Source: Phycisphaerae bacterium
Lineage (GTDB): Bacteria; Chloroflexota; Anaerolineae; 4572-78; J111
NCBI GenBank assembly: GCA_028285035.1
Contig: JANQQF010000125.1
Span: 18,990 to 82,989 of the forward strand
Direction of reading: 5' to 3'
DNA length: 64,000 nucleotides
Position 1 is the stretch's first letter. Every line of letters starts with the position of its first letter. Both the position numbers and the translations under genes were made by a program. This document shows positions 1-64,000 of the stretch, one piece after another. The notes beneath the pieces were generated by a model. It was not told where the DNA came from and ran no database searches. It saw only the letters and a list, made by a program, of their open reading frames with translations.

Positions 1-84
1 GGGATGTTGTTGTATCTGCGGCAACAGGCTGCGGGAGGAACACAGTCACTTGCACAGTTGTCTGATGGGGTAGATGGAGATTGA
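1..84 (+). CDS. 3' end of a gene cut by the window edge (unknown product)
   Basis: Frame 1 is open from the first base to a TGA at 82-84 and would encode a 27-residue C-terminal tail containing LRQQAAGGTQSLAQLSD. It is too short to assign to a family. The composition is ordinary and the next genes face the other way, so this is probably the end of a plus-strand gene lying left of the window. It could also be a chance open frame. Confidence 0.35.
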   Translation, partial: GMLLYLRQQAAGGTQSLAQLSDGVDGD

Positions 85-85
85 G

Positions 86-117
86 GCATTTACGATTTGG
101 GATTTACGATTTACGAG
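86..117. repeat. Short degenerate TTTACGA tandem repeat
   Basis: Just after the first stop codon there are three imperfect copies of the unit ATTTACGAT within about 30 bases. The same unit appears inverted near 31332-31341 as TAAATCGTAAAT. It belongs to a set of short intergenic repeats of similar style found elsewhere in the window. Confidence 0.5.
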
Positions 118-149
118 AAATTTTCTACATCTCAAAAAGTCTAGACAAA

Positions 150-183
150 TGTCATTCCCGCACGCTTTTGACGGGATCCACTG
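150..183 (+). repeat. Degenerate dispersed repeat (TGTCATTCCCG...ATCCACTG type)
   Basis: The segment begins TGTCATTCCCG, ends GGGATCCACTG and has an imperfect inverted core. A diverged copy lies on the minus strand at 5216-5250, starting TGTCATACTCG and ending GGGTATCCACTG. The style resembles short dispersed repeats such as neisserial dRS3, but no relationship is claimed. Confidence 0.4.
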
Positions 184-191
184 CTACAAAA

Positions 192-650
192 CTATTCCCC
201 AGCTATCCGCTTCTTTCCCTCGTCACTAATCGCTCGTTTCGACTCCCGCTTCATCGATTTGATGAACTCCACTCGCCGAAACCGCAGGGCCGACCAATCA
301 GCATCAATCGCTACCTGTCGCACCGCTTCCAGCCCAACCTGTCCCAAAGCACTCCAATCTGAGTCACGGTTAATTTCAGAGCGGTAGCGCTTTGATGATT
401 TTTTCGGATATGCGGCCCAGACCACGACATCGCCCATCGCGTTCGCCACAATATCATCGGCAATGGGTTGAATTTCCTCAAGTTGCGTCACAAAGGCAAT
501 CAGAAATTTGAGATCATTGGTCTGGCCAAATTCGCGAATGATCTTAGTCTCTCCCAATGCTGCTAATTCAGTCTCAAAGCTCTCTGGGGCATTGATGACA
601 ACAATTTCGGCCTCATTCTTGAAATTAAGTTTTTTGAAGAGTGGGGTCAT
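192..650 (-). CDS. Conserved hypothetical protein, 152 aa
   Basis: This is a soluble 152-residue protein of unknown function. It opens MTPLFKKLNFK, followed by a predicted alpha/beta core with VVINAPESFE (about 17-26) and VVVWAAYPKKSSKRY (about 75-89). It then has a conserved-looking stretch INRDSDWSALGQVGLEAVRQ and DADWSALRFRRVEFIKSM, and a basic tail. I recall similar 130-150 residue proteins in Bacteroidetes and Chloroflexota but cannot name the family with certainty. The start is well supported by an AAGGAGG ribosome binding site eight bases upstream. It lies 13 bp downstream of the receiver-like gene on the same strand, so the two are probably cotranscribed. Confidence 0.75.
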   Translation of the reverse strand: MTPLFKKLNFKNEAEIVVINAPESFETELAALGETKIIREFGQTNDLKFLIAFVTQLEEIQPIADDIVANAMGDVVVWAAYPKKSSKRYRSEINRDSDWSALGQVGLEAVRQVAIDADWSALRFRRVEFIKSMKRESKRAISDEGKKRIAGE

Positions 651-663
651 AGCTTGGTCCTCC

Positions 664-1173
664 TTATTGACTATGAATATATCCTGCTTTCCTCAAAGTA
701 TCTTCACGGAATTTCTTTATTTTCTCATCATTCCATCCCAAAGATGTTTTCAATCTAACACAATGAGTTTCAAATTTTTCATTTTGCTCTTGTGTTGTTG
801 GGAGTGATTTACCATAATTCGTCAATACGTCCCGAGTAGTCATTAACAATTCCTGCACTGGAAATGGTGCTGGCAAATATCGATCCCCATTACTTGTGAT
901 GTTTTTTTCAAAAAACCCTTTTGGTGTGATAAGAATAAATCCTATCTTATCTCCAAAATCCGGGCTTGATCTAAGCTTATCATAAAGCACCTCCCAATCG
1001 CCTTCATAATCCATGGAATAATACAAGATAACCACATCATAATTTTGAGAACGTAATTTTGAATATGTATCAGCATATGATGTTACGGCATCAAAATTAA
1101 AACCCCCACAAGTTAGAATTGGATCAATAAATTTTACCAAGTCTAAGTCACTACTACAAAACAGTATATTCAA
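664..1173 (-). CDS. Pseudo-receiver (CheY-like) domain protein, 169 aa
   Basis: The N-terminal 120 residues follow a response-regulator receiver fold: a first strand MNILFCSSDLDLVKF, a third strand DVVILYYSM, a fourth strand GFILITPKG and a final PFPVQELL helix start. The residues that define an active receiver are missing. The Asp normally found at the end of the third strand is Tyr, and the Lys normally before P-F is Ala (YLPAPFP). The last 45 residues are a basic, charged tail. It is therefore probably a non-phosphorylatable receiver used for protein-protein contact. Translation starts at TTG, supported by AAGGTG five bases upstream. It is the first gene of a pair with the downstream hypothetical protein and is divergent from the subtilase-like gene. 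Confidence 0.6.
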   Translation of the reverse strand: MNILFCSSDLDLVKFIDPILTCGGFNFDAVTSYADTYSKLRSQNYDVVILYYSMDYEGDWEVLYDKLRSSPDFGDKIGFILITPKGFFEKNITSNGDRYLPAPFPVQELLMTTRDVLTNYGKSLPTTQEQNEKFETHCVRLKTSLGWNDEKIKKFREDTLRKAGYIHSQ

Positions 1174-1536
1174 AAGTTCACCTTATCCCTTCAAAAAGTT
1201 TCTATAGCAAATCCCAAAAATCTATTTATACAACTATAAAAATAATATCAGAACCTCATCTGAATTACGAAACTCTTTTCCCAAAATTACCCCTCGCTTT
1301 TTACATAACTTGTGGTAAAATAGAACAAACATGCTTAACAGACGTAGAATGTAGTTAGTCTCATAAGCTTTCGCCACCTTGTTATTTGAGTCATTGTTGA
1401 TATGTAATACGTGGTGCGTGATGATAGATTAGGGACGTATCACGCATCACGTATCAACGTACGGAAATCTGTGGTGAAAAACGAATGAAACTGACGAACA
1501 TAGAAAGCCAAAATACATCCTAAAACGGGGGAATGT
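1174..1536. promoter_or_regulatory. AT-rich divergent intergenic region with an inverted repeat
   Basis: This 363-bp gap separates the divergent pseudo-receiver and subtilase-like genes, so it should hold both promoters; I could not fix either with confidence. The clearest structure is an inverted repeat. Its left arm is 1407-1422 (ATACGTGGTGCGTGAT) and its right arm 1439-1454 (ATCACGCATCACGTAT), with one mismatch in 16 bp and a 16-base spacer. No open frame with a ribosome binding site was found. Confidence 0.5.
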
Positions 1537-4098
1537 ATGTCAGATAAAGCGGCACGACCATTTTTACCCTTTTCCACAGGACCAAAAAATCAATTACGAC
1601 AGAAAGTGCGGGGGGGCGGTGCTCCGCCGAGAGAGAGTGCTGCGACGCACGGGCAGAATCTGATCCAGCAGGTTGAGGCCTTTCAGCGCGTGATTGATGA
1701 GCAGGCCAGCCAACGGGCGATGGACCTCCCCGATTTACCGGATGATGTGCAGGTGATTGTGGAGGCCAAGAAGCTGCTGCCGGATCAAGTTCGCTCCCTC
1801 GGGTTAACCCCGATTGAAGAACGGGAAGAAGGGATGTTGGTCACGGTCACGCCAGATGTGACGCTGCCCCTGCTCGTCAGTAAAGCTGAAAGCTACATCA
1901 GCGAACGGACGGACAGCGGTAATCCGCGCTTTGGAGGAGTGATGGCCCCCATCGAGCAAATTCGGCCTGCCAATCGAGATGATAAAGCTGGGGAGCAACT
2001 GGCTGCCCGACTCGAAGATGAACGTTTTGATTTGGATGACGCCCTGCTGGTTGATGTAGAGTTGGCTGGCGGAAATAACGAAGCTGGTAGTCGAAATCGG
2101 CAAGAATTCAACAACTACGTTAGTGGGATTGGGCTGGAAAGTACACCGTATCAGGTCGAAACGGTCACAGCGGCGGGCAACTTTATTGTCGAAGCTGATT
2201 ACTCGCTCCATCGCGTCCGGCTGCCAGGCCGAGCCATTCTTGATTTGTTGGATGACAGTCGGGCCAATTGGATTTTGTCCATCGAACTAGCCCTTGAAAC
2301 CATCAGCCGTACTACAGCTCTGCCCGATGAAGTGCGGGCCGACACGCCCACCCTCCCCCAATTGCCCCAGCACGCCCCTCGAGTGGTCATCATCGACTCC
2401 GGCATCGCCGCGGAGCATCCATTTTTCCAAGACGGCCCAGGCCGATCGATTATTGGACGTCAGCAAAACTTTATCGTCGATCAAATTACTGCCCCCCCAA
2501 CCGATGATGTCCCCACAGGGCACGGCACAGCGATTGCCAGCCTCGTCGCCTTTGGCACCCTAGCCGAACGACCGAGCGCCAATCAGCAGTCTGTTGAGCC
2601 GGCCTTTTGGATTGAAAATGCAAAAGTTTTAAATCCATCGGCAAATGGAGCATTGGGTGCCCTTGAATTTCCTCCCAATCAATTCCCCAAAGTTTTGATG
2701 CGTGAGATCGTTGGGGCCTTTCACAATCCAATGCCCCAACAGTGTAAAATATTTGTTTTTGCCGCTGGCACTGATCCCCATCCTCATCACACGATTGCTA
2801 ATTGGGCGGATGAGATTGATATGCTATCGGCCCAAAATGATTTGCTATTTGTGTTGGCAACGGGGGATCTTTCGCTTGAAGCGATTCGTGCTGCATTGAC
2901 CGAAGGGGAGAGCTATCCCGATTACTTGTTAGCAGATGAGGCCCGTTTGGTCAATCCTGGTCAAGCCTACCACGGGCTGACTGTCGGGGCGGTCACGCCG
3001 GAAACGGCGGCCCCAATCTCGCCGCTGCGTGATGAGCATACGTTGGCCCCCGCCCATTTTCCCGCCCCCTTCACCCGCAACGGTCAACCTCATCATGGCG
3101 GTTTGGTCAAGCCCGATGTGGTCGAGGTTGGGGGCAATCTGAGCCAGAAGGGGGCTGAGCTGGTCGGATCACCAGAAACGGCGGTGATTGTGGCCAATCG
3201 TGATTTTGCGATGGGCGAGGCGGAGCAACCCCTTGCCTTTCACTATGGATCGGGCGTTGCTGCGGCCAAGGTGGCTCATCTGGCCGGACGCATTCAGGCC
3301 CAATATCCCCAGGCCAGTGCAAACTTAATCCGAGCTCTGATTGTCAATGCCGCTCAGTGGCCGCGTGGTTTGCTGGAAATGGTGACCGCCAATGGCAATG
3401 CAATGATGGCGAAAGAGGACAAGCAAAAGCTACTGCGATTGTGTGGCTATGGTGTGCCTCAATTAGACAAGGCGCTCTCTGCTAATAGTCACTGTATGGT
3501 TTTTGTGACCGAGGATAAATTCACCTGGGTGGTAGAGGAAAAGAACAAGTCGGGGCGCTATCCGGCTAAAGTTTCATTCTTCTCGGTCAAACTTGAACCC
3601 GATGACATCTTCAATTTACCGCCCGCCACCAAAGTGCGGGTCAGCATTACGCTGGCTTATAACCCACCTGTTCGCAAGACCCAACGACGTCGTTATCAGG
3701 CTGTTGATCTGCGTTGGAATTTGAAACGAAGCGCCGAAGATAGCGAAGATTTTCAGACCCGCTGGATGGCGGAAATTAATGGCGAGGATGACGAAACAGA
3801 AAGTCCCCCACCTTCAGAAGGCCCTCGGCTCAAGCCTTGGCCGTGGGAACTAAAGCCCGTGCTAAATCCAGGCGGGAAGGTGCGCCGAGGCAGTCTCATT
3901 CGTGACTGGTTTGATGTCTACATTCACGATTTACCCCACACCCTTGAGTTGGTCGTGGTCGCAATGGTCGCGCCTTGGCGAAAGCCCCCAGAGCCATTAA
4001 CCCAAAACTTTGCCCTTGTGGTTTCCATTGAAACCTTGGAGGGGGATGTGGCGTTATATGACTCGGTGCGGGTTCACATGAATGGCGAAGCAGAGTAA
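1537..4098 (+). CDS. Subtilisin-like (S8) protein with degenerate catalytic site, 853 aa
   Basis: The middle of the protein has the S8 order of motifs: VVIIDSGI with Asp287 and TGHGTAIASL with His329. The position of the oxyanion-hole Asn reads LATGDLS (Asp444). The catalytic-Ser block, normally GTSxAxP, reads YGSGVAAAK at 570-578, so Gly573 sits where the nucleophile should be and Ser572 is shifted by one. The protein is long, with about 280 residues before the domain and about 220 after it, the latter ending in a beta-rich region. There is no signal peptide, so it is cytoplasmic. The architecture recalls cytoplasmic S8 proteins paired with an AAA ATPase, such as IetS of the IetAS antiphage system. 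No ATPase gene is adjacent here. It is either an inactive subtilase or a variant using the shifted Ser. A GGGGGA ribosome binding site precedes the ATG. Confidence 0.8.
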   Translation: MSDKAARPFLPFSTGPKNQLRQKVRGGGAPPRESAATHGQNLIQQVEAFQRVIDEQASQRAMDLPDLPDDVQVIVEAKKLLPDQVRSLGLTPIEEREEGMLVTVTPDVTLPLLVSKAESYISERTDSGNPRFGGVMAPIEQIRPANRDDKAGEQLAARLEDERFDLDDALLVDVELAGGNNEAGSRNRQEFNNYVSGIGLESTPYQVETVTAAGNFIVEADYSLHRVRLPGRAILDLLDDSRANWILSIELALETISRTTALPDEVRADTPTLPQLPQHAPRVVIIDSGIAAEHPFFQDGPGRSIIGRQQNFIVDQITAPPTDDVPTGHGTAIASLVAFGTLAERPSANQQSVEPAFWIENAKVLNPSANGALGALEFPPNQFPKVLMREIVGAFHNPMPQQCKIFVFAAGTDPHPHHTIANWADEIDMLSAQNDLLFVLATGDLSLEAIRAALTEGESYPDYLLADEARLVNPGQAYHGLTVGAVTPETAAPISPLRDEHTLAPAHFPAPFTRNGQPHHGGLVKPDVVEVGGNLSQKGAELVGSPETAVIVANRDFAMGEAEQPLAFHYGSGVAAAKVAHLAGRIQAQYPQASANLIRALIVNAAQWPRGLLEMVTANGNAMMAKEDKQKLLRLCGYGVPQLDKALSANSHCMVFVTEDKFTWVVEEKNKSGRYPAKVSFFSVKLEPDDIFNLPPATKVRVSITLAYNPPVRKTQRRRYQAVDLRWNLKRSAEDSEDFQTRWMAEINGEDDETESPPPSEGPRLKPWPWELKPVLNPGGKVRRGSLIRDWFDVYIHDLPHTLELVVVAMVAPWRKPPEPLTQNFALVVSIETLEGDVALYDSVRVHMNGEAE

Positions 4099-4158
4099 CT
4101 GTAACTGAAAAGATGATAGACAAATGTTGTCTGAAATTGAGAGGGAATAGAGAATCAA

Positions 4159-4190
4159 AAAGCCAAGTATGACTTTCTGAACTTGGCTTT
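4159..4190. terminator. Hairpin between convergent genes
   Basis: Perfect 10-bp arms AAAGCCAAGT (4159-4168) and ACTTGGCTTT (4181-4190) enclose a 12-base loop. It lies between the end of the subtilase-like gene and the minus-strand membrane peptide gene. A/T runs on both sides suit a weak bidirectional terminator. Confidence 0.6.
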
Positions 4191-4227
4191 AAAGTGGATT
4201 GATTTTTTGATAGGTTATTTGGTAGTT

Positions 4228-4359
4228 CTAAAAAACAAAGGCTCGACCACCCGTTACGGGGCTGGGAACCGCAAGTAAAAAGAGACATCCCAAAATAAGT
4301 ACAGCAAAGAAGAGTAAAATTGACAACACCAGTAATTGTTGTCGTGAAATTCCAAACAT
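4228..4359 (-). CDS. Small single-pass membrane peptide, 43 aa
   Basis: The frame starts ATG at 4359 and ends TAG at 4228-4230. The product has a short N-terminus (MFGISRQQ), one hydrophobic helix of about 22 residues (LLVLSILLFFAVLILGCLFL) and a short tail ending GGRAFVF. A clear GAGGAG ribosome binding site lies six bases before the ATG. Hydrophobicity, the ribosome binding site and a position just before a terminator hairpin support a real gene. Function is unknown; similar small peptides seem common in related genomes. Confidence 0.6.
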   Translation of the reverse strand: MFGISRQQLLVLSILLFFAVLILGCLFLLAVPSPVTGGRAFVF

Positions 4360-4472
4360 AGACCACTCCTCACACAACGCTTTGAAATTTTCCATCCTAC
4401 ATCTTTGATTTTACCCCACGCCCTAGATAAGCACAAGTCCCTTGAGGGTCGGCTGATTTTATGGAAAGGTGA

Positions 4473-5087
4473 ATGAGACGAAGGCTGGAAGGTTACATTG
4501 ATATGGAATTACTCAAAAAAGTAGCTAGAGGGTTAAAATACCGATCGATTCCTCATATAATTGGGCAAGAGATTGAAATACATAGCTTTGATACAATCAT
4601 CGACGACATTTTTAAGGCTCAAGCACATTCACTCCCAGCAAAGTATGAACAGATTTCCAGGATAAGTCCGATGGCTATCGCCAAATATGGAATTTTGGAT
4701 TTAAGGTTCGAGGTCTCACCACATTATTTGGGTGAAGGCGATGAACGTGGCATTCCTTTATTAAAAGCATTAGGCTTTATTCAGCCACCAGACACAAATC
4801 AAGAACCAGAGGTCTCAATGGAAAGTATAGAGGAGAAGCTAGATCCGCACTGTTTGGCTGAGTTGTCAGAGGACATAGACAAGCAGCAAACGCTACTGAA
4901 ATTATTTTTGACCAATGAATCGGTTTTAGCAAGGTATGATCGAGAAAGGATGTCACCCAGAGAGCTTAAGGATGTGCTTGATAATCTAGCAATACCCGAC
5001 GACTATTTTCCGCGCACATTTGTCATACAAGATGCTTGTTACACCAATTCCAACTTTGTCTGGTTTCTCAAACATTTTTATATTTAG
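4473..5087 (+). CDS. Hypothetical protein, 204 aa
   Basis: This is a soluble acidic protein that I do not recognise. Visible features are a likely globular N-terminal half (RSIPHIIGQEIEIHSFD, then ISPMAIAKYGILDLRFEVS), a Glu-rich linker around residues 110-125 and a helical C-terminal part ending WFLKHFYI. Two starts are possible. The ATG at 4473 follows AAGGTG closely; the ATG at 4503 has GGAAGG ten bases upstream, and would give 194 residues. Neighbours do not suggest a role. It is followed by a hairpin at 5112-5134. Confidence 0.6.
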   Translation: MRRRLEGYIDMELLKKVARGLKYRSIPHIIGQEIEIHSFDTIIDDIFKAQAHSLPAKYEQISRISPMAIAKYGILDLRFEVSPHYLGEGDERGIPLLKALGFIQPPDTNQEPEVSMESIEEKLDPHCLAELSEDIDKQQTLLKLFLTNESVLARYDRERMSPRELKDVLDNLAIPDDYFPRTFVIQDACYTNSNFVWFLKHFYI

Positions 5088-5111
5088 AATGTTCTTAATT
5101 TCGAGTAACCG

Positions 5112-5134
5112 AGAAGGCCGAGAGCAGGCCTTCT
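5112..5134 (+). terminator. GC-rich hairpin after the 204-aa gene
   Basis: Perfect 8-bp arms AGAAGGCC (5112-5119) and GGCCTTCT (5127-5134) enclose a seven-base loop 25 bp after the stop codon. No T-run follows, so termination is only plausible. Confidence 0.45.
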
Positions 5135-5215
5135 ACAAAACGAGAGAAACTTTGGGACCTATCGCCTTTGTGTTATGGTTCCCATAGTCAGAATCCATCG
5201 GTCGTTGCTTCCGGT

Positions 5216-5250
5216 CAGTGGATACCCGACAACACCATTCGAGTATGACA
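5216..5250 (-). repeat. Second copy of the TGTCAT...ATCCACTG repeat
   Basis: Read on the minus strand, this begins TGTCATACTCG and ends GGGTATCCACTG, matching the ends of the element at 150-183 with several internal differences. It lies just upstream of the ADP-ribosylglycohydrolase gene. Confidence 0.4.
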
Positions 5251-5283
5251 CAAACCACCTTTCTTAAGAAATTGTGAGGCACG

Positions 5284-6129
5284 ATGCTCATTGAATTAGC
5301 CATTGGTGATGCGTATGGAGCCGGGTTCGAGTACGCCGACCCTACGCTTGTACAACAAGAAAATAATCTGTCCCGCTACATCCAACACCCTTATCATAAT
5401 ATTGCGCCGGGTGCTTACACCGATGACACCCAAATGAGTTTGGCGATTGCAGAGGTAATTGTTTCGGGGAAGCCTTGGACCCCAGAGGTCTTGGCAGATC
5501 AATTCGTCCTCGCCTTCAATCGCGATCCTAGACCAGGATATGCCGGTGGCTTCTACAAATTTTTGCGAAGTGTGACTGATGGACAAGACTTTTTAGCTCG
5601 AATCAAGCCAGACAGCGATAAAAGCGGGGCAGCTATGCGGGCAGCCCCACTTGGAATTTATCAGTCGATTGAGGAAATCATCGAGGTGAGCAAAATTCAG
5701 GCTGCGGTCACCCACAACACACCCAATGGAATTAATGCAGCGATTGCAGCTGCTTTAATCGTTCACTACTTCCTCTACAAACGTGGCCGAAAACGAGATT
5801 TGGGGACATTTATCGAAACGTATGTCGAGGGCAACTGGGCAAAGCCTTGGGAAGGGAAAGTTGGGGCGAAGGGATGGATGAGTGTGCGGGCGACTCTAAC
5901 AGCCTTGATCCAAAGTCACTCAATGACTGAATTGTTACGAACCAGCATTGCTTTTACAGGTGATGTCGATACGGTAGCTACAATTGCCTTAGCCGCTGGG
6001 GCGCACGCCGATGAAATTGACCAAGATTTACCGACGCATTTTTATGATGGTTTGGAACGAGGTCAATATGGATATGATTATTTAAAAAATTTGGATCGCC
6101 AACTATTAAGCAAAATATCGAAGGCTTGA
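5284..6129 (+). CDS. ADP-ribosylglycohydrolase family protein (DraG-like), 281 aa
   Basis: Members of this family remove ADP-ribose from proteins or small acceptors using two metal ions. The sequence opens ELAIGDAYGAGFEY, the usual start of the fold, followed by the metal-binding YTDDTQMSLA. Near the C-terminus it has FTGDVDTVATIALAAGA, matching the GDxDT block that supplies the remaining metal ligands. The length is slightly short for the family. The start follows a GTGAGG ribosome binding site. Only one base separates its stop from the next ATG, so it is cotranscribed with the acetyltransferase. No ADP-ribosyltransferase or toxin gene is seen nearby, so its target is unknown. Confidence 0.85.
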   Translation: MLIELAIGDAYGAGFEYADPTLVQQENNLSRYIQHPYHNIAPGAYTDDTQMSLAIAEVIVSGKPWTPEVLADQFVLAFNRDPRPGYAGGFYKFLRSVTDGQDFLARIKPDSDKSGAAMRAAPLGIYQSIEEIIEVSKIQAAVTHNTPNGINAAIAAALIVHYFLYKRGRKRDLGTFIETYVEGNWAKPWEGKVGAKGWMSVRATLTALIQSHSMTELLRTSIAFTGDVDTVATIALAAGAHADEIDQDLPTHFYDGLERGQYGYDYLKNLDRQLLSKISKA

Positions 6130-6130
6130 A

Positions 6131-6640
6131 ATGAACATCACTGTACGTCATACCGAACCGAGCGACTATGAAGCAGTCCATCGCATTCTTAGTACACCAA
6201 GGGCTATTGAGGGAACGCTACAAATGCCATTTCCCTCAGCCGAGCAATGGCGCAAAAAACTCGCGGAGCCACCACCAGGTCTAACCAGTTTGGTGGCCTG
6301 CGTTGACGATGAAGTCGTAGGTCAATTGGGCTTGCACACCTTCCCTGGCCGACCACGCCGAAAGCACGTTGGCGAAATCGGGATGTCTGTGCACGATGAC
6401 TGGCAGGGCAAAGGCGTAGGCAGTGCCTTGATGCAAGCAGCCCTTGACTTGGCCGACAATTGGCTCAATTTAACCCGACTTGAGCTAACTGTTTTTGTTG
6501 ACAATGCCCCAGCCCTAGGGTTATACAAAAAGTTTGGATTCACAATTGAGGGCACCTTGGTCGACTATGCCTTCCGGAATGGTCATTATATCGATGCTTA
6601 TACAATGGCCCGCTTGAGAGATCGCTTGTCCAAAGAATAG
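6131..6640 (+). CDS. yhhY: GNAT acetyltransferase, YhhY/AaaT-like, 169 aa
   Basis: This is a full-length GNAT-fold acetyltransferase. The acetyl-CoA motif A reads DDWQGKGVGSALMQAALDLA (about 90-109), matching Q/RxxGxG/A. Motif B includes LELTVFVDNAPALGLYKKFG and then FTIEGTLVDYAFRNGHYIDA. From memory the whole protein aligns closely with E. coli YhhY (AaaT), reported as an L-amino-acid N-acetyltransferase. Shared blocks include VACVDDEVVG, the RPRRKHV segment and the C-terminal AYTMAR. It overlaps the transcript of the DraG-like gene. The substrate here is inferred, and an antibiotic or peptide acceptor is possible. Confidence 0.8.
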   Translation: MNITVRHTEPSDYEAVHRILSTPRAIEGTLQMPFPSAEQWRKKLAEPPPGLTSLVACVDDEVVGQLGLHTFPGRPRRKHVGEIGMSVHDDWQGKGVGSALMQAALDLADNWLNLTRLELTVFVDNAPALGLYKKFGFTIEGTLVDYAFRNGHYIDAYTMARLRDRLSKE

Positions 6641-6650
6641 TCCCCGATCA

Positions 6651-7028
6651 TTACAACAAAGACAACAACCCTAAGTGAACTCCCCCAAGCAAAGCCCCAC
6701 CAAAAATCCATAGTCGAGAGAAGCCGTTGTTAAATTTAATTTTTGGATGATTTCGTAGTAGCCAATGCACCCCCGCGTGAGCCATCAAGAAGATATCAAA
6801 ACCAACTTGAAATGGGATAGATTGAATGTTCCAGATAATGATTACGAATAAGGGGATGTGTAAGGCTGTAAAAACTCGATAGGCGGTTTCGTCGTTTAAT
6901 GGGGTGAAAGCAAAGAAGAAGCGCCACTCGTGCTGATAAATGGCATCCATCTCGTGACCAATAACTAAAAAAGCCACATTGATGATGAAAAGTAGATCGA
7001 TAAAGGTTGTATCAACTAAGTTTGTCAT
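6651..7028 (-). CDS. Four-helix membrane protein, DUF6713-like, 125 aa
   Basis: A small integral membrane protein with about four hydrophobic helices (around 10-25, 50-72, 77-90 and 105-122). Conserved-looking polar signatures are GHEMDAIYQHEWRFF, DETAYRVF, LHIPLF and HAGVHWLL. I believe these match the DUF6713 family, from memory only. Function is unknown. The His and Glu residues beside the helices could bind metal or a cofactor. The start is supported by GAGGAGA. It is convergent with the acetyltransferase gene, ten bases apart, with no obvious terminator between them. Confidence 0.65.
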   Translation of the reverse strand: MTNLVDTTFIDLLFIINVAFLVIGHEMDAIYQHEWRFFFAFTPLNDETAYRVFTALHIPLFVIIIWNIQSIPFQVGFDIFLMAHAGVHWLLRNHPKIKFNNGFSRLWIFGGALLGGVHLGLLSLL

Positions 7029-7447
7029 AGGGTTCTCCTCAATTATCTGCTTGATAACTTGAAATAGTCAGGTCATCCAAAACCAGAATACTAGTTATAG
7101 ACCGCCAAACCCAGGCATCCTCCTGCCAAAAAGTGCCAAATTAGACGTTATCTCCAAACACCCTCAGAAAATGCTTAAACCTATAGTAATATAAACATTT
7201 TCCTGAAAAATACGGGCCAGATTAGGACTTTTGCACGCATTGAAATCACCTCATTATCTGTTATAATTGTAAAACGTACGTACTTTACAATAAATTCGAA
7301 CTGTATACCCCTATCTCTTGGCTAACATCATCCGTCTTACATTTGACCAATGTATGACCTTCAAAGACGGTTCTTAGCTGTATAGCAGGAAATTCACGAG
7401 ATCATTTTCGTCTTGCGTGATCGCAGACTACTGATGAGGAAGACGTA
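7029..7447. promoter_or_regulatory. 419-bp divergent intergenic region upstream of the Amt-kinase gene
   Basis: This gap holds the strong promoter and palindrome annotated separately, followed by a leader of about 170 bases before the Amt-kinase ATG. Nothing else is recognisable; no riboswitch fold or open frame with a ribosome binding site was seen. Confidence 0.5.
7240..7291 (+). promoter_or_regulatory. Sigma-70 promoter overlapped by an inverted-repeat operator
   Basis: TTGAAA (7240-7245), a 16-base spacer and a perfect TATAAT (7262-7267) form a strong sigma-70-type promoter. A perfect inverted repeat, ATTGTAAA (7266-7273) and TTTACAAT (7284-7291) around a ten-base ACGTACGTAC core, overlaps the -10 box and the expected start point near 7274. 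That position suits a repressor. The spacing does not fit the NtcA or GlnR/TnrA consensus. Confidence 0.65.
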
Positions 7448-10400
7448 ATGGAAAAATCAACGGTCGATATTTTATGGGTTCTGGTGAGTGCAGGACTTGT
7501 TTTCTTAATGCAGGCAGGCTTTTTAGCTCTGGAAACGGGTCTAACCCGCAGCAAGAATAATATCAATGTTGCCATAAAAAATCTGACCGACTTTGGTATT
7601 TCAATCGTCCTCTTTTGGGCTTTTGGCTATGCTTTCATGTTTGGCGATACAGCATCAGGTTGGATCGGTACAACCGCATTTGTACCTGATATCGGGCAAG
7701 GCAGCGTCTGGTTTGCTGTCTATTTACTGTTTCAGATAATGTTTTGCGGTACAGCGGTTACGATTTTATCTGGGGCTGTGGCGGAGCGGTTACGCTTTAA
7801 TGGTTACATATTTCTTGCTGTGCTTGTCTCTGGTCTGATTTACCCTGTATTTGGGCACTGGGCTTGGAATGGGATGAATTCAGGTGAAATGTTAGGCTGG
7901 CTTGGCGCACGGGGTTTCGTCGATTTCGCAGGATCAACGGTCGTCCATAGTGTGGGAGGCTGGGTTGGGCTAGCCACCTTATTTGTCATTGGGCCACGGG
8001 TTGGCCGTTTTACAAAAGGTGCTCCTCCCAAAAGAATTTCTGGATCCAACTTACCATTGGCCAGTGTCGGTGTCATTTTGTTGTGGTTTGGTTGGTTTGG
8101 CTTCAATGGAGGCAGCACGCTCGGCATGACTGATGATGTACCCTCAATTATTACAAACACCATCTTGGCTGGGGCGGGAGGATTAGTTGTAGCCTTAATC
8201 ATTAGCCGTGTTATTCATGGGAAAGCTATTACCGATTTGGTTATCAATGGATCCTTAGCAGGATTAGTAGCCGTTACAGCGAGCGCCCACGCTACCAGCT
8301 CGCTGGCCGCCTTAGTTATTGGAGGGATTGGCGGCTTCATAATGGTGATCATTAGCTACCTATTGGAGCGGTTCCATATTGACGATGCAGTTAGCGCCAT
8401 TCCTGTTCATTTAGGGGCGGGTATCTGGGGAACACTCGCCGTCGTCATCTTTGGAAACCCAGCCAAATTAGGTACTGGTTTGGGATTCTGGGCTCAACTA
8501 CAAATTCAAATTATCGGCATCGTGGTTTGTTTTGTCTGGGCCTTTGGCGTCACCTACATTCTGCTCAACATCTTCAAACACTTTATACAATTACGTGTGA
8601 CAAAAGAAGAGGAAAAAGTCGGCTTAAATATATCGGAGCACGGCGCAAAGACAGAACTGATCGAATTATTTCAGGTGATGGATCAACAATCCCAAACAGG
8701 TGATCTTACCCTACGTGCGCCGGTTGAACCATTTACAGAAGTTGGTCAAATTGCGCAAAGATACAACCAAGTCATGACCGCCCTTGAACAAGCCATTACT
8801 CGAACGCAAGCTATTGTTAGCACTGCGATGGATGGCATCATCACATTTTCTGAGTCAGCGCAAACCATTGTCACCCTAAATCCAGCCGCCGAAAGTATTT
8901 TTGGTTATCCTGCGCCACAACTAGTTGGGCAGCCCGTTAATATCCTCTTGGCTGACAATCATCCAGACAAAAATAAACCCAACCCTATTTCATCATTTGC
9001 GCTTGATCGTAACGTCGAAATTACTGGGCAACGAGCCGATGGATCAATTTTCCCGATGGAAGTCGTGATTACTGAGGCAAAAGTCGGTGAAGAAACCTTT
9101 TATACGGGCACTTTTCGTGACATCACTGAACGTAAACAGGCTCGAAATGAGCTTGAGAGGGCACGCGACTCAGCGGAGGCGGCCAATCGCTCTAAAAGTG
9201 TTTTCTTGGCCAATATGAGCCATGAACTTCGAACCCCGTTAAATGCTATTATTGGTTACAGTGAGATGTTACAGGAAGAGGCCGAAGAAGTTGGCGAAAC
9301 TACCCTAGTCAATGATTTGAGCAAGATAAACGGGGCAGGTAAACATCTTCTCACCTTGATAGATGATGTTCTGGATATTTCCAAAATTGAAGCGGGTAAA
9401 ATGGATTTGTATATCGAAGCTTTTGATGTGCAAGCCATGGTTGATGATGTCATATTCACGATTCAACCGCTGATCGAACAAAACCGAAACAAATTCCAAT
9501 TAAATTGTGATGACAATCTTGGGGATATTAAGGCTGATTTAACCAGAGTACGTCAAGTTTTATTCAACTTGTTAAGCAATGCCTGTAAGTTTACCGAGGA
9601 TGGTCTCATTGAATTGACCGTTGAACGACAGCCCATGCCAGAGGCAGAATTAATGGATAATAGACAGGATGAGCAACCTGTTACAGAGAGAGTCATCTTT
9701 CGTATTTCTGATAATGGAATTGGTATTGGCCCTGACCAAATTGATAACCTATTCCAGCAATTTACGCAAGCTGATACCTCAACCACCCGTAAGTATGGTG
9801 GCACGGGGCTTGGTTTGGCAATTAGTCGCCACTTCTGTCAAATGATGGGCGGGGACATCGCGGTTGAAAGTGAACTTGGACAGGGGTCAACGTTTATCGT
9901 ATGGTTACCTACTGAAGTGTCTCTCCCCGATGAGCAAGCAAGATCAACCACAATCTTTGGCACAATAGACCCCACAGAGTTACCTAGTCTTTCTTCTGCC
10001 ACAGATACTATTCTCGTCATTGATGATAATCCTCAAGTTCAGGAATTAATGCAACGCTTTTTAACCAAAGAAGGGTTTCAGGTCTTGATTGCGGCAAATG
10101 GCGAGGAAGGGTTGGCGTTGGCTCGTGAATATCAGCCAAATGTCATTACTTTAGATGTGATGATGCCAAAGATGGATGGATGGTCGGTTTTGACGGCCTT
10201 AAAAGCGGATCCGAGTTTAGCTGATATTCCAGTCATCATGCTAACCATTGTTAATGAAAAAAATATCGGATACTCGCTTGGAGCGTCAGATTATTTATTC
10301 AAACCAATCCAACGGCATCGATTAATTTCAGTCTTGAATAAATATCGATGTGTTAATTCCACATGCCAAGTCTTAGTTATTGAAGATGATCAAACGACAC

Positions 10401-10762
10401 GTGAGTTGACCAAACGTCTTTTAGAGAAGGAAGAGTTAACTGTAATTGAGGCTGAAAATGGGGAGATTGCGCTACAAACCTTGAAACGAAATTGTCCCGA
10501 TGTTATCCTGCTTGATTTAATGATGCCTGAAATGGATGGCTTCGAATTTATCTCACACGTGCAACAGCATCCGCAGTGGTCTAAAATTCCAGTGATTGTT
10601 GTTACGGCAATGACTTTAACGAATGAAGAACGTGCTCGCCTCAATGGCTCGGTAGAACAAATCATGCGTAAGGGAACTTACAGTCGTGATGAGTTGCTCA
10701 AAGAGGTACACCGCCTAATTTCCGAAAATATACCTTCAGTTCAAACTGAAGCCTCAGGTTGA
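7448..10762 (+). CDS. Ammonium transporter-hybrid histidine kinase fusion (Amt-PAS-HK-REC-REC), 1104 aa
   Basis: Residues 1 to about 385 are a complete Amt/Rh transporter domain. It carries both pore histidines: His167 in AGSTVVHSVGG and His321 in AIPVHLGAGIWG. A linker leads to a PAS domain (about 450-560), then a HisKA domain with His592 in [15 protein letters not shown] and an HATPase domain (N-box LLSNACKF, G-boxes ISDNGIGIG and [10 protein letters not shown]). Two receiver domains follow, with Asp903 in TLDVMMPKMDG and Asp1023 in LLDLMMPEMDG. Amt proteins fused to kinases are known, for example Ks-Amt5 of the anammox bacterium Kuenenia, and are thought to sense ammonium. Two C-terminal receivers make this a hybrid phosphorelay kinase. 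It heads a signalling cluster and has a strong promoter. Confidence 0.93.
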   Translation: MEKSTVDILWVLVSAGLVFLMQAGFLALETGLTRSKNNINVAIKNLTDFGISIVLFWAFGYAFMFGDTASGWIGTTAFVPDIGQGSVWFAVYLLFQIMFCGTAVTILSGAVAERLRFNGYIFLAVLVSGLIYPVFGHWAWNGMNSGEMLGWLGARGFVDFAGSTVVHSVGGWVGLATLFVIGPRVGRFTKGAPPKRISGSNLPLASVGVILLWFGWFGFNGGSTLGMTDDVPSIITNTILAGAGGLVVALIISRVIHGKAITDLVINGSLAGLVAVTASAHATSSLAALVIGGIGGFIMVIISYLLERFHIDDAVSAIPVHLGAGIWGTLAVVIFGNPAKLGTGLGFWAQLQIQIIGIVVCFVWAFGVTYILLNIFKHFIQLRVTKEEEKVGLNISEHGAKTELIELFQVMDQQSQTGDLTLRAPVEPFTEVGQIAQRYNQVMTALEQAITRTQAIVSTAMDGIITFSESAQTIVTLNPAAESIFGYPAPQLVGQPVNILLADNHPDKNKPNPISSFALDRNVEITGQRADGSIFPMEVVITEAKVGEETFYTGTFRDITERKQARNELERARDSAEAANRSKSVFLANMSHELRTPLNAIIGYSEMLQEEAEEVGETTLVNDLSKINGAGKHLLTLIDDVLDISKIEAGKMDLYIEAFDVQAMVDDVIFTIQPLIEQNRNKFQLNCDDNLGDIKADLTRVRQVLFNLLSNACKFTEDGLIELTVERQPMPEAELMDNRQDEQPVTERVIFRISDNGIGIGPDQIDNLFQQFTQADTSTTRKYGGTGLGLAISRHFCQMMGGDIAVESELGQGSTFIVWLPTEVSLPDEQARSTTIFGTIDPTELPSLSSATDTILVIDDNPQVQELMQRFLTKEGFQVLIAANGEEGLALAREYQPNVITLDVMMPKMDGWSVLTALKADPSLADIPVIMLTIVNEKNIGYSLGASDYLFKPIQRHRLISVLNKYRCVNSTCQVLVIEDDQTTRELTKRLLEKEELTVIEAENGEIALQTLKRNCPDVILLDLMMPEMDGFEFISHVQQHPQWSKIPVIVVTAMTLTNEERARLNGSVEQIMRKGTYSRDELLKEVHRLISENIPSVQTEASG

Positions 10763-10788
10763 GTCCTCAGCTTGAGGCCTCAAGCTTA
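10749..10788. repeat. Imperfect 13-bp tandem repeats with an 18-bp palindrome
   Basis: Three near-copies of GAGxCCTCAGCTT run across the Amt-kinase stop codon into the leader of the next gene. Within them 10769-10786 is a perfect 18-bp palindrome (AGCTTGAGGCCTCAAGCT) ending about 13 bases before the ribosome binding site of the solute-binding protein gene. It could be a hairpin or operator controlling that gene. Confidence 0.5.
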
Positions 10789-10809
10789 AGCCATCATAAG
10801 GGAGAAACT

Positions 10810-12465
10810 ATGTCTTTTGACAAAAACAAGCTTCATCCTGCTGTTCTTGATCTGCAAAGCGATTTTCGGCGAAACAAAATAACCCGTCGTGAATTTCTGC
10901 GTTTTGCAACCCTACTTGGAACGTCTGTTGCTACCGCCAGCGTTCTGGCTGGCTGTAGCCCTATTTTGCCAGATATAGCCACACCTGGTACCACTGGACA
11001 AGGCATGATTAAACGTGGGGGCACGATAACGATTGGTTCGGCAGTGCAAGCCCTAGTCCATCCAGCCCAACTGTCCTGGCTTGAGCAAGCCAATCAGTTA
11101 CGCCAAGTCGGCGAGTATTTAACAGAAACCGGCGCGGATAACATTACCAGACCCTGGCTTTTGGAAGGGTGGTCGGCAGATGAAGATGTGAAGACGTGGA
11201 CGTTGACTTTACGAAAAGGGATCAAGTTTAATAATGGGGCTGATTTGACCGCAGATGATGTTATTTTCAGCATTGAACAGTGGCTCAATCCAGACATGGG
11301 ATCATCCATGGCGACCTTGATGTCATATTTAGACTTTACCAATGTCGAGCGAGTGGATGACTACACCATTCGATTATACTTGAATGAGGCACAAATCGGT
11401 GTGCCAGAACACCTCTTCCATTACCCTGGCATGATTTTACCTCGCACCTTTGAAGGCGATTTTCTCAAACAACCTATCGGCACCGGACCATTCTTGTTAG
11501 ATGAGTATAGAGAAGGTGAGCGCATCTCATTTCGGCGCCGTGAAGATTACTGGCGCATGGGCGAGGATCAACAGCCATTACCCTATCTAGACGGAGTTAC
11601 CTATCTCGATTTAAGAGTTGACGACCGCATTGCTGCGATGGAAGGGCAAAAAATCGATAGCCTGTACAGCCCAACGATTAGTGATTTGGAACGGTTAGAA
11701 AATGTGCCGGGTTTGACGGTTTATACAGTGCCAACCTCCAGGGTTTTGGTTATTCGAATGCGTACAGACATTGAGCCATGGAATGATGAACGCGTCCGAT
11801 TGGCCTTAAAGTTGTGTCAAGACCGAGCGGAAATATTACGCCGCTCATTTGGGGAAGGACGTGGTGATGTAGCAATCGATGCCCATATCGCGCCAATTCA
11901 TCCCGCCTACTGTGAAAAACCGATCCCAGAGTATGATCTAGAGCGGGCACGTGCCCTTCTCGCCGAAGCAGGCTATCCAGATGGCTTACAGGTGACGCTA
12001 ACGACCAAAAATGATCAAGGTGAACCAGAAATGGCTGAAGCCTTGCGAGAGTTAGCTGCCCCTGCCGGATTTGATATTGATCTAAATATCGTTGAACCCT
12101 CAAAATATTGGGAGCAATGGACCGAAGTCAGTCTGGGAATTACAACATGGGCACATCGCCCCATCAGCACAATGATGCTTTCTTTAGCATACACGGCAGA
12201 TGACGAAGGCAACCCTGTGGCCTGGAATGAAACGCGTTGGGTCGATGAAGAATTTATCACATTGTTGCGTCAAGCTGAAAGACTACTTGATGTGGAGGAA
12301 CGTCGCCAAATTATGTGTCAAATGGAAGATATTATGCAGGAGCGTGGCCCCATTGGAATAAGTTTCTGGCGACAAGGTTTAAATATTACGCGTTCTGAAT
12401 TTAAGGGTATCGAAGCCCATCCAAGTAGTTATGATATACTTTACAACGTCTGGAAGGATGCTTAA
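10810..12465 (+). CDS. Tat-exported solute-binding lipoprotein (SBP_bac_5 family), 551 aa
   Basis: Family 5 extracellular solute-binding proteins bind peptides, opines or nickel complexes for ABC importers. The N-terminus has a twin-arginine motif (ITRREFLRF), a hydrophobic stretch and a lipobox VLAGC with Cys49, so it is probably a lipid-anchored protein exported by Tat. The mature part shows family blocks such as LRKGIKFNNGADLTADDV, GTGPFLLDEYREGERISF and ARALLAEAGYPDGL. The ATG at 10810 was chosen over an earlier in-frame codon because AAGGGAG lies just upstream. No permease or ATPase gene is adjacent. Placed between two sensor kinases, it may deliver a ligand signal to them rather than feed an importer; that role is inference. 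Confidence 0.88.
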   Translation: MSFDKNKLHPAVLDLQSDFRRNKITRREFLRFATLLGTSVATASVLAGCSPILPDIATPGTTGQGMIKRGGTITIGSAVQALVHPAQLSWLEQANQLRQVGEYLTETGADNITRPWLLEGWSADEDVKTWTLTLRKGIKFNNGADLTADDVIFSIEQWLNPDMGSSMATLMSYLDFTNVERVDDYTIRLYLNEAQIGVPEHLFHYPGMILPRTFEGDFLKQPIGTGPFLLDEYREGERISFRRREDYWRMGEDQQPLPYLDGVTYLDLRVDDRIAAMEGQKIDSLYSPTISDLERLENVPGLTVYTVPTSRVLVIRMRTDIEPWNDERVRLALKLCQDRAEILRRSFGEGRGDVAIDAHIAPIHPAYCEKPIPEYDLERARALLAEAGYPDGLQVTLTTKNDQGEPEMAEALRELAAPAGFDIDLNIVEPSKYWEQWTEVSLGITTWAHRPISTMMLSLAYTADDEGNPVAWNETRWVDEEFITLLRQAERLLDVEERRQIMCQMEDIMQERGPIGISFWRQGLNITRSEFKGIEAHPSSYDILYNVWKDA

Positions 12466-12513
12466 CATCTGTTTTAATGCTAACCAGAATTTATTATTTT
12501 ATTCAAAATTTAT

Positions 12514-15500
12514 ATGGCTAATCTGAAGGAGTCCCCCAGGCCTACAACTGAAGATCTAATGGTCAACGCGCTACGGGCCACGACCGTTTACTTTGGGGTT
12601 GCCGTCATAGCATTCTTTGTGGAGCTTTATCTTGCTTTACAAGGTTTAGGTTGGGAGATGTATGTCGTCACTGGCATTGGGGCTGGGTTAGTTTGTGTGA
12701 CATGGATTAGCATAAAACTCATCCAACAGCATCGTATCCGCCTTGGTATTCGTTTGATTATCATCGCCTCACTGATCTCCGTTTTAACCGCTCCTTTTTT
12801 AATTATCGGCCTTGGACTTATGCTTGGGTTGGGAACTGTGTTGGTGGTTCTGACCCTATCTTCTCAAACATTGCCATTTCAGGAAGCAAATCGGTTCCTG
12901 GTAACGAGTTTAGGGGTAGCGATCATTGCTGGGGCCATCGATCTTTGGCTTGATTGGTTTACGCTTTACCAACGGCTTGACGTTCCTTTATTTCAATTTG
13001 CAATGGCTGCGTTTGGTAGCCTCATGATTTTGATTTATGGATTACTAATTATTCGGCAGTTTAATGCTTATCCATTATTGACCAAACTATTGGTTATCTT
13101 TCTCTGCGCATCACTCATTCCGGTCGGCTTGTTATCTTTATTCAATGCCCAAAATACTCGAACAGCTCTGATAAACAGTGCCAACCAAGCATTGTTCGCC
13201 GCTGCTTCACAATCTGCTGATACTATCGATACCTTTATCGAAACAAATTTGGACAACGTCCGTACCGAAGCTCAAATTCCGGTATTTGTTCGATATCTAC
13301 TCCTGTCGCCTCCCCAACGCTTTGATAGTCCGGAAGAAACAGAAGTGACCGCGATACTCAAAGCGTTACGACAACGTGATAGACTCTTTATCTCTTCTTA
13401 TGCGTTATTGGATACCAATGGAATAAATGTTATAGACACGGTTGGCAGCCAAATTAATCAGGATGAGTCATCGTTTGACTACTATAAGATAGCCTTAAGA
13501 TCGGGGCTACCGTACGTCTCTCCCATACAATTTGCGCCATCCGGGCAGGCTTATTTTTATTTTAGCAGCCCAATTCGATCTAATTCTCGAAGCGGCACTG
13601 TCGGTGTTTTACGGGTAAGATATAGCGTTGCCGTTCTCCAGCAACTCATTGTGCACAATAATGAGTTAGCGGGACCTAACTCATTCGCCATCTTATTGGA
13701 TGAAAATCGTATCAGATTGGCACACGGTCAAGCGCCTAATTTAAGATTCAAGTCGGTTATGCCGCTCAACTCAGATGTGATTCAAGATTTACAAGCAAAT
13801 CGCCGACTCCCTATCCAACCTGAGAGTGAGTTAGCTACTGAAATCCCAGATTTTGAGGAGGGCTTAAACAATTTACCAGAGTCCCCATTCTTTACAAGTA
13901 GTCTAATGACATCCCAAGGTGAGCTTAATTCTGTGGCAGCGGATACTTTAGAAAACCAGTCTTGGATTGTTGCTTTTGCTCAACCGCAAAGCATTTTCTT
14001 GAATCCGGTTCAAGAACAGATACGCTCAATCTTATTCTTAGCCATCGCAATCTCAGGAATTGCAATCATCTTCGCTTATATTATTGCCCAATTGTTAGCA
14101 GCCCCACTTCTACACTTAACTGAAGTTGTCACGCATTTTTCGGAGGGTCATCTGGCAGCAAGAAGTTCAATCAAGACCGAAGATGAAGTTGGTATCTTGG
14201 GCCGTAGCTTTAATAAAATGGCAGAGCAGGTCAGCAATCTGTTAAACAATTTAGAAGAGCGAAAAACAGCTCTGGAAAATGAGGTCATTGTTAGAAAACA
14301 AGCCGAGGCTGACTTAGCACAACATCGCGATCAATTAGAAGTTCAGGTCGAGCAACGGACCCAAGAATTAACAAATAGTTATCAGCAGTTACAAATCGAA
14401 GTTCAAGAGCGGCAACGGATTGAGGAACAAATCCGCCAAAGAAATGCGTATTTAGCTGCCTTACACGACACGACATTGGGGCTGGTAAGTCGGCTAGATT
14501 TAAATGAGTTACTTGAGGATATTATTTCACGAGCGGGCCAACTATTAGAAACAAATCACGGCTTTATCTATCTACAGAATGATGATAATTGGCTAACGCT
14601 TAACGTGGCGATGGGTGTATTTGCAGTAAACCGAGGCAAGAGTATCAGCAAAGGCGAGGGGCTTGCTGGCACGGTCTGGGAGATGGAAATGCCTTTGACC
14701 GTTGATGATTACTATGCCTGGCCAGGACGAATAACAACACCTCAGTATAACGACATTCAAACTGCTACTGCATTTCCTCTAAAATCAGGTGAACAAATAA
14801 GAGGCGTCATTGGTTTGGCTCATCTTATCGACGCTCAACGCGCCTTTCAAGATGATGAGATAGAGCTATTACAACAGTTCGCGGAACTAGCCTCAATTGC
14901 CCTTGACAACGCTCAGCTTTATGCTGCCGCGCAACAAGAAATTGTGCAACATAAGCTCACCCAAACCGCATTAGAAAAAGCGAGAGATGAGGCTGAGGAA
15001 GCTAATCGAGCAAAAAGTGCGTTTCTGGCCAACATCACCCACGAACTACGTACACCGCTTAACGCCATTATTGGCTATAGCGAAATGCTTCAAGAAGATG
15101 CAACTGAATTCGGTTACACAAACCTAACGTCTGATTTACAAAAAATTTGGCTTGCTGGTGATCATTTGTTAACAATCATCAATGATTTATTAGATTTATC
15201 AAAAATTGAAGCAGGCAAAATGGATCTTTATCTCGAGACATTTGAGTTAACTCAATTGATTGAAGATCTTCTGCCCACCATTGAACCTCTGATCAAAAAG
15301 AACAAAAATGATTTTAAAATTCATTTTGATCAAAATCTAGGGTTAATGTACTCCGACCCACTTAAATTACGACAAATTTTGATAAATTTGTTAAGCAATG
15401 CGGCCAAATTCACCCAGGGTGGTAAAATTTCGTTAAATGTATCTCATCATTTCTCCCTTGATACCGATCAGATTGAAAATTGGTTATCGGGGGGGATAGA

Positions 15501-15798
15501 AAGCTTCACCAACGACCTAAACCCAAACATAGCCCATATTGCCTTTACCATATCAGATACTGGTATCGGAATGACCGAAGAACAGATGAAGCATGTGTTT
15601 GAGGCATTTACCCAAGCCGATATTTCCACAACACGACGATATGGGGGCACAGGTTTAGGGTTAGCAATTTGTGCAAGCTACTGTCAGATGATGGGAGGTC
15701 ATATCACGGTTGAAAGCGAATTTGGCGTAGGATCAACATTCCGATTCATACTGCCGGCGCAGTTAAACTTAGCTGAACCGGAGTATGAATTATCTTGA
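12514..15798 (+). CDS. Membrane histidine kinase with Cache, HAMP and GAF domains, 1094 aa
   Basis: The N-terminus has about six hydrophobic helices (20-190). A large extracytoplasmic region of Cache type follows (about 215-500), then a transmembrane helix at about 506-528 and HAMP ([13 protein letters not shown], about 527-580). Next come a long coiled coil rich in Gln and Glu, a GAF domain (about 650-805) and a second coil. HisKA carries His843 in [15 protein letters not shown]; HATPase has [16 protein letters not shown] and GGTGLGLAI. There is no receiver, so it needs a separate partner; the DivK-like protein 33 bp downstream is the obvious one. The kinase core closely resembles that of the Amt fusion, suggesting duplication. 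No clear ribosome binding site precedes the ATG. Confidence 0.9.
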
Positions 15799-15831
15799 AA
15801 ATTTCTAACTTCTATGTTATAAAGGATAACT

Positions 15832-16245
15832 TTGGGATTATTGAATTTGTTAGGCAAATTCGGCCCGAATAAAACGCTAAAAATGGCTAAAATTCTACTA
15901 ATCGAAGATAATGAAATGAACCGAGATATGCTATCCCGACGGTTATCACGACGCGGTTTTGAGGTCTTAATCGCAGTTGATGGCATTGAAGGTATTCGGT
16001 TTGCCCAATCAGAACAACCTAATCTAATCCTGATGGATATGAGCTTACCTGTATTGGATGGATGGGAGGCCACGCGACAAATAAAAGCAGACCCTGACAC
16101 GGCCTCAATTCCAATTATTGCTTTAACGGCACACGCCATGGCAGGCGATCGAGAAAAAGCATTGGCCGCTGGATGTGACGATTATGACACAAAACCAGTT
16201 GAACTATCCCGGCTATTGGAAAAAATTAATCGTATTTTAGGATAA
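15832..16245 (+). CDS. Single-domain response regulator, DivK-like, 137 aa
   Basis: The protein is one receiver domain. It has the acidic pocket in ILLIEDNEMN, phospho-acceptor Asp69 in LILMDMSLPV, a Thr switch in IIALTAHAMAGD and Lys in YDTKPVELSRLL, so it should be active. It has no output domain and probably relays phosphate or binds a target, as DivK does. Two starts are possible: TTG at 15832 with AAAGGA five bases upstream, or ATG at 15883, which gives the usual MAKILLIEDN start but lacks a ribosome binding site. The receiver core EDNEMNRDMLSRRL is nearly identical to that of the next gene, pointing to shared ancestry. Confidence 0.9.
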   Translation: MGLLNLLGKFGPNKTLKMAKILLIEDNEMNRDMLSRRLSRRGFEVLIAVDGIEGIRFAQSEQPNLILMDMSLPVLDGWEATRQIKADPDTASIPIIALTAHAMAGDREKALAAGCDDYDTKPVELSRLLEKINRILG

Positions 16246-16274
16246 TCTTAAGCAACGTTGATACAAACTTGGTC

Positions 16275-17588
16275 ATGATAAATCAAAAACCAGATGGGGT
16301 AACAATTGAAAATTGGGGGCAAACACCTGTGGAGGTTCAGGAATTTATCCTGCAAACCCTGCAAAATCTTGCAACGGCATCACCATCGTCAACGCAAGAC
16401 AGTAATCCGCTTCTATCGGCTGACACGCGTGCTGGTCATTTACTTGTTGTTGACGACAATGAAATGAACCGAGATATGCTATCTCGTCGCTTGGAACGAC
16501 ACGGCCATACCGTCAGTTTAGCTGTCAATGGCCGAGAAGCACTGGAAATGGTCGGGCAAGAGGCGTTTGATCTTGTTTTGCTAGACATTATGATGCCAGA
16601 AATGAATGGCTATGAAGTGCTAGAACGCCTCAAACAAGATGATGAAACCGCGCATATCCCAGTTGTAATGATTAGCGCCGTTGATGAAATCGATAGTTTA
16701 GTACGATGTATTAAGCTAGGCGCGGAAGACTATTTACCAAAACCGTTCAATCCAGTCTTGCTAAAAGCCCGGGTAGATGCTTCGTTAGAGAAAAAGTGGT
16801 TACGGGATCATCAAGTTGCCTACCTACAACAACTTACTCACGACAATCAACGTAAATCAAATGAATTAGAACAAGCCCGCGAAATTCAGCGATCAATGCT
16901 CCCCACCACGCCACCATCTATGCCATACCTGGATATTGCAGCCCAGCAGGATACAGCCACGGAGGTTGGTGGAGACTATTACGATTTTTTCACACAGCCA
17001 GATGGAAGTCTCCGTATTGCCATTGGAGATGCAACCGGGCACGGAGTCGCCTCGGGCCTCATGGTTTCGATGACAAAAGCCTCTCTAATGAGTACGAATG
17101 AGACCGATTTGCCAGCATTAATTCAGAAGATTAATCATACATTGGCTGGGATTGATTTGGGGACGCAGCTCAATATGGCTTTGATGGTGCTAGAATTAGA
17201 TCAAACAAGAGGCGATGTCGTTGATATAAAAGCGAGTGGTGGGGGAATGCCTCCTGCTTTTATCTGGCGGGCCAATGGTACGACTGAGGAGTATCTAATT
17301 AGTGGGTTCCCCCTGGGCATTATCCCTGATATCTCCTACAGTCAGGTTGAATTTGAGCTGTATTCTGGGGATACGATGTTACTAGCCTCTGATGGCTTAT
17401 CTGAGCGATTTAACGATCATCAACAATTTTTGGGCTTTGACCGTCTTACAACTGACTTGCAGAACATTGACCCATCAAAAGCGACGGCTGACGAAATTTT
17501 GCGACAGGCAGCAGCCATCAGCGATGATTGGGGCCAAAATCATCCCCTCCACGATGATATCACCTTGGTCGTGGTCAAAGTGTTATAA
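16275..17588 (+). CDS. Receiver-PP2C (SpoIIE/RsbU-type) serine phosphatase, 437 aa
   Basis: An N-terminal receiver has its acidic pocket in LLVVDDNEMNRDML, Asp104 in LLDIMMPEMNGYE and Lys in YLPKPFNPVLL. A coiled-coil linker joins it to a PPM-type phosphatase domain. That domain has AQQDTATEVGGDYYDFF, IAIGDATGHGVASGL and LASDGLSERFND, including the metal-binding Asp residues. Such RsbU-like proteins dephosphorylate anti-anti-sigma factors once the receiver is phosphorylated, but no STAS or anti-sigma gene is visible here. It is the likely output of the upstream kinases. ATG at 16275 is used; an in-frame TTG lies two codons earlier, and neither has a strong ribosome binding site. Its last 14 bases overlap the convergent gene. 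Confidence 0.9.
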   Translation: MINQKPDGVTIENWGQTPVEVQEFILQTLQNLATASPSSTQDSNPLLSADTRAGHLLVVDDNEMNRDMLSRRLERHGHTVSLAVNGREALEMVGQEAFDLVLLDIMMPEMNGYEVLERLKQDDETAHIPVVMISAVDEIDSLVRCIKLGAEDYLPKPFNPVLLKARVDASLEKKWLRDHQVAYLQQLTHDNQRKSNELEQAREIQRSMLPTTPPSMPYLDIAAQQDTATEVGGDYYDFFTQPDGSLRIAIGDATGHGVASGLMVSMTKASLMSTNETDLPALIQKINHTLAGIDLGTQLNMALMVLELDQTRGDVVDIKASGGGMPPAFIWRANGTTEEYLISGFPLGIIPDISYSQVEFELYSGDTMLLASDGLSERFNDHQQFLGFDRLTTDLQNIDPSKATADEILRQAAAISDDWGQNHPLHDDITLVVVKVL

Positions 17589-18402
17589 CCTCTAGATCTC
17601 TAATCTCCATCCATTGCGTTTCTTCGTGATTAATTAGTCCGTATCCAAATTTTCCCCACGGCGTCATGACCATATATTGGTTATCCAACCAAATGACCAA
17701 TCCCAAGGGGCCTCTCGGGGCCGTTTGACAATCTAAGACAACAACATCATCGACCTTGAAGGTCGCGGTTCCGGGATACCATTCCAATTGGTAGGTATGC
17801 CATTCCGTCATTTCAACATCATCCAACAGATGCTCACTCACTTGAATGGCACGCTGACCTATCGGCCAACAGGTGTTATACAGCCAAGGGACATTCATAA
17901 GTGGAACTGCCAAGGGGGCGGTGGGGAGTAAGGCAAAAAATGGCCACCGAAGGGCGTCAAGGGTGCCGGCTTTCCAGCCAGGGCCAGGTACGTCAGATGC
18001 TAATTTCATATTTGAAGGCGCAGAACTGTAGAAAAACCAGATGACCCGAGGCAAGGTGGGCCGTCTAGCCCCTGTCATCATAAACGGATCGTTCCAAAAG
18101 CCGAACCCGGCTGTACCACTCAGCTCTCCCACAGAATGCGAGAACCGAGCCTTAACAATCATTCGGACAGGTGGCTTCCACAAAAAATCGGATCGGGGCA
18201 GGGTCTGATAATCATCGATTTGAGCATCCGTGTATTGATCAGAGCGGGTATCTGTGTTGATGAATCGTAGGGTTTCCCCCGTCATCTCCACGCGACCTGA
18301 GCCGCGAATAAATGTTCTTAGTGTGTTGGGTAGTGTAGTCTCTGATGAAAAATTATTTAATTTTAGAATAGGTTTGGTCTGCTTCAAGTTGATGATCCTC
18401 AA
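17575..18402 (-). CDS. Hypothetical protein with a concanavalin-A-like (lectin/glucanase) fold, 275 aa
   Basis: This Trp- and Tyr-rich protein has a predicted beta-sandwich. The segment EWHTYQLEWYPGTATFKVDD followed by GPLGLVIWLDNQY closely resembles LamG/GH16-like domains in which a ligand-free jelly roll is common. The acidic catalytic motif of GH16 (ExDxxE) is not seen, so enzymatic activity is doubtful. No signal peptide is visible. The TTG start follows the acylphosphatase stop with no gap and has no good ribosome binding site, suggesting translational coupling or a later start near 18282 (ATG). The 3' end overlaps the PP2C gene by 14 bp. Confidence 0.65.
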   Translation of the reverse strand: MRIINLKQTKPILKLNNFSSETTLPNTLRTFIRGSGRVEMTGETLRFINTDTRSDQYTDAQIDDYQTLPRSDFLWKPPVRMIVKARFSHSVGELSGTAGFGFWNDPFMMTGARRPTLPRVIWFFYSSAPSNMKLASDVPGPGWKAGTLDALRWPFFALLPTAPLAVPLMNVPWLYNTCWPIGQRAIQVSEHLLDDVEMTEWHTYQLEWYPGTATFKVDDVVVLDCQTAPRGPLGLVIWLDNQYMVMTPWGKFGYGLINHEETQWMEIRDLEVITL

Positions 18403-18696
18403 TCAATATCTAACTTTGAAGGTCTTATCCCGATAAGTGGGTGTTTCCTGCTTAACCGAAACATCAGTCACCTGAGCCGGGGGTTCACCCTGATGACACC
18501 ATTGGACAACCTGCTTAACTGCCTCAGCCTCGCCTTCAAAAACAGCCTCAACCCGCCCATCCCACAAATTTCGGACCCACCCGGTTAAGCCAAGTTTAGT
18601 CGCCTGACGTTGGGTAAACCAGCGAAAACTAACCCCTTGCACTCGCCCTGAAATAAACACGTGTACCCGAATTGTGTTATCTGCTTCATCAGCCAT
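18403..18696 (-). CDS. acyP: Acylphosphatase, 97 aa
   Basis: Acylphosphatase hydrolyses carboxyl-phosphate bonds such as acetyl phosphate or carbamoyl phosphate. The signature is intact: [18 protein letters not shown] with the substrate-binding Arg, then [20 protein letters not shown] with the catalytic Asn in VRN. The C-terminus TFKVRY is typical of the final strand. Length matches the family. The start follows GGGGAAAGAG. It is directly followed by the lectin-fold gene on the same strand. Confidence 0.93.
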
Positions 18697-18839
18697 CTCT
18701 TTCCCCGATCCAAAAAATAGTCTTGGAACTTATTATGCCCCGATTGCGAATATCTGAGAAACATAACGTTCTCAATCAAGTTGCCGATCCAGCCTGTTCC
18801 GTGTAAGATAGGAAAGATTTCAATTAACCGCCCAACGAT

Positions 18840-20191
<1,352 letters not shown>

Positions 20192-20204
20192 TCAAAATTA
20201 AAGT

Positions 20205-20255
20205 ATTTATCACTGATCACTTACTGGATAGATTTTTAAGTGGTCAGTGATAAAT
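20205..20255. repeat. Long inverted repeat after eno
   Basis: The arms at 20205-20222 and 20238-20255 are 18 bp with one mismatch (ATTTATCACTGATCACTT and its complement), around a 15-base loop. The CAGTGATAAA/GATCACT style is that of a low-complexity intergenic repeat; it may also act as a terminator for eno, although no T-run follows. Confidence 0.6.
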
Positions 20256-20365
20256 CAAAATTGCCTTTTAGGCGCAGATGTTTACTCTGCACAGAATCTT
20301 GGCGTCCCCTCAGACTACTTGTATAATCTGCGATTGAATTTATCCAAAGTATGGAGCATTTTCTT

Positions 20366-21940
20366 ATGGACTTCTCCCGCGCAAGCGGCATTTTGCTACA
20401 CCCTACCTCATTTCCTGGCCCACATGGGATCGGTGATTTAGGCAATGCAGCATATGACTTTATTGATTTTCTAATTGAAGCCAAACAATCACTTTGGCAG
20501 GTACTACCGTTAGGGCCTACAGGATACGGTGACTCGCCCTACGCCTCATTCTCATCCTTCGCCGGAAATCCCCTACTCATCAGCCTGGATCGCTTAGTAG
20601 AAGCTGGTGATTTGTCTCACAGTGATTTAGCGGATGTTCCTCAATTTCCAGTTGATGAAATTGATTTTGGCTGGGTTATCTATTGGAAAATACCTCTTTT
20701 ACAAAAAGCGGCCCGTAATTTTTTGACCGATGCTGAAGCGCACCGCAAACGAGCATTTGAAACATTTTGCGAGGAAAAAGCTCGATGGCTTGATGATTAT
20801 GCGCTCTTTATGGCCGTCAAAGCCGATTTTGATACCAAAGCCAAAGCTGAAGATGTATTTGGTGCCATGTGGAGCAACTACTGGGATAAAGATATCGCGC
20901 TGCGTCAAACACGCGCCATCAATCGCTGGGAAAAAGAAAAAGCAGAAGACATTGAGATTCAAAAGGTGTGGCAATTTTACTTTTACCAGCAATGGTCAGC
21001 CGTTCGTCGCTACGCGAATGAAAATGGCATAAAAATCGTTGGAGACATTCCAATTTTTGTTGCCCCTGATAGTGTTGACGTTTGGGCCAATCGAGAGTTA
21101 TTTCATTTAGATGATCAAGGCCAACCGACAGTCGTGGCTGGGGTTCCGCCCGACTATTTTAGCGAAAATGGTCAGTTATGGGGCAATCCTCTGTATCATT
21201 GGATTGTAATGGCGGGACAAGATTATCGGTGGTGGATTGAACGAATTCAGGCCACCCTTGATCTGGTTGATATTATTCGGATTGATCACTTCCGTGGGTT
21301 TGAAGCCTATTGGGAAATCCCGGCAGGAGAAACCACGGCCATTAATGGTCGCTGGGTTAAAGCTCCTGGCAAAGAACTATTTAAGGCCATCCAAAATGAG
21401 TTGGGGCAACTACCTATCCTAGCTGAAGATTTGGGTGTAATCACTGAAGAGGTTCAAGCGTTGCGAGACACATTCAATTTTCCCGGAATGAAGGTATTAC
21501 AGTTTGCCTTCGACGCAAAAGAAGCGGGTGAATTGAATGCAACAAATGCCTTTCTGCCTCACAATCACGAGCCAAATGCCGTGGTTTACACGGGCACGCA
21601 TGACAATGACACCACCCTTGGCTGGTATCAACAACGTAGCGACGAAGAACGGGATCTAATCCGTCGATATTTAGCGCGACCCGATGACGATATCGCCTGG
21701 GATTTTATTCGCCTCGCAATGGCCTCCGTGGCTCGATATGCGATCATTCCAATGCAAGATACGTTAAGTTTAAGCTCAGATGCTCGGATGAATACACCGT
21801 CTACGCTTGGCGGGAATTGGGTTTGGCGGTATCGTACCGAAGCTCTAAATCCCTGGGTATCAAGCCGTCTGCGTGAACTCGTTGATCTTTATGCGCGTGA
21901 TCCCAAATTATGGGCAGCTTCAAAATCGAAGCGCGAGTAA
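20366..21940 (+). CDS. malQ: 4-alpha-glucanotransferase (amylomaltase), 524 aa
   Basis: MalQ transfers alpha-1,4-glucan segments between maltodextrins (GH77). The N-terminal block SGILLHPTSFPGPHGIGDLG is diagnostic, followed by WQVLPLGPTGYGDSPYASFS. Later motifs include IVGDIPIFVAPDSVDVWA, DIIRIDHFRGFEAYWEIP with the nucleophile Asp, LAEDLGVITEEV with the acid-base Glu, and YTGTHDNDTTLGWY. The length is normal. The ATG at 20366 is preferred over the one at 20351, because GGAG lies eight bases before it and the earlier ATG has no ribosome binding site. It is convergent with the HisN-type phosphatase gene. Confidence 0.97.
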   Translation: MDFSRASGILLHPTSFPGPHGIGDLGNAAYDFIDFLIEAKQSLWQVLPLGPTGYGDSPYASFSSFAGNPLLISLDRLVEAGDLSHSDLADVPQFPVDEIDFGWVIYWKIPLLQKAARNFLTDAEAHRKRAFETFCEEKARWLDDYALFMAVKADFDTKAKAEDVFGAMWSNYWDKDIALRQTRAINRWEKEKAEDIEIQKVWQFYFYQQWSAVRRYANENGIKIVGDIPIFVAPDSVDVWANRELFHLDDQGQPTVVAGVPPDYFSENGQLWGNPLYHWIVMAGQDYRWWIERIQATLDLVDIIRIDHFRGFEAYWEIPAGETTAINGRWVKAPGKELFKAIQNELGQLPILAEDLGVITEEVQALRDTFNFPGMKVLQFAFDAKEAGELNATNAFLPHNHEPNAVVYTGTHDNDTTLGWYQQRSDEERDLIRRYLARPDDDIAWDFIRLAMASVARYAIIPMQDTLSLSSDARMNTPSTLGGNWVWRYRTEALNPWVSSRLRELVDLYARDPKLWAASKSKRE

Positions 21941-21943
21941 AAG

Positions 21944-21958
21944 GCGTTTGTAAAACGC
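21944..21958. terminator. Short hairpin between convergent malQ and hisN-type genes
   Basis: GCGTTT (21944-21949) and AAACGC (21953-21958) form a six-bp stem in the 18-bp gap between the two convergent stop codons, extended by weaker pairs. A small bidirectional terminator is plausible. Confidence 0.4.
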
Positions 21959-22738
21959 TTAACTTTCATCACCGTTGATTAATCGCAATACCTCAGGTAA
22001 CAATGTCTTTGTTGTTGCCATTAGCTCATTGGCATAAATCGTTGGGTTGCCTTGCCAATCGCCACAATAGCCTCCTGCCTCTTGGATAATGGGCACAAAC
22101 GGAGAGCAATCCCAAACATTCATGATCGGATCGACCATCAATTCAGCGCGCCCCGTAGCAACCAACAGATAACCATAAGCATCGCTCCAACCAGCCCGGA
22201 AGCCAGCCGCTTTCTGCAATCGCTCCCAAGCTTCAGCTCGACCATAAATCTCAAAATTACCGACGTCGCCATGGGCAACGACCCCATCCTTCAAGTAGGT
22301 AACATCTGAAACTCTGGCTCGACGATTATTCCACCAACACCCTTCACCCGTCGCGGCAGCAACCATCTCGCCCATCGCTGGATAGTTCGCCACACCAACC
22401 TGGGGCACCCCATCGATTTCCAAGCCGATCAATACCCCATAGAGCGGCACGCCACGCACAAAGGCGCGTGTCCCATCAATTGGGTCAATAATCCAACGAT
22501 GGCTTTTGCCCTCGGCCCCTTCGGCGCCATACTCTTCACCAACAATGGCGTGATCGGGGTATTTTTGCTCAATCAAGCTTCGAATCAACCGTTCCGCCCC
22601 TTGATCGGCCACAGTTACAGGGGAGTCGTCTCCCTTAAAATCGGGGCGTACACCCGTTTGAAAATAGCCCAAGGTCAGTTGACCTGCCTGCCAAGCCATA
22701 TCAACGGCAAAATCAAGATATTCACGTAATTCAGTCAT
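21959..22738 (-). CDS. hisN: Inositol monophosphatase family protein, HisN-type histidinol-phosphatase, 259 aa
   Basis: This family consists of Mg-dependent phosphomonoesterases. The metal-binding motifs are intact: VGEEYG (Glu), IIDPIDGTRAFVRG (two Asp) and VWDCSPFVPIIQEAGG (Asp). The sequence VTVADQGAERLIRSLI and the RAFVRGVP segment resemble the histidinol-phosphatase HisN branch more than SuhB. No other his gene is nearby, so inositol phosphate or another sugar phosphate remains possible. The ATG at 22738 is chosen because GGAG lies six bases upstream; a longer frame adds seven residues without a ribosome binding site. Confidence 0.8.
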   Translation of the reverse strand: MTELREYLDFAVDMAWQAGQLTLGYFQTGVRPDFKGDDSPVTVADQGAERLIRSLIEQKYPDHAIVGEEYGAEGAEGKSHRWIIDPIDGTRAFVRGVPLYGVLIGLEIDGVPQVGVANYPAMGEMVAAATGEGCWWNNRRARVSDVTYLKDGVVAHGDVGNFEIYGRAEAWERLQKAAGFRAGWSDAYGYLLVATGRAELMVDPIMNVWDCSPFVPIIQEAGGYCGDWQGNPTIYANELMATTKTLLPEVLRLINGDES

Positions 22739-22754
22739 TTTTGCTCCAAAATAT

Positions 22755-22788
22755 AACAAGGTAGCTTGTTAATGTCTGCTACCTTGTT
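22755..22788 (-). terminator. Stem-loop between the 73-aa gene and hisN
   Basis: Perfect 11-bp arms AACAAGGTAGC (22755-22765) and GCTACCTTGTT (22778-22788) enclose a 12-base loop. On the minus strand the stem is followed by ATATTTTG, so it can end the transcript of the 73-aa gene before hisN. Confidence 0.6.
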
Positions 22789-22839
22789 GATTCGTCAGTT
22801 ATTTTATTCTCATTCTTAGGAATGTCCATTCATCATACG

Positions 22840-23061
22840 TTAGAATGGATAAACACCATATTTTTCGTTGGCTGCGTGTTGATCAGCCGCCCACTCTTGC
22901 AGATAAGCTTCAGCCTGAGATTTAGCCAAGGCTTCGGCTTCATCTTTACTGGCAGCTTTTACAGTCATTTCCCATTCCTGTCCATTGGAGTCAAAGAAGG
23001 CGTGCGCGATATATTCGCCAGCGACTTCGATATCATTTACCTCAATTTCCACAAGTTCCAT
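22840..23061 (-). CDS. Small hypothetical protein, 73 aa
   Basis: An acidic soluble protein beginning MELVEIEVNDIEVAGEY, followed by FFDSNGQEWEMTVKA and an Ala/Glu-rich helix EAEALAKSQAEAYLQEWAAD. It resembles a small alpha/beta domain (strands then helix). I do not recognise a family. GGAG ten bases upstream supports the start. It lies 50 bp downstream of the gamma-glutamyltransferase gene and ahead of a stem-loop, so it may be the last gene of that transcript. Confidence 0.7.
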   Translation of the reverse strand: MELVEIEVNDIEVAGEYIAHAFFDSNGQEWEMTVKAASKDEAEALAKSQAEAYLQEWAADQHAANEKYGVYPF

Positions 23062-23111
23062 GTCGTTAAATCTCCTATGACACTAAAATAATTCACCCAA
23101 TGATTATGTCA

Positions 23112-24725
23112 TCATACGACAGATGAAGCACCACCTCGGCGCGCATCCCCAACGGCTTGCCACGCCCCGTCTTGCTTGGCTACGACGTGTGCCCCACCAA
23201 AAAACATATTTCGTTCAGGCCAGCGATTAACATCATAGCCTGTTGTCTCTAAATGATCAGCCACCTTCGCTTCAATCCCCCCCTCAAGCTGCAAGACATT
23301 TTCTTCAAAATGAATGCGCGGGGCACTCACTGCCCGATCAAGTGGGTTGTTAAAATCGACAAAATTACTGATCGTTTGCAAAATGGCTGACCGCAATCGG
23401 TTACTGCCACCGCTACCAAGTCCCATTAGCGGCTCATCCTGATGCAAAACGATGGCGGGACTCATCATCGTCGAGAGTCGCTGACCAGGAGGCAGTTTAT
23501 GAAAGCCATTGGGGTGTAAATCCATCTCACCGAGCATGTTGTTCAACACAACCCCAGTATCTCCAACAACATACCCTGCACTTTCACCCGATGATACTGT
23601 CAACGACACCACACGACCTTGCTCATCCGCCACACTGATATGGGTTGTACTGGATGGGCCTGTCGGCAATTTTACGTCCGGCGTGGCCATCTGCCCAGCT
23701 AAGGTAGCCTGTAATCGCTGACGATAATGAGTAATTTGGCGTGCGTTCAGCAAGGTGTCCGCCCGTCGGTTGGCTTGAGCCGCTTGTTCCGGCCCAAGGC
23801 CATTCTCGCTTTGTAGCCACTCGGCGCGGGCTACGTTTGTTAGGCGCATCACTTCTGCCAAAATCTGAATGTGTTGCTCACTATTATGGCTCATCTCTGG
23901 TAAAGAACAATCAGCCAACAATTCTAGGGCAAAAGCAATTAATGGACCACCATCTGAGGCGAGGGGTGGCAGTAGGATCGTGTAATCCCGATAATTGATC
24001 TTGAGCGGCTCACTCGACCACACCTGATAAGTTGCCAAATCAGTTTCAGTAACCAGACCCCCGTTTTGCTGTTGATCTTTCACAATCTGCTGAGCAATAT
24101 CGCCAGTGTAAAAAAGATCAGGCCCTTGCTCAGCTAATGCTTCTAAGGTGCGTGCTAAATCCGAAAAATAGAGCCGATCACCCGCTTGAATAAAACGCCC
24201 ATTTGGGACGTAAATGGCAGAGATTGAGGGGGTATCGGTGAAGATAGATATCAGTAGATTGGTAATATACCCTTGCTCGGGTGTTAGAAATACACCATCG
24301 CGGGCAAACTCAATTGCTGGAGAAAGAATAGTGTGTAGGGGCAGCGTTCCTGAGGCAGCAAGCATTTGACACAACCCTGCCACCGCACCAGGTACAGCCA
24401 CACTACCCCGGCCAATATAGAATGGTTGTTGAGCTGAACCAAAATCAACAAGAATTTCTCGAAAATCTAAGGGGGTGGAGGTTATAGGACGATCAGCGGA
24501 TAATCCCGGCATTGTGCTGAAGAAGTCGTAAACGGTGGCCTGTTTTGTGCCCACATCATAAATCTGAGCAATACCACCCGCGCCAATATTGACCAGGGCA
24601 GACTCAACAATAAATGAGGCAAACGCCGCAGCAACGGCTGCATCAACAGCATTTCCTCCCTGCTGAAACATCCTTGTCGCAGCTTCTACGGTTTGTGGAT
24701 GACCTGCTGCAACAACGCCTTGCAC
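23112..24725 (-). CDS. ggt: Gamma-glutamyltransferase family protein, 537 aa
   Basis: These enzymes hydrolyse or transfer the gamma-glutamyl group of glutathione and related compounds and mature by self-cleavage. Conserved landmarks are GVVAAGHPQTVEAATRMFQQ at the N-terminus, GGNAVDAAVAAAFA, the processing site SSTTHISVADEQG with Thr360 as the predicted nucleophile, and the glycine-rich GLGSGGSNRLRSAILQ. Cleavage before Thr360 would give a small subunit of 178 residues, as in the family. There is no signal peptide, so it may be cytoplasmic. Translation starts at GTG with AGGA upstream. Substrate preference cannot be read from the sequence. Confidence 0.9.
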   Translation of the reverse strand: MQGVVAAGHPQTVEAATRMFQQGGNAVDAAVAAAFASFIVESALVNIGAGGIAQIYDVGTKQATVYDFFSTMPGLSADRPITSTPLDFREILVDFGSAQQPFYIGRGSVAVPGAVAGLCQMLAASGTLPLHTILSPAIEFARDGVFLTPEQGYITNLLISIFTDTPSISAIYVPNGRFIQAGDRLYFSDLARTLEALAEQGPDLFYTGDIAQQIVKDQQQNGGLVTETDLATYQVWSSEPLKINYRDYTILLPPLASDGGPLIAFALELLADCSLPEMSHNSEQHIQILAEVMRLTNVARAEWLQSENGLGPEQAAQANRRADTLLNARQITHYRQRLQATLAGQMATPDVKLPTGPSSTTHISVADEQGRVVSLTVSSGESAGYVVGDTGVVLNNMLGEMDLHPNGFHKLPPGQRLSTMMSPAIVLHQDEPLMGLGSGGSNRLRSAILQTISNFVDFNNPLDRAVSAPRIHFEENVLQLEGGIEAKVADHLETTGYDVNRWPERNMFFGGAHVVAKQDGAWQAVGDARRGGASSVV

Positions 24726-24860
24726 AGTTCACAATCCTGTTACGAGTATGATGGCGAGCATTTTAACATATCTTGGCAGAGGGGGCAATGAGGATAAGAG
24801 GTTGGGGAAGCGGGTAAAATATCCAAACAATACAAATAAATTCTAATAAATCTCTAATGT

Positions 24861-24899
24861 TTTGTTAGCATTTCTCTAACAAACCTTGTCTAAAATAAC
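24861..24899 (+). promoter_or_regulatory. Inverted repeat and motif upstream of the hsp20 genes
   Basis: A perfect inverted repeat TTTGTTAG (24861-24868) and CTAACAAA (24876-24883) is followed by GTCTAAAATAAC (24888-24899), about 65 bases before the first hsp20 ATG. Versions of these elements recur at 25960-26058. This is not the CIRCE element of HrcA. Heat-shock control is inferred from context. Confidence 0.5.
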
Positions 24900-24965
24900 G
24901 GACGAAAATAAAAATAGCCTCAATCAAGAGGCAAACACACCACACAACAATAGGAGGTTGTTACA

Positions 24966-25421
24966 ATGTTTGAACGTTATCCCATTTATCGTTATGGCAA
25001 AACATCTCCTTGGCAGGAGATGGAGCGGTTACAAAAAGAAGTTAACCGTCTTTTCTCAAACTCATTTGATATTGCCGGGGGGCGGATTGCCCCAACTTTC
25101 CCCGCGATCAATGTGTGGAGCAATGAAGAGGGCGCGGTTGTGACTGCAGAGTTGCCAGGCCTCACCCCTGACAGCATCAATATTTCTGTAGTTGGCGACA
25201 CCCTCACGCTCACTGGGGAACGCGCTGAAGTCGACATTCCCGAAGGAGCAAAATACCATCGTCGTGAACGTAATCGTGGTAAATTCTCTCGCTCTTTCCA
25301 ACTGCCCTTCCAAGTGGAAGTTGATAAAGTAGATGCGGTGTTCAAGAACGGTATTTTGCACCTATCTCTGCCCCGAGCAGAGGCCGAAAAACCTCGCAAA
25401 ATTGCAGTCAAAACAGCATAG
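24966..25421 (+). CDS. Small heat shock protein, Hsp20/alpha-crystallin family, 151 aa
   Basis: Hsp20 proteins are ATP-independent holdases that keep unfolding proteins soluble. Residues of about 45-145 form the alpha-crystallin domain: PAINVWSNEEGAVVTAELPG, VVGDTLTLTGERAEVD, YHRRERNRGKFSRSFQLPF and the strand FKNGILHLSLPRAE. The N-terminus (MFERYPIYRYG) and the C-terminal Ile/Val anchor (RKIAVKTA) are typical. A near-perfect AGGAGG ribosome binding site is present. It is followed 29 bp later by a second hsp20 gene with its own AGGAGG, so both are probably made from one stress-induced transcript. Confidence 0.95.
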   Translation: MFERYPIYRYGKTSPWQEMERLQKEVNRLFSNSFDIAGGRIAPTFPAINVWSNEEGAVVTAELPGLTPDSINISVVGDTLTLTGERAEVDIPEGAKYHRRERNRGKFSRSFQLPFQVEVDKVDAVFKNGILHLSLPRAEAEKPRKIAVKTA

Positions 25422-25450
25422 TTGAGATCAACAAAAGGAGGCATAACACA

Positions 25451-25870
25451 ATGGCAACAAAAACAACTGATGTTCAAGTTCAAGATGTAGAAAAGCAAGA
25501 AGTCGCTCAAACTAACGGCACCGAACGCACCCGCGAACGCAAAGCATTTACCCCTCGGGTCGATATCTATGAAACGGATGATACCATCTTCGCTGTGGCT
25601 GATATGCCCGGTGTTGATGAAAAGTCAGTCGAAATCACATTGGAAAAAGGTGTTCTCACAATCGACGGTTATGTGGAGCCAGAGCAATCCAGCAAGTACA
25701 GCTTAGGATACGCTGAGTATGAAATCGGTGATTTCCATCGCCGCTTCAACCTCTCAGATGAAATTGACCAAGATAAAATCGCGGCAACCGTGAAAGATGG
25801 GGTGCTTCGTCTGGAACTACCCAAAGCAGGCCCAGCTAAAGCCAAGAAGATTTCGGTGAAAGCGGCCTAA
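25451..25870 (+). CDS. Small heat shock protein, Hsp20/alpha-crystallin family, 139 aa
   Basis: A second, diverged alpha-crystallin protein. The domain runs from TPRVDIYETDDTIFAVADMP through KSVEITLEKGVLTIDG, GDFHRRFNLSDEIDQDKI and KDGVLRLELPKAGPAK, ending KKISVKAA. The N-terminus is short, polar and unlike that of the preceding Hsp20, so the pair may form mixed oligomers or bind different clients, as proposed for other class A/B pairs. AGGAGG lies eight bases upstream. A strong intrinsic terminator follows at 25909-25941. Confidence 0.95.
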   Translation: MATKTTDVQVQDVEKQEVAQTNGTERTRERKAFTPRVDIYETDDTIFAVADMPGVDEKSVEITLEKGVLTIDGYVEPEQSSKYSLGYAEYEIGDFHRRFNLSDEIDQDKIAATVKDGVLRLELPKAGPAKAKKISVKAA

Positions 25871-25908
25871 AAAACTAACTCTTTCTACAACAGAAATCTG
25901 CTTCTCTA

Positions 25909-25941
25909 AAAAGACGAACTCAGTCATTGGGTTCGTCTTTT
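25909..25941 (+). terminator. Intrinsic terminator of the hsp20 operon
   Basis: Perfect 11-bp arms AAAAGACGAAC (25909-25919) and GTTCGTCTTTT (25931-25941) enclose an 11-base loop that can pair further. The right arm ends in a T-run. Confidence 0.8.
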
Positions 25942-25959
25942 CAAGTAAACAAAAATAAT

Positions 25960-26058
25960 TTTGTTATCAAATGGGCTAACAAATTCTAACAAACTTCTAA
26001 TAGACACTTAATTTTTTATTAATCTTTCGAGATAAAAATCGAAAACGTCTAAAACAAC
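25960..26058 (+). promoter_or_regulatory. Second set of hsp20-type motifs
   Basis: TTTGTTA (25960-25966) and TAACAAA (25977-25983) form an inverted repeat, followed by TCTAACAAAC (25985-25994), also found at 24875-24884, and GTCTAAAACAAC (26047-26058), which matches 24888-24899 at 11 of 12 positions. The order is that of the hsp20 upstream region, but the spacing to the last element is longer (63 bases against 4). Confidence 0.45.
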
Positions 26059-26134
26059 ATAAATGCATCGCCAATTTATAACTTTTTTCTGCGAAGCTTC
26101 TCAATGGGGATTTTTCAGCAAATCAGTTGTATCT

Positions 26135-26165
26135 TACCCCGTTGTCTTGGCAGCGGGGTATTTTT
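26135..26165 (+). terminator. Orphan intrinsic terminator
   Basis: TACCCCG (26135-26141) and CGGGGTA (26154-26160) form a perfect seven-bp GC-rich stem followed by TTTTTATTT. It lies about 265 bases after the hsp20 stop, beyond that operon's own terminator, with no gene between. Confidence 0.7.
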
Positions 26166-26176
26166 ATTTCTAACCA

Positions 26177-26252
26177 GATTGGAGATTATAGATCGGAGAT
26201 TGATTTCGCTTAAGAGGTTAGAACAATCTCCAATAACCAGTCTCTAATCTCC
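26177..26252. repeat. Inverted GGAGATT-type repeat
   Basis: GGAGATTATAGATCGGAGAT at 26181-26200 is mirrored by CAATCTCC and CTCTAATCTCC units at 26224-26252. The same ATTGGAGAT unit recurs near 60850-60915. It sits directly upstream of the ABC transporter gene. Confidence 0.55.
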
Positions 26253-26278
26253 TGAGTTACTAAAATAAGGAGGTTCAC

Positions 26279-27199
26279 ATGATTGAGGTTAAAGATTTAA
26301 CAAAATCGTATGGTTCTATTCAAGCGCTCAGAGGCATCTCATTTCAGGTGTCTCCAGGCGAGGTGGTTGGCTTGCTGGGTCCAAACGGGGCTGGTAAATC
26401 CACTACCATCAAAACCCTAACAGGGTACTTGCAACCAGATAGCGGTAGTGTCAAAGTGGATGGGGTGGATGTTTTGACCCACACCCGTGATGTGCAAGCC
26501 CGCATCGGCTATCTTCCGGAAAATCCCCCCGTCTATCCCGAATTATCGGTCCAATCCTATCTCTTGATGGTGGCCGATTTACGGGAAATTCCACGTAGTG
26601 AACAGCAAGAACGGCTTTCTGAGGCGATTTACGCCACGGGATTAGCCAATCAACTCACTCGCCCCATCGGGACACTCAGTAAAGGATACAAACAGCGTGT
26701 TGGTTTAGCCCAAGCCATCTTACATCAGCCAAAACTGCTAATTTTGGATGAACCAACCGTCGGCTTGGACCCGACCCAAATCGTTGAAATCCGAAATTTG
26801 ATCCGCCGTCTGGCGCGACACAGTACTATCCTCTTCTCATCTCACATTTTGTCAGAAGTAGAAGCGGTTTGTGATCGGGTGATCATCATTATGAATGGCG
26901 AGGTTAAAGCGGACGCGAAGCTAGCTGAGTTAGCCAGCAGCGATGATGCGATTTTGGTGCTGCAACATGAAATCGCCAATGCAGATCAACAGTTGAAATC
27001 GCTGGACAGTGTGGCACATGTTGACCCAATTTACACATCACAAGGACAGCCAGCCTTCCGCGTTCGAGGCAATGGCACCGCAGAATTGTGCCCTGCGATC
27101 TACACCTTGGCACAACAAGAGTCGTGGCCAGTTTACGAGCTACGCCGCGATGTTCGCACCTTGGAAACTGTGTTCAATGAATTAGCAACAAAAGCGTAG
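26279..27199 (+). CDS. ABC transporter ATP-binding protein, GldA-like, 306 aa
   Basis: This is the ATPase of an ABC-2 type exporter. Motifs in order are: Walker A LLGPNGAGKSTTIKTL (about 33-48), Q-loop region YLPENPPVYPELSV, signature LSKGYKQRVGLAQA, Walker B LLILDEPTVGLDP and the switch His in LFSSHILSEVEAVC. The C-terminal 90 residues form the regulatory extension usual in the CcmA/GldA group. The next genes encode a GldF-GldG fusion and a DUF4340 protein, so the partners are clear. AGGAGG precedes the ATG. The intergenic region of about 125 bp before the permease gene contains repeats and a palindrome at 27270-27285. Confidence 0.92.
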   Translation: MIEVKDLTKSYGSIQALRGISFQVSPGEVVGLLGPNGAGKSTTIKTLTGYLQPDSGSVKVDGVDVLTHTRDVQARIGYLPENPPVYPELSVQSYLLMVADLREIPRSEQQERLSEAIYATGLANQLTRPIGTLSKGYKQRVGLAQAILHQPKLLILDEPTVGLDPTQIVEIRNLIRRLARHSTILFSSHILSEVEAVCDRVIIIMNGEVKADAKLAELASSDDAILVLQHEIANADQQLKSLDSVAHVDPIYTSQGQPAFRVRGNGTAELCPAIYTLAQQESWPVYELRRDVRTLETVFNELATKA

Positions 27200-27240
27200 T
27201 AGAGTTTATAGAGTTTGTAGGGTTTATAGGTTCATAGAGT
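27197..27240. repeat. TAGAGTTTATAGAGTT tandem repeat
   Basis: About five imperfect copies of a 7-9 base unit (TAGAGTTTA, TAGAGTTTG, TAGGGTTTA) start at the stop codon of the ABC ATPase gene. A matching tract lies at 31262-31296, at the end of the DUF4340 gene. Confidence 0.6.
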
Positions 27241-27269
27241 CAAATGGTTTAATGATTTTTTACTAACCA

Positions 27270-27285
27270 CTAACGTTTACGTTAG
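27270..27285. promoter_or_regulatory. Short palindrome upstream of the gldFG-type gene
   Basis: CTAACG (27270-27275) and CGTTAG (27280-27285) are perfect arms around TTTA, 39 bases before the ATG. An operator is possible; nothing shows which regulator would bind. Confidence 0.35.
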
Positions 27286-27324
27286 ACCTACTCAATTACC
27301 CACTATATTTTAAGGAGGCTCACG

Positions 27325-30273
27325 ATGAAACAAATTCAATCGCTTGTACGCAAAGAATTAAATAGTTACTTTAGCTCGCCGATGGCTCTGATCTTTATCG
27401 GGGTTTTCTTAACGGCAACGTTGTTTACCTTTTTCTGGGTCGAGGCATTTTTTGCCCGAGGCATTGCAGATGTCCGGCCTATGTTCCAATGGATGCCCAT
27501 TCTGTTGATCTTCTTGGTCGCCGCCCTCACCATGCGGCAATGGAGCGAGGAAGCGCAGATGGGCACGCTTGAAATGTTGTTAACAATACCCACCCGTCCG
27601 CTTCATCTGGTGTTGGGTAAATTTTTGGGCGTGATGGGCTTGGTTATTGTGGCCCTAGCGTTGACCATTTTTCTCCCAATTAGTGTTTCTTTCTTGGGGA
27701 ACCTCGATTGGGGGCCGGTGATGGGGGGCTATCTGGCTGCAATTTTGTTGGCCGCGGCCTACACCGCCATTGGGCTGTTTCTTTCCTCCCGCACCAATAA
27801 CCAAATCGTGGCCTTGATTTTGACGGTATTAGTCGCCGGACTATTCTATCTGATTGGCTCACGCGGTATCACTGATTTTGTTGGCAGTACAATGGCTGAG
27901 GTGTTACGAGCCTTGGGCGCGGGTAGCCGCTTCGAGAGTATCGAACGTGGGGTCATCGACCTGCGCGATTTGGTCTACTATGGTTCATTGACCGTCCTCT
28001 TCCTGACTCTGAACGTCATCTCGCTCGACAGTAAGCGTTGGAGTTTGAGGCAACTCACCTGGTCCTATCGCCGTGCTTTCATCACGATGGTGGCCTTGGT
28101 CGGGCTGAACTTGATTGCCCTTAACTTTTGGCTGGCTCCGGTTAGTGCAACGCGGATCGATATGACAGAGTATCAAGAGTACAGTCTTTCTCCTGTCACC
28201 AAAGATTTGTTGAGTACGTTGCAAGAACCGCTCTTAATTCGAGGCTACTTCAGCGAGAAGAGCCACCCGCTGTTAGCTCCGCTGGTACCTCGCATTCGGG
28301 ATATGTTACAGGAGTATCGAGTAGCGTCCAACGGGCAAGTGGTTGTTGAGATCGTCGATCCTATTCAAGATCCTGAGATCGAAGCCGAAGCCAACCAAAC
28401 CTATGGCATCCGGCCCTCACCCTTGCAGGTGTCAGATCGTTATGGGGCTTCTGTGGTCAATGCCTACTTCGACATTTTGGTCCGCTATGGGGATCAAAAC
28501 GAGGTCTTGAATTTCCGCGATCTGATTGAAGTTCAGCCCTCCCGCTCTGGGCAAATCGATGTACGCTTGCGCAATCTGGAATATGACTTGACCCGAGCGA
28601 TCAAGAAGAGTGTCTTTGGCTTCCAAAGTCTCGATTCTGTCTTGGCTGCCCAAACTGAGCCAGTGAAGCTCACCTTGTACACCACCCCAGCCAATCTGCC
28701 GGAATGGTTAGCTGAGGTGTCTGAAACAATCAGCACAGTGGCCGAAGAGATCGAAGCCGAGGCCAAGGGCAAATTCACCTTTGACGTGATGGATGTGGAT
28801 GATCCGGCCAGTATAGTCTCACGTCAGGATTTGCTCGATCAATTTGGGCTACAGCCCATCGCAGTCTCACTTTTCTCGGATCAAACCTACTACTTGCATA
28901 TGATCCTGGAAAGTGGTGAGGAGGCACAACTCCTCTTCCCCAGTGGCGATTTGAGTGAGGCCGATATTCGCACCAGCATTGAGGCCGCCTTGAAGCGTAC
29001 CTCATCGGGCTTCCTCAAAACCGTTGGTTTGTGGACCCCGCAAGACGTTGCCCAGCCGAACGCCTTTGGGCAACCACAGCCTTCTTTCAAACAGTATAAC
29101 GCCATCGCTGAACAGCTTCGCCAAGAATACACCGTTCGCAATATTGATCTGTCCAGTGGTGTGGTCGGCTCTGATATTGATATGCTGTTGGTTATTGCCC
29201 CGCAAAATATGAGTGATACAGAGCGATACGCCATCGATCAATATCTGATGCGTGGGGGTTCAGTCGTCATCGCGGCTGGGAATTATGCGCTGAACCCAGA
29301 TCAATTTACGGGTGAGTTGGGGGTGGCCCCGGTTGAAGATGGCCTGCGTGATATGTTGGCCAGCTATGGCATCAACATTGATGAAGCCTTGGTGATGGAT
29401 ACCCAAAATGAACCGTTCCCAGTACAGGTGGCTCGTGATTTGAATGGGTTACAGGTGCGCGAAATCCAAGCTATCGACTACCCCTTCTTTGTCGATGTCC
29501 GACCAGATCGAATGGATCAGGAAAGCCCAATTTTAGCCAGCCTACCTGCAGTCACGATGAACTGGGCTTCACCGATTACCATTGATGAAACCAAAAACGC
29601 TGAGCGTAGCGTCACTCACCTGCTCAAATCTAGCCCAAATGCTTGGTTACGAACTGAAACCAACATCCAGCCTGATCTGGAAACCTACCCTGAATTAGGC
29701 TTCCCGGTCGGAGAAGCGCAGCAATCACATACATTGGCGGTGTCGGTTCAAGGTGTGTTTGACAGTCACTTCAAAGATCAGGAGTCGCCGTTGAGCGCAA
29801 CAGAGGCCGAGGCTGAAGCAACTGCCGAAAGCCCCGTGAGTGAGGTCACCTCAAGTGGCGTCACCCCAAGTGGGATGGGCACCATTGCTCAATCACCCGA
29901 GTCAGCCCGCTTGGTTGTCATCAGTAGTGCCGAATTCTTGAATGATCTGGTCTTTGATCTCTCTGCCAGCTTGAGCCGTGATCGCTACTTCAATAGCCTG
30001 CAATTTATGCAGAACACGGTGGATTGGTCGGTCGAAGATTTGGAGTTGCTGAGCATTCGCTCTCGGGGTACAGCCGCTCGGGTGTTGCTCCCTCTGACTG
30101 AGCAACAGCAGTCATTCTGGGAAATTGCCAACTACGGTATCGCTTTCATCGCCTTGATTGCCTTAGGGGTGATCTGGCGCATCCGTCAGAAAAATGAAAA
30201 GCCCATTGAACTGTTACCCGAACGTCGTACCTCAACTCCGGGCGGTCAACAACAACATCCGACAATGGCATAA
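27325..30273 (+). CDS. Fused GldF-GldG ABC transporter membrane protein, 982 aa
   Basis: Residues 1 to about 260 are an ABC-2 permease with six helices, including MALIFIGVFLTATLFTFFWV and a typical MRQWSEEAQMGTLEMLLTIP intracellular loop. From about 250 comes the GldG-like auxiliary part: a membrane helix then a large extracytoplasmic domain (SLSPVTKDLLSTLQEPLLIR, later DIDMLLVIAPQNMSDTERYA and YLMRGGSVVIAAGNYAL). A final helix near 955 (GIAFIALIALGVIWRIRQ) leads to a short basic tail. In gliding Bacteroidetes GldF and GldG are separate; the fused form with a DUF4340 partner is known from non-gliding bacteria. Cargo is unknown. AGGAGG precedes the ATG. Confidence 0.88.
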   Translation: MKQIQSLVRKELNSYFSSPMALIFIGVFLTATLFTFFWVEAFFARGIADVRPMFQWMPILLIFLVAALTMRQWSEEAQMGTLEMLLTIPTRPLHLVLGKFLGVMGLVIVALALTIFLPISVSFLGNLDWGPVMGGYLAAILLAAAYTAIGLFLSSRTNNQIVALILTVLVAGLFYLIGSRGITDFVGSTMAEVLRALGAGSRFESIERGVIDLRDLVYYGSLTVLFLTLNVISLDSKRWSLRQLTWSYRRAFITMVALVGLNLIALNFWLAPVSATRIDMTEYQEYSLSPVTKDLLSTLQEPLLIRGYFSEKSHPLLAPLVPRIRDMLQEYRVASNGQVVVEIVDPIQDPEIEAEANQTYGIRPSPLQVSDRYGASVVNAYFDILVRYGDQNEVLNFRDLIEVQPSRSGQIDVRLRNLEYDLTRAIKKSVFGFQSLDSVLAAQTEPVKLTLYTTPANLPEWLAEVSETISTVAEEIEAEAKGKFTFDVMDVDDPASIVSRQDLLDQFGLQPIAVSLFSDQTYYLHMILESGEEAQLLFPSGDLSEADIRTSIEAALKRTSSGFLKTVGLWTPQDVAQPNAFGQPQPSFKQYNAIAEQLRQEYTVRNIDLSSGVVGSDIDMLLVIAPQNMSDTERYAIDQYLMRGGSVVIAAGNYALNPDQFTGELGVAPVEDGLRDMLASYGINIDEALVMDTQNEPFPVQVARDLNGLQVREIQAIDYPFFVDVRPDRMDQESPILASLPAVTMNWASPITIDETKNAERSVTHLLKSSPNAWLRTETNIQPDLETYPELGFPVGEAQQSHTLAVSVQGVFDSHFKDQESPLSATEAEAEATAESPVSEVTSSGVTPSGMGTIAQSPESARLVVISSAEFLNDLVFDLSASLSRDRYFNSLQFMQNTVDWSVEDLELLSIRSRGTAARVLLPLTEQQQSFWEIANYGIAFIALIALGVIWRIRQKNEKPIELLPERRTSTPGGQQQHPTMA

Positions 30274-30298
30274 GTAAAGAGGAAAGGAGGTCATCACG

Positions 30299-31264
30299 AT
30301 GAATAATTTAAACAAAATTTTGGTTGCACTGTTGGTTTTACAATTCGGGTTGGTCGGCTTCGCCTTTTGGCCAGGCAGTACAGCCCAAGCCGTAGATAGC
30401 CCGCTCTTAGCAGGTTTTGATACCACATCCGTCACCCAATTGACGATTGAGGATAGCGATGGCAACACGGTTGTTTTAGCGGCACAGGATGATGAAACCT
30501 GGGTTATTCCCAATCGGGGCGACTTCCCGGTTGAAGCCGATAAAATTCCTGAGCTGTTAGCGAAATTTGAGGACGTCAAAACCAATCGGCTCTTGACCCA
30601 AACGGAGGCAAGCCATAAACGGCTACAAGTGGCCACCGATGATTTTAATCGACGGGTCGAGATCAAATTTGCCGACGGTAGTGAGCAAGAGATTTTTGTT
30701 GGCAGTTCAGCCGGAGCGGGGGCAACCCACCTCCGCTTGGCTGAACAAGGTGAGGTCTATCTCACCAACGCGCTGAATGCCTTTGAAATCAATGCGGCTC
30801 ATTCTTCCTGGATCGACACGCTCTATCACGATGTTTCCTCAGAGGATGCTGTAGCCCTGACTTTGACGAATGAGAATGGCACCTTCTCATTTATCAAGAT
30901 TGACGAATCATGGGAGCTACAGGACTTGACTGAAGGTGAGGTGCTCAAGGAGTCGGCTGTCAGCACCCTGCTCAATCAAACCACCTCGATCCGTATGACG
31001 GAACCATTGAGCCAGCGCGAAGATGCTGAGTACGGCTTTGATGAGCCATTGGCAACTGTCACCATCAAAACTGAAGGCGAGGATGGTAGTCACACCTACA
31101 CCTTTACCATCGGTAGCCAAAATTATGATGAAAGTGGCTATATCGCCAAGTCATCTGAGTCGCCCTACTACGTTGAAATTTCTGAGTTCAACGCCAACAA
31201 TCTGCTCAACAAAGCGCGAGCCGATTTCTTAGAAGAAGTTGAAGAAGTGGAGGAGAGTCCATAG
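30299..31264 (+). CDS. DUF4340 membrane-anchored protein, 321 aa
   Basis: An N-terminal helix (LNKILVALLVLQFGLVGFAF) anchors a large extracytoplasmic domain. DUF4340 features are the repeated pattern VTQLTIEDSDGNTVVLAAQD followed by WVIPNRGDFPVEADKIPELL, and later EIFVGSSAGAGATHLRL with a second half of similar design. Such proteins almost always follow GldF/GldG-like genes and are thought to be part of the same envelope complex. It lies 26 bp after the permease gene with its own AGGAGG ribosome binding site. The C-terminus is very acidic (EEVEEVEESP). Confidence 0.85.
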   Translation: MNNLNKILVALLVLQFGLVGFAFWPGSTAQAVDSPLLAGFDTTSVTQLTIEDSDGNTVVLAAQDDETWVIPNRGDFPVEADKIPELLAKFEDVKTNRLLTQTEASHKRLQVATDDFNRRVEIKFADGSEQEIFVGSSAGAGATHLRLAEQGEVYLTNALNAFEINAAHSSWIDTLYHDVSSEDAVALTLTNENGTFSFIKIDESWELQDLTEGEVLKESAVSTLLNQTTSIRMTEPLSQREDAEYGFDEPLATVTIKTEGEDGSHTYTFTIGSQNYDESGYIAKSSESPYYVEISEFNANNLLNKARADFLEEVEEVEESP

Positions 31265-31345
31265 AGTTAATAGGGTTCGTAGAGTTAATAGAGTTGATCC
31301 AATTTTGTATCACTCTATGAACTCTCATTGTAAATCGTAAATATC
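31262..31345. repeat. TAGAGTTAATAG repeat tract with inverted copies
   Basis: Direct copies of TAGAGTTAA/TAGGGTTCG run from the DUF4340 stop to about 31296. Inverted copies (ACTCTATGAACTCT) lie at about 31312-31325 and TAAATCGTAAAT near 31332, so the tract could fold into a stem. It matches the tract at 27197-27240. Confidence 0.55.
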
Positions 31346-31377
31346 CACTCACTATTTTTAGAGGAGGTCAAAATACA

Positions 31378-32685
31378 ATGCAAACTGGAAAGTTTTACTC
31401 ATTTATCCTTGGTTTGATCGGGTTCTTTATCGTTCTCACTTGGTTGTGTGGTGCTTTGGCCGGTGGGTTTGTTCTCGCCCCTTACCTTGATCGGGAGGCC
31501 CAAGCGGCGTCCTTAGATGAGGTGATGATCGAAAATGATAGCAATGCGCAAACTATCGTCGATGAGGGTGATTTGGTGGCTGCCTATGAAAAAACACTGA
31601 TCGATGTTTATCAGGAAAATCTAGGCTCGGTGGTCAACATTCGAGTCACCCAAAAGCTTGACCATCAAGTCAGCAACGACAATTTCCAATTCCCATTCAG
31701 CCCATTTAATCTGCCTGGGCCTTATCAAGGTCCATTACTGCCCCAGACTCCTGAAGAGTTTTACAACCGAGGGCAAGGTTCTGGGTTTGTCTGGGATAAA
31801 GAGGGGCATATTGTCACCAATTATCACGTGATTGAAGATGCAACTGCAGTCGAGGTGATTTTTGCTGATGACACAACAATCAGCGCTGAGGTTATCGGCA
31901 CCGACCCCGATGCAGACCTAGCGGTTATCAAAGTTGATTTGCCTGAGGTAGAGTTGCAGCCACTGGTTTTGGGTGATAGCGATGCCTTGCAGGTAGGGCA
32001 GATGGCCATTGCCATTGGTAATCCTTTTGGGCAAGAATTTACAATGACCAGCGGGATTGTCAGTGCCGTAGGGCGCACCATTCGCAGTGGTAATAGCCCC
32101 TTCTCGATCCCCGAGGTCATTCAAACTGACGCGCCGATCAACCCTGGCAACTCTGGAGGGCCGTTGCTCAATCGTGCTGGCGAAGTGATTGGGATCAACA
32201 CCCAAATTATTAGCCGCAGCGGGGCTAACGCGGGTATCGGCTTTGCAGTGCCAATTAACATCGCCAAGCAAATTGTGCCAATTCTCATTCAAGGCGAAGA
32301 CTTTGAGTACGCCTGGCTGGGGATCAGCGGGGCCAGCCTGAGCAGCGAAGTGATCGATTTTATGAAGCTCCCTGAAGATACAAAAGGGGCAATGGTCGTC
32401 AACGTCACCCAAGATGGCCCAGCAGATGAAGCCGGCTTGCAAGGTAGCGATAAGACCTTGACCGTAGCGGGTCAGGATTATCAACTTGGTGGGGATGTGA
32501 TTACTGGCATTAACGATCAACCCGTCGAGGCCATGAATGATCTCATCACTTACCTTGTAGAAGAAACCCGCCCCGGCGATGAGGTGGTGCTGGATGTGAT
32601 CCGAGCGGATGGTGAAGCCGAAGAAATCACAGTCACGCTTGGCACCCGCCCTGGTCAAGACTCGGTCAGTCAGGATAACAAATAG
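31378..32685 (+). CDS. Membrane-anchored HtrA/Deg-type serine protease with one PDZ domain, 435 aa
   Basis: Deg proteases degrade damaged proteins outside the cytoplasmic membrane. An N-terminal helix (residues 8-32) is followed by a trypsin-like domain (about 85-310) with His in VTNYHVIED, Asp in DPDADLAVIK and Ser in INPGNSGGPLLN, all intact. A PDZ domain follows (about 325-425; AWLGISGASLS ... GDVITGINDQPVEAMNDL). One PDZ and an N-terminal anchor resemble DegS or actinobacterial PepD. AGAGGAGGT lies upstream of the ATG. It follows the Gld-type ABC genes and may belong to the same envelope-stress unit. A second Deg paralogue lies at 40296-41498. Confidence 0.93.
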   Translation: MQTGKFYSFILGLIGFFIVLTWLCGALAGGFVLAPYLDREAQAASLDEVMIENDSNAQTIVDEGDLVAAYEKTLIDVYQENLGSVVNIRVTQKLDHQVSNDNFQFPFSPFNLPGPYQGPLLPQTPEEFYNRGQGSGFVWDKEGHIVTNYHVIEDATAVEVIFADDTTISAEVIGTDPDADLAVIKVDLPEVELQPLVLGDSDALQVGQMAIAIGNPFGQEFTMTSGIVSAVGRTIRSGNSPFSIPEVIQTDAPINPGNSGGPLLNRAGEVIGINTQIISRSGANAGIGFAVPINIAKQIVPILIQGEDFEYAWLGISGASLSSEVIDFMKLPEDTKGAMVVNVTQDGPADEAGLQGSDKTLTVAGQDYQLGGDVITGINDQPVEAMNDLITYLVEETRPGDEVVLDVIRADGEAEEITVTLGTRPGQDSVSQDNK

Positions 32686-32730
32686 TCTTTTGAAAAATCA
32701 CTTATCAATAATTGGAACGAACCGTTAGAT

Positions 32731-35700
32731 TTACACGGTTCGTTCCAATAACAAAGCTTCGCCGTTTCTAAAATTTTTGATCACAAAGTGCTTATCCAAT
32801 TGGGCTGGAATGCCTGTCATTGTGGGAGAGTGAGCCACAATGTCCCAGGTGCCGCTGAGGTTAAGAAATAGGTTGAGGGGGCAGCGTTCAATCGGTTGAC
32901 CCTCCATGTTGGCAATCAGAAAAACCTGTTTGTCACCATCGGGGCTGGTCCGCCAGCCATAATAGATGGTGTTACATTTAACGACATCGCCTTTATCCCC
33001 CCAATCGCCAACATCTTTGGCTCCGTTGATAAATAGCTTCCGACTAAAATAATCTTTCTGAACATCGTTTGTCGGATTTTTCAACAACCAGTCATTATGT
33101 TGCCGGAAACGTCGCAGCTCAAAGTTGAATTTGGCCTGTTTGGGATTGACCGAAGCAGCATAATGATGAACTTTAGCCACATCTCGGGCATCGTGCATAA
33201 AATCTTTGGCAAAGGATTTCAGCGTCGTCGCGGTTAGTTGCCCTCCATCCTTCATTGATTCTGGCGCTAACGTATTTAAGCGATCATCTGTAGCCCAGGT
33301 TGAGACATTGTATTCATCTCGATAATCGGCATCTTCAATCAACAAAGCCAAGGCTTGGTCGTCGATGATTTGTAGAAACTCGATCTTTTGAATTTGAGCA
33401 ACGATCCCCTCGACCAAATCATCGGGGGCGGTGACTTGATCGCGGCGAAGAAACCGTAGATTCTTGCTCATCAATTTACGGGCAGCCTTGATGCGGCGAG
33501 CGGTTTCGATGTCATCAACTTGGGTGCGTTGTTGTAAGAACGATTGATGGGCTTTCTCTTCATCTGTTGCGGGCTGACTGATCTGCTTGAGTTGTGCCCT
33601 GAGTTCAGATACATGCGAAAACCCTCCAGCATCATCAGGATCATCAAAGAGAAAGCGGGCCATCAACGCATCAGTTTTAATCTGGCTGGCTAGATCAAAA
33701 AGAACATCCAAAAAGCCAGGTTGGGTTGCTTTGTGTTTAGGTTCCGCCACCAACTGATGATAATTATCAAAGCCAAGGGTTTTGAGGCGGGTAAAGTGAT
33801 GCGATTGGCGGTAAAGAGCATCATCGATATACCAAGTGAAGAAACGCGCCCCCTCATCCCCGACGATTTTGACATCATAGGTGTCATCAATATCACGCAT
33901 GAAGAGCCAGGGGGTGTGAAACAGGGCGTTTAATAGAAACATCGGATTGCCCGGTAGAAAGCCTAGACTGAGGGCGGTCAGGGCGTTGTTATCCATCGCA
34001 TTGTGGGCCGCTTCGGTCATTGTTTGGCCCAATTGGTCATTGTAATATTCTTCAAATGGCTCGCCCACTCGATAGTCCCGAGCCGGAGTCATACTGACCA
34101 TCCGATAGAAGTAGCGGGCGTTATCGTGGTTGGAGTGACCGGTAATCCAATTTTCACCATAACGAAACACCTCAACAAAACGATCCCATTTGGTCATAAA
34201 CCATTTGAATTTGGCGTGGACATTGTGAGCAAAGATGATGGGGCTCCACTGTTTAACCCGATCCTCAAATAGTAAGGTTCGTTCGATGGTGTGGTCAAGA
34301 TATTTTGAGTTAAAAATCCAATTTAAGTCATCGGGCCAGGGGCGACCATCTTCGAGATTAAAATCTAGGCGACGGGTTAGGCCATTGATGTCTTGAGTGA
34401 CATTGGCCATCTCATTCAAAAAGTCATCATCTTGAATACGTAAGCCCGTTTCTTCATCCATCTCAATGATAAAATCTTGAGCCCCATCCACGCGCACACA
34501 ATCAAAGCCAAAGTTGAGTTTTCTGATGAGCACCTCCAGCAACATCGCCTTGACGTTTGGCTCGGCGAAATCAATGTCCCGCCCGTACATATTGGGGCCA
34601 CGTAGATATTTACTGTTGACATATTTGAGATTGGTGCGATCATCTGATTTTTTGTCAAAAGTTTCAAGCAACCGCGCCCCCTGGAAATCACAATGGCCCA
34701 GCACCGAGTCGATACACAGTTGAATAGGACGACCTGGCATCATGTGGATGGTCTCGATAAATTCCAGAAACTCATTGGGGCGGAGGGTGTCTAAGATGGA
34801 GGGGTTTACTGCTGCCGAGCCAAGGATCGGGGTGTCATAGCCCCAATTTGAAATATCGGGTCGTTTGAGTTGAATGGTCACCAAATTATCGTTATCAGGG
34901 TTAATCTGGAAGAATTCGCCTGTCTCTGCCTTAATCGTCTCCCGTTCAGCCGGAGGGACTTCCGGGGTCAACTCAATTGAGTCGAAGCCGACAAAATTTA
35001 GATCTGCGGGGGTGAGATCAGCGTAAATATCTGTTCGTCCCGTGTCGATATTGGCCTGAATTTTGCGACCAATGTCCTGATAACGACGGGTCAAGGCAGC
35101 GATGGTGCCCTCTTCTGTGGCGGTTTCGGGATGAATTTCCAGATGGGTGCCCACATCTTTGGCCCGATGGCTGCCATCTGGAAAGATGGTTTGATACCAG
35201 GAATGAAAGTAATCCATGTCCTTTCGTTGGGCCAACATCCCCTGAATATCAAACAGCTCTGCCGGGGCATAAACCCCAAAGGGGCTGGATTGAACCAGCG
35301 GATCACGAATGATATAACTCATCCCCTCATCATAATAACGTAACCAGTAAAACGAGCCAGCTTGCTCTCTCGTACCGATTTTAACGTTATCAACGACAGC
35401 AATCATATAGTCATCAATCGCGGCCAGAGACACTTCATCTCGCTGAAAGGATATTTCGATGGGGTTTTGTTTTTTGAGGGCCGAAAAGTCGATATTATCA
35501 AGGGGGGTGAATAACTCAAGTTTTATTTGCTCAACCTTACCCTGAAGTTCGCCGTCAACCAAACCAGGTACCCAAAATCCAAAAAGAGCCTTGGTCTCAT
35601 CAATTTTTCGTGACCCCAAAAAGGTAGTGGTGATCTGCTTGGCCGCTTCATAAATTGAATTGTTCTTGATAATCGCTCTAATTTGATCAGCCATCTCCAG

Positions 35701-35745
35701 CGTGAGTTTTTGATGGGTTTGGATGTGTCTTACAGGATGCGTCAT
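32731..35745 (-). CDS. GH13-like (alpha-amylase superfamily) enzyme, candidate glucosylglycerol hydrolase, 1004 aa
   Basis: A very long protein with a central TIM-barrel of GH13 type. IQLCIDSVLGHCDFQGARLL resembles the first conserved region. FGFDCVRVDGAQDFIIEMD matches the second, with the nucleophile Asp in RVDG. ITGHSNHDNARYF matches the fourth (NHD). The third region with the acid-base Glu is not obvious. The long N-terminal part includes DEGMSYIIRDPLVQSSPFG and APAELFDIQGMLAQRKDMDY. From memory this resembles GghA, the roughly 1000-residue glucosylglycerol hydrolase of cyanobacteria. The divergent neighbours encode DUF432 and MscS proteins, fitting an osmolyte role. GAGGT precedes the ATG. 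Confidence 0.6.
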   Translation of the reverse strand: MTHPVRHIQTHQKLTLEMADQIRAIIKNNSIYEAAKQITTTFLGSRKIDETKALFGFWVPGLVDGELQGKVEQIKLELFTPLDNIDFSALKKQNPIEISFQRDEVSLAAIDDYMIAVVDNVKIGTREQAGSFYWLRYYDEGMSYIIRDPLVQSSPFGVYAPAELFDIQGMLAQRKDMDYFHSWYQTIFPDGSHRAKDVGTHLEIHPETATEEGTIAALTRRYQDIGRKIQANIDTGRTDIYADLTPADLNFVGFDSIELTPEVPPAERETIKAETGEFFQINPDNDNLVTIQLKRPDISNWGYDTPILGSAAVNPSILDTLRPNEFLEFIETIHMMPGRPIQLCIDSVLGHCDFQGARLLETFDKKSDDRTNLKYVNSKYLRGPNMYGRDIDFAEPNVKAMLLEVLIRKLNFGFDCVRVDGAQDFIIEMDEETGLRIQDDDFLNEMANVTQDINGLTRRLDFNLEDGRPWPDDLNWIFNSKYLDHTIERTLLFEDRVKQWSPIIFAHNVHAKFKWFMTKWDRFVEVFRYGENWITGHSNHDNARYFYRMVSMTPARDYRVGEPFEEYYNDQLGQTMTEAAHNAMDNNALTALSLGFLPGNPMFLLNALFHTPWLFMRDIDDTYDVKIVGDEGARFFTWYIDDALYRQSHHFTRLKTLGFDNYHQLVAEPKHKATQPGFLDVLFDLASQIKTDALMARFLFDDPDDAGGFSHVSELRAQLKQISQPATDEEKAHQSFLQQRTQVDDIETARRIKAARKLMSKNLRFLRRDQVTAPDDLVEGIVAQIQKIEFLQIIDDQALALLIEDADYRDEYNVSTWATDDRLNTLAPESMKDGGQLTATTLKSFAKDFMHDARDVAKVHHYAASVNPKQAKFNFELRRFRQHNDWLLKNPTNDVQKDYFSRKLFINGAKDVGDWGDKGDVVKCNTIYYGWRTSPDGDKQVFLIANMEGQPIERCPLNLFLNLSGTWDIVAHSPTMTGIPAQLDKHFVIKNFRNGEALLLERTV

Positions 35746-35904
35746 AATTATACCTCGCCTCTGAGAGTTATTTTTTCTTTATCTCAATTGACCAACGGTT
35801 GCGATATTGATGTGAGTCAGTCTCGATCGGAAATGTGGGTTTTGGTGGAGACAGATTATACTCGGCCTATCCTTGATTGTACAAAGATGCCAGTTTGGCT
35901 TATC

Positions 35905-35932
35905 TTGAGTTTCTACCGATATTTGTTATCAT
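35905..35932 (+). promoter_or_regulatory. Candidate promoter for the DUF432-mscS operon
   Basis: TTGAGT (35905-35910), a 16-base spacer and TATCAT (35927-35932) resemble a sigma-70 promoter, ending 27 bases before the GTG start of the DUF432 gene. Confidence 0.5.
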
Positions 35933-35959
35933 ACACATCATTCTTTAAGTAGGGGGCTG

Positions 35960-36796
35960 GTGTTTTTAGCAATGATTGAATCTGACAATCAAGATCAAGT
36001 AAGGTGGTGGGGAAAATTTGAGGTGGCTCAGGGGCAAACCTGTCGATGGAGAATCGGGCCTTTGCAGTTGGCTATTCACAGCCAACCGAATGAATGGGAA
36101 ATTGCCTATGAACAGGATGATGCGGTTGACCCAGAAACAACGGTGTGGAGCTACGACCCGGCTGCGCCAGAAATTAGTGATTTAGCATATAAAAACACAG
36201 TAAGATATGCTACTGGACAATCAGATCAGACGTTGATCTTGACCCCCTTCCTGGCAGATCGCCCGGTTATCACTCGCCCCTTAACACCACTTTATGTTCC
36301 GGCTGGGGAGCAAACAATGATTTTTGTAAGCTCCCCATTGTGGATGGGAATCGAAGTTGGTGACCCACTATTAAAGCTACAGGAACTCCCTATTTTACGC
36401 CCCTCGGATACCTGGTTTGGGGCCTCAACAATGGAGGGGGAGCTGTGTTATGCCAGTCGAACCTACGCCCGTTTACATTTAGAGAATATCCCAGTGAGAG
36501 CGCACCGAGCGATTACCCAAATTATTATTGACAATAAAACCAGCACGCAACTACAAATTGAACGCCTTAATCTACCTGTGCCTTATCTATCATTGTTTGC
36601 CACGCCGGGCGGATTGCTCTGGACAGAAAATGTGACGATGATCCGCACCCGTGATACGGGAATGGCCACCTTTCAGATTGACCCAAACCCTCCAGAGCAG
36701 GCACCAGAGGCCAAGTTGATCAACACTCCGCGTGAAACGCCTGGAAAAAATATGGTTATCCGAGCTTTTGGAGTCATATTTGGGAACACGCTATAA
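35960..36796 (+). CDS. DUF432-like protein, 278 aa
   Basis: A soluble, beta-rich protein with no signal peptide. It begins with VRWWGKFEVAQGQTCRWRIG and contains LAIHSQPNEWEIAY, TRPLTPLYVPAGEQTMIFVS, SSPLWMGIEVGDPLLKLQEL and PSDTWFGASTMEGELCYAS. These match my memory of DUF432, whose genes often sit beside mechanosensitive channel genes, as here. Function is unknown; a cytoplasmic partner of MscS is a guess. A GTG at 35960 is used because AGGGGG lies just upstream; an ATG four codons later (35972) is possible. The mscS gene starts 19 bp downstream. Confidence 0.75.
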   Translation: MFLAMIESDNQDQVRWWGKFEVAQGQTCRWRIGPLQLAIHSQPNEWEIAYEQDDAVDPETTVWSYDPAAPEISDLAYKNTVRYATGQSDQTLILTPFLADRPVITRPLTPLYVPAGEQTMIFVSSPLWMGIEVGDPLLKLQELPILRPSDTWFGASTMEGELCYASRTYARLHLENIPVRAHRAITQIIIDNKTSTQLQIERLNLPVPYLSLFATPGGLLWTENVTMIRTRDTGMATFQIDPNPPEQAPEAKLINTPRETPGKNMVIRAFGVIFGNTL

Positions 36797-36815
36797 ACCT
36801 TAATCGGAGGAAAAA

Positions 36816-37658
36816 ATGGATATAACCGGATTTGATTTCAGTCAATTTATCACGCCTGATCTCACTTTCTCCTTGTTGAAAGCGGCGATCATCACCATCA
36901 TCGGTTATGCCTTAGCCAGATTAGCCAGCTTATCAATCCAGCGGATATTTAGAGACTCGACAAACCGTCATCAAGCCATGTTATTTCAACGTGGCACATA
37001 TTATCTGATCCTTGGTTTGTTTGTGTTTGCGGCCTTGGTTGAATTAGGGTTCAACCCAAGTGTGTTATTGGGGGCGGCTGGGGTCCTGACTATCGCGATT
37101 GGCTTTGCCTCGCAAACCTCGATGTCAAACTTAATTAGTGGTCTGTTTCTCATTGGGGAGCAACCTTTTGCGCTTGGCGATCTGATTAAGGTTGGGGATA
37201 CAGTGGGTGAGGTGCTTTCGATCGATCTACTTTCCATCAAACTAAGAATGTTGGACAACACCTATGTCCGTATTCCAAATGAGACCTTGCTCAAAGCCGA
37301 GGTTAGAACCTTTACTCGATTTCCAATCCGTCGGATTGATTTACAACTGAGGGTAGCCTACAAGGAAGACATTGCTAAAGTTGAGAGGGTATTACGGGAG
37401 ACAGCTGAAAAAAACACCTTATGTCTCGAAGAGCCTGAGCCGTTGTTTATCTTTATTGGCTTTGGCGATTCAGCTGTTAACCTTCAGTTTTCAGTGTGGG
37501 GTAAACGTGAGGAATATTTGAATCTGCTGAATAGCATTCAGATGGATATTAAGCTAGCCTTTGAAAAGGAAGAAATCGAAATTCCATTTCCTCATCGAAC
37601 CCTTTACGCCAGTAACGTTACCGATCCTCTCCCTGTGCAATTGGTTTCGGAAGGGTAA
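36816..37658 (+). CDS. mscS: MscS-family mechanosensitive ion channel, 280 aa
   Basis: MscS channels open under membrane tension and release solutes on hypo-osmotic shock. Three hydrophobic helices lie at about 18-40, 58-80 and 85-115. The pore helix is VLLGAAGVLTIAIGFASQTS, with the Gly/Ala pattern of TM3, followed by the beta-domain signature FALGDLIKVGDTVGEVLSID and IPNETLLKAEVRTFTRFP. The C-terminal alpha/beta region ends near residue 270. The length matches a minimal MscS. GGAGG precedes the ATG. It forms an operon with the upstream DUF432 gene. Confidence 0.93.
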   Translation: MDITGFDFSQFITPDLTFSLLKAAIITIIGYALARLASLSIQRIFRDSTNRHQAMLFQRGTYYLILGLFVFAALVELGFNPSVLLGAAGVLTIAIGFASQTSMSNLISGLFLIGEQPFALGDLIKVGDTVGEVLSIDLLSIKLRMLDNTYVRIPNETLLKAEVRTFTRFPIRRIDLQLRVAYKEDIAKVERVLRETAEKNTLCLEEPEPLFIFIGFGDSAVNLQFSVWGKREEYLNLLNSIQMDIKLAFEKEEIEIPFPHRTLYASNVTDPLPVQLVSEG

Positions 37659-37673
37659 AGTTTAGATTTTCTT

Positions 37674-37850
37674 GGTCTCACGAAAAACATAAGAAGAGAC
37701 CTATTTGAGTAGGTAATTATCTGCAAGGTACAGTATACTACTACAATTGGGCGTAAGTAAGGCTTCAGTTACCGCACACTCAACGCCCAACTGTTTAAGT
37801 ATTTCGCCATAAATAACTGTTATTTTATTTATACCACGAAATACTACGCA
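37674..37850. other. Intergenic region with nested inverted repeats after mscS
   Basis: Three perfect short inverted repeats occur: GGTCTC/GAGACC around 37675-37703, TTGGGCGT (37747-37754) with ACGCCCAA (37783-37790), and GTATTTCG with CGAAATAC around 37799-37845. One or more may end the mscS transcript; none has a classical T-run. Confidence 0.4.
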
Positions 37851-37893
37851 CTCTTTCGGGTCACAGTCATTTCAATTAAAGGAGAAGGAACTT

Positions 37894-38418
37894 ATGCGGT
37901 TTTACTACGATAAATGGTTGATATTTATACTTGCCATCATTTTTTTATTTGGTTGTACCTCCCAAGGTGGGGAACAGTCCTCGACCTCATCTGAAGCTAA
38001 CCCCATTGTCGTTCAGGATCTAGACATTACAACGGGTCAGGTTCTGTTTGTGCCAGCCTATTCAGAAGTTAATTTTGCCCCGAATGGTAGAACGCTAGAA
38101 CTCGCCGTCACCTTAAGTATACACAACACTGATTTTGCTCACCCGATTATTGTCACCTCAGTCCGTTACTATGATACGAATGGTCAATTGGTGAGAGAGT
38201 ATTTATCCCAACCTCAACAATTGGGTCCTATGGCTTCGACTGATTATTTTGTGCACGCCGGTGAACAAACGGGTGGGGTAGGAACAAATTTCATTGTGGA
38301 ATGGGTGGCTGAGGAACCTGTTTATGAACCCGTAGTAGAAACATTGATGTTAAGCACTTCAGGAACGCAAGGCCTTTCATTTACCAGTCCAGGACGGGTT
38401 ATCAGACAACTTGAATAG
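37894..38418 (+). CDS. DUF3124 lipoprotein, 174 aa
   Basis: A lipoprotein signal (WLIFILAIIFLFGCTSQ, lipobox Cys near residue 21) is followed by a Ser/Glu-rich linker and a beta-sandwich. The domain contains GQVLFVPAYSEVNF, LELAVTLSIHNTDFAHPIIV, YYDTNGQLVREYLSQPQQLG, GVGTNFIVEWVAEEP and SFTSPGRVI. These are the hallmarks of DUF3124, a family of unknown role; the fold resembles domains used for protein interaction in the envelope. AAGGAGAAGG precedes the ATG. The SLC13 transporter gene starts 58 bp downstream, so the two may be cotranscribed. Confidence 0.8.
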   Translation: MRFYYDKWLIFILAIIFLFGCTSQGGEQSSTSSEANPIVVQDLDITTGQVLFVPAYSEVNFAPNGRTLELAVTLSIHNTDFAHPIIVTSVRYYDTNGQLVREYLSQPQQLGPMASTDYFVHAGEQTGGVGTNFIVEWVAEEPVYEPVVETLMLSTSGTQGLSFTSPGRVIRQLE

Positions 38419-38476
38419 AGAGGTGTTCTGATGGGCTACTCTGAACAACTGGCTATTTTTCCTAGAGAGATATCAG

Positions 38477-40255
38477 ATGTCCTTTGAGATTGTTCTTGTC
38501 TTCATAATCTTAGCAATGGCAATCGTTCTCTTCACGACAGAACGTGTCTCTTTTGATATCTCAGCGCTGATTGTGATGAGCGCATTAATGCTGACAGGGC
38601 TTCTCACCCCAACGGAGGCATTGGTTGGCTTTAGCAATGAAGCGACGATTACCATTGGGGCAATGTTTGTGTTGAGTGAGGGGATGCGGCAGACAGGGGC
38701 GATCGATGCGATTGGGAATTTTTTCTCGCAATTGGGGCAACGAAATTACTGGCTCGCCATCACCAGTATGATGGTCGTGGTCGGCGTTATCTCCGCTTTT
38801 ATCAACAATACCGCAGTGGTCGCAATTTTCATTCCCATTGTCCTCACGGTTGCCTCAGCTCTAGAGATCAGTCCCTCTAAATTGCTGATGCCCCTTTCCT
38901 TCGCCTCGATGTTCGGTGGCGTTTGCACTTTGGTGGGGACGTCAACCAATATTTTGGTTAGCTCAATTGCGGAGCAACATGGCCTCCCGGCTTTCTCGAT
39001 GTTTGAGTTTGCCCCCCTTGGTCTTATTTTTTTTGTCACCGGAATAGGTTATCTCTTGTTAATTGGTATCCGTCTGATCCCCGAACGCAGCACAACCGAG
39101 GAGGCTACCACCCGCTTTGCGATGAATGAATATCTGACCGACGTGGTTTTACAACCCGGCTTCAAACACTTTGGTCAATCCCCCACGGAGAGTGATTTGA
39201 CCCACGATCTGGATTTGGATGTGATCCAAGTCTTCGAGAAAAGTGGCACCCTGACAGCAGGCGGGACAAGAGCGATGCTAAAACCGGGTGATACAGTGCG
39301 TATCCGAGGCAATGCTCGTGAAATAAAAAAGTTATTAGCCCGAGAAGATATTTCGCTCAAGCCGGTTAAAGAGTGGCACGATGTTGATTTAGAGCAGGAT
39401 CAAGACGCCTTGGTTGAAGCGATTATCGCCCCCGATGCTGATTTGGTTGGACAGAGGATTGCAGATGTTGATTTTTTTCACCGATTTGGGGCGGTTGTTC
39501 TAGCTATTCGACATCACGGCAAGCTTCATCAGGATGAAATAAAAGAGATTAGATTGTCGGGGGGCGACTCCGTGCTGTTGAGCATGGATCAGGAAAAGGT
39601 TATTGAGGTTAAACGAAATCACGCCTTTGTCGTAGCTTCTGAGATGGGCTTTCCAAATTATCGGGCTGATAAAATGTTGATTGTGATCGCTATTTTGATC
39701 GGTGTGGTGGCGGCGGCAGCCCTGAATTTAGCCCCTATTTTGGTTACATCCGTCGTGGGTAGTATTTTGCTGGTGATCTTTGGCTGTCTCACTGTGGAGG
39801 AGGCTCACGCTGCCATTCATTGGAAAGTCATTTTGCTACTGGCTGGAATTATCCCCTTGGGGGTAGCAATGGAGAAAACAGGCGCGGCTGAGTTACTTTC
39901 ACAAAACCTACTCACGGTGGGGAGGCAATGGGGGCCTGTGGCTATTTTGTCCCTCTTCTTCTTTCTGTCAATGATGTTGACAAACTTTATCTCCAATCAG
40001 GCCACAGCTGTTCTCCTTGCTCCGATTGCCATTCAGGCCGCCCAAGCCCTTGGGGTGAACACCCAACCCCTGTTGGTCGCAGTCACCTTTGCGGCCTCAT
40101 TGAGTTTTATGACACCCGTTGGTTATCAAACCAACACCTTGATTTATGGTCCGGGCCAATATAAATTTACCGACTTCACAAAAATTGGTACACCCCTAAA
40201 TTTAATCTTTTGGCTTCTGGCTACGTTGTTGATACCTGTCTTTTGGCCCTTCTGA
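38477..40255 (+). CDS. SLC13/DASS-family anion transporter with two RCK-C domains, 592 aa
   Basis: A membrane protein of the divalent anion/Na+ symporter group. N-terminal helices include VLVFIILAMAIVLF and a conserved SAFINNTAVVAIFIPIV motif, with a matching LTNFISNQATAVLLAPIAIQ in the C-terminal half. This inverted SNT-type repeat binds Na+ and substrate in the family. Between the halves (about 215-390) lie two cytoplasmic TrkA/RCK C-terminal domains. Known substrates of this layout are sulfate and other oxyanions (for example SAC1-like proteins); the substrate here cannot be read. It precedes a Deg protease gene by 40 bp. Confidence 0.9.
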   Translation: MSFEIVLVFIILAMAIVLFTTERVSFDISALIVMSALMLTGLLTPTEALVGFSNEATITIGAMFVLSEGMRQTGAIDAIGNFFSQLGQRNYWLAITSMMVVVGVISAFINNTAVVAIFIPIVLTVASALEISPSKLLMPLSFASMFGGVCTLVGTSTNILVSSIAEQHGLPAFSMFEFAPLGLIFFVTGIGYLLLIGIRLIPERSTTEEATTRFAMNEYLTDVVLQPGFKHFGQSPTESDLTHDLDLDVIQVFEKSGTLTAGGTRAMLKPGDTVRIRGNAREIKKLLAREDISLKPVKEWHDVDLEQDQDALVEAIIAPDADLVGQRIADVDFFHRFGAVVLAIRHHGKLHQDEIKEIRLSGGDSVLLSMDQEKVIEVKRNHAFVVASEMGFPNYRADKMLIVIAILIGVVAAAALNLAPILVTSVVGSILLVIFGCLTVEEAHAAIHWKVILLLAGIIPLGVAMEKTGAAELLSQNLLTVGRQWGPVAILSLFFFLSMMLTNFISNQATAVLLAPIAIQAAQALGVNTQPLLVAVTFAASLSFMTPVGYQTNTLIYGPGQYKFTDFTKIGTPLNLIFWLLATLLIPVFWPF

Positions 40256-40295
40256 GATAAAATTTACCTGTGATCATGAATGAAAGGGAATGAAA

Positions 40296-41498
40296 ATGTC
40301 TCAATCAGATTATCGTATCATCATTCACTTTTGGTTAATGGGTGTTCTCTGCCTTATTGTTTTAGGTTGTGGAGCAAGTTGGTTGCCACTACCAACCAAT
40401 CAAAGCCCTACTGCAACACCACCTAACGGTTCAGTCATTTCATCCACGGTCGCCATTCCGATTGAAAATCTCGCCCTTATCGATGAAGTTGGTTTGGATT
40501 TTGCGGAAAAACGGGTCATTGATGTTCACAACCGTGTCTCACCCGCCGTGGTAAATATCACCACCCAAGTGTTGCGACGGAGTTTCTTCTTTGAAGTTGT
40601 GCCAGAGGAGGGGGCTGACTCTGGCTTTGTTATCGACACCAAAGGGCATATTCTAACCAACTATCACGTCATCGAAAACGCCCGCCAAATTGAGGTAACA
40701 TTCAGCGATGAGACCACACTCCCCGCCCAACTCATCGGGGCGGATCCACGCAATGATCTGGCTGTACTTAGAGTGGAAGCCCCACCTGAGCTTTTGATTC
40801 CTGTCGAGTTTGGCACCTCGGCTAATCTCCAGGTGGGGCAACGAGCGATTGCCATCGGTAACCCCTTCGGTCAATTTGGCGGCACCCTCACCACGGGCGT
40901 TATCAGTGCCTTGGATCGAACATTGGAAGGGCAAGATGGTCGACAAATTGCTGGCATCATCCAAACCGATGCCGCTATCAATCGGGGCAACTCTGGCGGC
41001 CCTTTGCTTGATAGTGCGGGGCGACTGATTGGGGTCAATACTGCGATTTTTAGTCCCAGCGGCACAAATGTTGGGGTTGGCTTTGCGGTTCCCGTTGATA
41101 CTGTGCAACGTGTTCTGCCTGATTTATTAACCTTGGGCCGCTATCGCCATCCGTGGTTAGGGGTGCGTTTTGGCTATCGGATCACCCCTGGTCTAGCCAG
41201 CATTTTGGAGTTGCCCGTCGATCAAGGCGTGTTGTTGGTTGAGCTTTATCGTGGCGGTCCATTGGCTGCGAACGGTATCCGAGGGGCTCAACAGGAGGCC
41301 ATTTTGGGCAACCAACGAATTTTTATCGGTGGTGATATTTTGATCGAGGTGAATGGTGAGCCGATTACTAGCATAGAAGAGCTACAACTTCTGCTGGAAA
41401 CAGAATATCAGGTGGGAGACATCGTTACAGTGACCTTAATTCGTGGGAGTCAGACGATAGATCTCGATATCACCTTGGCTGAAGAACCTAGTCGGTGA
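40296..41498 (+). CDS. HtrA/Deg-type serine protease, lipoprotein form, 400 aa
   Basis: A paralogue of the protease at 31378-32685. The N-terminus is a lipoprotein signal (LMGVLCLIVLGCG), so it is anchored outside the membrane by lipid. The protease domain keeps His in LTNYHVIENA, Asp in DPRNDLAVLR and Ser in INRGNSGGPLLD. One PDZ domain follows, with GVLLVELYRGGPLAANGIRG and GDILIEVNGEPITSIEELQL. ATG at 40296 is preferred to the ATG two codons earlier, because AGGG lies seven bases before it and too close to the first. It is convergent with the thioesterase gene, 15 bp apart. Confidence 0.92.
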   Translation: MSQSDYRIIIHFWLMGVLCLIVLGCGASWLPLPTNQSPTATPPNGSVISSTVAIPIENLALIDEVGLDFAEKRVIDVHNRVSPAVVNITTQVLRRSFFFEVVPEEGADSGFVIDTKGHILTNYHVIENARQIEVTFSDETTLPAQLIGADPRNDLAVLRVEAPPELLIPVEFGTSANLQVGQRAIAIGNPFGQFGGTLTTGVISALDRTLEGQDGRQIAGIIQTDAAINRGNSGGPLLDSAGRLIGVNTAIFSPSGTNVGVGFAVPVDTVQRVLPDLLTLGRYRHPWLGVRFGYRITPGLASILELPVDQGVLLVELYRGGPLAANGIRGAQQEAILGNQRIFIGGDILIEVNGEPITSIEELQLLLETEYQVGDIVTVTLIRGSQTIDLDITLAEEPSR

Positions 41499-41513
41499 AT
41501 ATCTATCCTCTAT

Positions 41514-41951
41514 TTATTTTGACGTTTCGACATTACTGCCTTCATAGGCAAGAATTGCCTGACGAAATGCATCCGGCACTGGATGAGGGGTGAAGCTCTT
41601 GCGGTCAGCAGTGACAACAGCGATGTGACCAATGGCAATCAATCGATTATCCGTTTCAGCCTTGATCTCAAATTCAAAGCGCAGGCTTTTATTGCCCAAA
41701 TACCCAACCCGAGTATAAATATTGATGATTTCAGGCCACGTGGCAGAGGATTTATATTCGCAATGAGAGGCCGCGTAAAGAAAATCGGTGTTATCAGCAA
41801 TCATTTCTGGGTCACCATAGCCGATTTCATCCAGGTAGCCGTCAACACCTTCATCAAAAAATTGATAATAATTTCCAAAATAGACGTGCCCCTGCCGATC
41901 TGTGTCGTTGTAGCGAACTTTTACTGGAATAGAGAACTTAAATTGACTCAC
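41514..41951 (-). CDS. Acyl-CoA thioesterase, 4-hydroxybenzoyl-CoA thioesterase family (hotdog fold), 145 aa
   Basis: A hotdog-fold protein of YbgC/FadM/4HBT type. The active-site block VRYNDTDRQGHVYFGNYYQF has the Asp and the following GHVxF/NYxxF pattern. SLRFEFEIKAETDNRLIAIG forms the long central strands. It probably hydrolyses a small acyl-CoA; the substrate is not evident. Translation starts at GTG with AGGGGG six bases upstream. The 5' flank holds a minus-strand TATAAT (41987-41992) without a clear -35 box. Confidence 0.85.
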   Translation of the reverse strand: MSQFKFSIPVKVRYNDTDRQGHVYFGNYYQFFDEGVDGYLDEIGYGDPEMIADNTDFLYAASHCEYKSSATWPEIINIYTRVGYLGNKSLRFEFEIKAETDNRLIAIGHIAVVTADRKSFTPHPVPDAFRQAILAYEGSNVETSK

Positions 41952-42003
41952 GGTATTCCCCCTAGCTCTTGAGTAAGTGCGGAGGCATTATAATCTGCAT
42001 TCA

Positions 42004-42032
42004 AAAATAAAAAAAACCAGACCTCAATCTGG
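42004..42032 (-). terminator. Minus-strand intrinsic terminator
   Basis: On the minus strand CCAGA and TCTGG (42017-42021 and 42028-42032) form a short stem followed by eight T. It lies 190 bases beyond the end of the Cys-rich gene on that strand, so it could end that transcript or a small RNA in between. Confidence 0.55.
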
Positions 42033-42219
42033 CAGTAGTCCTACATTAGATCGTGACGGCCTAAATTGTTTAAAGATCAGCAACAAATTGATCGAATTGA
42101 CACGAAAAAAACAAGAGATTAGAGAAATTCGTCTAATTCGTTGCGAAAACAGACCATCACGGTTATCGCAATTGTACTAATCGAAAAACCCACATTATTA
42201 AACACGGTCAAGACAGTAA

Positions 42220-42567
42220 CTACCTTGGGCTTTCCTCTAGATCAAATATCGATGGCCCCTGTTGTGCAGTGCAGTTAGCACATCCTCGCTTGAGGTTAGA
42301 AACCTGACGAAAGCACTCACTACACCATCCCTCAATCTCAATTTCTTTAACAAATCCAAATAGCTTTTTGACAACTTTACCATCAAGCTTTAAGTTTTTA
42401 GACTGATTTACTTGTAAAATGTCTGGCACAGGGCAGGATTGGCAAATTTTTGGTTCCCAGGGTGACGAGTCGGGATTGCGTTCGATTAAGCGACACGCTT
42501 GTACATTGCGTCCCCGATGAAAGTCCCCAAAATAAAATTTACATTCCTTTCCTGCAGGCGTCCTCAT
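42220..42567 (-). CDS. Conserved Cys-rich hypothetical protein, 115 aa
   Basis: This small soluble protein has nine cysteines in spaced pairs: GKECKFYFGDFHRG, QACRLI, KICQSCPVPD, GWCSECFRQV and RGCANCTAQQ. The CxxC pairs suggest a zinc ribbon or another metal site. I recall very similar proteins, with the MRTPAGKEC start and HRGRxxQxCRL, across Anaerolineae, but no function. The ATG at 42567 is used because AAAGG lies eight bases upstream; an in-frame GTG two codons earlier overlaps that site. It follows the kinase operon region in the opposite order and seems to be its own unit. Confidence 0.7.
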   Translation of the reverse strand: MRTPAGKECKFYFGDFHRGRNVQACRLIERNPDSSPWEPKICQSCPVPDILQVNQSKNLKLDGKVVKKLFGFVKEIEIEGWCSECFRQVSNLKRGCANCTAQQGPSIFDLEESPR

Positions 42568-42657
42568 GTTCACTACCTTTCATAATGTCATTCTTTTCAT
42601 CAAGATTACCGTTATTTCCTGAGAAAAGACTGAGGTAGACATTAATGTTAGATAAAA

Positions 42658-43863
42658 TCAGGTTAGCGTGTACAAGGCATCGGCAAACTGGGAGATATTT
42701 TGAAATCGCTCATTGGGGTCACGGGCCAACGATCTCATCACAATTTCTGATAATTTAGATGACACTTGGGGATTAACCTGATGTAGGGGAGGAGGATCAT
42801 TCATTAATTTGTGCATTGGATCAGGATAAGGAGATGTTTGGGACAACAATTCATACAAAATCACCCCGACCGCATAGATATCAACTCGATGGTCAATTTC
42901 CTTCGTATGCAAAATCTGCTCAGGGGGCATGTAATCCAAGGTGCCAACAATTTCCTCGGTTTTGGTCAATGATGCTCCGGCATCAAGCACTTTGGCAATG
43001 CCAAAGTCCGTGATCTTCACCCGATCCTCAGCAAGCAGCATAATATTCGAGGGTTTGATATCACGATGAACGACCTGTCGTTGATGCGCATAAGTTAAGG
43101 CATCACACAACTGTGCGATGATGTGAAGAATTTGGGGTAAAGACAACATTTGTTTTTGTTTTAGTACGTTTTCTAATGTTGAGCCATCTAAGAACTCCAT
43201 AATAAAAAAGGCTTGGCCATCAAGTTCTTCGAGCGCAACATAATCGAACATCTTTACGATATTTGGATGTTCAAGGCGACGACTAGCTTCAATTTCCTGA
43301 ACAAAACGAGCCATCCGCCGGACGATCTCTTCCGGAGAGAGGCCAGACATCGGGTGCAATACTTTTAAGGCAACAGTCCGATTGTCGTGATGAGGATCCA
43401 AGGCTTTATAGACGATGCCCATTCCACCCCGTCCCACTTCTTGTAAGAGACGATATCCGTGAAAGAGGAAGGCAGAGTCAATAATCTGCTTGTATTGAAT
43501 GAGGTCAAAGTCAGCTTTTCCTACATAATCATATACATCAAACTTTTTGAAGTAGTTTCGCAATCTTGTCGTACTAACATCGTGATGTCCACTCACCACA
43601 ATACATTTGGTTTTTCGATGGTACTTATTCACTAAAGCCAAAATATGTTCGCCATCTAAAGCGACATTATCCTGCTCTAACCCAATATCAACCGTCACGA
43701 CATCGTAGGGGGTGCCAGATAATTTAGCCTCACGCAGCGCCTTTTCCGCTTCAGCGCGGTTGGAAACGACTGTAAGCAAATATTCATCTTGCAAGGGATC
43801 TTGCAAAAATTCCTGCCACAACGGGTCATTTTCAACAATTAGTATCCGGCCTAATTTCATCAA
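42658..43863 (-). CDS. Receiver-Ser/Thr protein kinase fusion, 401 aa
   Basis: Residues 1-125 are a response-regulator receiver: acidic pocket ILIVENDPLW, phospho-acceptor Asp59 in VVTVDIGLE, and Lys in YDYVGKADFD. From about 137 there is a complete Hanks-type kinase: glycine loop VGRGGMGIVYKAL, Lys in VALKVL, catalytic HRDIKPSN, DFGIAK and the activation-segment APE equivalent MPPEQ. No transmembrane segment or sensor domain is present, so control probably comes through receiver phosphorylation. This would link two-component and Ser/Thr phosphorylation. It is the last gene of a minus-strand cluster with a histidine kinase and a single receiver. A hairpin (43920-43944) lies between it and the receiver gene. 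Confidence 0.92.
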   Translation of the reverse strand: MMKLGRILIVENDPLWQEFLQDPLQDEYLLTVVSNRAEAEKALREAKLSGTPYDVVTVDIGLEQDNVALDGEHILALVNKYHRKTKCIVVSGHHDVSTTRLRNYFKKFDVYDYVGKADFDLIQYKQIIDSAFLFHGYRLLQEVGRGGMGIVYKALDPHHDNRTVALKVLHPMSGLSPEEIVRRMARFVQEIEASRRLEHPNIVKMFDYVALEELDGQAFFIMEFLDGSTLENVLKQKQMLSLPQILHIIAQLCDALTYAHQRQVVHRDIKPSNIMLLAEDRVKITDFGIAKVLDAGASLTKTEEIVGTLDYMPPEQILHTKEIDHRVDIYAVGVILYELLSQTSPYPDPMHKLMNDPPPLHQVNPQVSSKLSEIVMRSLARDPNERFQNISQFADALYTLT

Positions 43864-44009
43864 TAGCTATCCCAGAGTTGATCTTTGCTTGGTCAAGCAA
43901 ATTTACATCATCAATATAGACATAGGGCTATGCACAGCCTATGTTGACATACTATAAACTGCATTAAATGCGATGTCTATGGTGGAATATCAACTACATT
44001 AACAAGTTT

Positions 44010-44414
44010 TTATGGTCCGAGTACAGGGGGAGGCTCTGTGGCGAGTTTAACCTGAGAAATAAAAAGTTCCAAACTGAATAGGTCTTTAGCAATTTGGGCA
44101 AAAATTTGATTTTCGCGCCCCTGAAGCGCTCGAAAACCACCATCTGTCCCGCTGACGACAATAATTGGTGTCGCTTCATCCTGTTTTTTGACATAATCAG
44201 CGACAGCTAATCCATCAACATTGCCCGTTACAGCAGTCAAATTAATATCAACAATCGCTAAATCAAAATGATGCTTATCAAGGAGTTCAAACGCCTCTTT
44301 TTTGTTGGTCGCACAAAAAATGGAAAACCCCAATTCTCGGAGAGCCTCTCCAAAGAACTGTTCACGCCACAACTCCTGATCCTCCACAATTAGAGCACGT
44401 TGATACATTCCCAT
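44010..44414 (-). CDS. Single-domain response regulator, 134 aa
   Basis: A stand-alone receiver with the acidic pair in ALIVEDQELW, Asp56 in LAIVDINLTAV and Ser/Thr switch in IIVVSGTDGG. A Lys occurs near the expected place (FAQIAKDLFS), although the usual K-P pair is altered, so phosphorylation is likely but signalling geometry may differ. The tail ends in a Pro-rich stretch. It starts two bases after the histidine kinase stop, a sign of coupled translation, so that kinase is its probable phosphodonor. Its sequence resembles the receiver of the downstream kinase fusion (LIVExxxLWxExF). Confidence 0.88.
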   Translation of the reverse strand: MGMYQRALIVEDQELWREQFFGEALRELGFSIFCATNKKEAFELLDKHHFDLAIVDINLTAVTGNVDGLAVADYVKKQDEATPIIVVSGTDGGFRALQGRENQIFAQIAKDLFSLELFISQVKLATEPPPVLGP

Positions 44415-44416
44415 GA

Positions 44417-47275
44417 TTACTGATTCCCTTCTGGCTGATCTGGCAGAGGCAAATAAATCAGAAATCGACAGCCAGTGGTCACACTTCGATCTAAATCGAT
44501 TGTGCCCCCGACACGATTAAGATAAATTTTACACCACCATAAGCCATACCCTAATCCATCAGTTTTGGAGCTAACGCCCAAGTTGAAAACACTTGTTTCG
44601 TTCAAGTCGTGCGTAATGCCCGGACCATTGTCAGCCACAGAAACCTCAATGTATTGCCCAAGTAGCCGACTGGACAAATGCAGGATACCCGCACCCCGCA
44701 TCGCCTGAACTGCATTTTCAATCAAATTTCGAAATACCTCAACCAGTTGCTGTGTCGCCAAAATTTCTGGTATTTGCTCATCCAGCTCTAAAATAATTTC
44801 TAAGGTTGAAGGCTTTGTCTCCAAACTGTCTAAGGCTTTATGAATGCTTGTATTAACATCGGTTGGTTCCGTTGCCAACTTTTGAAACGGATTTCGAATA
44901 TTACGGGCCATATCGAGCGTTTTTTCGGCACTCCGTTCAATGGCTTCCAGTTTCTTTTCAAGAAAGTCTGGGGTCAGCGAATTATAATTCTGCTTAAACC
45001 GAATCTGCTGGACCAAAACTCGAATTGCCCCCACTGAATTATTGATATTGTGAACCATATTGCTGGCCATATCGCTCATCGCGGCAATCCGCTCTGCTTC
45101 ATTTGAACGTTCCTGGCTTTTTTCTAGCTCCTGATAATATTCAGTCATCTGAATGGCCACGGCGGTTTGGGTGGCCAAAATATCAAGAAGTGACTCATCC
45201 TCTTGGGAAAATGCATTAAATTGGGTACTGCCGATATTGATGACGCCAACCAAATCATCACCAACTAGAATTGGGGCAGCTAATTCTGAGCGGACAGCCT
45301 GCTTCAAATAGGTGTTTTCCCAACGCGTGCGAGCTAAATCTCGCACACGGGTGGTTAATCGACTTTGGGCCACCCACATCGTTAAGCCCTGATCGTATAT
45401 CGATAAATTGATGCTATCTTGGGGATAACAAGCTCTTGGAATGAGATCGCCACTTCGTTTATCGACCAGGGCTATATTGCCACAATCCGCATCAACAAGC
45501 TTCAGCCCCATATCTAAAATGCTATCAAGCATCTTGGGTTGATCTGCTGTGGAGCTGATGAGCCGATCAATATCCTGAAAACTTTGTAGCTCCTTGACCC
45601 GCCGACGAAGCCGTTGGTGCATATGCTCAAACTGACGGGCATTTCGAATGGCAATTGCGGCTTGGTTAGCAAAGGCCTTGAGGGCATCAAGTTGGCGGGG
45701 ATCAATATCTCCCCGCTCAGTCCCCGCATAAAGGATACCAAACAGTTGGTCTTCCGCCTTAATTGGCATAATAGCCAACGTTTGTAACCCAAACATCGTT
45801 TGAATCGTTTCAGATTTCTCGGCATCCAAGATCGGTCGAAAAACATTGTGTAAGTTATGGGTAATTTGAGCTTCACCGTTCAAGCAGACTTGAACCCCCA
45901 AGTTACTACGATGTTCTTTTAGCGAAACGCTACTCCCTATCAGTTTCTGTCCCACCAATTTTTCTGCCTGATCCTGCAAATCCGATTGAGCCACAATAGG
46001 TTCAAAGGCTAAGTCTCGGGCCGTCAACACTTGATGCTCATCATCGATGGTTGAGAGCATAACAGCGCGGTAGTTCAACCCTAACACAACCCCATTGACG
46101 ATTTGGGCCAACACCTCTGACAATGACAGGGTTGACTGTAACACCCCGAGAATGTCTCTCAGGCTGTTTAACTCGCGATTATGGCGCTCAAGCTGCACCA
46201 AACGATCTTGGCTTTCCTCATAAAGGTGTACCTGTTGCTCATAAAGTCGGGCATTCTCAATCGCAATCGCAGCCAGGTTAGCTAACGAACTCAAGAAACG
46301 CTCATTACGATAATTGAAGGCTTTACTATGCTGGCTGGCCACGCTAATCGTTCCTACACAGTTGTTTCGCCAGGATATGGGGGCGACCATCAACGAGCCA
46401 AATGTAACCCCACGAGACACGAAGAAAGGATCATCTTGCACCAAGCCTATGTTTATGGGTTGATTCTCTTGCAATACTCGCCCAGCCACCCCCTCACCAA
46501 TTGCAAAGCCCGAAGGAGAATTCATCCCGTTCTTAGGAGGGGGCACACGAACCTGATACTCCAGTCGGCCTGTTTTCACATCCAAAAGATGGATAATCGC
46601 TCGATCAGCCACATCTAACCGACTCAGGGTCAGGCTAGCGATCAAATCGAGCAACTCATTCAAATCACGAGTTTCGGTAAAAAGACCTGCGATATCAAAT
46701 AAGGCATATGTATCAGACAAAAGCTGATTTGTCCCCTTATATCGCTGCATATTTTCAATGGCGATGGCTGTATAATCGGCAAAAGGGATGAGTACCTGCA
46801 TGTGTTTATGCACAAATGTCCGGGGGCTACCATTGATGTAAAGACCAAGCACCCCATAGATTGTTTCACCGTGTCGAATCGGCAGATTTATGACAGATGT
46901 TGCGGGAAAATCTAATTTGATTTTAGCGGATTGTTGCGAGGCAGGGGTATGCTCAATCAACGTTGGGCGGCCTGTCGAGAAAACTCGACCAATCATAGAG
47001 GTGCCTACTGCTGATTGTCTATAGCTGTTAGCATCATCCCGATTAAATCCCGAGGAAGAGTGGATGTACAGCTCGTTTGAGGTATCATCGAGCAAAAAAA
47101 TTGCTGCTTTGTCTGCCCCCGAAAAGTCAGCCGTAGTCTCGACAATTTGCTGTAAAATCGGTTCGACATTCAGTGTACTGGCAATTTTTTCAAGGATTCT
47201 CAAGCGAGCACGAATAACCGTCTCATTCGCGGGGATGACTGGCTGAACAGCTTCAACCATTTTAGAATCACTCAT
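44417..47275 (-). CDS. Soluble multi-GAF sensor histidine kinase, 952 aa
   Basis: No transmembrane segment is seen. Four GAF domains lie at about 35-180, 200-350, 375-545 and 560-725; signs are repeated blocks such as KAAIFLLDDTSNELYIHSSS, GEGVAGRVLQENQP and SELAAPILVGDDLVGVINIG. The kinase part has a phospho-acceptor segment ASNMVHNINNSVGAIRVLVQ (HNINN in place of the usual HELRTP). Its ATPase domain has FRNLIENAVQAM, VADNGPGITHD and DGLGYGLWWCK. The HNINN type is related to NtrB-like and GAF-linked kinases with HxxNN boxes. ATG at 47275 was chosen: TGGAG lies upstream, and an in-frame TTG adds eight residues. It heads the operon with the receiver and the receiver-kinase fusion. Confidence 0.9.
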   Translation of the reverse strand: MSDSKMVEAVQPVIPANETVIRARLRILEKIASTLNVEPILQQIVETTADFSGADKAAIFLLDDTSNELYIHSSSGFNRDDANSYRQSAVGTSMIGRVFSTGRPTLIEHTPASQQSAKIKLDFPATSVINLPIRHGETIYGVLGLYINGSPRTFVHKHMQVLIPFADYTAIAIENMQRYKGTNQLLSDTYALFDIAGLFTETRDLNELLDLIASLTLSRLDVADRAIIHLLDVKTGRLEYQVRVPPPKNGMNSPSGFAIGEGVAGRVLQENQPINIGLVQDDPFFVSRGVTFGSLMVAPISWRNNCVGTISVASQHSKAFNYRNERFLSSLANLAAIAIENARLYEQQVHLYEESQDRLVQLERHNRELNSLRDILGVLQSTLSLSEVLAQIVNGVVLGLNYRAVMLSTIDDEHQVLTARDLAFEPIVAQSDLQDQAEKLVGQKLIGSSVSLKEHRSNLGVQVCLNGEAQITHNLHNVFRPILDAEKSETIQTMFGLQTLAIMPIKAEDQLFGILYAGTERGDIDPRQLDALKAFANQAAIAIRNARQFEHMHQRLRRRVKELQSFQDIDRLISSTADQPKMLDSILDMGLKLVDADCGNIALVDKRSGDLIPRACYPQDSINLSIYDQGLTMWVAQSRLTTRVRDLARTRWENTYLKQAVRSELAAPILVGDDLVGVINIGSTQFNAFSQEDESLLDILATQTAVAIQMTEYYQELEKSQERSNEAERIAAMSDMASNMVHNINNSVGAIRVLVQQIRFKQNYNSLTPDFLEKKLEAIERSAEKTLDMARNIRNPFQKLATEPTDVNTSIHKALDSLETKPSTLEIILELDEQIPEILATQQLVEVFRNLIENAVQAMRGAGILHLSSRLLGQYIEVSVADNGPGITHDLNETSVFNLGVSSKTDGLGYGLWWCKIYLNRVGGTIDLDRSVTTGCRFLIYLPLPDQPEGNQ

Positions 47276-47470
47276 GATAAAACTCCAGGTCGGGGACAAA
47301 ATTTATTTGAGAAGTTGTAAGCGCTGGTAGAATTCTAATCGAACTGTCTCTTGCTAGACCTTGTATTAAACCACTTGCTTTAAAAAGAGGCATAAGAATA
47401 TTAGCAGTATAGCAGTTTTTTAAGCAAGCGTTAGTAGGAAAATGGAGCTATCACAGTGACTAAGGTGATG

Positions 47471-47498
47471 TTGAAATGTGTTAGGCCTATGCTATAAT
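47471..47498 (+). promoter_or_regulatory. Strong sigma-70 promoter of tgt
   Basis: TTGAAA (47471-47476), a 16-base spacer and TATAAT (47493-47498) preceded by TGC (extended -10). Transcription would start near 47505, so the tgt start must be the ATG at 47529, giving a leader of about 24 bases. Confidence 0.75.
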
Positions 47499-47528
47499 AG
47501 CGCACTTATATCATTGGACACAAGGTTT

Positions 47529-48659
47529 ATGACATTCTCATTTGAACTGATTACCGAAGACACACACACAAATGCGCGGGCAGGTGTAATTCATACTCCC
47601 CACGGCGCAATTCCAACGCCAGTTTTTGCCCCGGTTGGCACGCAGGCTACCGTTAAATCCTTGGCGCCCCCAGATTTACTAGAGCTTGATGCCACCTTGA
47701 TTTTGAGCAATACCTATCACCTCTACTTGCGCCCTGGCGCAGACCTTATCGCCGATTTTGGTGGCTTACACAACTTTATGAAGTGGGATCGGCCCATTCT
47801 AACGGACTCCGGTGGATTTCAAGTCTTCAGCCTATCTGGCTTACGCAAAATTGATAATGATGGAGTCACCTTTCGATCACATATCGACGGCTCAAAGCAT
47901 CGTTTCACCCCCGAACGAGTCATCCAAATCCAGGAGAAACTTGGGGCCGATATCATTATGTCCTTTGACGAGTGCCCTGAGCCTGACAATTATGACTATA
48001 ACATCGAGGCCCTGGCCCGAACCCACCGTTGGGCCGAGCAGGGAAAACTCGCCCAATCTCGTTCGGACCAAGCCCTCTACGGCATTGTTCAGGGCGGTAT
48101 CTTTCCAGATTTACGGGCCAAAAGTGCCGAATTTTTGACCAGCCTGGACTTTCCAGGCTATAGCATCGGTGGCTTAAGCGTTGGTGAGAGCAAGCCTGAT
48201 ATGCACGCGATGCTAGAGGTCGTTCATCCTATCTTGCCCCGCCATAAACCACGCTATTTAATGGGGGTTGGTAGCCCTGAAGATTTATTTGAATGTGTGG
48301 CTCGAGGGGTCGATCAATTTGATTGCGTGCTGCCTACGCGTATTGCCCGCAATGGAGCTGTCTTTACGCATCAAGGTCGCATTAATCTTCGCAATGCCCG
48401 CTTTGCCTCAGACAAAAATCCCATCGAAGAAGGCTGCACGTGTTACACTTGTCGCACCTTTAGTTTGGCCTACATTCGCCATCTGATTACGGCTAAAGAA
48501 ACGCTCGCACTTCGGCTGACAACGTTGCATAATCTTCATTTTATGTTAGAAATAATGAGGCGTATTCGTCAATCAATCTTGGATGGAACATTTGCCGAAT
48601 ATAAGACCCAATTTTTAACAGCCTATCAACCTGTTCCAGAAGAAAAGCGTCGCACGTAG
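47529..48659 (+). CDS. tgt: tRNA-guanine transglycosylase, 376 aa
   Basis: Tgt exchanges guanine-34 of certain tRNAs for a queuosine precursor. The sequence has GTQATVKSLAPPDL, the nucleophile region LTDSGGFQVFSLS, SFDECPEPDNYDYN, YGIVQGGIFPDLR, GGLSVGES and DQFDCVLPTRIARNGAVFT. The zinc site CTCYTCRTFSLAYIRHL is intact. The length is typical of bacterial enzymes. The ATG at 47529 is fixed by the promoter; an upstream open frame would begin within the promoter itself. No other queuosine gene is nearby. Confidence 0.97.
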   Translation: MTFSFELITEDTHTNARAGVIHTPHGAIPTPVFAPVGTQATVKSLAPPDLLELDATLILSNTYHLYLRPGADLIADFGGLHNFMKWDRPILTDSGGFQVFSLSGLRKIDNDGVTFRSHIDGSKHRFTPERVIQIQEKLGADIIMSFDECPEPDNYDYNIEALARTHRWAEQGKLAQSRSDQALYGIVQGGIFPDLRAKSAEFLTSLDFPGYSIGGLSVGESKPDMHAMLEVVHPILPRHKPRYLMGVGSPEDLFECVARGVDQFDCVLPTRIARNGAVFTHQGRINLRNARFASDKNPIEEGCTCYTCRTFSLAYIRHLITAKETLALRLTTLHNLHFMLEIMRRIRQSILDGTFAEYKTQFLTAYQPVPEEKRRT

Positions 48660-48734
48660 ATATACTGACCACTTAGTTTAGCTAGACACAATAACGACTC
48701 AAGCCACTATATTCAACAGGAGCAACAGCAGAAA

Positions 48735-49550
48735 ATGGACCTACTACAAGCCTTCATCCTTGGCATAGTCCAAGGGGCCACCGAATATATTCCCGTATCC
48801 AGTTCAGCCCATCTTGTCTTGGTTCCCTGGTTTTTAGGCTGGGAAGATCCGTCATTTGAGTTTGAAGTATTAATCCAACTCGGCACCCTGCTTGGCGTAT
48901 TTATCTTTTTTTGGGAGGATATTTGGACCATAGCAAAAGCTGTATTAACTGGGCTGGCCCAACGAAAGCCTTTTGAAACATTTGAGTCAAAATTAGGTTG
49001 GTTTGTGGTCTTAGCCACCATTCCCGCTGCTGTTTTTGGACTAGCCTTCAAAGATGTATTTGAACAGGCCTATGCCAGCCCGCAATTAGCTGGTGCATTC
49101 TTAATTTTGACCGCAATCTTACTGGTTGTTGCCGAGCGCTTTGGGGCACGAACACGAGAGCTTGAGAAAATAACCTGGTTGGATGCCCTTATCATCGGAT
49201 TTTGGCAAGTCGCCGCGATCTTGCCAGGAATTAGCCGCTCCGGTTCAACCATCAGTGGGGCGGTGCTTCGCAATTTTACACGCCCAGCCGCTGCTCGGTT
49301 TAGCTTCTTAATCTCAATCCCAGCCTTGCTTGGGGCCGGGGTTGTAGCAACCGTAGATTTGTTGGAATCAGGAACCCTAGCCACTCAGCTACCTGCCATT
49401 TCAGTTGGATTTCTATCGGCAGCCGTTTCCGGCTACATCTGTATCCGTTGGCTGCTACACTATCTTCAGCGTAATTCTCTATATGTTTTCGCCACCTACT
49501 GTCTTATTGTCAGTATTGCCAGCATCGTCTACGGCTTTGTCATCAGCTAA
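48735..49550 (+). CDS. uppP: Undecaprenyl-diphosphatase (BacA family), 271 aa
   Basis: UppP recycles the lipid carrier of peptidoglycan synthesis by removing one phosphate from undecaprenyl diphosphate. This polytopic membrane protein has the first signature GIVQGATEYIPVSSSAHLVL (Glu-rich, serine motif) and the second PGISRSGSTISGAVLRNFTR. Eight or so helices fit the family. Overexpression of this family gives bacitracin resistance. It follows tgt by 75 bp on the same strand and is convergent with the hydrolase gene, nine bases apart. Confidence 0.96.
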   Translation: MDLLQAFILGIVQGATEYIPVSSSAHLVLVPWFLGWEDPSFEFEVLIQLGTLLGVFIFFWEDIWTIAKAVLTGLAQRKPFETFESKLGWFVVLATIPAAVFGLAFKDVFEQAYASPQLAGAFLILTAILLVVAERFGARTRELEKITWLDALIIGFWQVAAILPGISRSGSTISGAVLRNFTRPAAARFSFLISIPALLGAGVVATVDLLESGTLATQLPAISVGFLSAAVSGYICIRWLLHYLQRNSLYVFATYCLIVSIASIVYGFVIS

Positions 49551-49559
49551 CAATCATAT

Positions 49560-50186
49560 TTACAGCCACGGGTTACTGGCTCGCTCACGTCCAATTGTTG
49601 TGACCGGGCCGTGCCCGGAGCAAACTACAGTGTCATCAGGCAACACCATCAGCTTTTCATTGATGCTATTCATCAAAACTTCGTAACTCCCACCGGGCAA
49701 GTCAACCCGCCCAATACCACCCGCAAATAAGACATCACCATCAAATATGACATTAGATTGGGCTTCATAAAAGCTCACGTGCCCGACCGTGTGCCCTGGG
49801 GTAAACAATACCTCAAATGTATGCTCACCAAAGGTTATTTTGTCACCTTCAGCCAACATCATATCCGGCTCAGGGCTGGGAGGCGCCTCAATACCAAATA
49901 ACTTTGCGCCACCGTTTTCCCGTAACAATGGTAACTCTAGGGGATGGATAGCCAACGGGACGCCAATGGCCTCAACCAAAGCCCCATTGGCCATAATATG
50001 ATCAAAATGAGCGTGGGTATTCAAAATATATTTTATTGTCAACCCAAGGGCTTTCACTTCAGCCAAAATACGGTCGCCTTCGTCACCAGGATCAATAACG
50101 ACTCCTTCTTTTGTGGTCTCACATCCGGCAATGTAACAATTCGTTTGGATCGGGCCGACAGGTAATTGTTTAACAATCAAAATCAT
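49560..50186 (-). CDS. Metallo-beta-lactamase-fold hydrolase (YcbL/glyoxalase II-like), 208 aa
   Basis: The zinc-binding motif THAHFDHI (HxHxDH) is intact, with later ligands in FTPGHTVGHVSFYE, VIFDGDVLFAGGIGRVDLPG and VVCSGHGPVTTIGRE. At about 208 residues it matches the short YcbL-type group, which lacks the C-terminal substrate domain of classical glyoxalase II. It may act on glutathione-like or bacillithiol-like thioesters or be a general MBL hydrolase. The start MILIVKQLPVGPIQTNCYI is typical of the family. It is transcribed against uppP and the HAD gene. Confidence 0.9.
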   Translation of the reverse strand: MILIVKQLPVGPIQTNCYIAGCETTKEGVVIDPGDEGDRILAEVKALGLTIKYILNTHAHFDHIMANGALVEAIGVPLAIHPLELPLLRENGGAKLFGIEAPPSPEPDMMLAEGDKITFGEHTFEVLFTPGHTVGHVSFYEAQSNVIFDGDVLFAGGIGRVDLPGGSYEVLMNSINEKLMVLPDDTVVCSGHGPVTTIGRERASNPWL

Positions 50187-50273
50187 TCTCCAGAAGTAAA
50201 TTTATTCGGCAGGAGTATAACCTACGTCTGTTCCATTTTCAACTTTGATCGCTGGACAGCCATCCTGAGTCGT

Positions 50274-50295
50274 GTTACTATTTCAGTAACTTTTT
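50274..50295 (+). terminator. Weak T-tailed hairpin in the HAD gene leader
   Basis: GTTACT (50274-50279) and AGTAAC (50285-50290) flank a five-base loop and are followed by TTTTT. The stem is AT-rich. It lies about 125 bases upstream of the HAD gene on the same strand. Confidence 0.4.
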
Positions 50296-50311
50296 GTGAT
50301 CTTTAAAAACT

Positions 50312-50370
50312 GAGCACCTGGTTTGGGGCGATTTATCTTTGATTGCATCTCAACCATTGTGCTCTTTTTT
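50312..50370 (+). terminator. Terminator-like structure 49 bases before the HAD gene
   Basis: GAGCAC (50312-50317) pairs with GTGCTC (50359-50364), and inside this GGTT (50320-50323) pairs with AACC (50352-50355), closing a long loop; TTTTTT follows. No plus-strand gene ends near, so attenuation of the HAD operon or the end of a small RNA is possible. Confidence 0.5.
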
Positions 50371-50418
50371 ATGCCCAAAATTTAGCAGTAGAATCCAAAC
50401 ACAAAGGCAAAATTTATT

Positions 50419-51099
50419 TTGAGCGATGATAACCAATCCCAATATCAATACATTCTGTTTGATTTAGACGATACCCTATATCCAAAAGAAGCAGGGATTA
50501 TGAAGGATATTGTGCAACGAATTATGGATTATATGGTCCATAAGGTAAATATCCCCCCAGATGATGTATCAACTAAAAGAGTCTATTTTCATCAGACCTA
50601 TGGTACTGCCTTACGAGGCTTAATGGAGGAGTATCAAATTGATCCTGATGATTTTCTGGATTATGTTCATGACGTGAATCCAGCTAATTTTTTTGGGGCC
50701 AGTCCCCCGTTGGATCGCATGCTTGATGCTATTCCACTACAGAAAGCAGTTTTTACTAACTCTGATATCTTTCACAGTGAGCGCGTCTTAGGCACACTCA
50801 AAGTACGCCATCATTTCGAGCAAATCATCGATATTCGAGCTGTTAATTTTAAAAGTAAACCAGATCCAATGGCATATCACCAGGCCTTGAATCTACTGGG
50901 GACAACTGCCCCCCAATGTATTTTTGTTGAAGACTCACCCCGCAATCTGATCCCAGCGAAAAATTTGGGAATGACCACAATTTTAGTTGGTGATCGCGGG
51001 CAAAATGAAGCAGTAGATTACATGGTACCCACCATCTTTCACGTCCGCGAAGTTCTGGCAAATCTGCTCCCTATGGAAGGGCCACATTCAATATGGTAA
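50419..51099 (+). CDS. HAD-family hydrolase, pyrimidine 5'-nucleotidase-like, 226 aa
   Basis: A haloacid-dehalogenase phosphatase. Motif I is ILFDLDDTLYPKEAGI (nucleophile Asp then general-acid Asp), motif II is KAVFTNSD, motif III the Lys in VNFKSKPDPMAY and motif IV FVEDSPRNLIPAKNLG. The small helical cap and the DDTLYP signature match the yeast SDT1/plant pyrimidine 5'-nucleotidase group. Translation starts at TTG 50419; AAAGG lies about 11 bases upstream and no better start exists before motif I. Its end overlaps the next gene by seven bases. Two terminator-like hairpins occupy its leader. Confidence 0.88.
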   Translation: MSDDNQSQYQYILFDLDDTLYPKEAGIMKDIVQRIMDYMVHKVNIPPDDVSTKRVYFHQTYGTALRGLMEEYQIDPDDFLDYVHDVNPANFFGASPPLDRMLDAIPLQKAVFTNSDIFHSERVLGTLKVRHHFEQIIDIRAVNFKSKPDPMAYHQALNLLGTTAPQCIFVEDSPRNLIPAKNLGMTTILVGDRGQNEAVDYMVPTIFHVREVLANLLPMEGPHSIW

Positions 51100-51503
51100 A
51101 ACAAGTCGCTGAAACGACATTTCATGTTCGTTATGCCGAAACCGATCAAATGGGCATCGTCCATCACGCCTCCTATGTTGTTTGGTTGGAAGAAGGGCGC
51201 AGTACTTGGCTCCGTCAGTTTGGCCGATCTTATGCTGAATTTGAGGCTGAGGGCTTCATGTTGGCTGTCTCCGATTTACAATTACGCTACAAGCAGCCCG
51301 CAAAATATGACCAGCGTGTCACCACCCGCGCTTGGATTTCCGAGGTGAAAAGTCGACTGGTTCGGTTTGACTATGAGATTGTCGAGGCAGTATCAGGTGA
51401 ACTCTTTGTCACGGGTTATACAAGACATATTTGTATCGATGCTCAAGGAAATGCTACAAAAATACCAAAACCTTGGCAAGATTTAATGCGTCAGGAAAGT
51501 TAA
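51093..51503 (+). CDS. Acyl-CoA thioesterase, YbgC/FadM-like hotdog fold, 136 aa
   Basis: A hotdog thioesterase with the family signature HVRYAETDQMGIVHHASYVV (Asp then GIVHH), followed by YAEFEAEGFMLAVSDLQLRY and a central strand RLVRFDYEIV. The closest group is YbgC/FadM-like. It overlaps the HAD gene by seven bases, so the two are translated together, although no shared pathway is evident. It is distinct from the other 4HBT-type protein at 41514-41951. A strong terminator follows. Confidence 0.9.
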   Translation: MVKQVAETTFHVRYAETDQMGIVHHASYVVWLEEGRSTWLRQFGRSYAEFEAEGFMLAVSDLQLRYKQPAKYDQRVTTRAWISEVKSRLVRFDYEIVEAVSGELFVTGYTRHICIDAQGNATKIPKPWQDLMRQES

Positions 51504-51527
51504 GTAACGTTTAATTACCTAGAATCA

Positions 51528-51560
51528 AAAAAGCCATCGTCGATAAAACGATGGCTTTTT
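51528..51560. terminator. Bidirectional intrinsic terminator
   Basis: Perfect 12-bp arms AAAAAGCCATCG (51528-51539) and CGATGGCTTTTT (51549-51560) enclose a nine-base loop, with A- and T-runs on both sides. It serves the convergent thioesterase and ftsH genes. Confidence 0.9.
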
Positions 51561-51575
51561 GATTACATTAAGGAT

Positions 51576-53534
51576 TTATGCAGGCAATGGCGACGGCGAC
51601 GGCGGTAAAACCTGAGGGGGTGAATCATCACGATCTTGCGTCGAAGTTTGTTCTGAAGGAGACTCCTCGTCATCCGTTGTCGTTGGGGTCCCACCGGTCG
51701 TTTGCTTTTCTTCATCTTCCCCATCAACCAAGGCTGCAAACTGTGCTCCGGTTAACGTTTCTTCTTCCAGAAGTTTCTCAGAAACGAGCTTTAATGTATC
51801 AAGATGATCGGTCAAAATTTGCCGTGCTCGATTATAAGCCTCATCTACCAAATGTCGCACTTCAGAGTCGATCAATTCGGCGATTTCTTCACTGTAATTC
51901 CGTTGCTCACTTAACTGACGTCCTAAGAAGATCAACTCATCCCGCTCGCCAAACGTGCGTGGTCCCAATTTCTTACTCATTCCAAATTGCGTGACCATCG
52001 CTCGGGCTAGCTGAGTAACTTGTTGGAGATCCTGTCGTGCTCCAGTATTAAAGTTATCAAACATGATCTCTTCCGCCGCACGTCCACCTAAGGCCACCGC
52101 TAACCGAGCTTTGAAAGCCGAGACACTGACCAAACGCTGATCATCTCTTGGCAAGAATAAGGTTACACCCAAGGCCCCACCACGAGAAACAATTGTAATT
52201 TTGTGAACTGGGTCTGCTTCGGGGATCATATGGGCAACGAGGGCGTGTCCAGCTTCGTGATAAGCTGTCCCAACGCGGTCCTCTTCATTTTGCGCCCGAT
52301 TTCGGCGCTCCGGCCCAAGACGAATTTTCTCAATGGCGTCTTGCAAATCGGTCATATTGATTTGCTTCTTATTACGTCGGGCGGCCAGGATCGCCCCTTC
52401 ATTGATAACGTTTTCTAAATCCGCCCCAGAAAAGCCAATCGTTGTTTTCGCCAAGGCTTCCATATCCACATCATTTGCCAGTGGCTTACCTTTACCGTGC
52501 ACTTCCAAAATCTTGCGGCGGCCTAACCAATCTGGCTGGTCAAGGACAACACGTCGGTCAAAACGACCAGGGCGTAGCAAGGCGGGGTCCAAAATATCAG
52601 GTCGGTTTGTCGCTGCGATAATAATAACGTTTGTATCGGTTTCAAAACCATCCATTTCAACCAAAATCTGGTTCAAGGTCTGCTCACGCTCATCGTGACT
52701 ACCGCCCAAGCCAGCCCCCCGATGCCGACCAACCGCATCAATCTCATCCACAAAAATGATACAGGGGCTGTTTCGTTTGGCTTGGTCAAACAGATCACGA
52801 ACCCGACTGGCCCCAACCCCAACAAACATCTCAACAAATTCCGAACCAGAAATGCTAAAGAAGGGTACACCCGCCTCACCGGATACTGCTTTGGCCAGCA
52901 AGGTTTTACCACAACCAGGCGGGCCAACCATCAAGACCCCTTTGGGGATACGTGCACCAAGTGAGATAAACTTCTCAGGTTCACGCAGAAACTCAACAAC
53001 TTCAGTCAACTCTTGCTTTGCTTCTTCAGCGCCAGCCACGTCATCAAATGTGACGGTGGGTTTATCGCCGGTAAACATTCGAGCTCGGCTTTTCCCAAAA
53101 CTCAAGGCCTGGTTATTAGAACCTTGAGCCTGACGCAACATGAAGAACAGCAAACCACCAATAATAAGCAAGGGCAAAATTGTGATGGCAATGGCTCCGA
53201 TGTTACTAAATGCACCAGGCGGAATAACCTCGACATCAACGCCACTTAGGTCTTCCGGTGTTACCCCCAATGTTTCAAGGGTAACAAAAAGACTGACGTC
53301 AGTCTCTTTACGAGATGTAGCGGCTGGTGTATTGGCATTTGTATATTCAACCGTAACCTCATCATCTTCAATACTTAGCTTACTTACCCGCCCGGCCTTA
53401 AGATCTTCTGCGATTTTCGTAATTTCAATCTCATCGGTTGCTGATGAATTTGAGAACACGCTAAAAATAAGTAGCATGACCGCAATAATTACCAGCACAT
53501 AAACAAGACTGTTTTTAACAAGTCCTGAATTCAC
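51576..53534 (-). CDS. ftsH: ATP-dependent zinc metalloprotease FtsH, 652 aa
   Basis: FtsH extracts and degrades membrane and soluble proteins. The order is as expected: TM1 ([18 protein letters not shown]), an extracytoplasmic domain, TM2 ([18 protein letters not shown]), and an AAA module with Walker [14 protein letters not shown], Walker [13 protein letters not shown] and [22 protein letters not shown]. The protease has the zinc motif [11 protein letters not shown]. The tail is long, acidic and Pro/Ser-rich. GTG at 53534 is the likely start: GGAGGAT lies five bases upstream and overlaps the alternative TTG at 53546, which therefore cannot be the start. Confidence 0.97.
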
Positions 53535-53569
53535 ACTATCCTCCAAACGAATGTAAAAAGTTGACGGTT

Positions 53570-53598
53570 ATTATACCAAAATAAGACCAATTCGCCAA
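53570..53598 (-). promoter_or_regulatory. Sigma-70 promoter of ftsH
   Basis: On the minus strand TTGGCG (53598-53593), a 17-base spacer and TATAAT (53575-53570) lie about 35 bases upstream of the chosen GTG start. Confidence 0.7.
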
Positions 53599-53702
53599 CA
53601 TAAATTTAAATGACTACTCTATATTATAATCAAATTTTAAAAATTCTTTAAGTTTTTACTTGCACCATGGGCATTTTGCGCTGTAAGGAGTAAAAGATGG
53701 GC

Positions 53703-55631
53703 TTAGGGAAGTATTTGAACAGGTCGTAGAATAAGTGCCCCCAAATTATCTTGCTCCCCTCGACCGGCATCAACCACGGGTAACCGATTTTTCGTATTTG
53801 CATTGTAAAATCCAAGACGAATTTGATATTCACCGGGGGCAGTAGAACCAGGAATAGACAAAACATAGGGATCTACAATAACATCACCAACACGCCAACC
53901 CAAGGTTGGGCTTGCCCCCCCTTGGGGAACTGTATCAATTTCTGAGACGACCCCACCCTGAAGTGTGGTGAGGTGAACAAATAAATTATAATTATCAGCA
54001 GGTTGTTCAATGGCCTGCCAAAATAAAGTCAGATTGATACTTTCACCGGCACGAAATTGAAGGCGTGGGATTTCATAGGCTTCTAGGACAATTTGTCCTC
54101 CCAAATTAGCCCGAATAGGCACACGAGAGCCATTACTGACAATGAGGGTGATGAGTGTCCGGTTGGCAACCAGAGAGCTTGGTGGCGGATCTTGACCAAT
54201 GACAGCCCCTGGCGTATCAGCACTCCACTCTTCATACTTTTGTACAACCAAATCAAGCCCAGCTAGTTCAGCCTCGGCTTGCTCATACCGTTGCCCGACT
54301 AAATCTGGCACCTCAATTAATGAAGGCCCCTGGCTCAAGACAACCGAAACAGGTTCACCAACGGGAACAGCTTCGCCTGGGGTCACCGATTGACGAATCA
54401 CCGTGAACGCAGGCCAGGTGGGATGAGCCTCCTCTCCCTCTATCAAAAATTCAAGGCCCAATTCATCTATGGTATTTCGAGCGGTTGTTTCCTCGATCCC
54501 GACAACATCAGGGACCCGGACTTCGCCAGGTTGTAATGCTGGCAACGAATTTAATTCCGCTGGGCTAAATGCCCGATAAACGGTGATGGCCAGTGGGATC
54601 AACCCAACAATTGCCAAAATTGCTAAAAGGCCTAAGACTAGCATCAACACATCTAGATTACCGTTATTTTTAGAGGATTGACCAGAAGGATAATTTTGGG
54701 CGGGAGGTGGAGGCGGGGGTGGGGGGCTAGTACTGTAACCCCCTTGTTGTATAGGTGAGCCAACGACGGAAGAAATTGGGGCTGGCTGCCCGGTGACAGC
54801 CAATCCTCCCTGACGATACATAATCAAGGCTTCACGTAAATGATCCGCTGTCAAGAAACGCTCATTTGGATTTTTGGCCATCGCCGCATCGACAATCCGG
54901 GCCAAAGGTTCAGGAATATTCGAATTAAGCTGATCGACGGGAATGTGCATCTCATAAAGCTGCTTGCGGGCAACATCTTGATCATCGACACCAACAAACG
55001 GTACCCGGCCAGTCAGCATCTCATACAAAATAATCCCGATCGCATAGACGTCGGTGGCTGGTAAAACTCGGTCACCAGACGCCTGTTCAGGAGCGAAGTA
55101 GGCCGGGGTCCCCCACACCACCTCACCATCATCCATAGCACTTTGCCCCAAAGCGCGAGCCAACCCAAAATCTGTAACCTTGGCCGCCCGATTTGAGGTA
55201 ATCAAAATATTTCCTGGCTTTAGATCACCGTGAACAATTCCAGATCGATGCGCAGCACCAACTGCCGAGCAAATTTGAATAGCGAAGTTTACCGCTTGGG
55301 TAACCGCAATCGGGCCTTGTTCGATCAAATTCCGCAAGTCTGAGCCAGCTACCCATTCCATCACAATGTAAGGGCGGCCTTTATCTTGACCAAAATCATA
55401 AACCGCTACAATGTAAGAGTCGTTAAGTCTCGCCGCATTTTGGGCTTCACGATGGAAATTGACCAGAAAGCCAGGATCACTCAAATATTCCGAGCGCAAT
55501 ACCTTAACCGCGACCATCCGCCCCAAGGCCATATCCTGAGCCTGATAGACTTCGGCCAAGCCTCCTTCACCAATCTTTTTGATTAGTTGATACCGATCAT
55601 TAAAAATTACAGGTAGTTGCATGGTGCCCAT
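53703..55631 (-). CDS. PASTA-domain Ser/Thr protein kinase (PknB-like), 642 aa
   Basis: The N-terminal kinase domain (about 14-275) has the glycine loop IGEGGLAEVYQA, Lys in VAVKVLRSE, VTDFGLARAL and the APE equivalent YFAPEQASG. Its catalytic loop is HGDLKPGN (His134-Gly135-Asp136), not HRD, so it is a non-RD kinase and may not need activation-loop phosphorylation in the usual way. A poly-Pro linker (about 305-320) and a transmembrane helix (about 332-355) lead outside to two PASTA repeats (VRVPDVVG... and IEVPDLVGQ...), followed by a beta-sandwich of about 130 residues. PASTA domains bind muropeptides or similar ligands. The ATG at 55631 is used; a second ATG lies three codons later. Confidence 0.92.
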   Translation of the reverse strand: MGTMQLPVIFNDRYQLIKKIGEGGLAEVYQAQDMALGRMVAVKVLRSEYLSDPGFLVNFHREAQNAARLNDSYIVAVYDFGQDKGRPYIVMEWVAGSDLRNLIEQGPIAVTQAVNFAIQICSAVGAAHRSGIVHGDLKPGNILITSNRAAKVTDFGLARALGQSAMDDGEVVWGTPAYFAPEQASGDRVLPATDVYAIGIILYEMLTGRVPFVGVDDQDVARKQLYEMHIPVDQLNSNIPEPLARIVDAAMAKNPNERFLTADHLREALIMYRQGGLAVTGQPAPISSVVGSPIQQGGYSTSPPPPPPPPAQNYPSGQSSKNNGNLDVLMLVLGLLAILAIVGLIPLAITVYRAFSPAELNSLPALQPGEVRVPDVVGIEETTARNTIDELGLEFLIEGEEAHPTWPAFTVIRQSVTPGEAVPVGEPVSVVLSQGPSLIEVPDLVGQRYEQAEAELAGLDLVVQKYEEWSADTPGAVIGQDPPPSSLVANRTLITLIVSNGSRVPIRANLGGQIVLEAYEIPRLQFRAGESINLTLFWQAIEQPADNYNLFVHLTTLQGGVVSEIDTVPQGGASPTLGWRVGDVIVDPYVLSIPGSTAPGEYQIRLGFYNANTKNRLPVVDAGRGEQDNLGALILRPVQILP

Positions 55632-55703
55632 ATTTTACCCGATATGTCGCGGGCGAACAAGCAACGGCAAGGTCGATATATAGTGGGTCTGAAAAAATTT
55701 ATT

Positions 55704-55732
55704 TTGACTTGGGTTATGGCACATGATAGAAT
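55704..55732 (+). promoter_or_regulatory. Sigma-70 promoter of the cysteine desulfurase gene
   Basis: TTGACT (55704-55709), a 17-base spacer and TAGAAT (55727-55732). The expected transcript start is near 55740, about 45 bases before the chosen ATG. Confidence 0.6.
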
Positions 55733-55784
55733 GAGCTTCCGCTAAGTAATTTGCGTTTAGGATGAAGTGCTACGGAACTCAATC

Positions 55785-56957
55785 ATGATATACTTAGACC
55801 ACGCCGCCACGACCGCAACTGATCCAAGGGTCGTGGAAGCAATGTTACCTTACTTTACAGAAGTATATGGTAACGCCTCTGGATTACATCAACAAGCCCG
55901 CCGCAGCGCCCAAGCTATTCGCGCCGCTCGCCAAAGTATTGCCAATCTACTTAATTGTAAAACCAAGGAAATTGTATTTACGGCCTCTGGCTCAGAGAGT
56001 GATAATTTAGCCATTCGAGGCGTGGCTTGGGCCAAGAAACAGGCTGGTCAGGGGAATCATCTCATCACCTCAGCCATTGAACACAGTGCTGTTCGCAAAA
56101 CCATTGATCAGCTATGTGATTATTTTGGATTTGAACAATCTATCGTTCCGGTCAATAAATTTGGACAAGTGCAAGTAGCCGATATTACAGCTGCGATTCG
56201 GCCTGAAACTATTCTCATCAGCGTGATGTATGCCAATAATGAGGTCGGTTCAATTCAGCCGATAGCAAAAATTGGCAAACTGGCTAGAGAGCACAACATC
56301 CCTTTTCATACTGATGCGGTTCAGGTCACAGGATACGCCCCCCTTGATGTCAACGCCCTAAATGTTGACTTGTTAACCTTATCGGGGCATAAGTTTTACG
56401 CGCCCAAGGGTATTGGAATGTTATATGTTCGTCAGGGCACGCCATTTCTTGCCCCATTAACTGGCGGCGATCACGAACACACTTATCGGCCTGGTACTGA
56501 AAATGTACCTTATATTGTGGGGCTGGCAAAAGCGCTTGAATTTGTAGAAAATGAGCGAGAGCAAGAGAGTGAACGGCAACGGTTGCTGCGGAATACATTG
56601 ATTGATGGCATCCTCAATACTATTCCTCACAGTCACTTAACGGGTCATCCCACTGAACGTCTGCCTGGCAGCGCCAGTTTTGTATTTGAGGGATGTGAGG
56701 CTGAAACGATATTGCTTCATTTGGATGCCGTAAACATTCAGGCTGCCAGTGGCAGTGCCTGTAATACAGGGCAACCTGAGCCAAGTGCGGTTCTATTGGC
56801 GATGGGCTACCCCTATGATCTTTCGTTGAGCGCCCTACGCCTCACCCTTGGTCGAAAAACGACCAAAACTGACATCGACACTGTGTTAACTGTCCTGCCA
56901 AAAATCGTCGAAACCATCCGACAAGCCGACCATCAACTTTATGAAACGGAAGTTTGA
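55785..56957 (+). CDS. Cysteine desulfurase, NifS/IscS-like, 390 aa
   Basis: This PLP enzyme removes sulfur from cysteine for Fe-S clusters or thiolated tRNA. It begins MIYLDHAATTATDPRVVEAM. It has SGSESDNLAIRG, the His-containing SAIEHSAV, Lys203 in LSGHKFYAPKG for the PLP Schiff base, and Cys326 in GSACNTGQPEPSAVL for the persulfide. The Cys loop and length fit the class I (IscS/NifS) group. ATG at 55785 gives the family's usual start; a GTG six codons upstream (55767) with AGGA nearby is possible. No IscU or MnmA gene is adjacent. The next gene overlaps by one base. Confidence 0.92.
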   Translation: MIYLDHAATTATDPRVVEAMLPYFTEVYGNASGLHQQARRSAQAIRAARQSIANLLNCKTKEIVFTASGSESDNLAIRGVAWAKKQAGQGNHLITSAIEHSAVRKTIDQLCDYFGFEQSIVPVNKFGQVQVADITAAIRPETILISVMYANNEVGSIQPIAKIGKLAREHNIPFHTDAVQVTGYAPLDVNALNVDLLTLSGHKFYAPKGIGMLYVRQGTPFLAPLTGGDHEHTYRPGTENVPYIVGLAKALEFVENEREQESERQRLLRNTLIDGILNTIPHSHLTGHPTERLPGSASFVFEGCEAETILLHLDAVNIQAASGSACNTGQPEPSAVLLAMGYPYDLSLSALRLTLGRKTTKTDIDTVLTVLPKIVETIRQADHQLYETEV

Positions 56958-57220
56958 TGCCACCACATATTCTGTTAGCCTTATTTCTTGGGACCATTTA
57001 TGGCACTGTATTTCACGTTTGGCGTGGGAAAACTCTACGTGATTTTCTCATCTATCTGTTATCAGGTATTATTGGTGTCTTGCTGGGGCAAGTACTTGGA
57101 GAGGGTTTATCACTAACAAACCTAACCATTGGTCAGTTCTATATTATCGAGGCTTCCGTTTTAAGTATTCTATGTCTTATTCTAATTCATTGGCTTAAAG
57201 GTGTACGACCGACAAGGTGA
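56957..57220 (+). CDS. Small membrane protein, 87 aa
   Basis: The protein has about three hydrophobic helices: IIYG-type N-terminal LLALFLGTIYGTVFHV, LIYLLSGIIGVLLGQVLG and the last helix ASVLSILCLILIHW. No family is recognised. Its ATG shares the A of the preceding TGA stop (TGATG), so it is translationally coupled to the cysteine desulfurase gene, which may reflect compact layout rather than shared function. Confidence 0.6.
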   Translation: MPPHILLALFLGTIYGTVFHVWRGKTLRDFLIYLLSGIIGVLLGQVLGEGLSLTNLTIGQFYIIEASVLSILCLILIHWLKGVRPTR

Positions 57221-57315
57221 CAAATCATTCTGATCTACAAAGCGGCATAAGTTTTTCATAAAAATTGGAGTGTGGTAAAATCCTGCCGCAGTATCTTTGA
57301 GCAAAAGACACTTTT

Positions 57316-57777
57316 ATGACATACGAGCACAATATGCAATTATCTGAAACAAATTCTCGGCCCGAATTATCATTTAAACCCGCCGATAGAAGACCACTAA
57401 CTATTGGTGGTATTGTGGTGGCAGTCGTATTATTAATATTGGCTGGGGTTGCAATATTTTTTCTTTTCACTAACCCTGTTGAAACAGCCATCATTCGCGA
57501 TATTTTTATCATCTTTTTGGGAATTGGATCATTCATTATTATTTTGTTGCTTATTGCCTTGGTCGTTATCGCTGGATATCTTGTACTCAAGATAAATGAT
57601 CTAATAAAATTACTAGATCGGGAGATTCGCCCGCTGTTAGGCAATCTTCAGGATACAGCCGTTAAAGTACAAGGAACAACAACATTCTTAAGTGAGAATG
57701 CGGTCAAACCAGTTATCAATACCGCAAGTACCTTTGCTGCGGCTCAAACTGTAATTCGAACCTTATTCCGACGTTAA
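57316..57777 (+). CDS. Membrane protein with two helices and a cytoplasmic or periplasmic helix, 153 aa
   Basis: A polar N-terminus of about 28 residues precedes two long hydrophobic helices (IGGIVVAVVLLILAGVAIFF and FIIILLLIALVVIAGYLVL). After them comes an amphipathic segment KINDLIKLLDREIRPLLGNL, then TAVKVQGTTTFLSENAVKPV. The second half resembles DUF948-like proteins, with a long helix and heptad pattern. The function is unknown. It sits upstream of a YtxH-type gene, a common pairing. No strong ribosome binding site precedes the ATG; a second ATG seven codons in is possible. Confidence 0.65.
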   Translation: MTYEHNMQLSETNSRPELSFKPADRRPLTIGGIVVAVVLLILAGVAIFFLFTNPVETAIIRDIFIIFLGIGSFIIILLLIALVVIAGYLVLKINDLIKLLDREIRPLLGNLQDTAVKVQGTTTFLSENAVKPVINTASTFAAAQTVIRTLFRR

Positions 57778-57855
57778 ATTACTGCTATTATCATATCAAA
57801 GATATATCATCTAATTATTAATTTGCTGGAACTGTAATTCAAAAGGAGTTAACTA

Positions 57856-58173
57856 ATGAACAATCGAAATAGTGGCGCCGAATTTTTTGCTGGGTTGATT
57901 ATTGGTAGTTTAGTTGGTGCTGCCTTAGCCATCCTACTGGCCCCACAATCTGGTGAGGAAACCCGTGCTCAAATTCGAGATCGTGGTCTTGAGTTCAAAG
58001 ATCGTGCAGAAGAAGGGGTACTTGAAGCGCGTCAACGCATGCAACATCAAGTGGCTGGCTTGCAAGATCAAGTCGCCGGTTTGCAACAACAGATTAGCGC
58101 CTTGCAAGATCGAGGTCGCCAGACTGCTACAGACGCAATTGAGCGCGGTCGGCAGGCTTTGAACCGAAGCTAA
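57856..58173 (+). CDS. YtxH-domain protein, 105 aa
   Basis: The N-terminal glycine-zipper membrane helix, AEFFAGLIIGSLVGAALAIL followed by LAPQSGEETRAQIRDRG, is the signature of YtxH/DUF883-like small stress-associated proteins. The rest is a coiled coil with a repeated Q-x-x-x-G-L-Q-D-Q-V-A heptad pattern. Similar proteins are induced by stationary phase or stress in Bacillus, but the role is unclear. AAAGGAG lies upstream of the ATG. A terminator follows at 58202-58233. Confidence 0.85.
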   Translation: MNNRNSGAEFFAGLIIGSLVGAALAILLAPQSGEETRAQIRDRGLEFKDRAEEGVLEARQRMQHQVAGLQDQVAGLQQQISALQDRGRQTATDAIERGRQALNRS

Positions 58174-58201
58174 TAAATAACTGCTAATAACAAACAGAAC
58201 A

Positions 58202-58233
58202 AAAAAAGACAAGCAGTGACGCTTGTCTTTTTT
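58202..58233. terminator. Intrinsic terminator after the YtxH gene
   Basis: Perfect 13-bp arms AAAAAAGACAAGC (58202-58214) and GCTTGTCTTTTTT (58221-58233) enclose a six-base loop. A- and T-runs on both sides allow bidirectional action. Confidence 0.88.
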
Positions 58234-58261
58234 GATTCCTTATATTATTTTAGGGCTAACG

Positions 58262-58330
58262 CAAAACGTTGATTGAGCCTGTCGCAAATAACGTTTTGTG
58301 GACCAAAATGTTTGGTTTCGACAAGCTCAA
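58262..58330. repeat. REP-like nested inverted repeat
   Basis: Two inverted repeats are interleaved: CAAAACGTT (58262-58270) with AACGTTTTG (58290-58298), and TTGAGCCTGTCG (58273-58284) with CGACAAGCTCAA (58319-58330, one mismatch). The core TTTCGACAAGCTCAA matches a very common REP-type intergenic sequence in bacteria, known from memory. It lies between two convergent genes. Confidence 0.6.
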
Positions 58331-58360
58331 CTGACAGTTTATCCCTATTCTACGTAAGTC

Positions 58361-59959
58361 CTATATTTGTTGAATGGCTTTTGGTAAAAAATAAACCAGG
58401 TCACCAGCAATAACAGATGTTGCCCCCAACTCCTCACCAGCAATTTCACCAGCCACCCCATGCACATAGCCTCCAGCGATTGCTGCCTCATAGGCAGATA
58501 AGCCTTGTGCGAGCAAGCCAACGATAATTCCAGCTAAAACATCGCCTGACCCAGCTTTGGCAAGGGCTGGATTAGCAAACGGAAGAATTGTAGTCCGACC
58601 CTCTGGGGCAGCAACAATGGTGTACGCCCCTTTTAGCAACACAACCTGTTGCCACTCATCAGCCATCTCCTGGGCAATTGATAACCGATTAGCTTGGACA
58701 TGTTGAATTGTACTGCCCATCAATCGGGCCATCTCACCGGGGTGTGGCGTTAGGATGCAGTTGGGGGGCAATAAAGTTGGCCAGTCGGATTGCTTCGCCA
58801 AAATGTTCAGGGCATCCGCATCAAGTACCAATGAAGGCAATTTAGATGATATGGCCAATAGATCGAGAAGCATTGCATCGATTTGTCCAACTTGGCTCAA
58901 CCCTGGCCCAATTAAAAGTGCATCAGTATCCGCAAATCTGGTTTGAAGCAGCGGAATGTCTTGTGGAGAAATTGCCCCATCAATCTCGGCTAAAGGGAGA
59001 TAGGTAGCTTCGGCAATATTCGTGGTTAAAATAGGATAAATTGAACGTGGTGGAGCAACTGTCACTAGCCCTGTGCCAATACGAAGGGCAGATTGTGTTG
59101 CTAACATCGCTGCCCCGGTGTAGAAGGCAGAGCCTGCAACCAACAAGGCTTTGCCAAATGTCCCTTTATGTGCGCCCAGCGGGCGAGCCGGGAGTAAGTC
59201 TCTTATCTTTTTTGCGGTTGCCAATTCCAAGGCTAAGTCAGCCGGGAAATGTTCAGGCAGTAGACCAATATCATCAATCACCAATTGGCCTACCGTTTCA
59301 GGCCCTGGCATGGTGACGTGCCCATATTTGGCGGCTCCAAATGTCACTGTGATGTCTGCGGGAAGCGTATAAGAATCAACCGCCCCTGTATCGCTATTCA
59401 GTCCCGAGGGCAAATCTACTGCCACGACAATTGGTTTTGATTGATCGAATTGGATGGGATGTGTTGGTAGAATTCGAGACTCTGGTCGAGTTGCTTTGCG
59501 CAAATCAATGGCCTGTTTAACAATCGAAAGTAAATCAGCCAACGTGCCCGCAATCGGTCGGGAAATGCCCGTTCCTAGCAACGAATCAACAATAATATCG
59601 GCCTGAGTGACCAGGTATTGCAACTGAACCAAGGTGGGATCATCTTGATAAAACAACGTCTCAACAGAAGTCGCTTTAAGCAAAAGCCAATTCTTGTCTG
59701 AGTCAATCGTTCGTTTCCAGACATAGACAGTCACATCCGCCCCATTTTGGGACAGATAGCGAGCGGTCACCAAACCATCGCCACCATTATTCCCTGGGCC
59801 AACCAAAACAAGAACGTGAGCTTCGGTTAGGTCATTATGAGCCAAAATTTCATCTGCAACCGCCCGACCAGCCCGCTCCATCATCTCTTCGTAGGCGTGC
59901 CCAGCGGCATCGGCTGTCGCTTCGGCAGCCTGCATCTGTTTAGCCGTTACGATAAACAT
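58361..59959 (-). CDS. nnr: Bifunctional NAD(P)HX epimerase/dehydratase, 532 aa
   Basis: This enzyme repairs hydrated NADH and NADPH. The N-terminal half (about 1-230) is the YjeF_N epimerase, with VLVGPGNNGGDGLVTARYL and VDLPSGLNSDTGAV. The C-terminal half (about 245-525) is the ribokinase-like ADP-dependent dehydratase, with GHKGTFGKALLVAGSAFYTG (here HKGTFGK), LLIGPGLSQ, ILTPHPGEMARLMG, LLKGAYTIVAAPEGRT and AKAGSGDVLAGIIVGLLAQG. The two domains are fused, as in E. coli YjeF. The start MFIVTAKQMQAAEATA is typical. It is the end of a minus-strand run starting with ndk. Confidence 0.95.
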   Translation of the reverse strand: MFIVTAKQMQAAEATADAAGHAYEEMMERAGRAVADEILAHNDLTEAHVLVLVGPGNNGGDGLVTARYLSQNGADVTVYVWKRTIDSDKNWLLLKATSVETLFYQDDPTLVQLQYLVTQADIIVDSLLGTGISRPIAGTLADLLSIVKQAIDLRKATRPESRILPTHPIQFDQSKPIVVAVDLPSGLNSDTGAVDSYTLPADITVTFGAAKYGHVTMPGPETVGQLVIDDIGLLPEHFPADLALELATAKKIRDLLPARPLGAHKGTFGKALLVAGSAFYTGAAMLATQSALRIGTGLVTVAPPRSIYPILTTNIAEATYLPLAEIDGAISPQDIPLLQTRFADTDALLIGPGLSQVGQIDAMLLDLLAISSKLPSLVLDADALNILAKQSDWPTLLPPNCILTPHPGEMARLMGSTIQHVQANRLSIAQEMADEWQQVVLLKGAYTIVAAPEGRTTILPFANPALAKAGSGDVLAGIIVGLLAQGLSAYEAAIAGGYVHGVAGEIAGEELGATSVIAGDLVYFLPKAIQQI

Positions 59960-59975
59960 ATGCCAACCTAAATCA

Positions 59976-60233
59976 TTAATTTCGTTGTCTTAATTGAGAA
60001 AGAATAAACCCGAGAAGACCGCCAAAAACAACCCCAAATAAAGCAAAGAGCAGGGCATTGCCTTGTTTCGTGGACGAAGGAGGGGATACTTCAGGCACAT
60101 TACTTGATGCTTCATCAGGTGCAGCCGCGTCCAAAGCTTGTTTTTCACGTCGTGCATTCAAATAGGTTACCACCCGAGCGGCAATCCATTTTTGAATATA
60201 TGGTGAGAGTAGTTTAAGAATTGTTCGATACAT
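59976..60233 (-). CDS. Small membrane-anchored protein, 85 aa
   Basis: The protein has an amphipathic N-terminus (MYRTILKLLSPYIQKWIAAR), a Pro/Ser-rich linker and one C-terminal membrane helix (LLFALFGVVFGGLLGFILSQ) with a basic end. The arrangement suggests a tail-anchored protein with its body in the cytoplasm. No family is recognised. It lies three bases after the stop of the 15-residue-repeat protein, also tail-anchored, so the two are probably cotranslated and may act together. Confidence 0.6.
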   Translation of the reverse strand: MYRTILKLLSPYIQKWIAARVVTYLNARREKQALDAAAPDEASSNVPEVSPPSSTKQGNALLFALFGVVFGGLLGFILSQLRQRN

Positions 60234-60236
60234 TGC

Positions 60237-60833
60237 TTATGAAAAACGTCGTCTGATTGAAAGAAACAATGAAAAAACAACAGCAAAAGCGACCCCAAAG
60301 GCGGCAGCAGCAACTGGCCCCAGAACGGTCTTTACATCGCCATTCACACGGCCAGCAACCATAAAAATGGTCCCATTGTTGTCGCCTGTATTGATGGTAC
60401 GTCCGACAACAACACCACTACCGCTTTGATCTAGCGTTACATCACCTTTTGTCAACACCACTCGAGCCATACTTTGATCGAGCGTCACATCACCACTGGC
60501 TAGAATAGCTCCCGCTGAGGCAGCAGTCAACTCAGCCTGATTAGTATCACCAAAGACGATACCCCCCTGAGTCATAGACAAAGTATCAGACTTAACTTGT
60601 AAGACTCCCCCCTGTCGTACCGCAACATCATTCGCCCTGACAACTTGGGCACCCCCCTGGCGAATTTGGACAGTATTTGCTTCAACATCACCAACCCCGG
60701 CTTGTGAGATGGTGACAGTATCGGCCTTTACATCACCAGCTCGGCCTTGGCTTACAGTCACCTTATTTGCCTGAATATTGTTGACACTTTGGCCTTTTAT
60801 TTCAATTTGACTGTTGTCTACCCCATCTGCCAT
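60237..60833 (-). CDS. 15-residue-repeat (beta-solenoid-like) tail-anchored protein, 198 aa
   Basis: About five tandem 15-residue repeats run from residue 20 to 95, with pattern (N/D)xVxVxQGxxGxVxA, for example KVTVSQGRAGDVKAD, TVTISQAGVGDVEAN and TVQIRQGGAQVVRAN. Two more, starting GDVTLDQS, follow. This periodicity suggests a right-handed parallel beta-helix, as in bactofilins or pentapeptide proteins, although it matches neither exactly. One C-terminal membrane helix (AAAAFGVAFAVVFSLFLSI) ends in RRRFS. ATG at 60833 is used: GGAGAG lies upstream and overlaps the alternative TTG at 60845. Downstream, three bases away, is the 85-aa protein gene. Function unknown. Confidence 0.7.
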   Translation of the reverse strand: MADGVDNSQIEIKGQSVNNIQANKVTVSQGRAGDVKADTVTISQAGVGDVEANTVQIRQGGAQVVRANDVAVRQGGVLQVKSDTLSMTQGGIVFGDTNQAELTAASAGAILASGDVTLDQSMARVVLTKGDVTLDQSGSGVVVGRTINTGDNNGTIFMVAGRVNGDVKTVLGPVAAAAFGVAFAVVFSLFLSIRRRFS

Positions 60834-60845
60834 AAATCTCTCCAA

Positions 60846-60916
60846 TATCTAATCCTATAATTTCAGAAGATTGGAAATAACTTACTACTCCAAAATTATC
60901 TCCAATCTCCCAATTA
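60846..60916. repeat. ATTGGAGAT-type degenerate repeat
   Basis: Several partial copies of CTCCAATATCTAAT and TCTCCAATCTCC, with one inverted GATTGGAAAT, lie between ndk and the repeat-protein gene. The unit matches the tract at 26177-26252. Confidence 0.5.
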
Positions 60917-60922
60917 TTTTAC

Positions 60923-61375
60923 TTACTTTTCTAAAATCCAATCGTCAACAGCACGTTCGTAGGTCAATAATTCTGCTTCATCAAACCAGAGGTCGATTTC
61001 AGCTGCGGCGTTCTCTGGGCTATCAGAACCGTGGACCAAGTTACGACCAACCATCATCCCAAAATCACCCCGAATGGAGCCAGGGGCTGCTTCAACAGGT
61101 TTAGTCGCACCAATTGTATTGCGAGCAGCTTGAATAGCGTCAGGCCCTTCCAACACGATAGCGACAACAGGAGAGGAAATGATATATTGGATCAAGGGAT
61201 CGAAGAAAGGTTTTCCTTCGTGAACTGCATAATGTTTTCGAGCTAATTCCTCAGAAACTTGAAGCATTTTCAAACCAACAAGTTTGAGTCCACGCTGCTC
61301 AAATCGAGCCACAATTGGGCCAACAAGCGCCCGTTCTACCCCATCGGGTTTGATAAGAATTAATGTGCGTTCCAC
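60923..61375 (-). CDS. ndk: Nucleoside diphosphate kinase, 150 aa
   Basis: Ndk equalises nucleoside triphosphate pools through a phosphohistidine. The protein begins MERTLILIKPDGVERALVGP; it has HYAVHEGKPFFDPLIQYI and the active site GRNLVHGSDSPENAAAEIDL with His115. The length is typical. It is preceded on the minus strand by the terminator of the acidic repeat gene and followed by the 15-residue-repeat gene. Confidence 0.97.
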   Translation of the reverse strand: MERTLILIKPDGVERALVGPIVARFEQRGLKLVGLKMLQVSEELARKHYAVHEGKPFFDPLIQYIISSPVVAIVLEGPDAIQAARNTIGATKPVEAAPGSIRGDFGMMVGRNLVHGSDSPENAAAEIDLWFDEAELLTYERAVDDWILEK

Positions 61376-61504
61376 AATGTTCTCCAGATATCATAATTTA
61401 TTTTAATAGGGAAGCTCCCCATTCATAACGGCGTAGATTGTACTGGAAGTGGTTTCTCTCGGCAAAGTTATCAACACCAGATAACCAACGTACACAAATA
61501 AAAA

Positions 61505-61528
61505 AGGCTGGGCAAAAATACCCAGCCT
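61505..61528 (-). terminator. Terminator of the acidic repeat protein gene
   Basis: On the minus strand AGGCTGGG and CCCAGCCT (61528-61521 and 61512-61505) form a perfect eight-bp GC-rich stem with an eight-base loop, followed by TTTTT. It begins 20 bases after the stop codon. Confidence 0.88.
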
Positions 61529-61548
61529 CAAGTTTAATTATGATCAAT

Positions 61549-63990
61549 TTACGATAAGTTGGTCATAGCTTGACGATAGGCGTTCAAGGCATTTTGTAAA
61601 CGACCATCACGCATCATCGCATCCCCCATAAGTTGTAGCGCCTTGTAATTTCCAGGTTGAGCGTCGACAAGCTGTTGCGCACTTTCAATCACTGTATCAA
61701 GGTGTGAGCCAGTTGCCACCAAACTATCAAAAATGCGAATGGCCTCATCAGCATTACCAGCATCACGCGCCGCCTGAGCCATTGTCAAGCGCTCATCAGG
61801 ATCCTGCGGTAAGTCAGTCGGAACCCGATCTGGTTCAATAATGACTGGCGCAGGGCGAGGAGTGACAGAGACAACGTGAGCCACAGCAGGTTGTTGGGCT
61901 GAAGCCGGGGCCGTTGGCATCGCAGGATGTATGGCCGGAGGTGGCGCTTCTTGCTCAAACCCATCTTCCCTCATTTTTTGTAGCCAATCTGGCATATCGT
62001 CACTTGGTAGCGTTTCTGCTGTTGTTGATGCCGCCGTGTCATCAGTTGTAGCCAGGGGTTCCAGAACATCTGCATCCAAAGATGACTCCAAGATTACCGG
62101 TTCAGCTTCTTCTGGCTCCGTGTCGATTTCTTTTAGCCAAGTTGGTGTATCGTCTATTGTCTCCTCTATGTCCACTGAAGGCGAGGCTAAAACTGGCTCG
62201 GGTACATCTGCATCTTCTTCCTCTTCCCCAACTTCTTTCAACCAATCAGGTAATTCTTCTGCCTCAACATCATCCTCCCCCTCAGATGTTTCCACCGAAG
62301 CAATAACAGGTTCTGGGGCGGGCGAGGTCACCAAATCTTCACCCTCTTCATCAGCTACTTCTTTTAGCCAATCGGGTAATTCCTCCCCTTCAATCGCCTC
62401 ATCCTGAGAGACAACTGCTTCAACCGGGGCAGGGGCACTATCAGACACAGGTTCAGGTGATGTCTCGACTTCTTCCACCTCTTGCAACCAGTCCGGCAAA
62501 TCTTCCTCAATTAAAGTGGAGGACTCATCCTCAACATCTAAGAAGGGGTCAATACTTGGGTCAGATGGTTCAAACAGATCATCATCCTCTTCAGTATCAA
62601 CCTCACGTAGCCAGTCGGGTAAATCCTCAGAGTCATCTGCCACAGCAGAAACCACCGCAGTCGGCTCTGGTGAACTCATCGGCACAGGCTCAGGTTCATC
62701 TTCGTTTTCTACATCTTTGAGCCAGTCAGGCAAATCATCTTCGACGACATCATCACTGCCCGATGCAACGGGAGCCATCTCAGATGGCACAGACGCGGTT
62801 CCTGGTTCATCTTCCTGCAACCAATCGGGCAAATCATCGTCGTCTGTTTCGATAGGCAAAGCTTCAACTGGTGTGGGGGCTGCATCCTCCTCTTTTACCT
62901 CTCTTAACCAGTCAGGCAAATCATCATCACCCAAATCTGGCTCTGCTGCTGTCCCTGACAATGGGTCACTCTCAGCTTTTGGCCCATCATCCTCTTGAAT
63001 ATCATTCAGCCAATCGGGTAAATCCTCGTCCTCAACTTCGACAGGTGTAGCCGATAATGTGGGTGCATCACTCCCATCCTCAACTTCTTGCAACCAATCG
63101 GGTAAATCCTCGTCGTCTGAAGTGAAAGCTTCAGCAGTGGGTTCTGCCTGCAATTCTGGCTCACTGACAGGCTCAGGAGCAGCAGGTGGTGTCGCGTCAG
63201 CGTCATCATCTCGCAACCAATCAGGCAGATCATCCTGAACGACCATCTTATCATCATCGTCATCATCTGCCCCAGGTCCCATTTCGGCCATTACTGGCTC
63301 GGGACTAACTGCTTCTTCGGCGGCTGGTGCATCATCAGGAAATTCATTTAACCAGTCGGGCAAATCATCATCGTCATCATCCGACAAATCAAACGAAGCC
63401 TCAGCCTCTGCTACAGGCTCAGGTGTTGGCGTATTGTCAACTGGTTGTGGTTCATCACCCTCGAAATCTTGGAGCCAATCAGGCAGGTCGTCATCATCTG
63501 TATCCAAGGAAACTGGAGTATCTGCAATAGGCTGAGCAGGTTCGGAACTGGCGGTTTCACCTTCATCATCACCAAATTCTTGTAACCAATCAGGCAGGTC
63601 ATCCTGAACGACCATCTTATCATCATCGTCATCATCTGCCCCAGGTCCCATTTCAGCCACTGGTTCGGGACTAACTGCTTCTTCGACGGCTGGTTCATCA
63701 TCGGGGAATTCATTTAACCAGTCGGGTAAATCATCATCATCGTCCGACAAATCAAGTGAAGGTTCAGGTTCTACTACTGGCTCAGGTGTCGGCGTATCGG
63801 CCACAGGTGTGGATGATAGTACTGTTTCTTCCATTGGTGTGTCATCTAGTCGCTTTCGTACCAAATCATCTTCAGAGGTCGAGATCAACCAATCTTTGGC
63901 TGACATCCCTTCTGAGCCTTCTGGTCGCTCTTCGGATACCGTGCCTAGATCAATCCCTTCCTCAGCCAGCAGCCGCTCTAAATCTGACAT
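61549..63990 (-). CDS. Acidic DLPDWL-repeat protein with a TPR-like C-terminus, 813 aa or longer
   Basis: The protein is extremely rich in Asp, Glu, Pro and Ser. It carries 16 copies of a short motif: 14 of (D/E)LPDWL followed by a (R/K/Q/N)(E/D) pair, and two variants (TPTWLKE, MPDWLQK). Acidic, Pro-rich spacers of 20-45 residues separate them. The last 90 residues resemble TPR helices (RLTMAQAARDAGNADEAIRI, then NYKALQLMGDAMMRDGRLQN). No signal peptide or membrane helix is seen. The motif may be a short linear binding element presented many times. Proteins of this kind are familiar from Anaerolineae but have no known role. The ATG at 63990 has no visible ribosome binding site and the frame stays open to the window edge, so it may start further upstream. 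Confidence 0.8.
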   Translation of the reverse strand: MSDLERLLAEEGIDLGTVSEERPEGSEGMSAKDWLISTSEDDLVRKRLDDTPMEETVLSSTPVADTPTPEPVVEPEPSLDLSDDDDDLPDWLNEFPDDEPAVEEAVSPEPVAEMGPGADDDDDDKMVVQDDLPDWLQEFGDDEGETASSEPAQPIADTPVSLDTDDDDLPDWLQDFEGDEPQPVDNTPTPEPVAEAEASFDLSDDDDDDLPDWLNEFPDDAPAAEEAVSPEPVMAEMGPGADDDDDDKMVVQDDLPDWLRDDDADATPPAAPEPVSEPELQAEPTAEAFTSDDEDLPDWLQEVEDGSDAPTLSATPVEVEDEDLPDWLNDIQEDDGPKAESDPLSGTAAEPDLGDDDLPDWLREVKEEDAAPTPVEALPIETDDDDLPDWLQEDEPGTASVPSEMAPVASGSDDVVEDDLPDWLKDVENEDEPEPVPMSSPEPTAVVSAVADDSEDLPDWLREVDTEEDDDLFEPSDPSIDPFLDVEDESSTLIEEDLPDWLQEVEEVETSPEPVSDSAPAPVEAVVSQDEAIEGEELPDWLKEVADEEGEDLVTSPAPEPVIASVETSEGEDDVEAEELPDWLKEVGEEEEDADVPEPVLASPSVDIEETIDDTPTWLKEIDTEPEEAEPVILESSLDADVLEPLATTDDTAASTTAETLPSDDMPDWLQKMREDGFEQEAPPPAIHPAMPTAPASAQQPAVAHVVSVTPRPAPVIIEPDRVPTDLPQDPDERLTMAQAARDAGNADEAIRIFDSLVATGSHLDTVIESAQQLVDAQPGNYKALQLMGDAMMRDGRLQNALNAYRQAMTNLS
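63215..63392. repeat. Direct repeat copy A inside the acidic protein gene
   Basis: About 178 bp nearly identical to 63584-63755, offset by 369 bp (123 codons). It encodes an LNEFPDD ... SPEPV ... GPGADDDDDDKMVV ... QDDLPDWL module. Confidence 0.8.
63584..63755. repeat. Direct repeat copy B inside the acidic protein gene
   Basis: The second copy of the segment at 63215-63392, differing by scattered substitutions and a few in-frame indels. The high DNA similarity, with the frame kept, points to recent duplication within the gene. Confidence 0.8.
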
Positions 63991-64000
63991 CCCGTCATCA

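Follow-up and report, generated by a model that had tools for sequence, protein, structure and literature searches.

What kind of sensory system results when an ammonium transporter-like (Amt) kinase, a solute-binding protein (SBP) and a dCache kinase lie in one run of genes with a phosphatase at its end? The locus, from a Chloroflexota-like bacterium, is part of the window, the whole 64,000-nucleotide stretch of DNA that was analysed. A preliminary description had listed five consecutive plus-strand genes; open reading frames and Pfam domains confirmed all of them in the order described, and the one gene run does combine two sensory inputs with a phosphatase output of the SpoIIE type. Features are given below with their evidence in brackets.

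7240..7267, plus strand: promoter-like site TTGAAA-16-TATAAT with TG, 180 nt 5′ of gene 1 (11/12 consensus)
7448..10762, plus strand: gene 1, Amt (about residues 1-405)-PAS-HisKA/HATPase-REC-REC, 1104 aa (Pfam, PDB relatives, kinase and receiver motifs)
10810..12465, plus strand: gene 2, SBP_bac_5 lipoprotein (Pfam, motifs, AGGGAG, structure-model matches)
12514..15798, plus strand: gene 3, six hydrophobic helices-dCache (about residues 213-497)-HAMP-GAF-HisKA/HATPase, 1094 aa
15832..16245 (likely true start ATG at 15883), plus strand: gene 4, single-domain receiver, DivK-like (Pfam)
16269..17588, plus strand: gene 5, REC-SpoIIE (PP2C-type) phosphatase (Pfam, motifs)
17575..18402, minus strand: GH16-like ORF, convergent with the cluster (weak Glyco_hydro_16 match, identity with relatives)

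The mechanical starts of genes 2 and 4 are TTG codons. For gene 2 (mechanical start 10759) a better start is the ATG at 10810, which is preceded by AGGGAG and leaves a gap of 47 nt to gene 1. A consensus scan of the region returned 24 promoter-like sites, not above the 21.3 (sd 5.5) found in shuffled sequence. At E 0.001 Pfam detected no HPt domain in any of the five cluster proteins, which means that the cluster does not encode a phosphorelay in the strict sense; a canonical phosphorelay was rejected on this ground, and the earlier label "phosphorelay-like" is a loose one.

A gene-neighbourhood check found no second locus with all five genes, and the idea that they form a conserved set was dropped. 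What recurs is a core of HK-REC-REC, HK, receiver and REC-SpoIIE, represented in the window by the kinase halves of genes 1 and 3 together with genes 4 and 5. This core was found in three other genomes only (G003, G276 and G303), each time with other sensor ends. Identities between the window and these relatives are 73-75% for the receiver, 62-64% for REC-SpoIIE, 59-62% for HK-REC-REC and 54-61% for kinase 2. The GH16-like convergent ORF adjoins the core in all three (62-68% identical); its Glyco_hydro_16 match has an E value of 0.0017 in the window, below the cut-off, and 6.6e-5 in G003. No Amt domain was seen at the G276 or G303 core loci, the G003 locus being cut there, and in these two genomes the front part of kinase 1 matches no Pfam family except HAMP, itself below the cut-off.

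Just 5′ of the core, G303 and G276 carry a kinase of dCache-HAMP-PAS layout together with a lipoprotein of the SBP_bac_1 family; the identities between the two genomes are 77% and 79%. The SBP_bac_1 genes were found with 16 SBP seeds from six families and with Pfam; at loci outside the Pfam scan, further SBP families could have escaped detection. The nearest kinase downstream of these SBP_bac_1 genes is not of the dCache type. G003 has a dCache kinase with no SBP between the genes of its locus, the upstream stretch of which is cut off, and an orphan SBP of the same group as the window SBP lies on another of its contigs. An SBP, a dCache kinase and the core are thus a recurring theme in G303 and G276, with other families. 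The preliminary description had made its reading depend on the lipoprotein gene being present at orthologous loci: the family 5 gene is indeed missing from all three core loci (that of G003 being cut), whereas an SBP at the core is not, as G303 and G276 have SBP_bac_1.

Gene 3 encodes HAMP, GAF, HisKA and HATPase_c domains and no receiver. Its sensor region matches dCache_1 (PF02743) at 47.6 bits against a cut-off of 45 and also has the dCache fold; ahead of it an AF2 model and hydrophobicity place six N-terminal, largely hydrophobic helices. Among 66 relatives of this sensor, 24 have an SBP gene immediately 5′, drawn from six Pfam families (L060 and L061, two of these pairs, are near-identical). 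For 126 other signalling genes at most 7 upstream SBPs were seen among the 25 of 32 families listed, where two families may match one protein (Fisher 1e-7). This Pfam scan covered neighbours shorter than 700 aa (49/104; test side, 43/56) and is more trustworthy than a phmmer version (25/65 vs. 2/148), whose seeds were taken from the test loci and so introduce a bias. The distribution of SBP families agrees with the dCache tree, with 14 changes compared with 23.9 in shuffles, none of 200 of which was as low. Contigs of equal length point to a further five pairs of SBP and dCache, where 0.63 would be expected, and to one pair of Amt and dCache, where 0.12 would be expected. The pair of SBP_bac_5 and dCache recurs with other outputs, and the queries made of the loci analysed found no ORF that fuses an SBP to a dCache or signalling domain. 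PDB entry 5ere appears in the fold list, its dCache part lying in the C-terminal half; it was not among the matches of one Peripla_BP_6 query.

The product of gene 2 matches SBP_bac_5 at 6e-75 and carries a twin-arginine motif (RREFLR) and a lipobox (LAGC); its structure model matches Dpp/Opp/Nik-type chains. It had been called an orphan SBP, and this held, as Pfam finds no ABC ATPase or permease within the five-gene cluster and the gene precedes the kinase that it probably serves. An adjacent SBP with no permease or ATPase beside it is also the arrangement of SBP-activated receptors. The best three SBP_bac_5 relatives among 396 genomes each lie 5′ of a dCache gene, and of the closest relatives of known context three precede a gene 3-like dCache gene, one stands alone and none is beside a permease. 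Class-wide genome searches scored only 2 to 4 candidates per genome, and misses are possible. In two trees gene 2 groups apart from transporter SBPs: its group has no permease-linked row in either (support 95, starred, and 90/85 in the careful tree, not starred), most of its rows having no known gene context. Across 42 rows, five of them from the permease-side group, the signal shows no variation at Arg 43 or Cys 66. A stray insertion of gene 2 was considered and rejected, given that the SBP-dCache pairing recurs and that another SBP stands at two of the cores.

Gene 1 joins an Ammonium_transp domain to PAS, HisKA, HATPase_c and two Response_reg domains (Pfam), and thus has the fusion of Amt to histidine kinase that defines the Ks-Amt5 type; its PDB relatives are 8qj3, 8qpf and 6eu6. 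Ks-Amt5 has an extra ammonium site that includes E31 and D50, according to the available part of PMC5764959. Both acidic residues are kept in the window protein, as E29 and D48; the transporter 2b2f has Y and S at these positions. Five of the seven Ks-Amt5 ligands are identical (Q24, E31, N47, D50 and T109), while T112 is replaced by S and T51 by F, a pattern that chain 8qj3 shares. Of the bulky pore residues F27, Y30 and F34 only one is kept (F, L and L in gene 1), and judging from these pore-closing positions the protein may still be capable of transport.

The four loci of full-length Amt-kinase relatives contained nothing related to the SBP or the dCache of the window, and the 16 SBP seeds gave no match. 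A database Amt kinase whose Amt is 70% identical to that of the window comes from the same source as a dCache kinase, on contigs both sized 10907, and the combination of Amt with dCache may therefore recur. Kinase trees left the window kinases without a resolved position, so that a domain swap and a whole-gene swap look alike for gene 1.

On the output side, gene 4 has a single Response_reg domain and gene 5 has Response_reg and SpoIIE. The gene 5 motifs GGDYYD, GDATGHG, SDGL and DDIT are present, and we take them to be catalytic. Gene 5 thereby supplies the SpoIIE phosphatase expected in partner switching of the RsbU-RsbV-RsbW kind. A STAS target at the locus was rejected, no STAS domain having been found at E 0.001 in the 30 window proteins scanned, a subset of the window ORFs; STAS genes are present elsewhere in all three relatives. 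Partner switching stays plausible as the mode of output, but the local search gave no STAS target for it.

We propose, with a probability of about 65%, that the SBP is a co-receptor of the dCache kinase and that this pair has been joined, with an Amt-type ammonium sensor, to an older two-component/PP2C switch. The anatomy of the locus, the conservation of the core with changing inputs, the recurrence at the core of an SBP and a dCache kinase from other families, the pairing of SBP and dCache genes at other loci, the separate SBP group and most of a sensor-type Amt site are its observed basis; docking, ligand, phosphate flow and target are the inferred parts. The two-component/PP2C output core would accept exchangeable sensors, here an Amt ammonium sensor as the input of kinase 1 and a dCache sensor as that of kinase 2. 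The SBP lipoprotein would capture its solute outside the membrane and, once loaded, dock on the dCache domain of gene 3, and the signal would then reach kinase 2 by way of HAMP and GAF. The phosphorylation of the single receiver, of the REC-SpoIIE phosphatase, or of both would be set by the two kinases together, and the phosphatase would act on a target phosphorylated on Ser/Thr, which is probably a STAS protein whose gene lies elsewhere.

A broader version of this proposal is tentative and falls short of even odds. It places the gene 3 sensor in a general family of dCache domains that read SBPs; this family, of Anaerolineae and with some homologues labelled as Cyanobacteria, would serve at least six unrelated lipoprotein SBP families, drive kinases, PP2C phosphatases or cyclases, and acquire new senses by pairing with new SBPs. 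The window pair and Amt would then converge on one PP2C switch that compares ammonium with an organic solute, and the core in G303 and G276 would receive the equivalent input from a different SBP and dCache kinase.

It is unlikely that the SBP is an ordinary uptake protein for a permease encoded elsewhere, placed before the kinase by chance or for co-regulation. SBP_bac_5 proteins usually supply ABC importers, and at 23 of the 30 loci of best gene 2 relatives that were read a DppB-like permease takes the place of dCache (4 have neither); the two SBP groups are separated by only 4 near-fixed differences, and one dCache relative (L067) follows a whole transporter of NMT1 SBP, ATPase and permease. 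Against this, the pairing recurs in G303, G001 and G002 with no adjacent permease or ATPase, and each of these genomes has a second, permease-linked SBP copy as well. At the G303 and G276 cores the SBP is of a different family, upstream SBPs are enriched across the wider dCache family, and no ABC permease or ATPase occurs among the 25 of 115 families listed for 64 neighbours of 25 SBP-dCache pairs.

Decidedly unlikely, too, is an arrangement in which the dCache domain binds a small ligand of its own while the SBP merely concentrates or removes it. The best fold matches of gene 3 are dCache domains solved with ligand, such as DctB and PctA, and 42 of the 66 relatives have no SBP found directly 5′; however, SBP family tracks dCache phylogeny, as expected if the two proteins meet, and a precedent for a sensor that reads an SBP exists in LuxQ, listed in PMC8694187 as a Cache protein that binds no ligand. 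We consider it very improbable that the five genes are one dedicated system integrating ammonium and a solute. Their tight plus-strand order, the theme shared with G303 and G276 and the equal-sized Amt and dCache contigs would fit such a system, but the SBPs and dCache kinases at the other cores belong to other families in another order, no Amt was seen at G276 or G303 (G003 being cut there), and the four Amt-kinase loci offer neither partner.

If the co-receptor reading is correct, the ligand-binding part of many bacterial receptors is here a separate, replaceable lipoprotein, and receptor ligands could be found by assays on soluble SBPs instead of membrane kinases. The loci would also offer a natural series in which sensors and SBPs have been exchanged on a single output core, and allow a direct test of how ammonium and an organic nutrient are integrated through a Ser/Thr phosphatase. 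By title and abstract, no published account of the SBP-dCache family or of this cluster in Chloroflexota was found, the review PMC8050422 being outside this scope. Each component belongs to a known kind; what appears to be new is the family of dCache domains that read SBPs, together with the sensor-swapping core.

Among known systems, the permease-linked SBP_bac_5 importers of Anaerolineae (L006, L179, L183 and L184) have SBPs 58-60% identical to gene 2 and differ in layout: downstream of the SBP, Pfam finds two BPD_transp_1 permeases, then a double ABC ATPase and a CBS protein, as read at L184. Ks-Amt5 of Kuenenia, in the part of PMC5764959 available, likewise fuses Amt to a HisKA kinase, and gene 1 retains its five ligands named above, the His pair, the Phe gate and the Trp/Ser filter residues. 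Unlike it, gene 1 has a PAS domain between Amt and kinase, two receivers, the two substituted ligands, only F27 of the bulky pore residues, and a second kinase beside it. A fold search matched 6mab (Chlamydia RsbU), which joins a periplasmic, dCache-like sensor to a SpoIIE phosphatase and so to a PP2C output, an arrangement shared by the SBP partners in G001 and G002; in the window the sensor kinase and REC-SpoIIE are two proteins, and no SBP is described for RsbU in the accessible text of PMC11619594. LuxP is the SBP partner of LuxQ. In LuxP-LuxQ and in BctC-BctE, an SBP-activated sensor kinase system (PMC9602780, from the part available), the SBP gene adjoins that of a kinase whose sensor domain is periplasmic and, in LuxQ, belongs to the Cache type. 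The window differs from both in using an SBP_bac_5 lipoprotein with a Tat-type signal, and its dCache family in having neighbours from six SBP families and outputs that are either kinases or SpoIIE.

Relatives of the REC-SpoIIE protein with 61–63% identity were found in three genomes, G003, G276 and G303, both by the order search (25 genomes) and by the class search (396 genomes). These loci share one gene order: a PAS-HK-REC-REC kinase (kinase 1, with an additional GAF domain in G003), a second HK (kinase 2), a single receiver, REC-SpoIIE and a convergent GH16-like ORF. Identity to the window is 59–62% for the HK-REC-REC half of kinase 1, 54–61% for the kinase 2 half, 73–75% for the single receiver and 62–64% for REC-SpoIIE. 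The GH16-like ORF is convergent to the core at 4/4 loci (window 17575–18402; L047, L178, L196; identity 62–68%); it could belong to the output or be just a long-standing neighbour. In the order search, the core order was absent from the loci of six weaker REC-SpoIIE matches (L197–L202, 38–52%). A more distant core-like locus with a HAMP kinase and a receiver (L203, 3897–10859) lies shortly after a ZnuA-type solute-binding protein (SBP) with an ATPase-like neighbour.

The inputs to this core differ between the window and the three relatives. Kinase 1 of G276 and G303 lacks the ammonium transporter (Amt) domain; its front carries two hydrophobic stretches separated by about 300 residues and a weak, below-cut-off HAMP match, and kinase 2 in both genomes is GAF-PAS-HK and lacks hydrophobic stretches. 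The G003 locus has a dCache-HAMP-GAF-HK protein as kinase 2; there the front of kinase 1 is truncated by the contig end, and the region upstream of the core is outside view. The preliminary description had treated five genes, lipoprotein included, as one cluster; conservation extends to the core order but not to a lipoprotein gene between kinases 1 and 2. At this place, where the window has its SBP, the gaps measure 24 (G003), 97 (G276) and 22 (G303) bases, too short for a gene. In G303 an SBP_bac_1 lipoprotein gene (1.3e-31) lies 225 bases directly upstream of kinase 1, and 36 bases upstream of it is a dCache_1-HAMP-PAS-HK kinase of 787 aa. Both have counterparts in G276 (79% and 77% identical, respectively), where a further, 1345-aa HK-REC-REC kinase separates them from kinase 1. 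Because the dCache part of the G303 upstream kinase is only 24% identical to that of gene 3 over 217 residues, it represents another dCache kinase, not a relocated gene 3. Since both relatives with visible surroundings carry an SBP and a dCache kinase, the core is accompanied by such a pair in the window, G303 and G276, those of G303 and G276 being of other families than those of the window.

The association of dCache and SBP genes was assessed with a query comprising the dCache-HAMP part of gene 3 and its N-terminal helices, which matched in 61 of 396 genomes. We read 66 distinct relatives (>150 bits; the weakest places were mostly left out), of which 56 were preceded on the same strand by a gene no more than 300 bases away; 43 of these neighbours, below 700 aa, were Pfam-scanned. 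As controls we took 126 further signalling genes (≥350 aa) from these loci; 104 had an upstream neighbour by the same definition, and 49 of those neighbours (<700 aa) were scanned. An SBP was seen directly upstream of 24/66 dCache relatives and of at most 7 per 126 controls among 25 families listed of 32 (Fisher p ~1e-7).

SBP families directly upstream (Pfam)
dCache relatives: NMT1 9; SBP_bac_1 7; SBP_bac_5 3; Bmp 3; Peripla_BP_6 1; PBP_like_2 1
Control, among 25 families listed of 32: Peripla_BP_6 2; ABC_sub_bind 2; NMT1 1; PBP_like_2 1; SBP_bac_5 1

No ABC permease or ATPase was among the 25 listed of 115 neighbour families, each with at least two members (64 neighbours of 180–450 aa, 25 pairs). 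On the dCache tree (67 rows), SBP family labels require 14 changes versus 23.9 when shuffled (0/200 shuffles as low), and the window falls in a group of 7 (support 99) holding all four SBP_bac_5-paired rows. Against a strict rule, for 42/66 relatives the directly upstream position yielded no SBP (10 of the 42 with no same-strand neighbour in view), the L067 relative is preceded by a whole NMT1-type transporter, and the G003 kin of the window dCache has no SBP between its genes. Other close dCache relatives, including P0146, P0153, P0155, P0157 and P0166, are named cyanobacterial (Trichocoleus, Coleofasciculus, Microcoleus); P0166 carries a cyclase domain.

The window SBP itself matched in 75 of 396 genomes, and its three best relatives (G303 66%, G001 66%, G002 65%) are each immediately followed by a dCache gene. 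The dCache partner ends in SpoIIE in G001 and G002, and in PAS in G303, where an overlapping SpoIIE ORF follows (2.8e-37). We read 30 SBP loci, each the best of its genome: the SBP adjoins a DppB-like permease at 23, a dCache gene at 3 and neither at 4, 3 of these last being truncated by contig ends. A quick tree of 106 SBPs places the window in a group of 48 (support 95) with all 4 dCache-linked rows, 1 orphan (L003, G003) and 43 rows whose context is unknown; permease-linked rows are absent from this group. In a careful tree of 66 SBPs its group has 23 rows (support 90/85), again none permease-linked; a second, permease-linked group of 8 shares its side of the midpoint root but sits on a separate branch. 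Permease-linked copies are also present in G001, G002 and G303. Between the sensor side (66 rows, 61 of unknown context) and the permease-linked rows (24), 4 positions differ at ≥85% in each versus 186 conserved at ≥90% in each, so the two groups may bind similar ligands. Downstream of the G303 pair are three more ORFs (L048, 3660–7454, minus strand), two weakly resembling the window SBP; the first (3660–4520) matches SBP_bac_5. The orphan G003 SBP_bac_5 faces a convergent Bmp-family SBP gene (L003, 3021–7951; Bmp 4695–5912), after which the other strand encodes a protein matching ABC_tran twice.

Database proteins were paired by longest contigs of equal size and a shared source, a criterion that does not extend to gene order. 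Five candidate SBP-dCache pairs emerged (P0006/P0127, P0022/P0183, P0028/P0161, P0082/P0165, P0120/P0145), against 0.63 expected from near-equal sizes and 0.22 with the same source; P0127 is a gene 3-like dCache-HAMP-GAF-kinase. One candidate Amt-dCache pair was found (P0243/P0159; expected 0.12), P0243 being an Amt kinase whose Amt part is 70% identical to the window, and no SBP-Amt pair was found by this criterion.

Full-length Amt-PAS-HK-REC-REC relatives occur in four class genomes (G303, G064, G295, G288). Their loci show nothing related to the SBP or dCache of the window, and none of 16 SBP seeds matched there. The G303 copy (62%) lies on contig 5, ~674 kb from the SBP_bac_5-dCache pair; the core is on a different contig. 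A DivK-like receiver (>150 bits) is close to the Amt kinase at 6/11 loci read (L170–L175 among L167–L177), with a second kinase also alongside in G288 (L170). Enolase lies directly 3′ of the G295 Amt kinase (L169, 8898–13539); the window enolase (18842–20191) is likewise downstream of the cluster. In the database, the 120 best relatives found for the Amt part, from candidates of fusion length only, include fusions to kinases, receivers and HPt, as well as two Amt-PAS-STAS proteins (P0268, P0336) and one Amt-SpoIIE protein (P0339). The latter three natural fusions connect ammonium sensing with partner-switching parts.

Other signalling and transport genes of the window are as follows; the first three form a second signalling group (42661–47299).
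42661–43863 (−): receiver-Ser/Thr kinase
44010–44414 (−): 134-aa ORF
44420–47299 (−): four GAF matches and HATPase, beside the receiver-Ser/Thr kinase
26279–31261 (+): consecutive ABC_tran, ABC_transp_aux/DUF7088 and DUF4340 genes, an ABC-2-type system with no relation to the SBP

We consider it fairly probable (roughly 65%) that the SBP is a co-receptor on a core with exchangeable inputs. The solute-loaded SBP would most likely dock on dCache, dCache-HAMP-GAF would set kinase 2, Amt would set kinase 1, and both kinases would signal to the single receiver and REC-SpoIIE. The two window kinase domains are 56% identical to each other, which is compatible with common receivers, although no proof of them. 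The gene 5 SpoIIE protein has the family motifs. The 30 window proteins scanned yielded no STAS domain that could be the target in the suggested partner switching. STAS matches number 19, 19 and 20 in G303, G003 and G276, none at the core locus, and HATPase_c_2 matches 75, 59 and 60, many possibly ordinary kinases; at 1.42 Mb on contig 3 of G303, one HATPase_c_2 match and a STAS match are 200 bases apart. As the relatives' STAS matches stand away from the core, the phosphatase target could possibly be encoded in trans.

In mostly open literature, by titles and abstracts, we found no published description of a single dCache family accompanied by six SBP families or of a sensor-swapping core. 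Amt-kinase fusions and SBP-activated receptors are already known from four papers (PMC5764959, PMC9602780, PMC10433425, PMC11113362). For the Kuenenia ammonium sensor kinase Ks-Amt5, the first of these gives the ammonium ligands Q24, E31, N47, D50, T51, T109 and T112; the aligned window residues are Q, E, N, D, F, T and S, so that of these seven, five are identical, one is conservative and one is changed. At the positions of the two acidic site residues, the transporter 2b2f carries Y and S.
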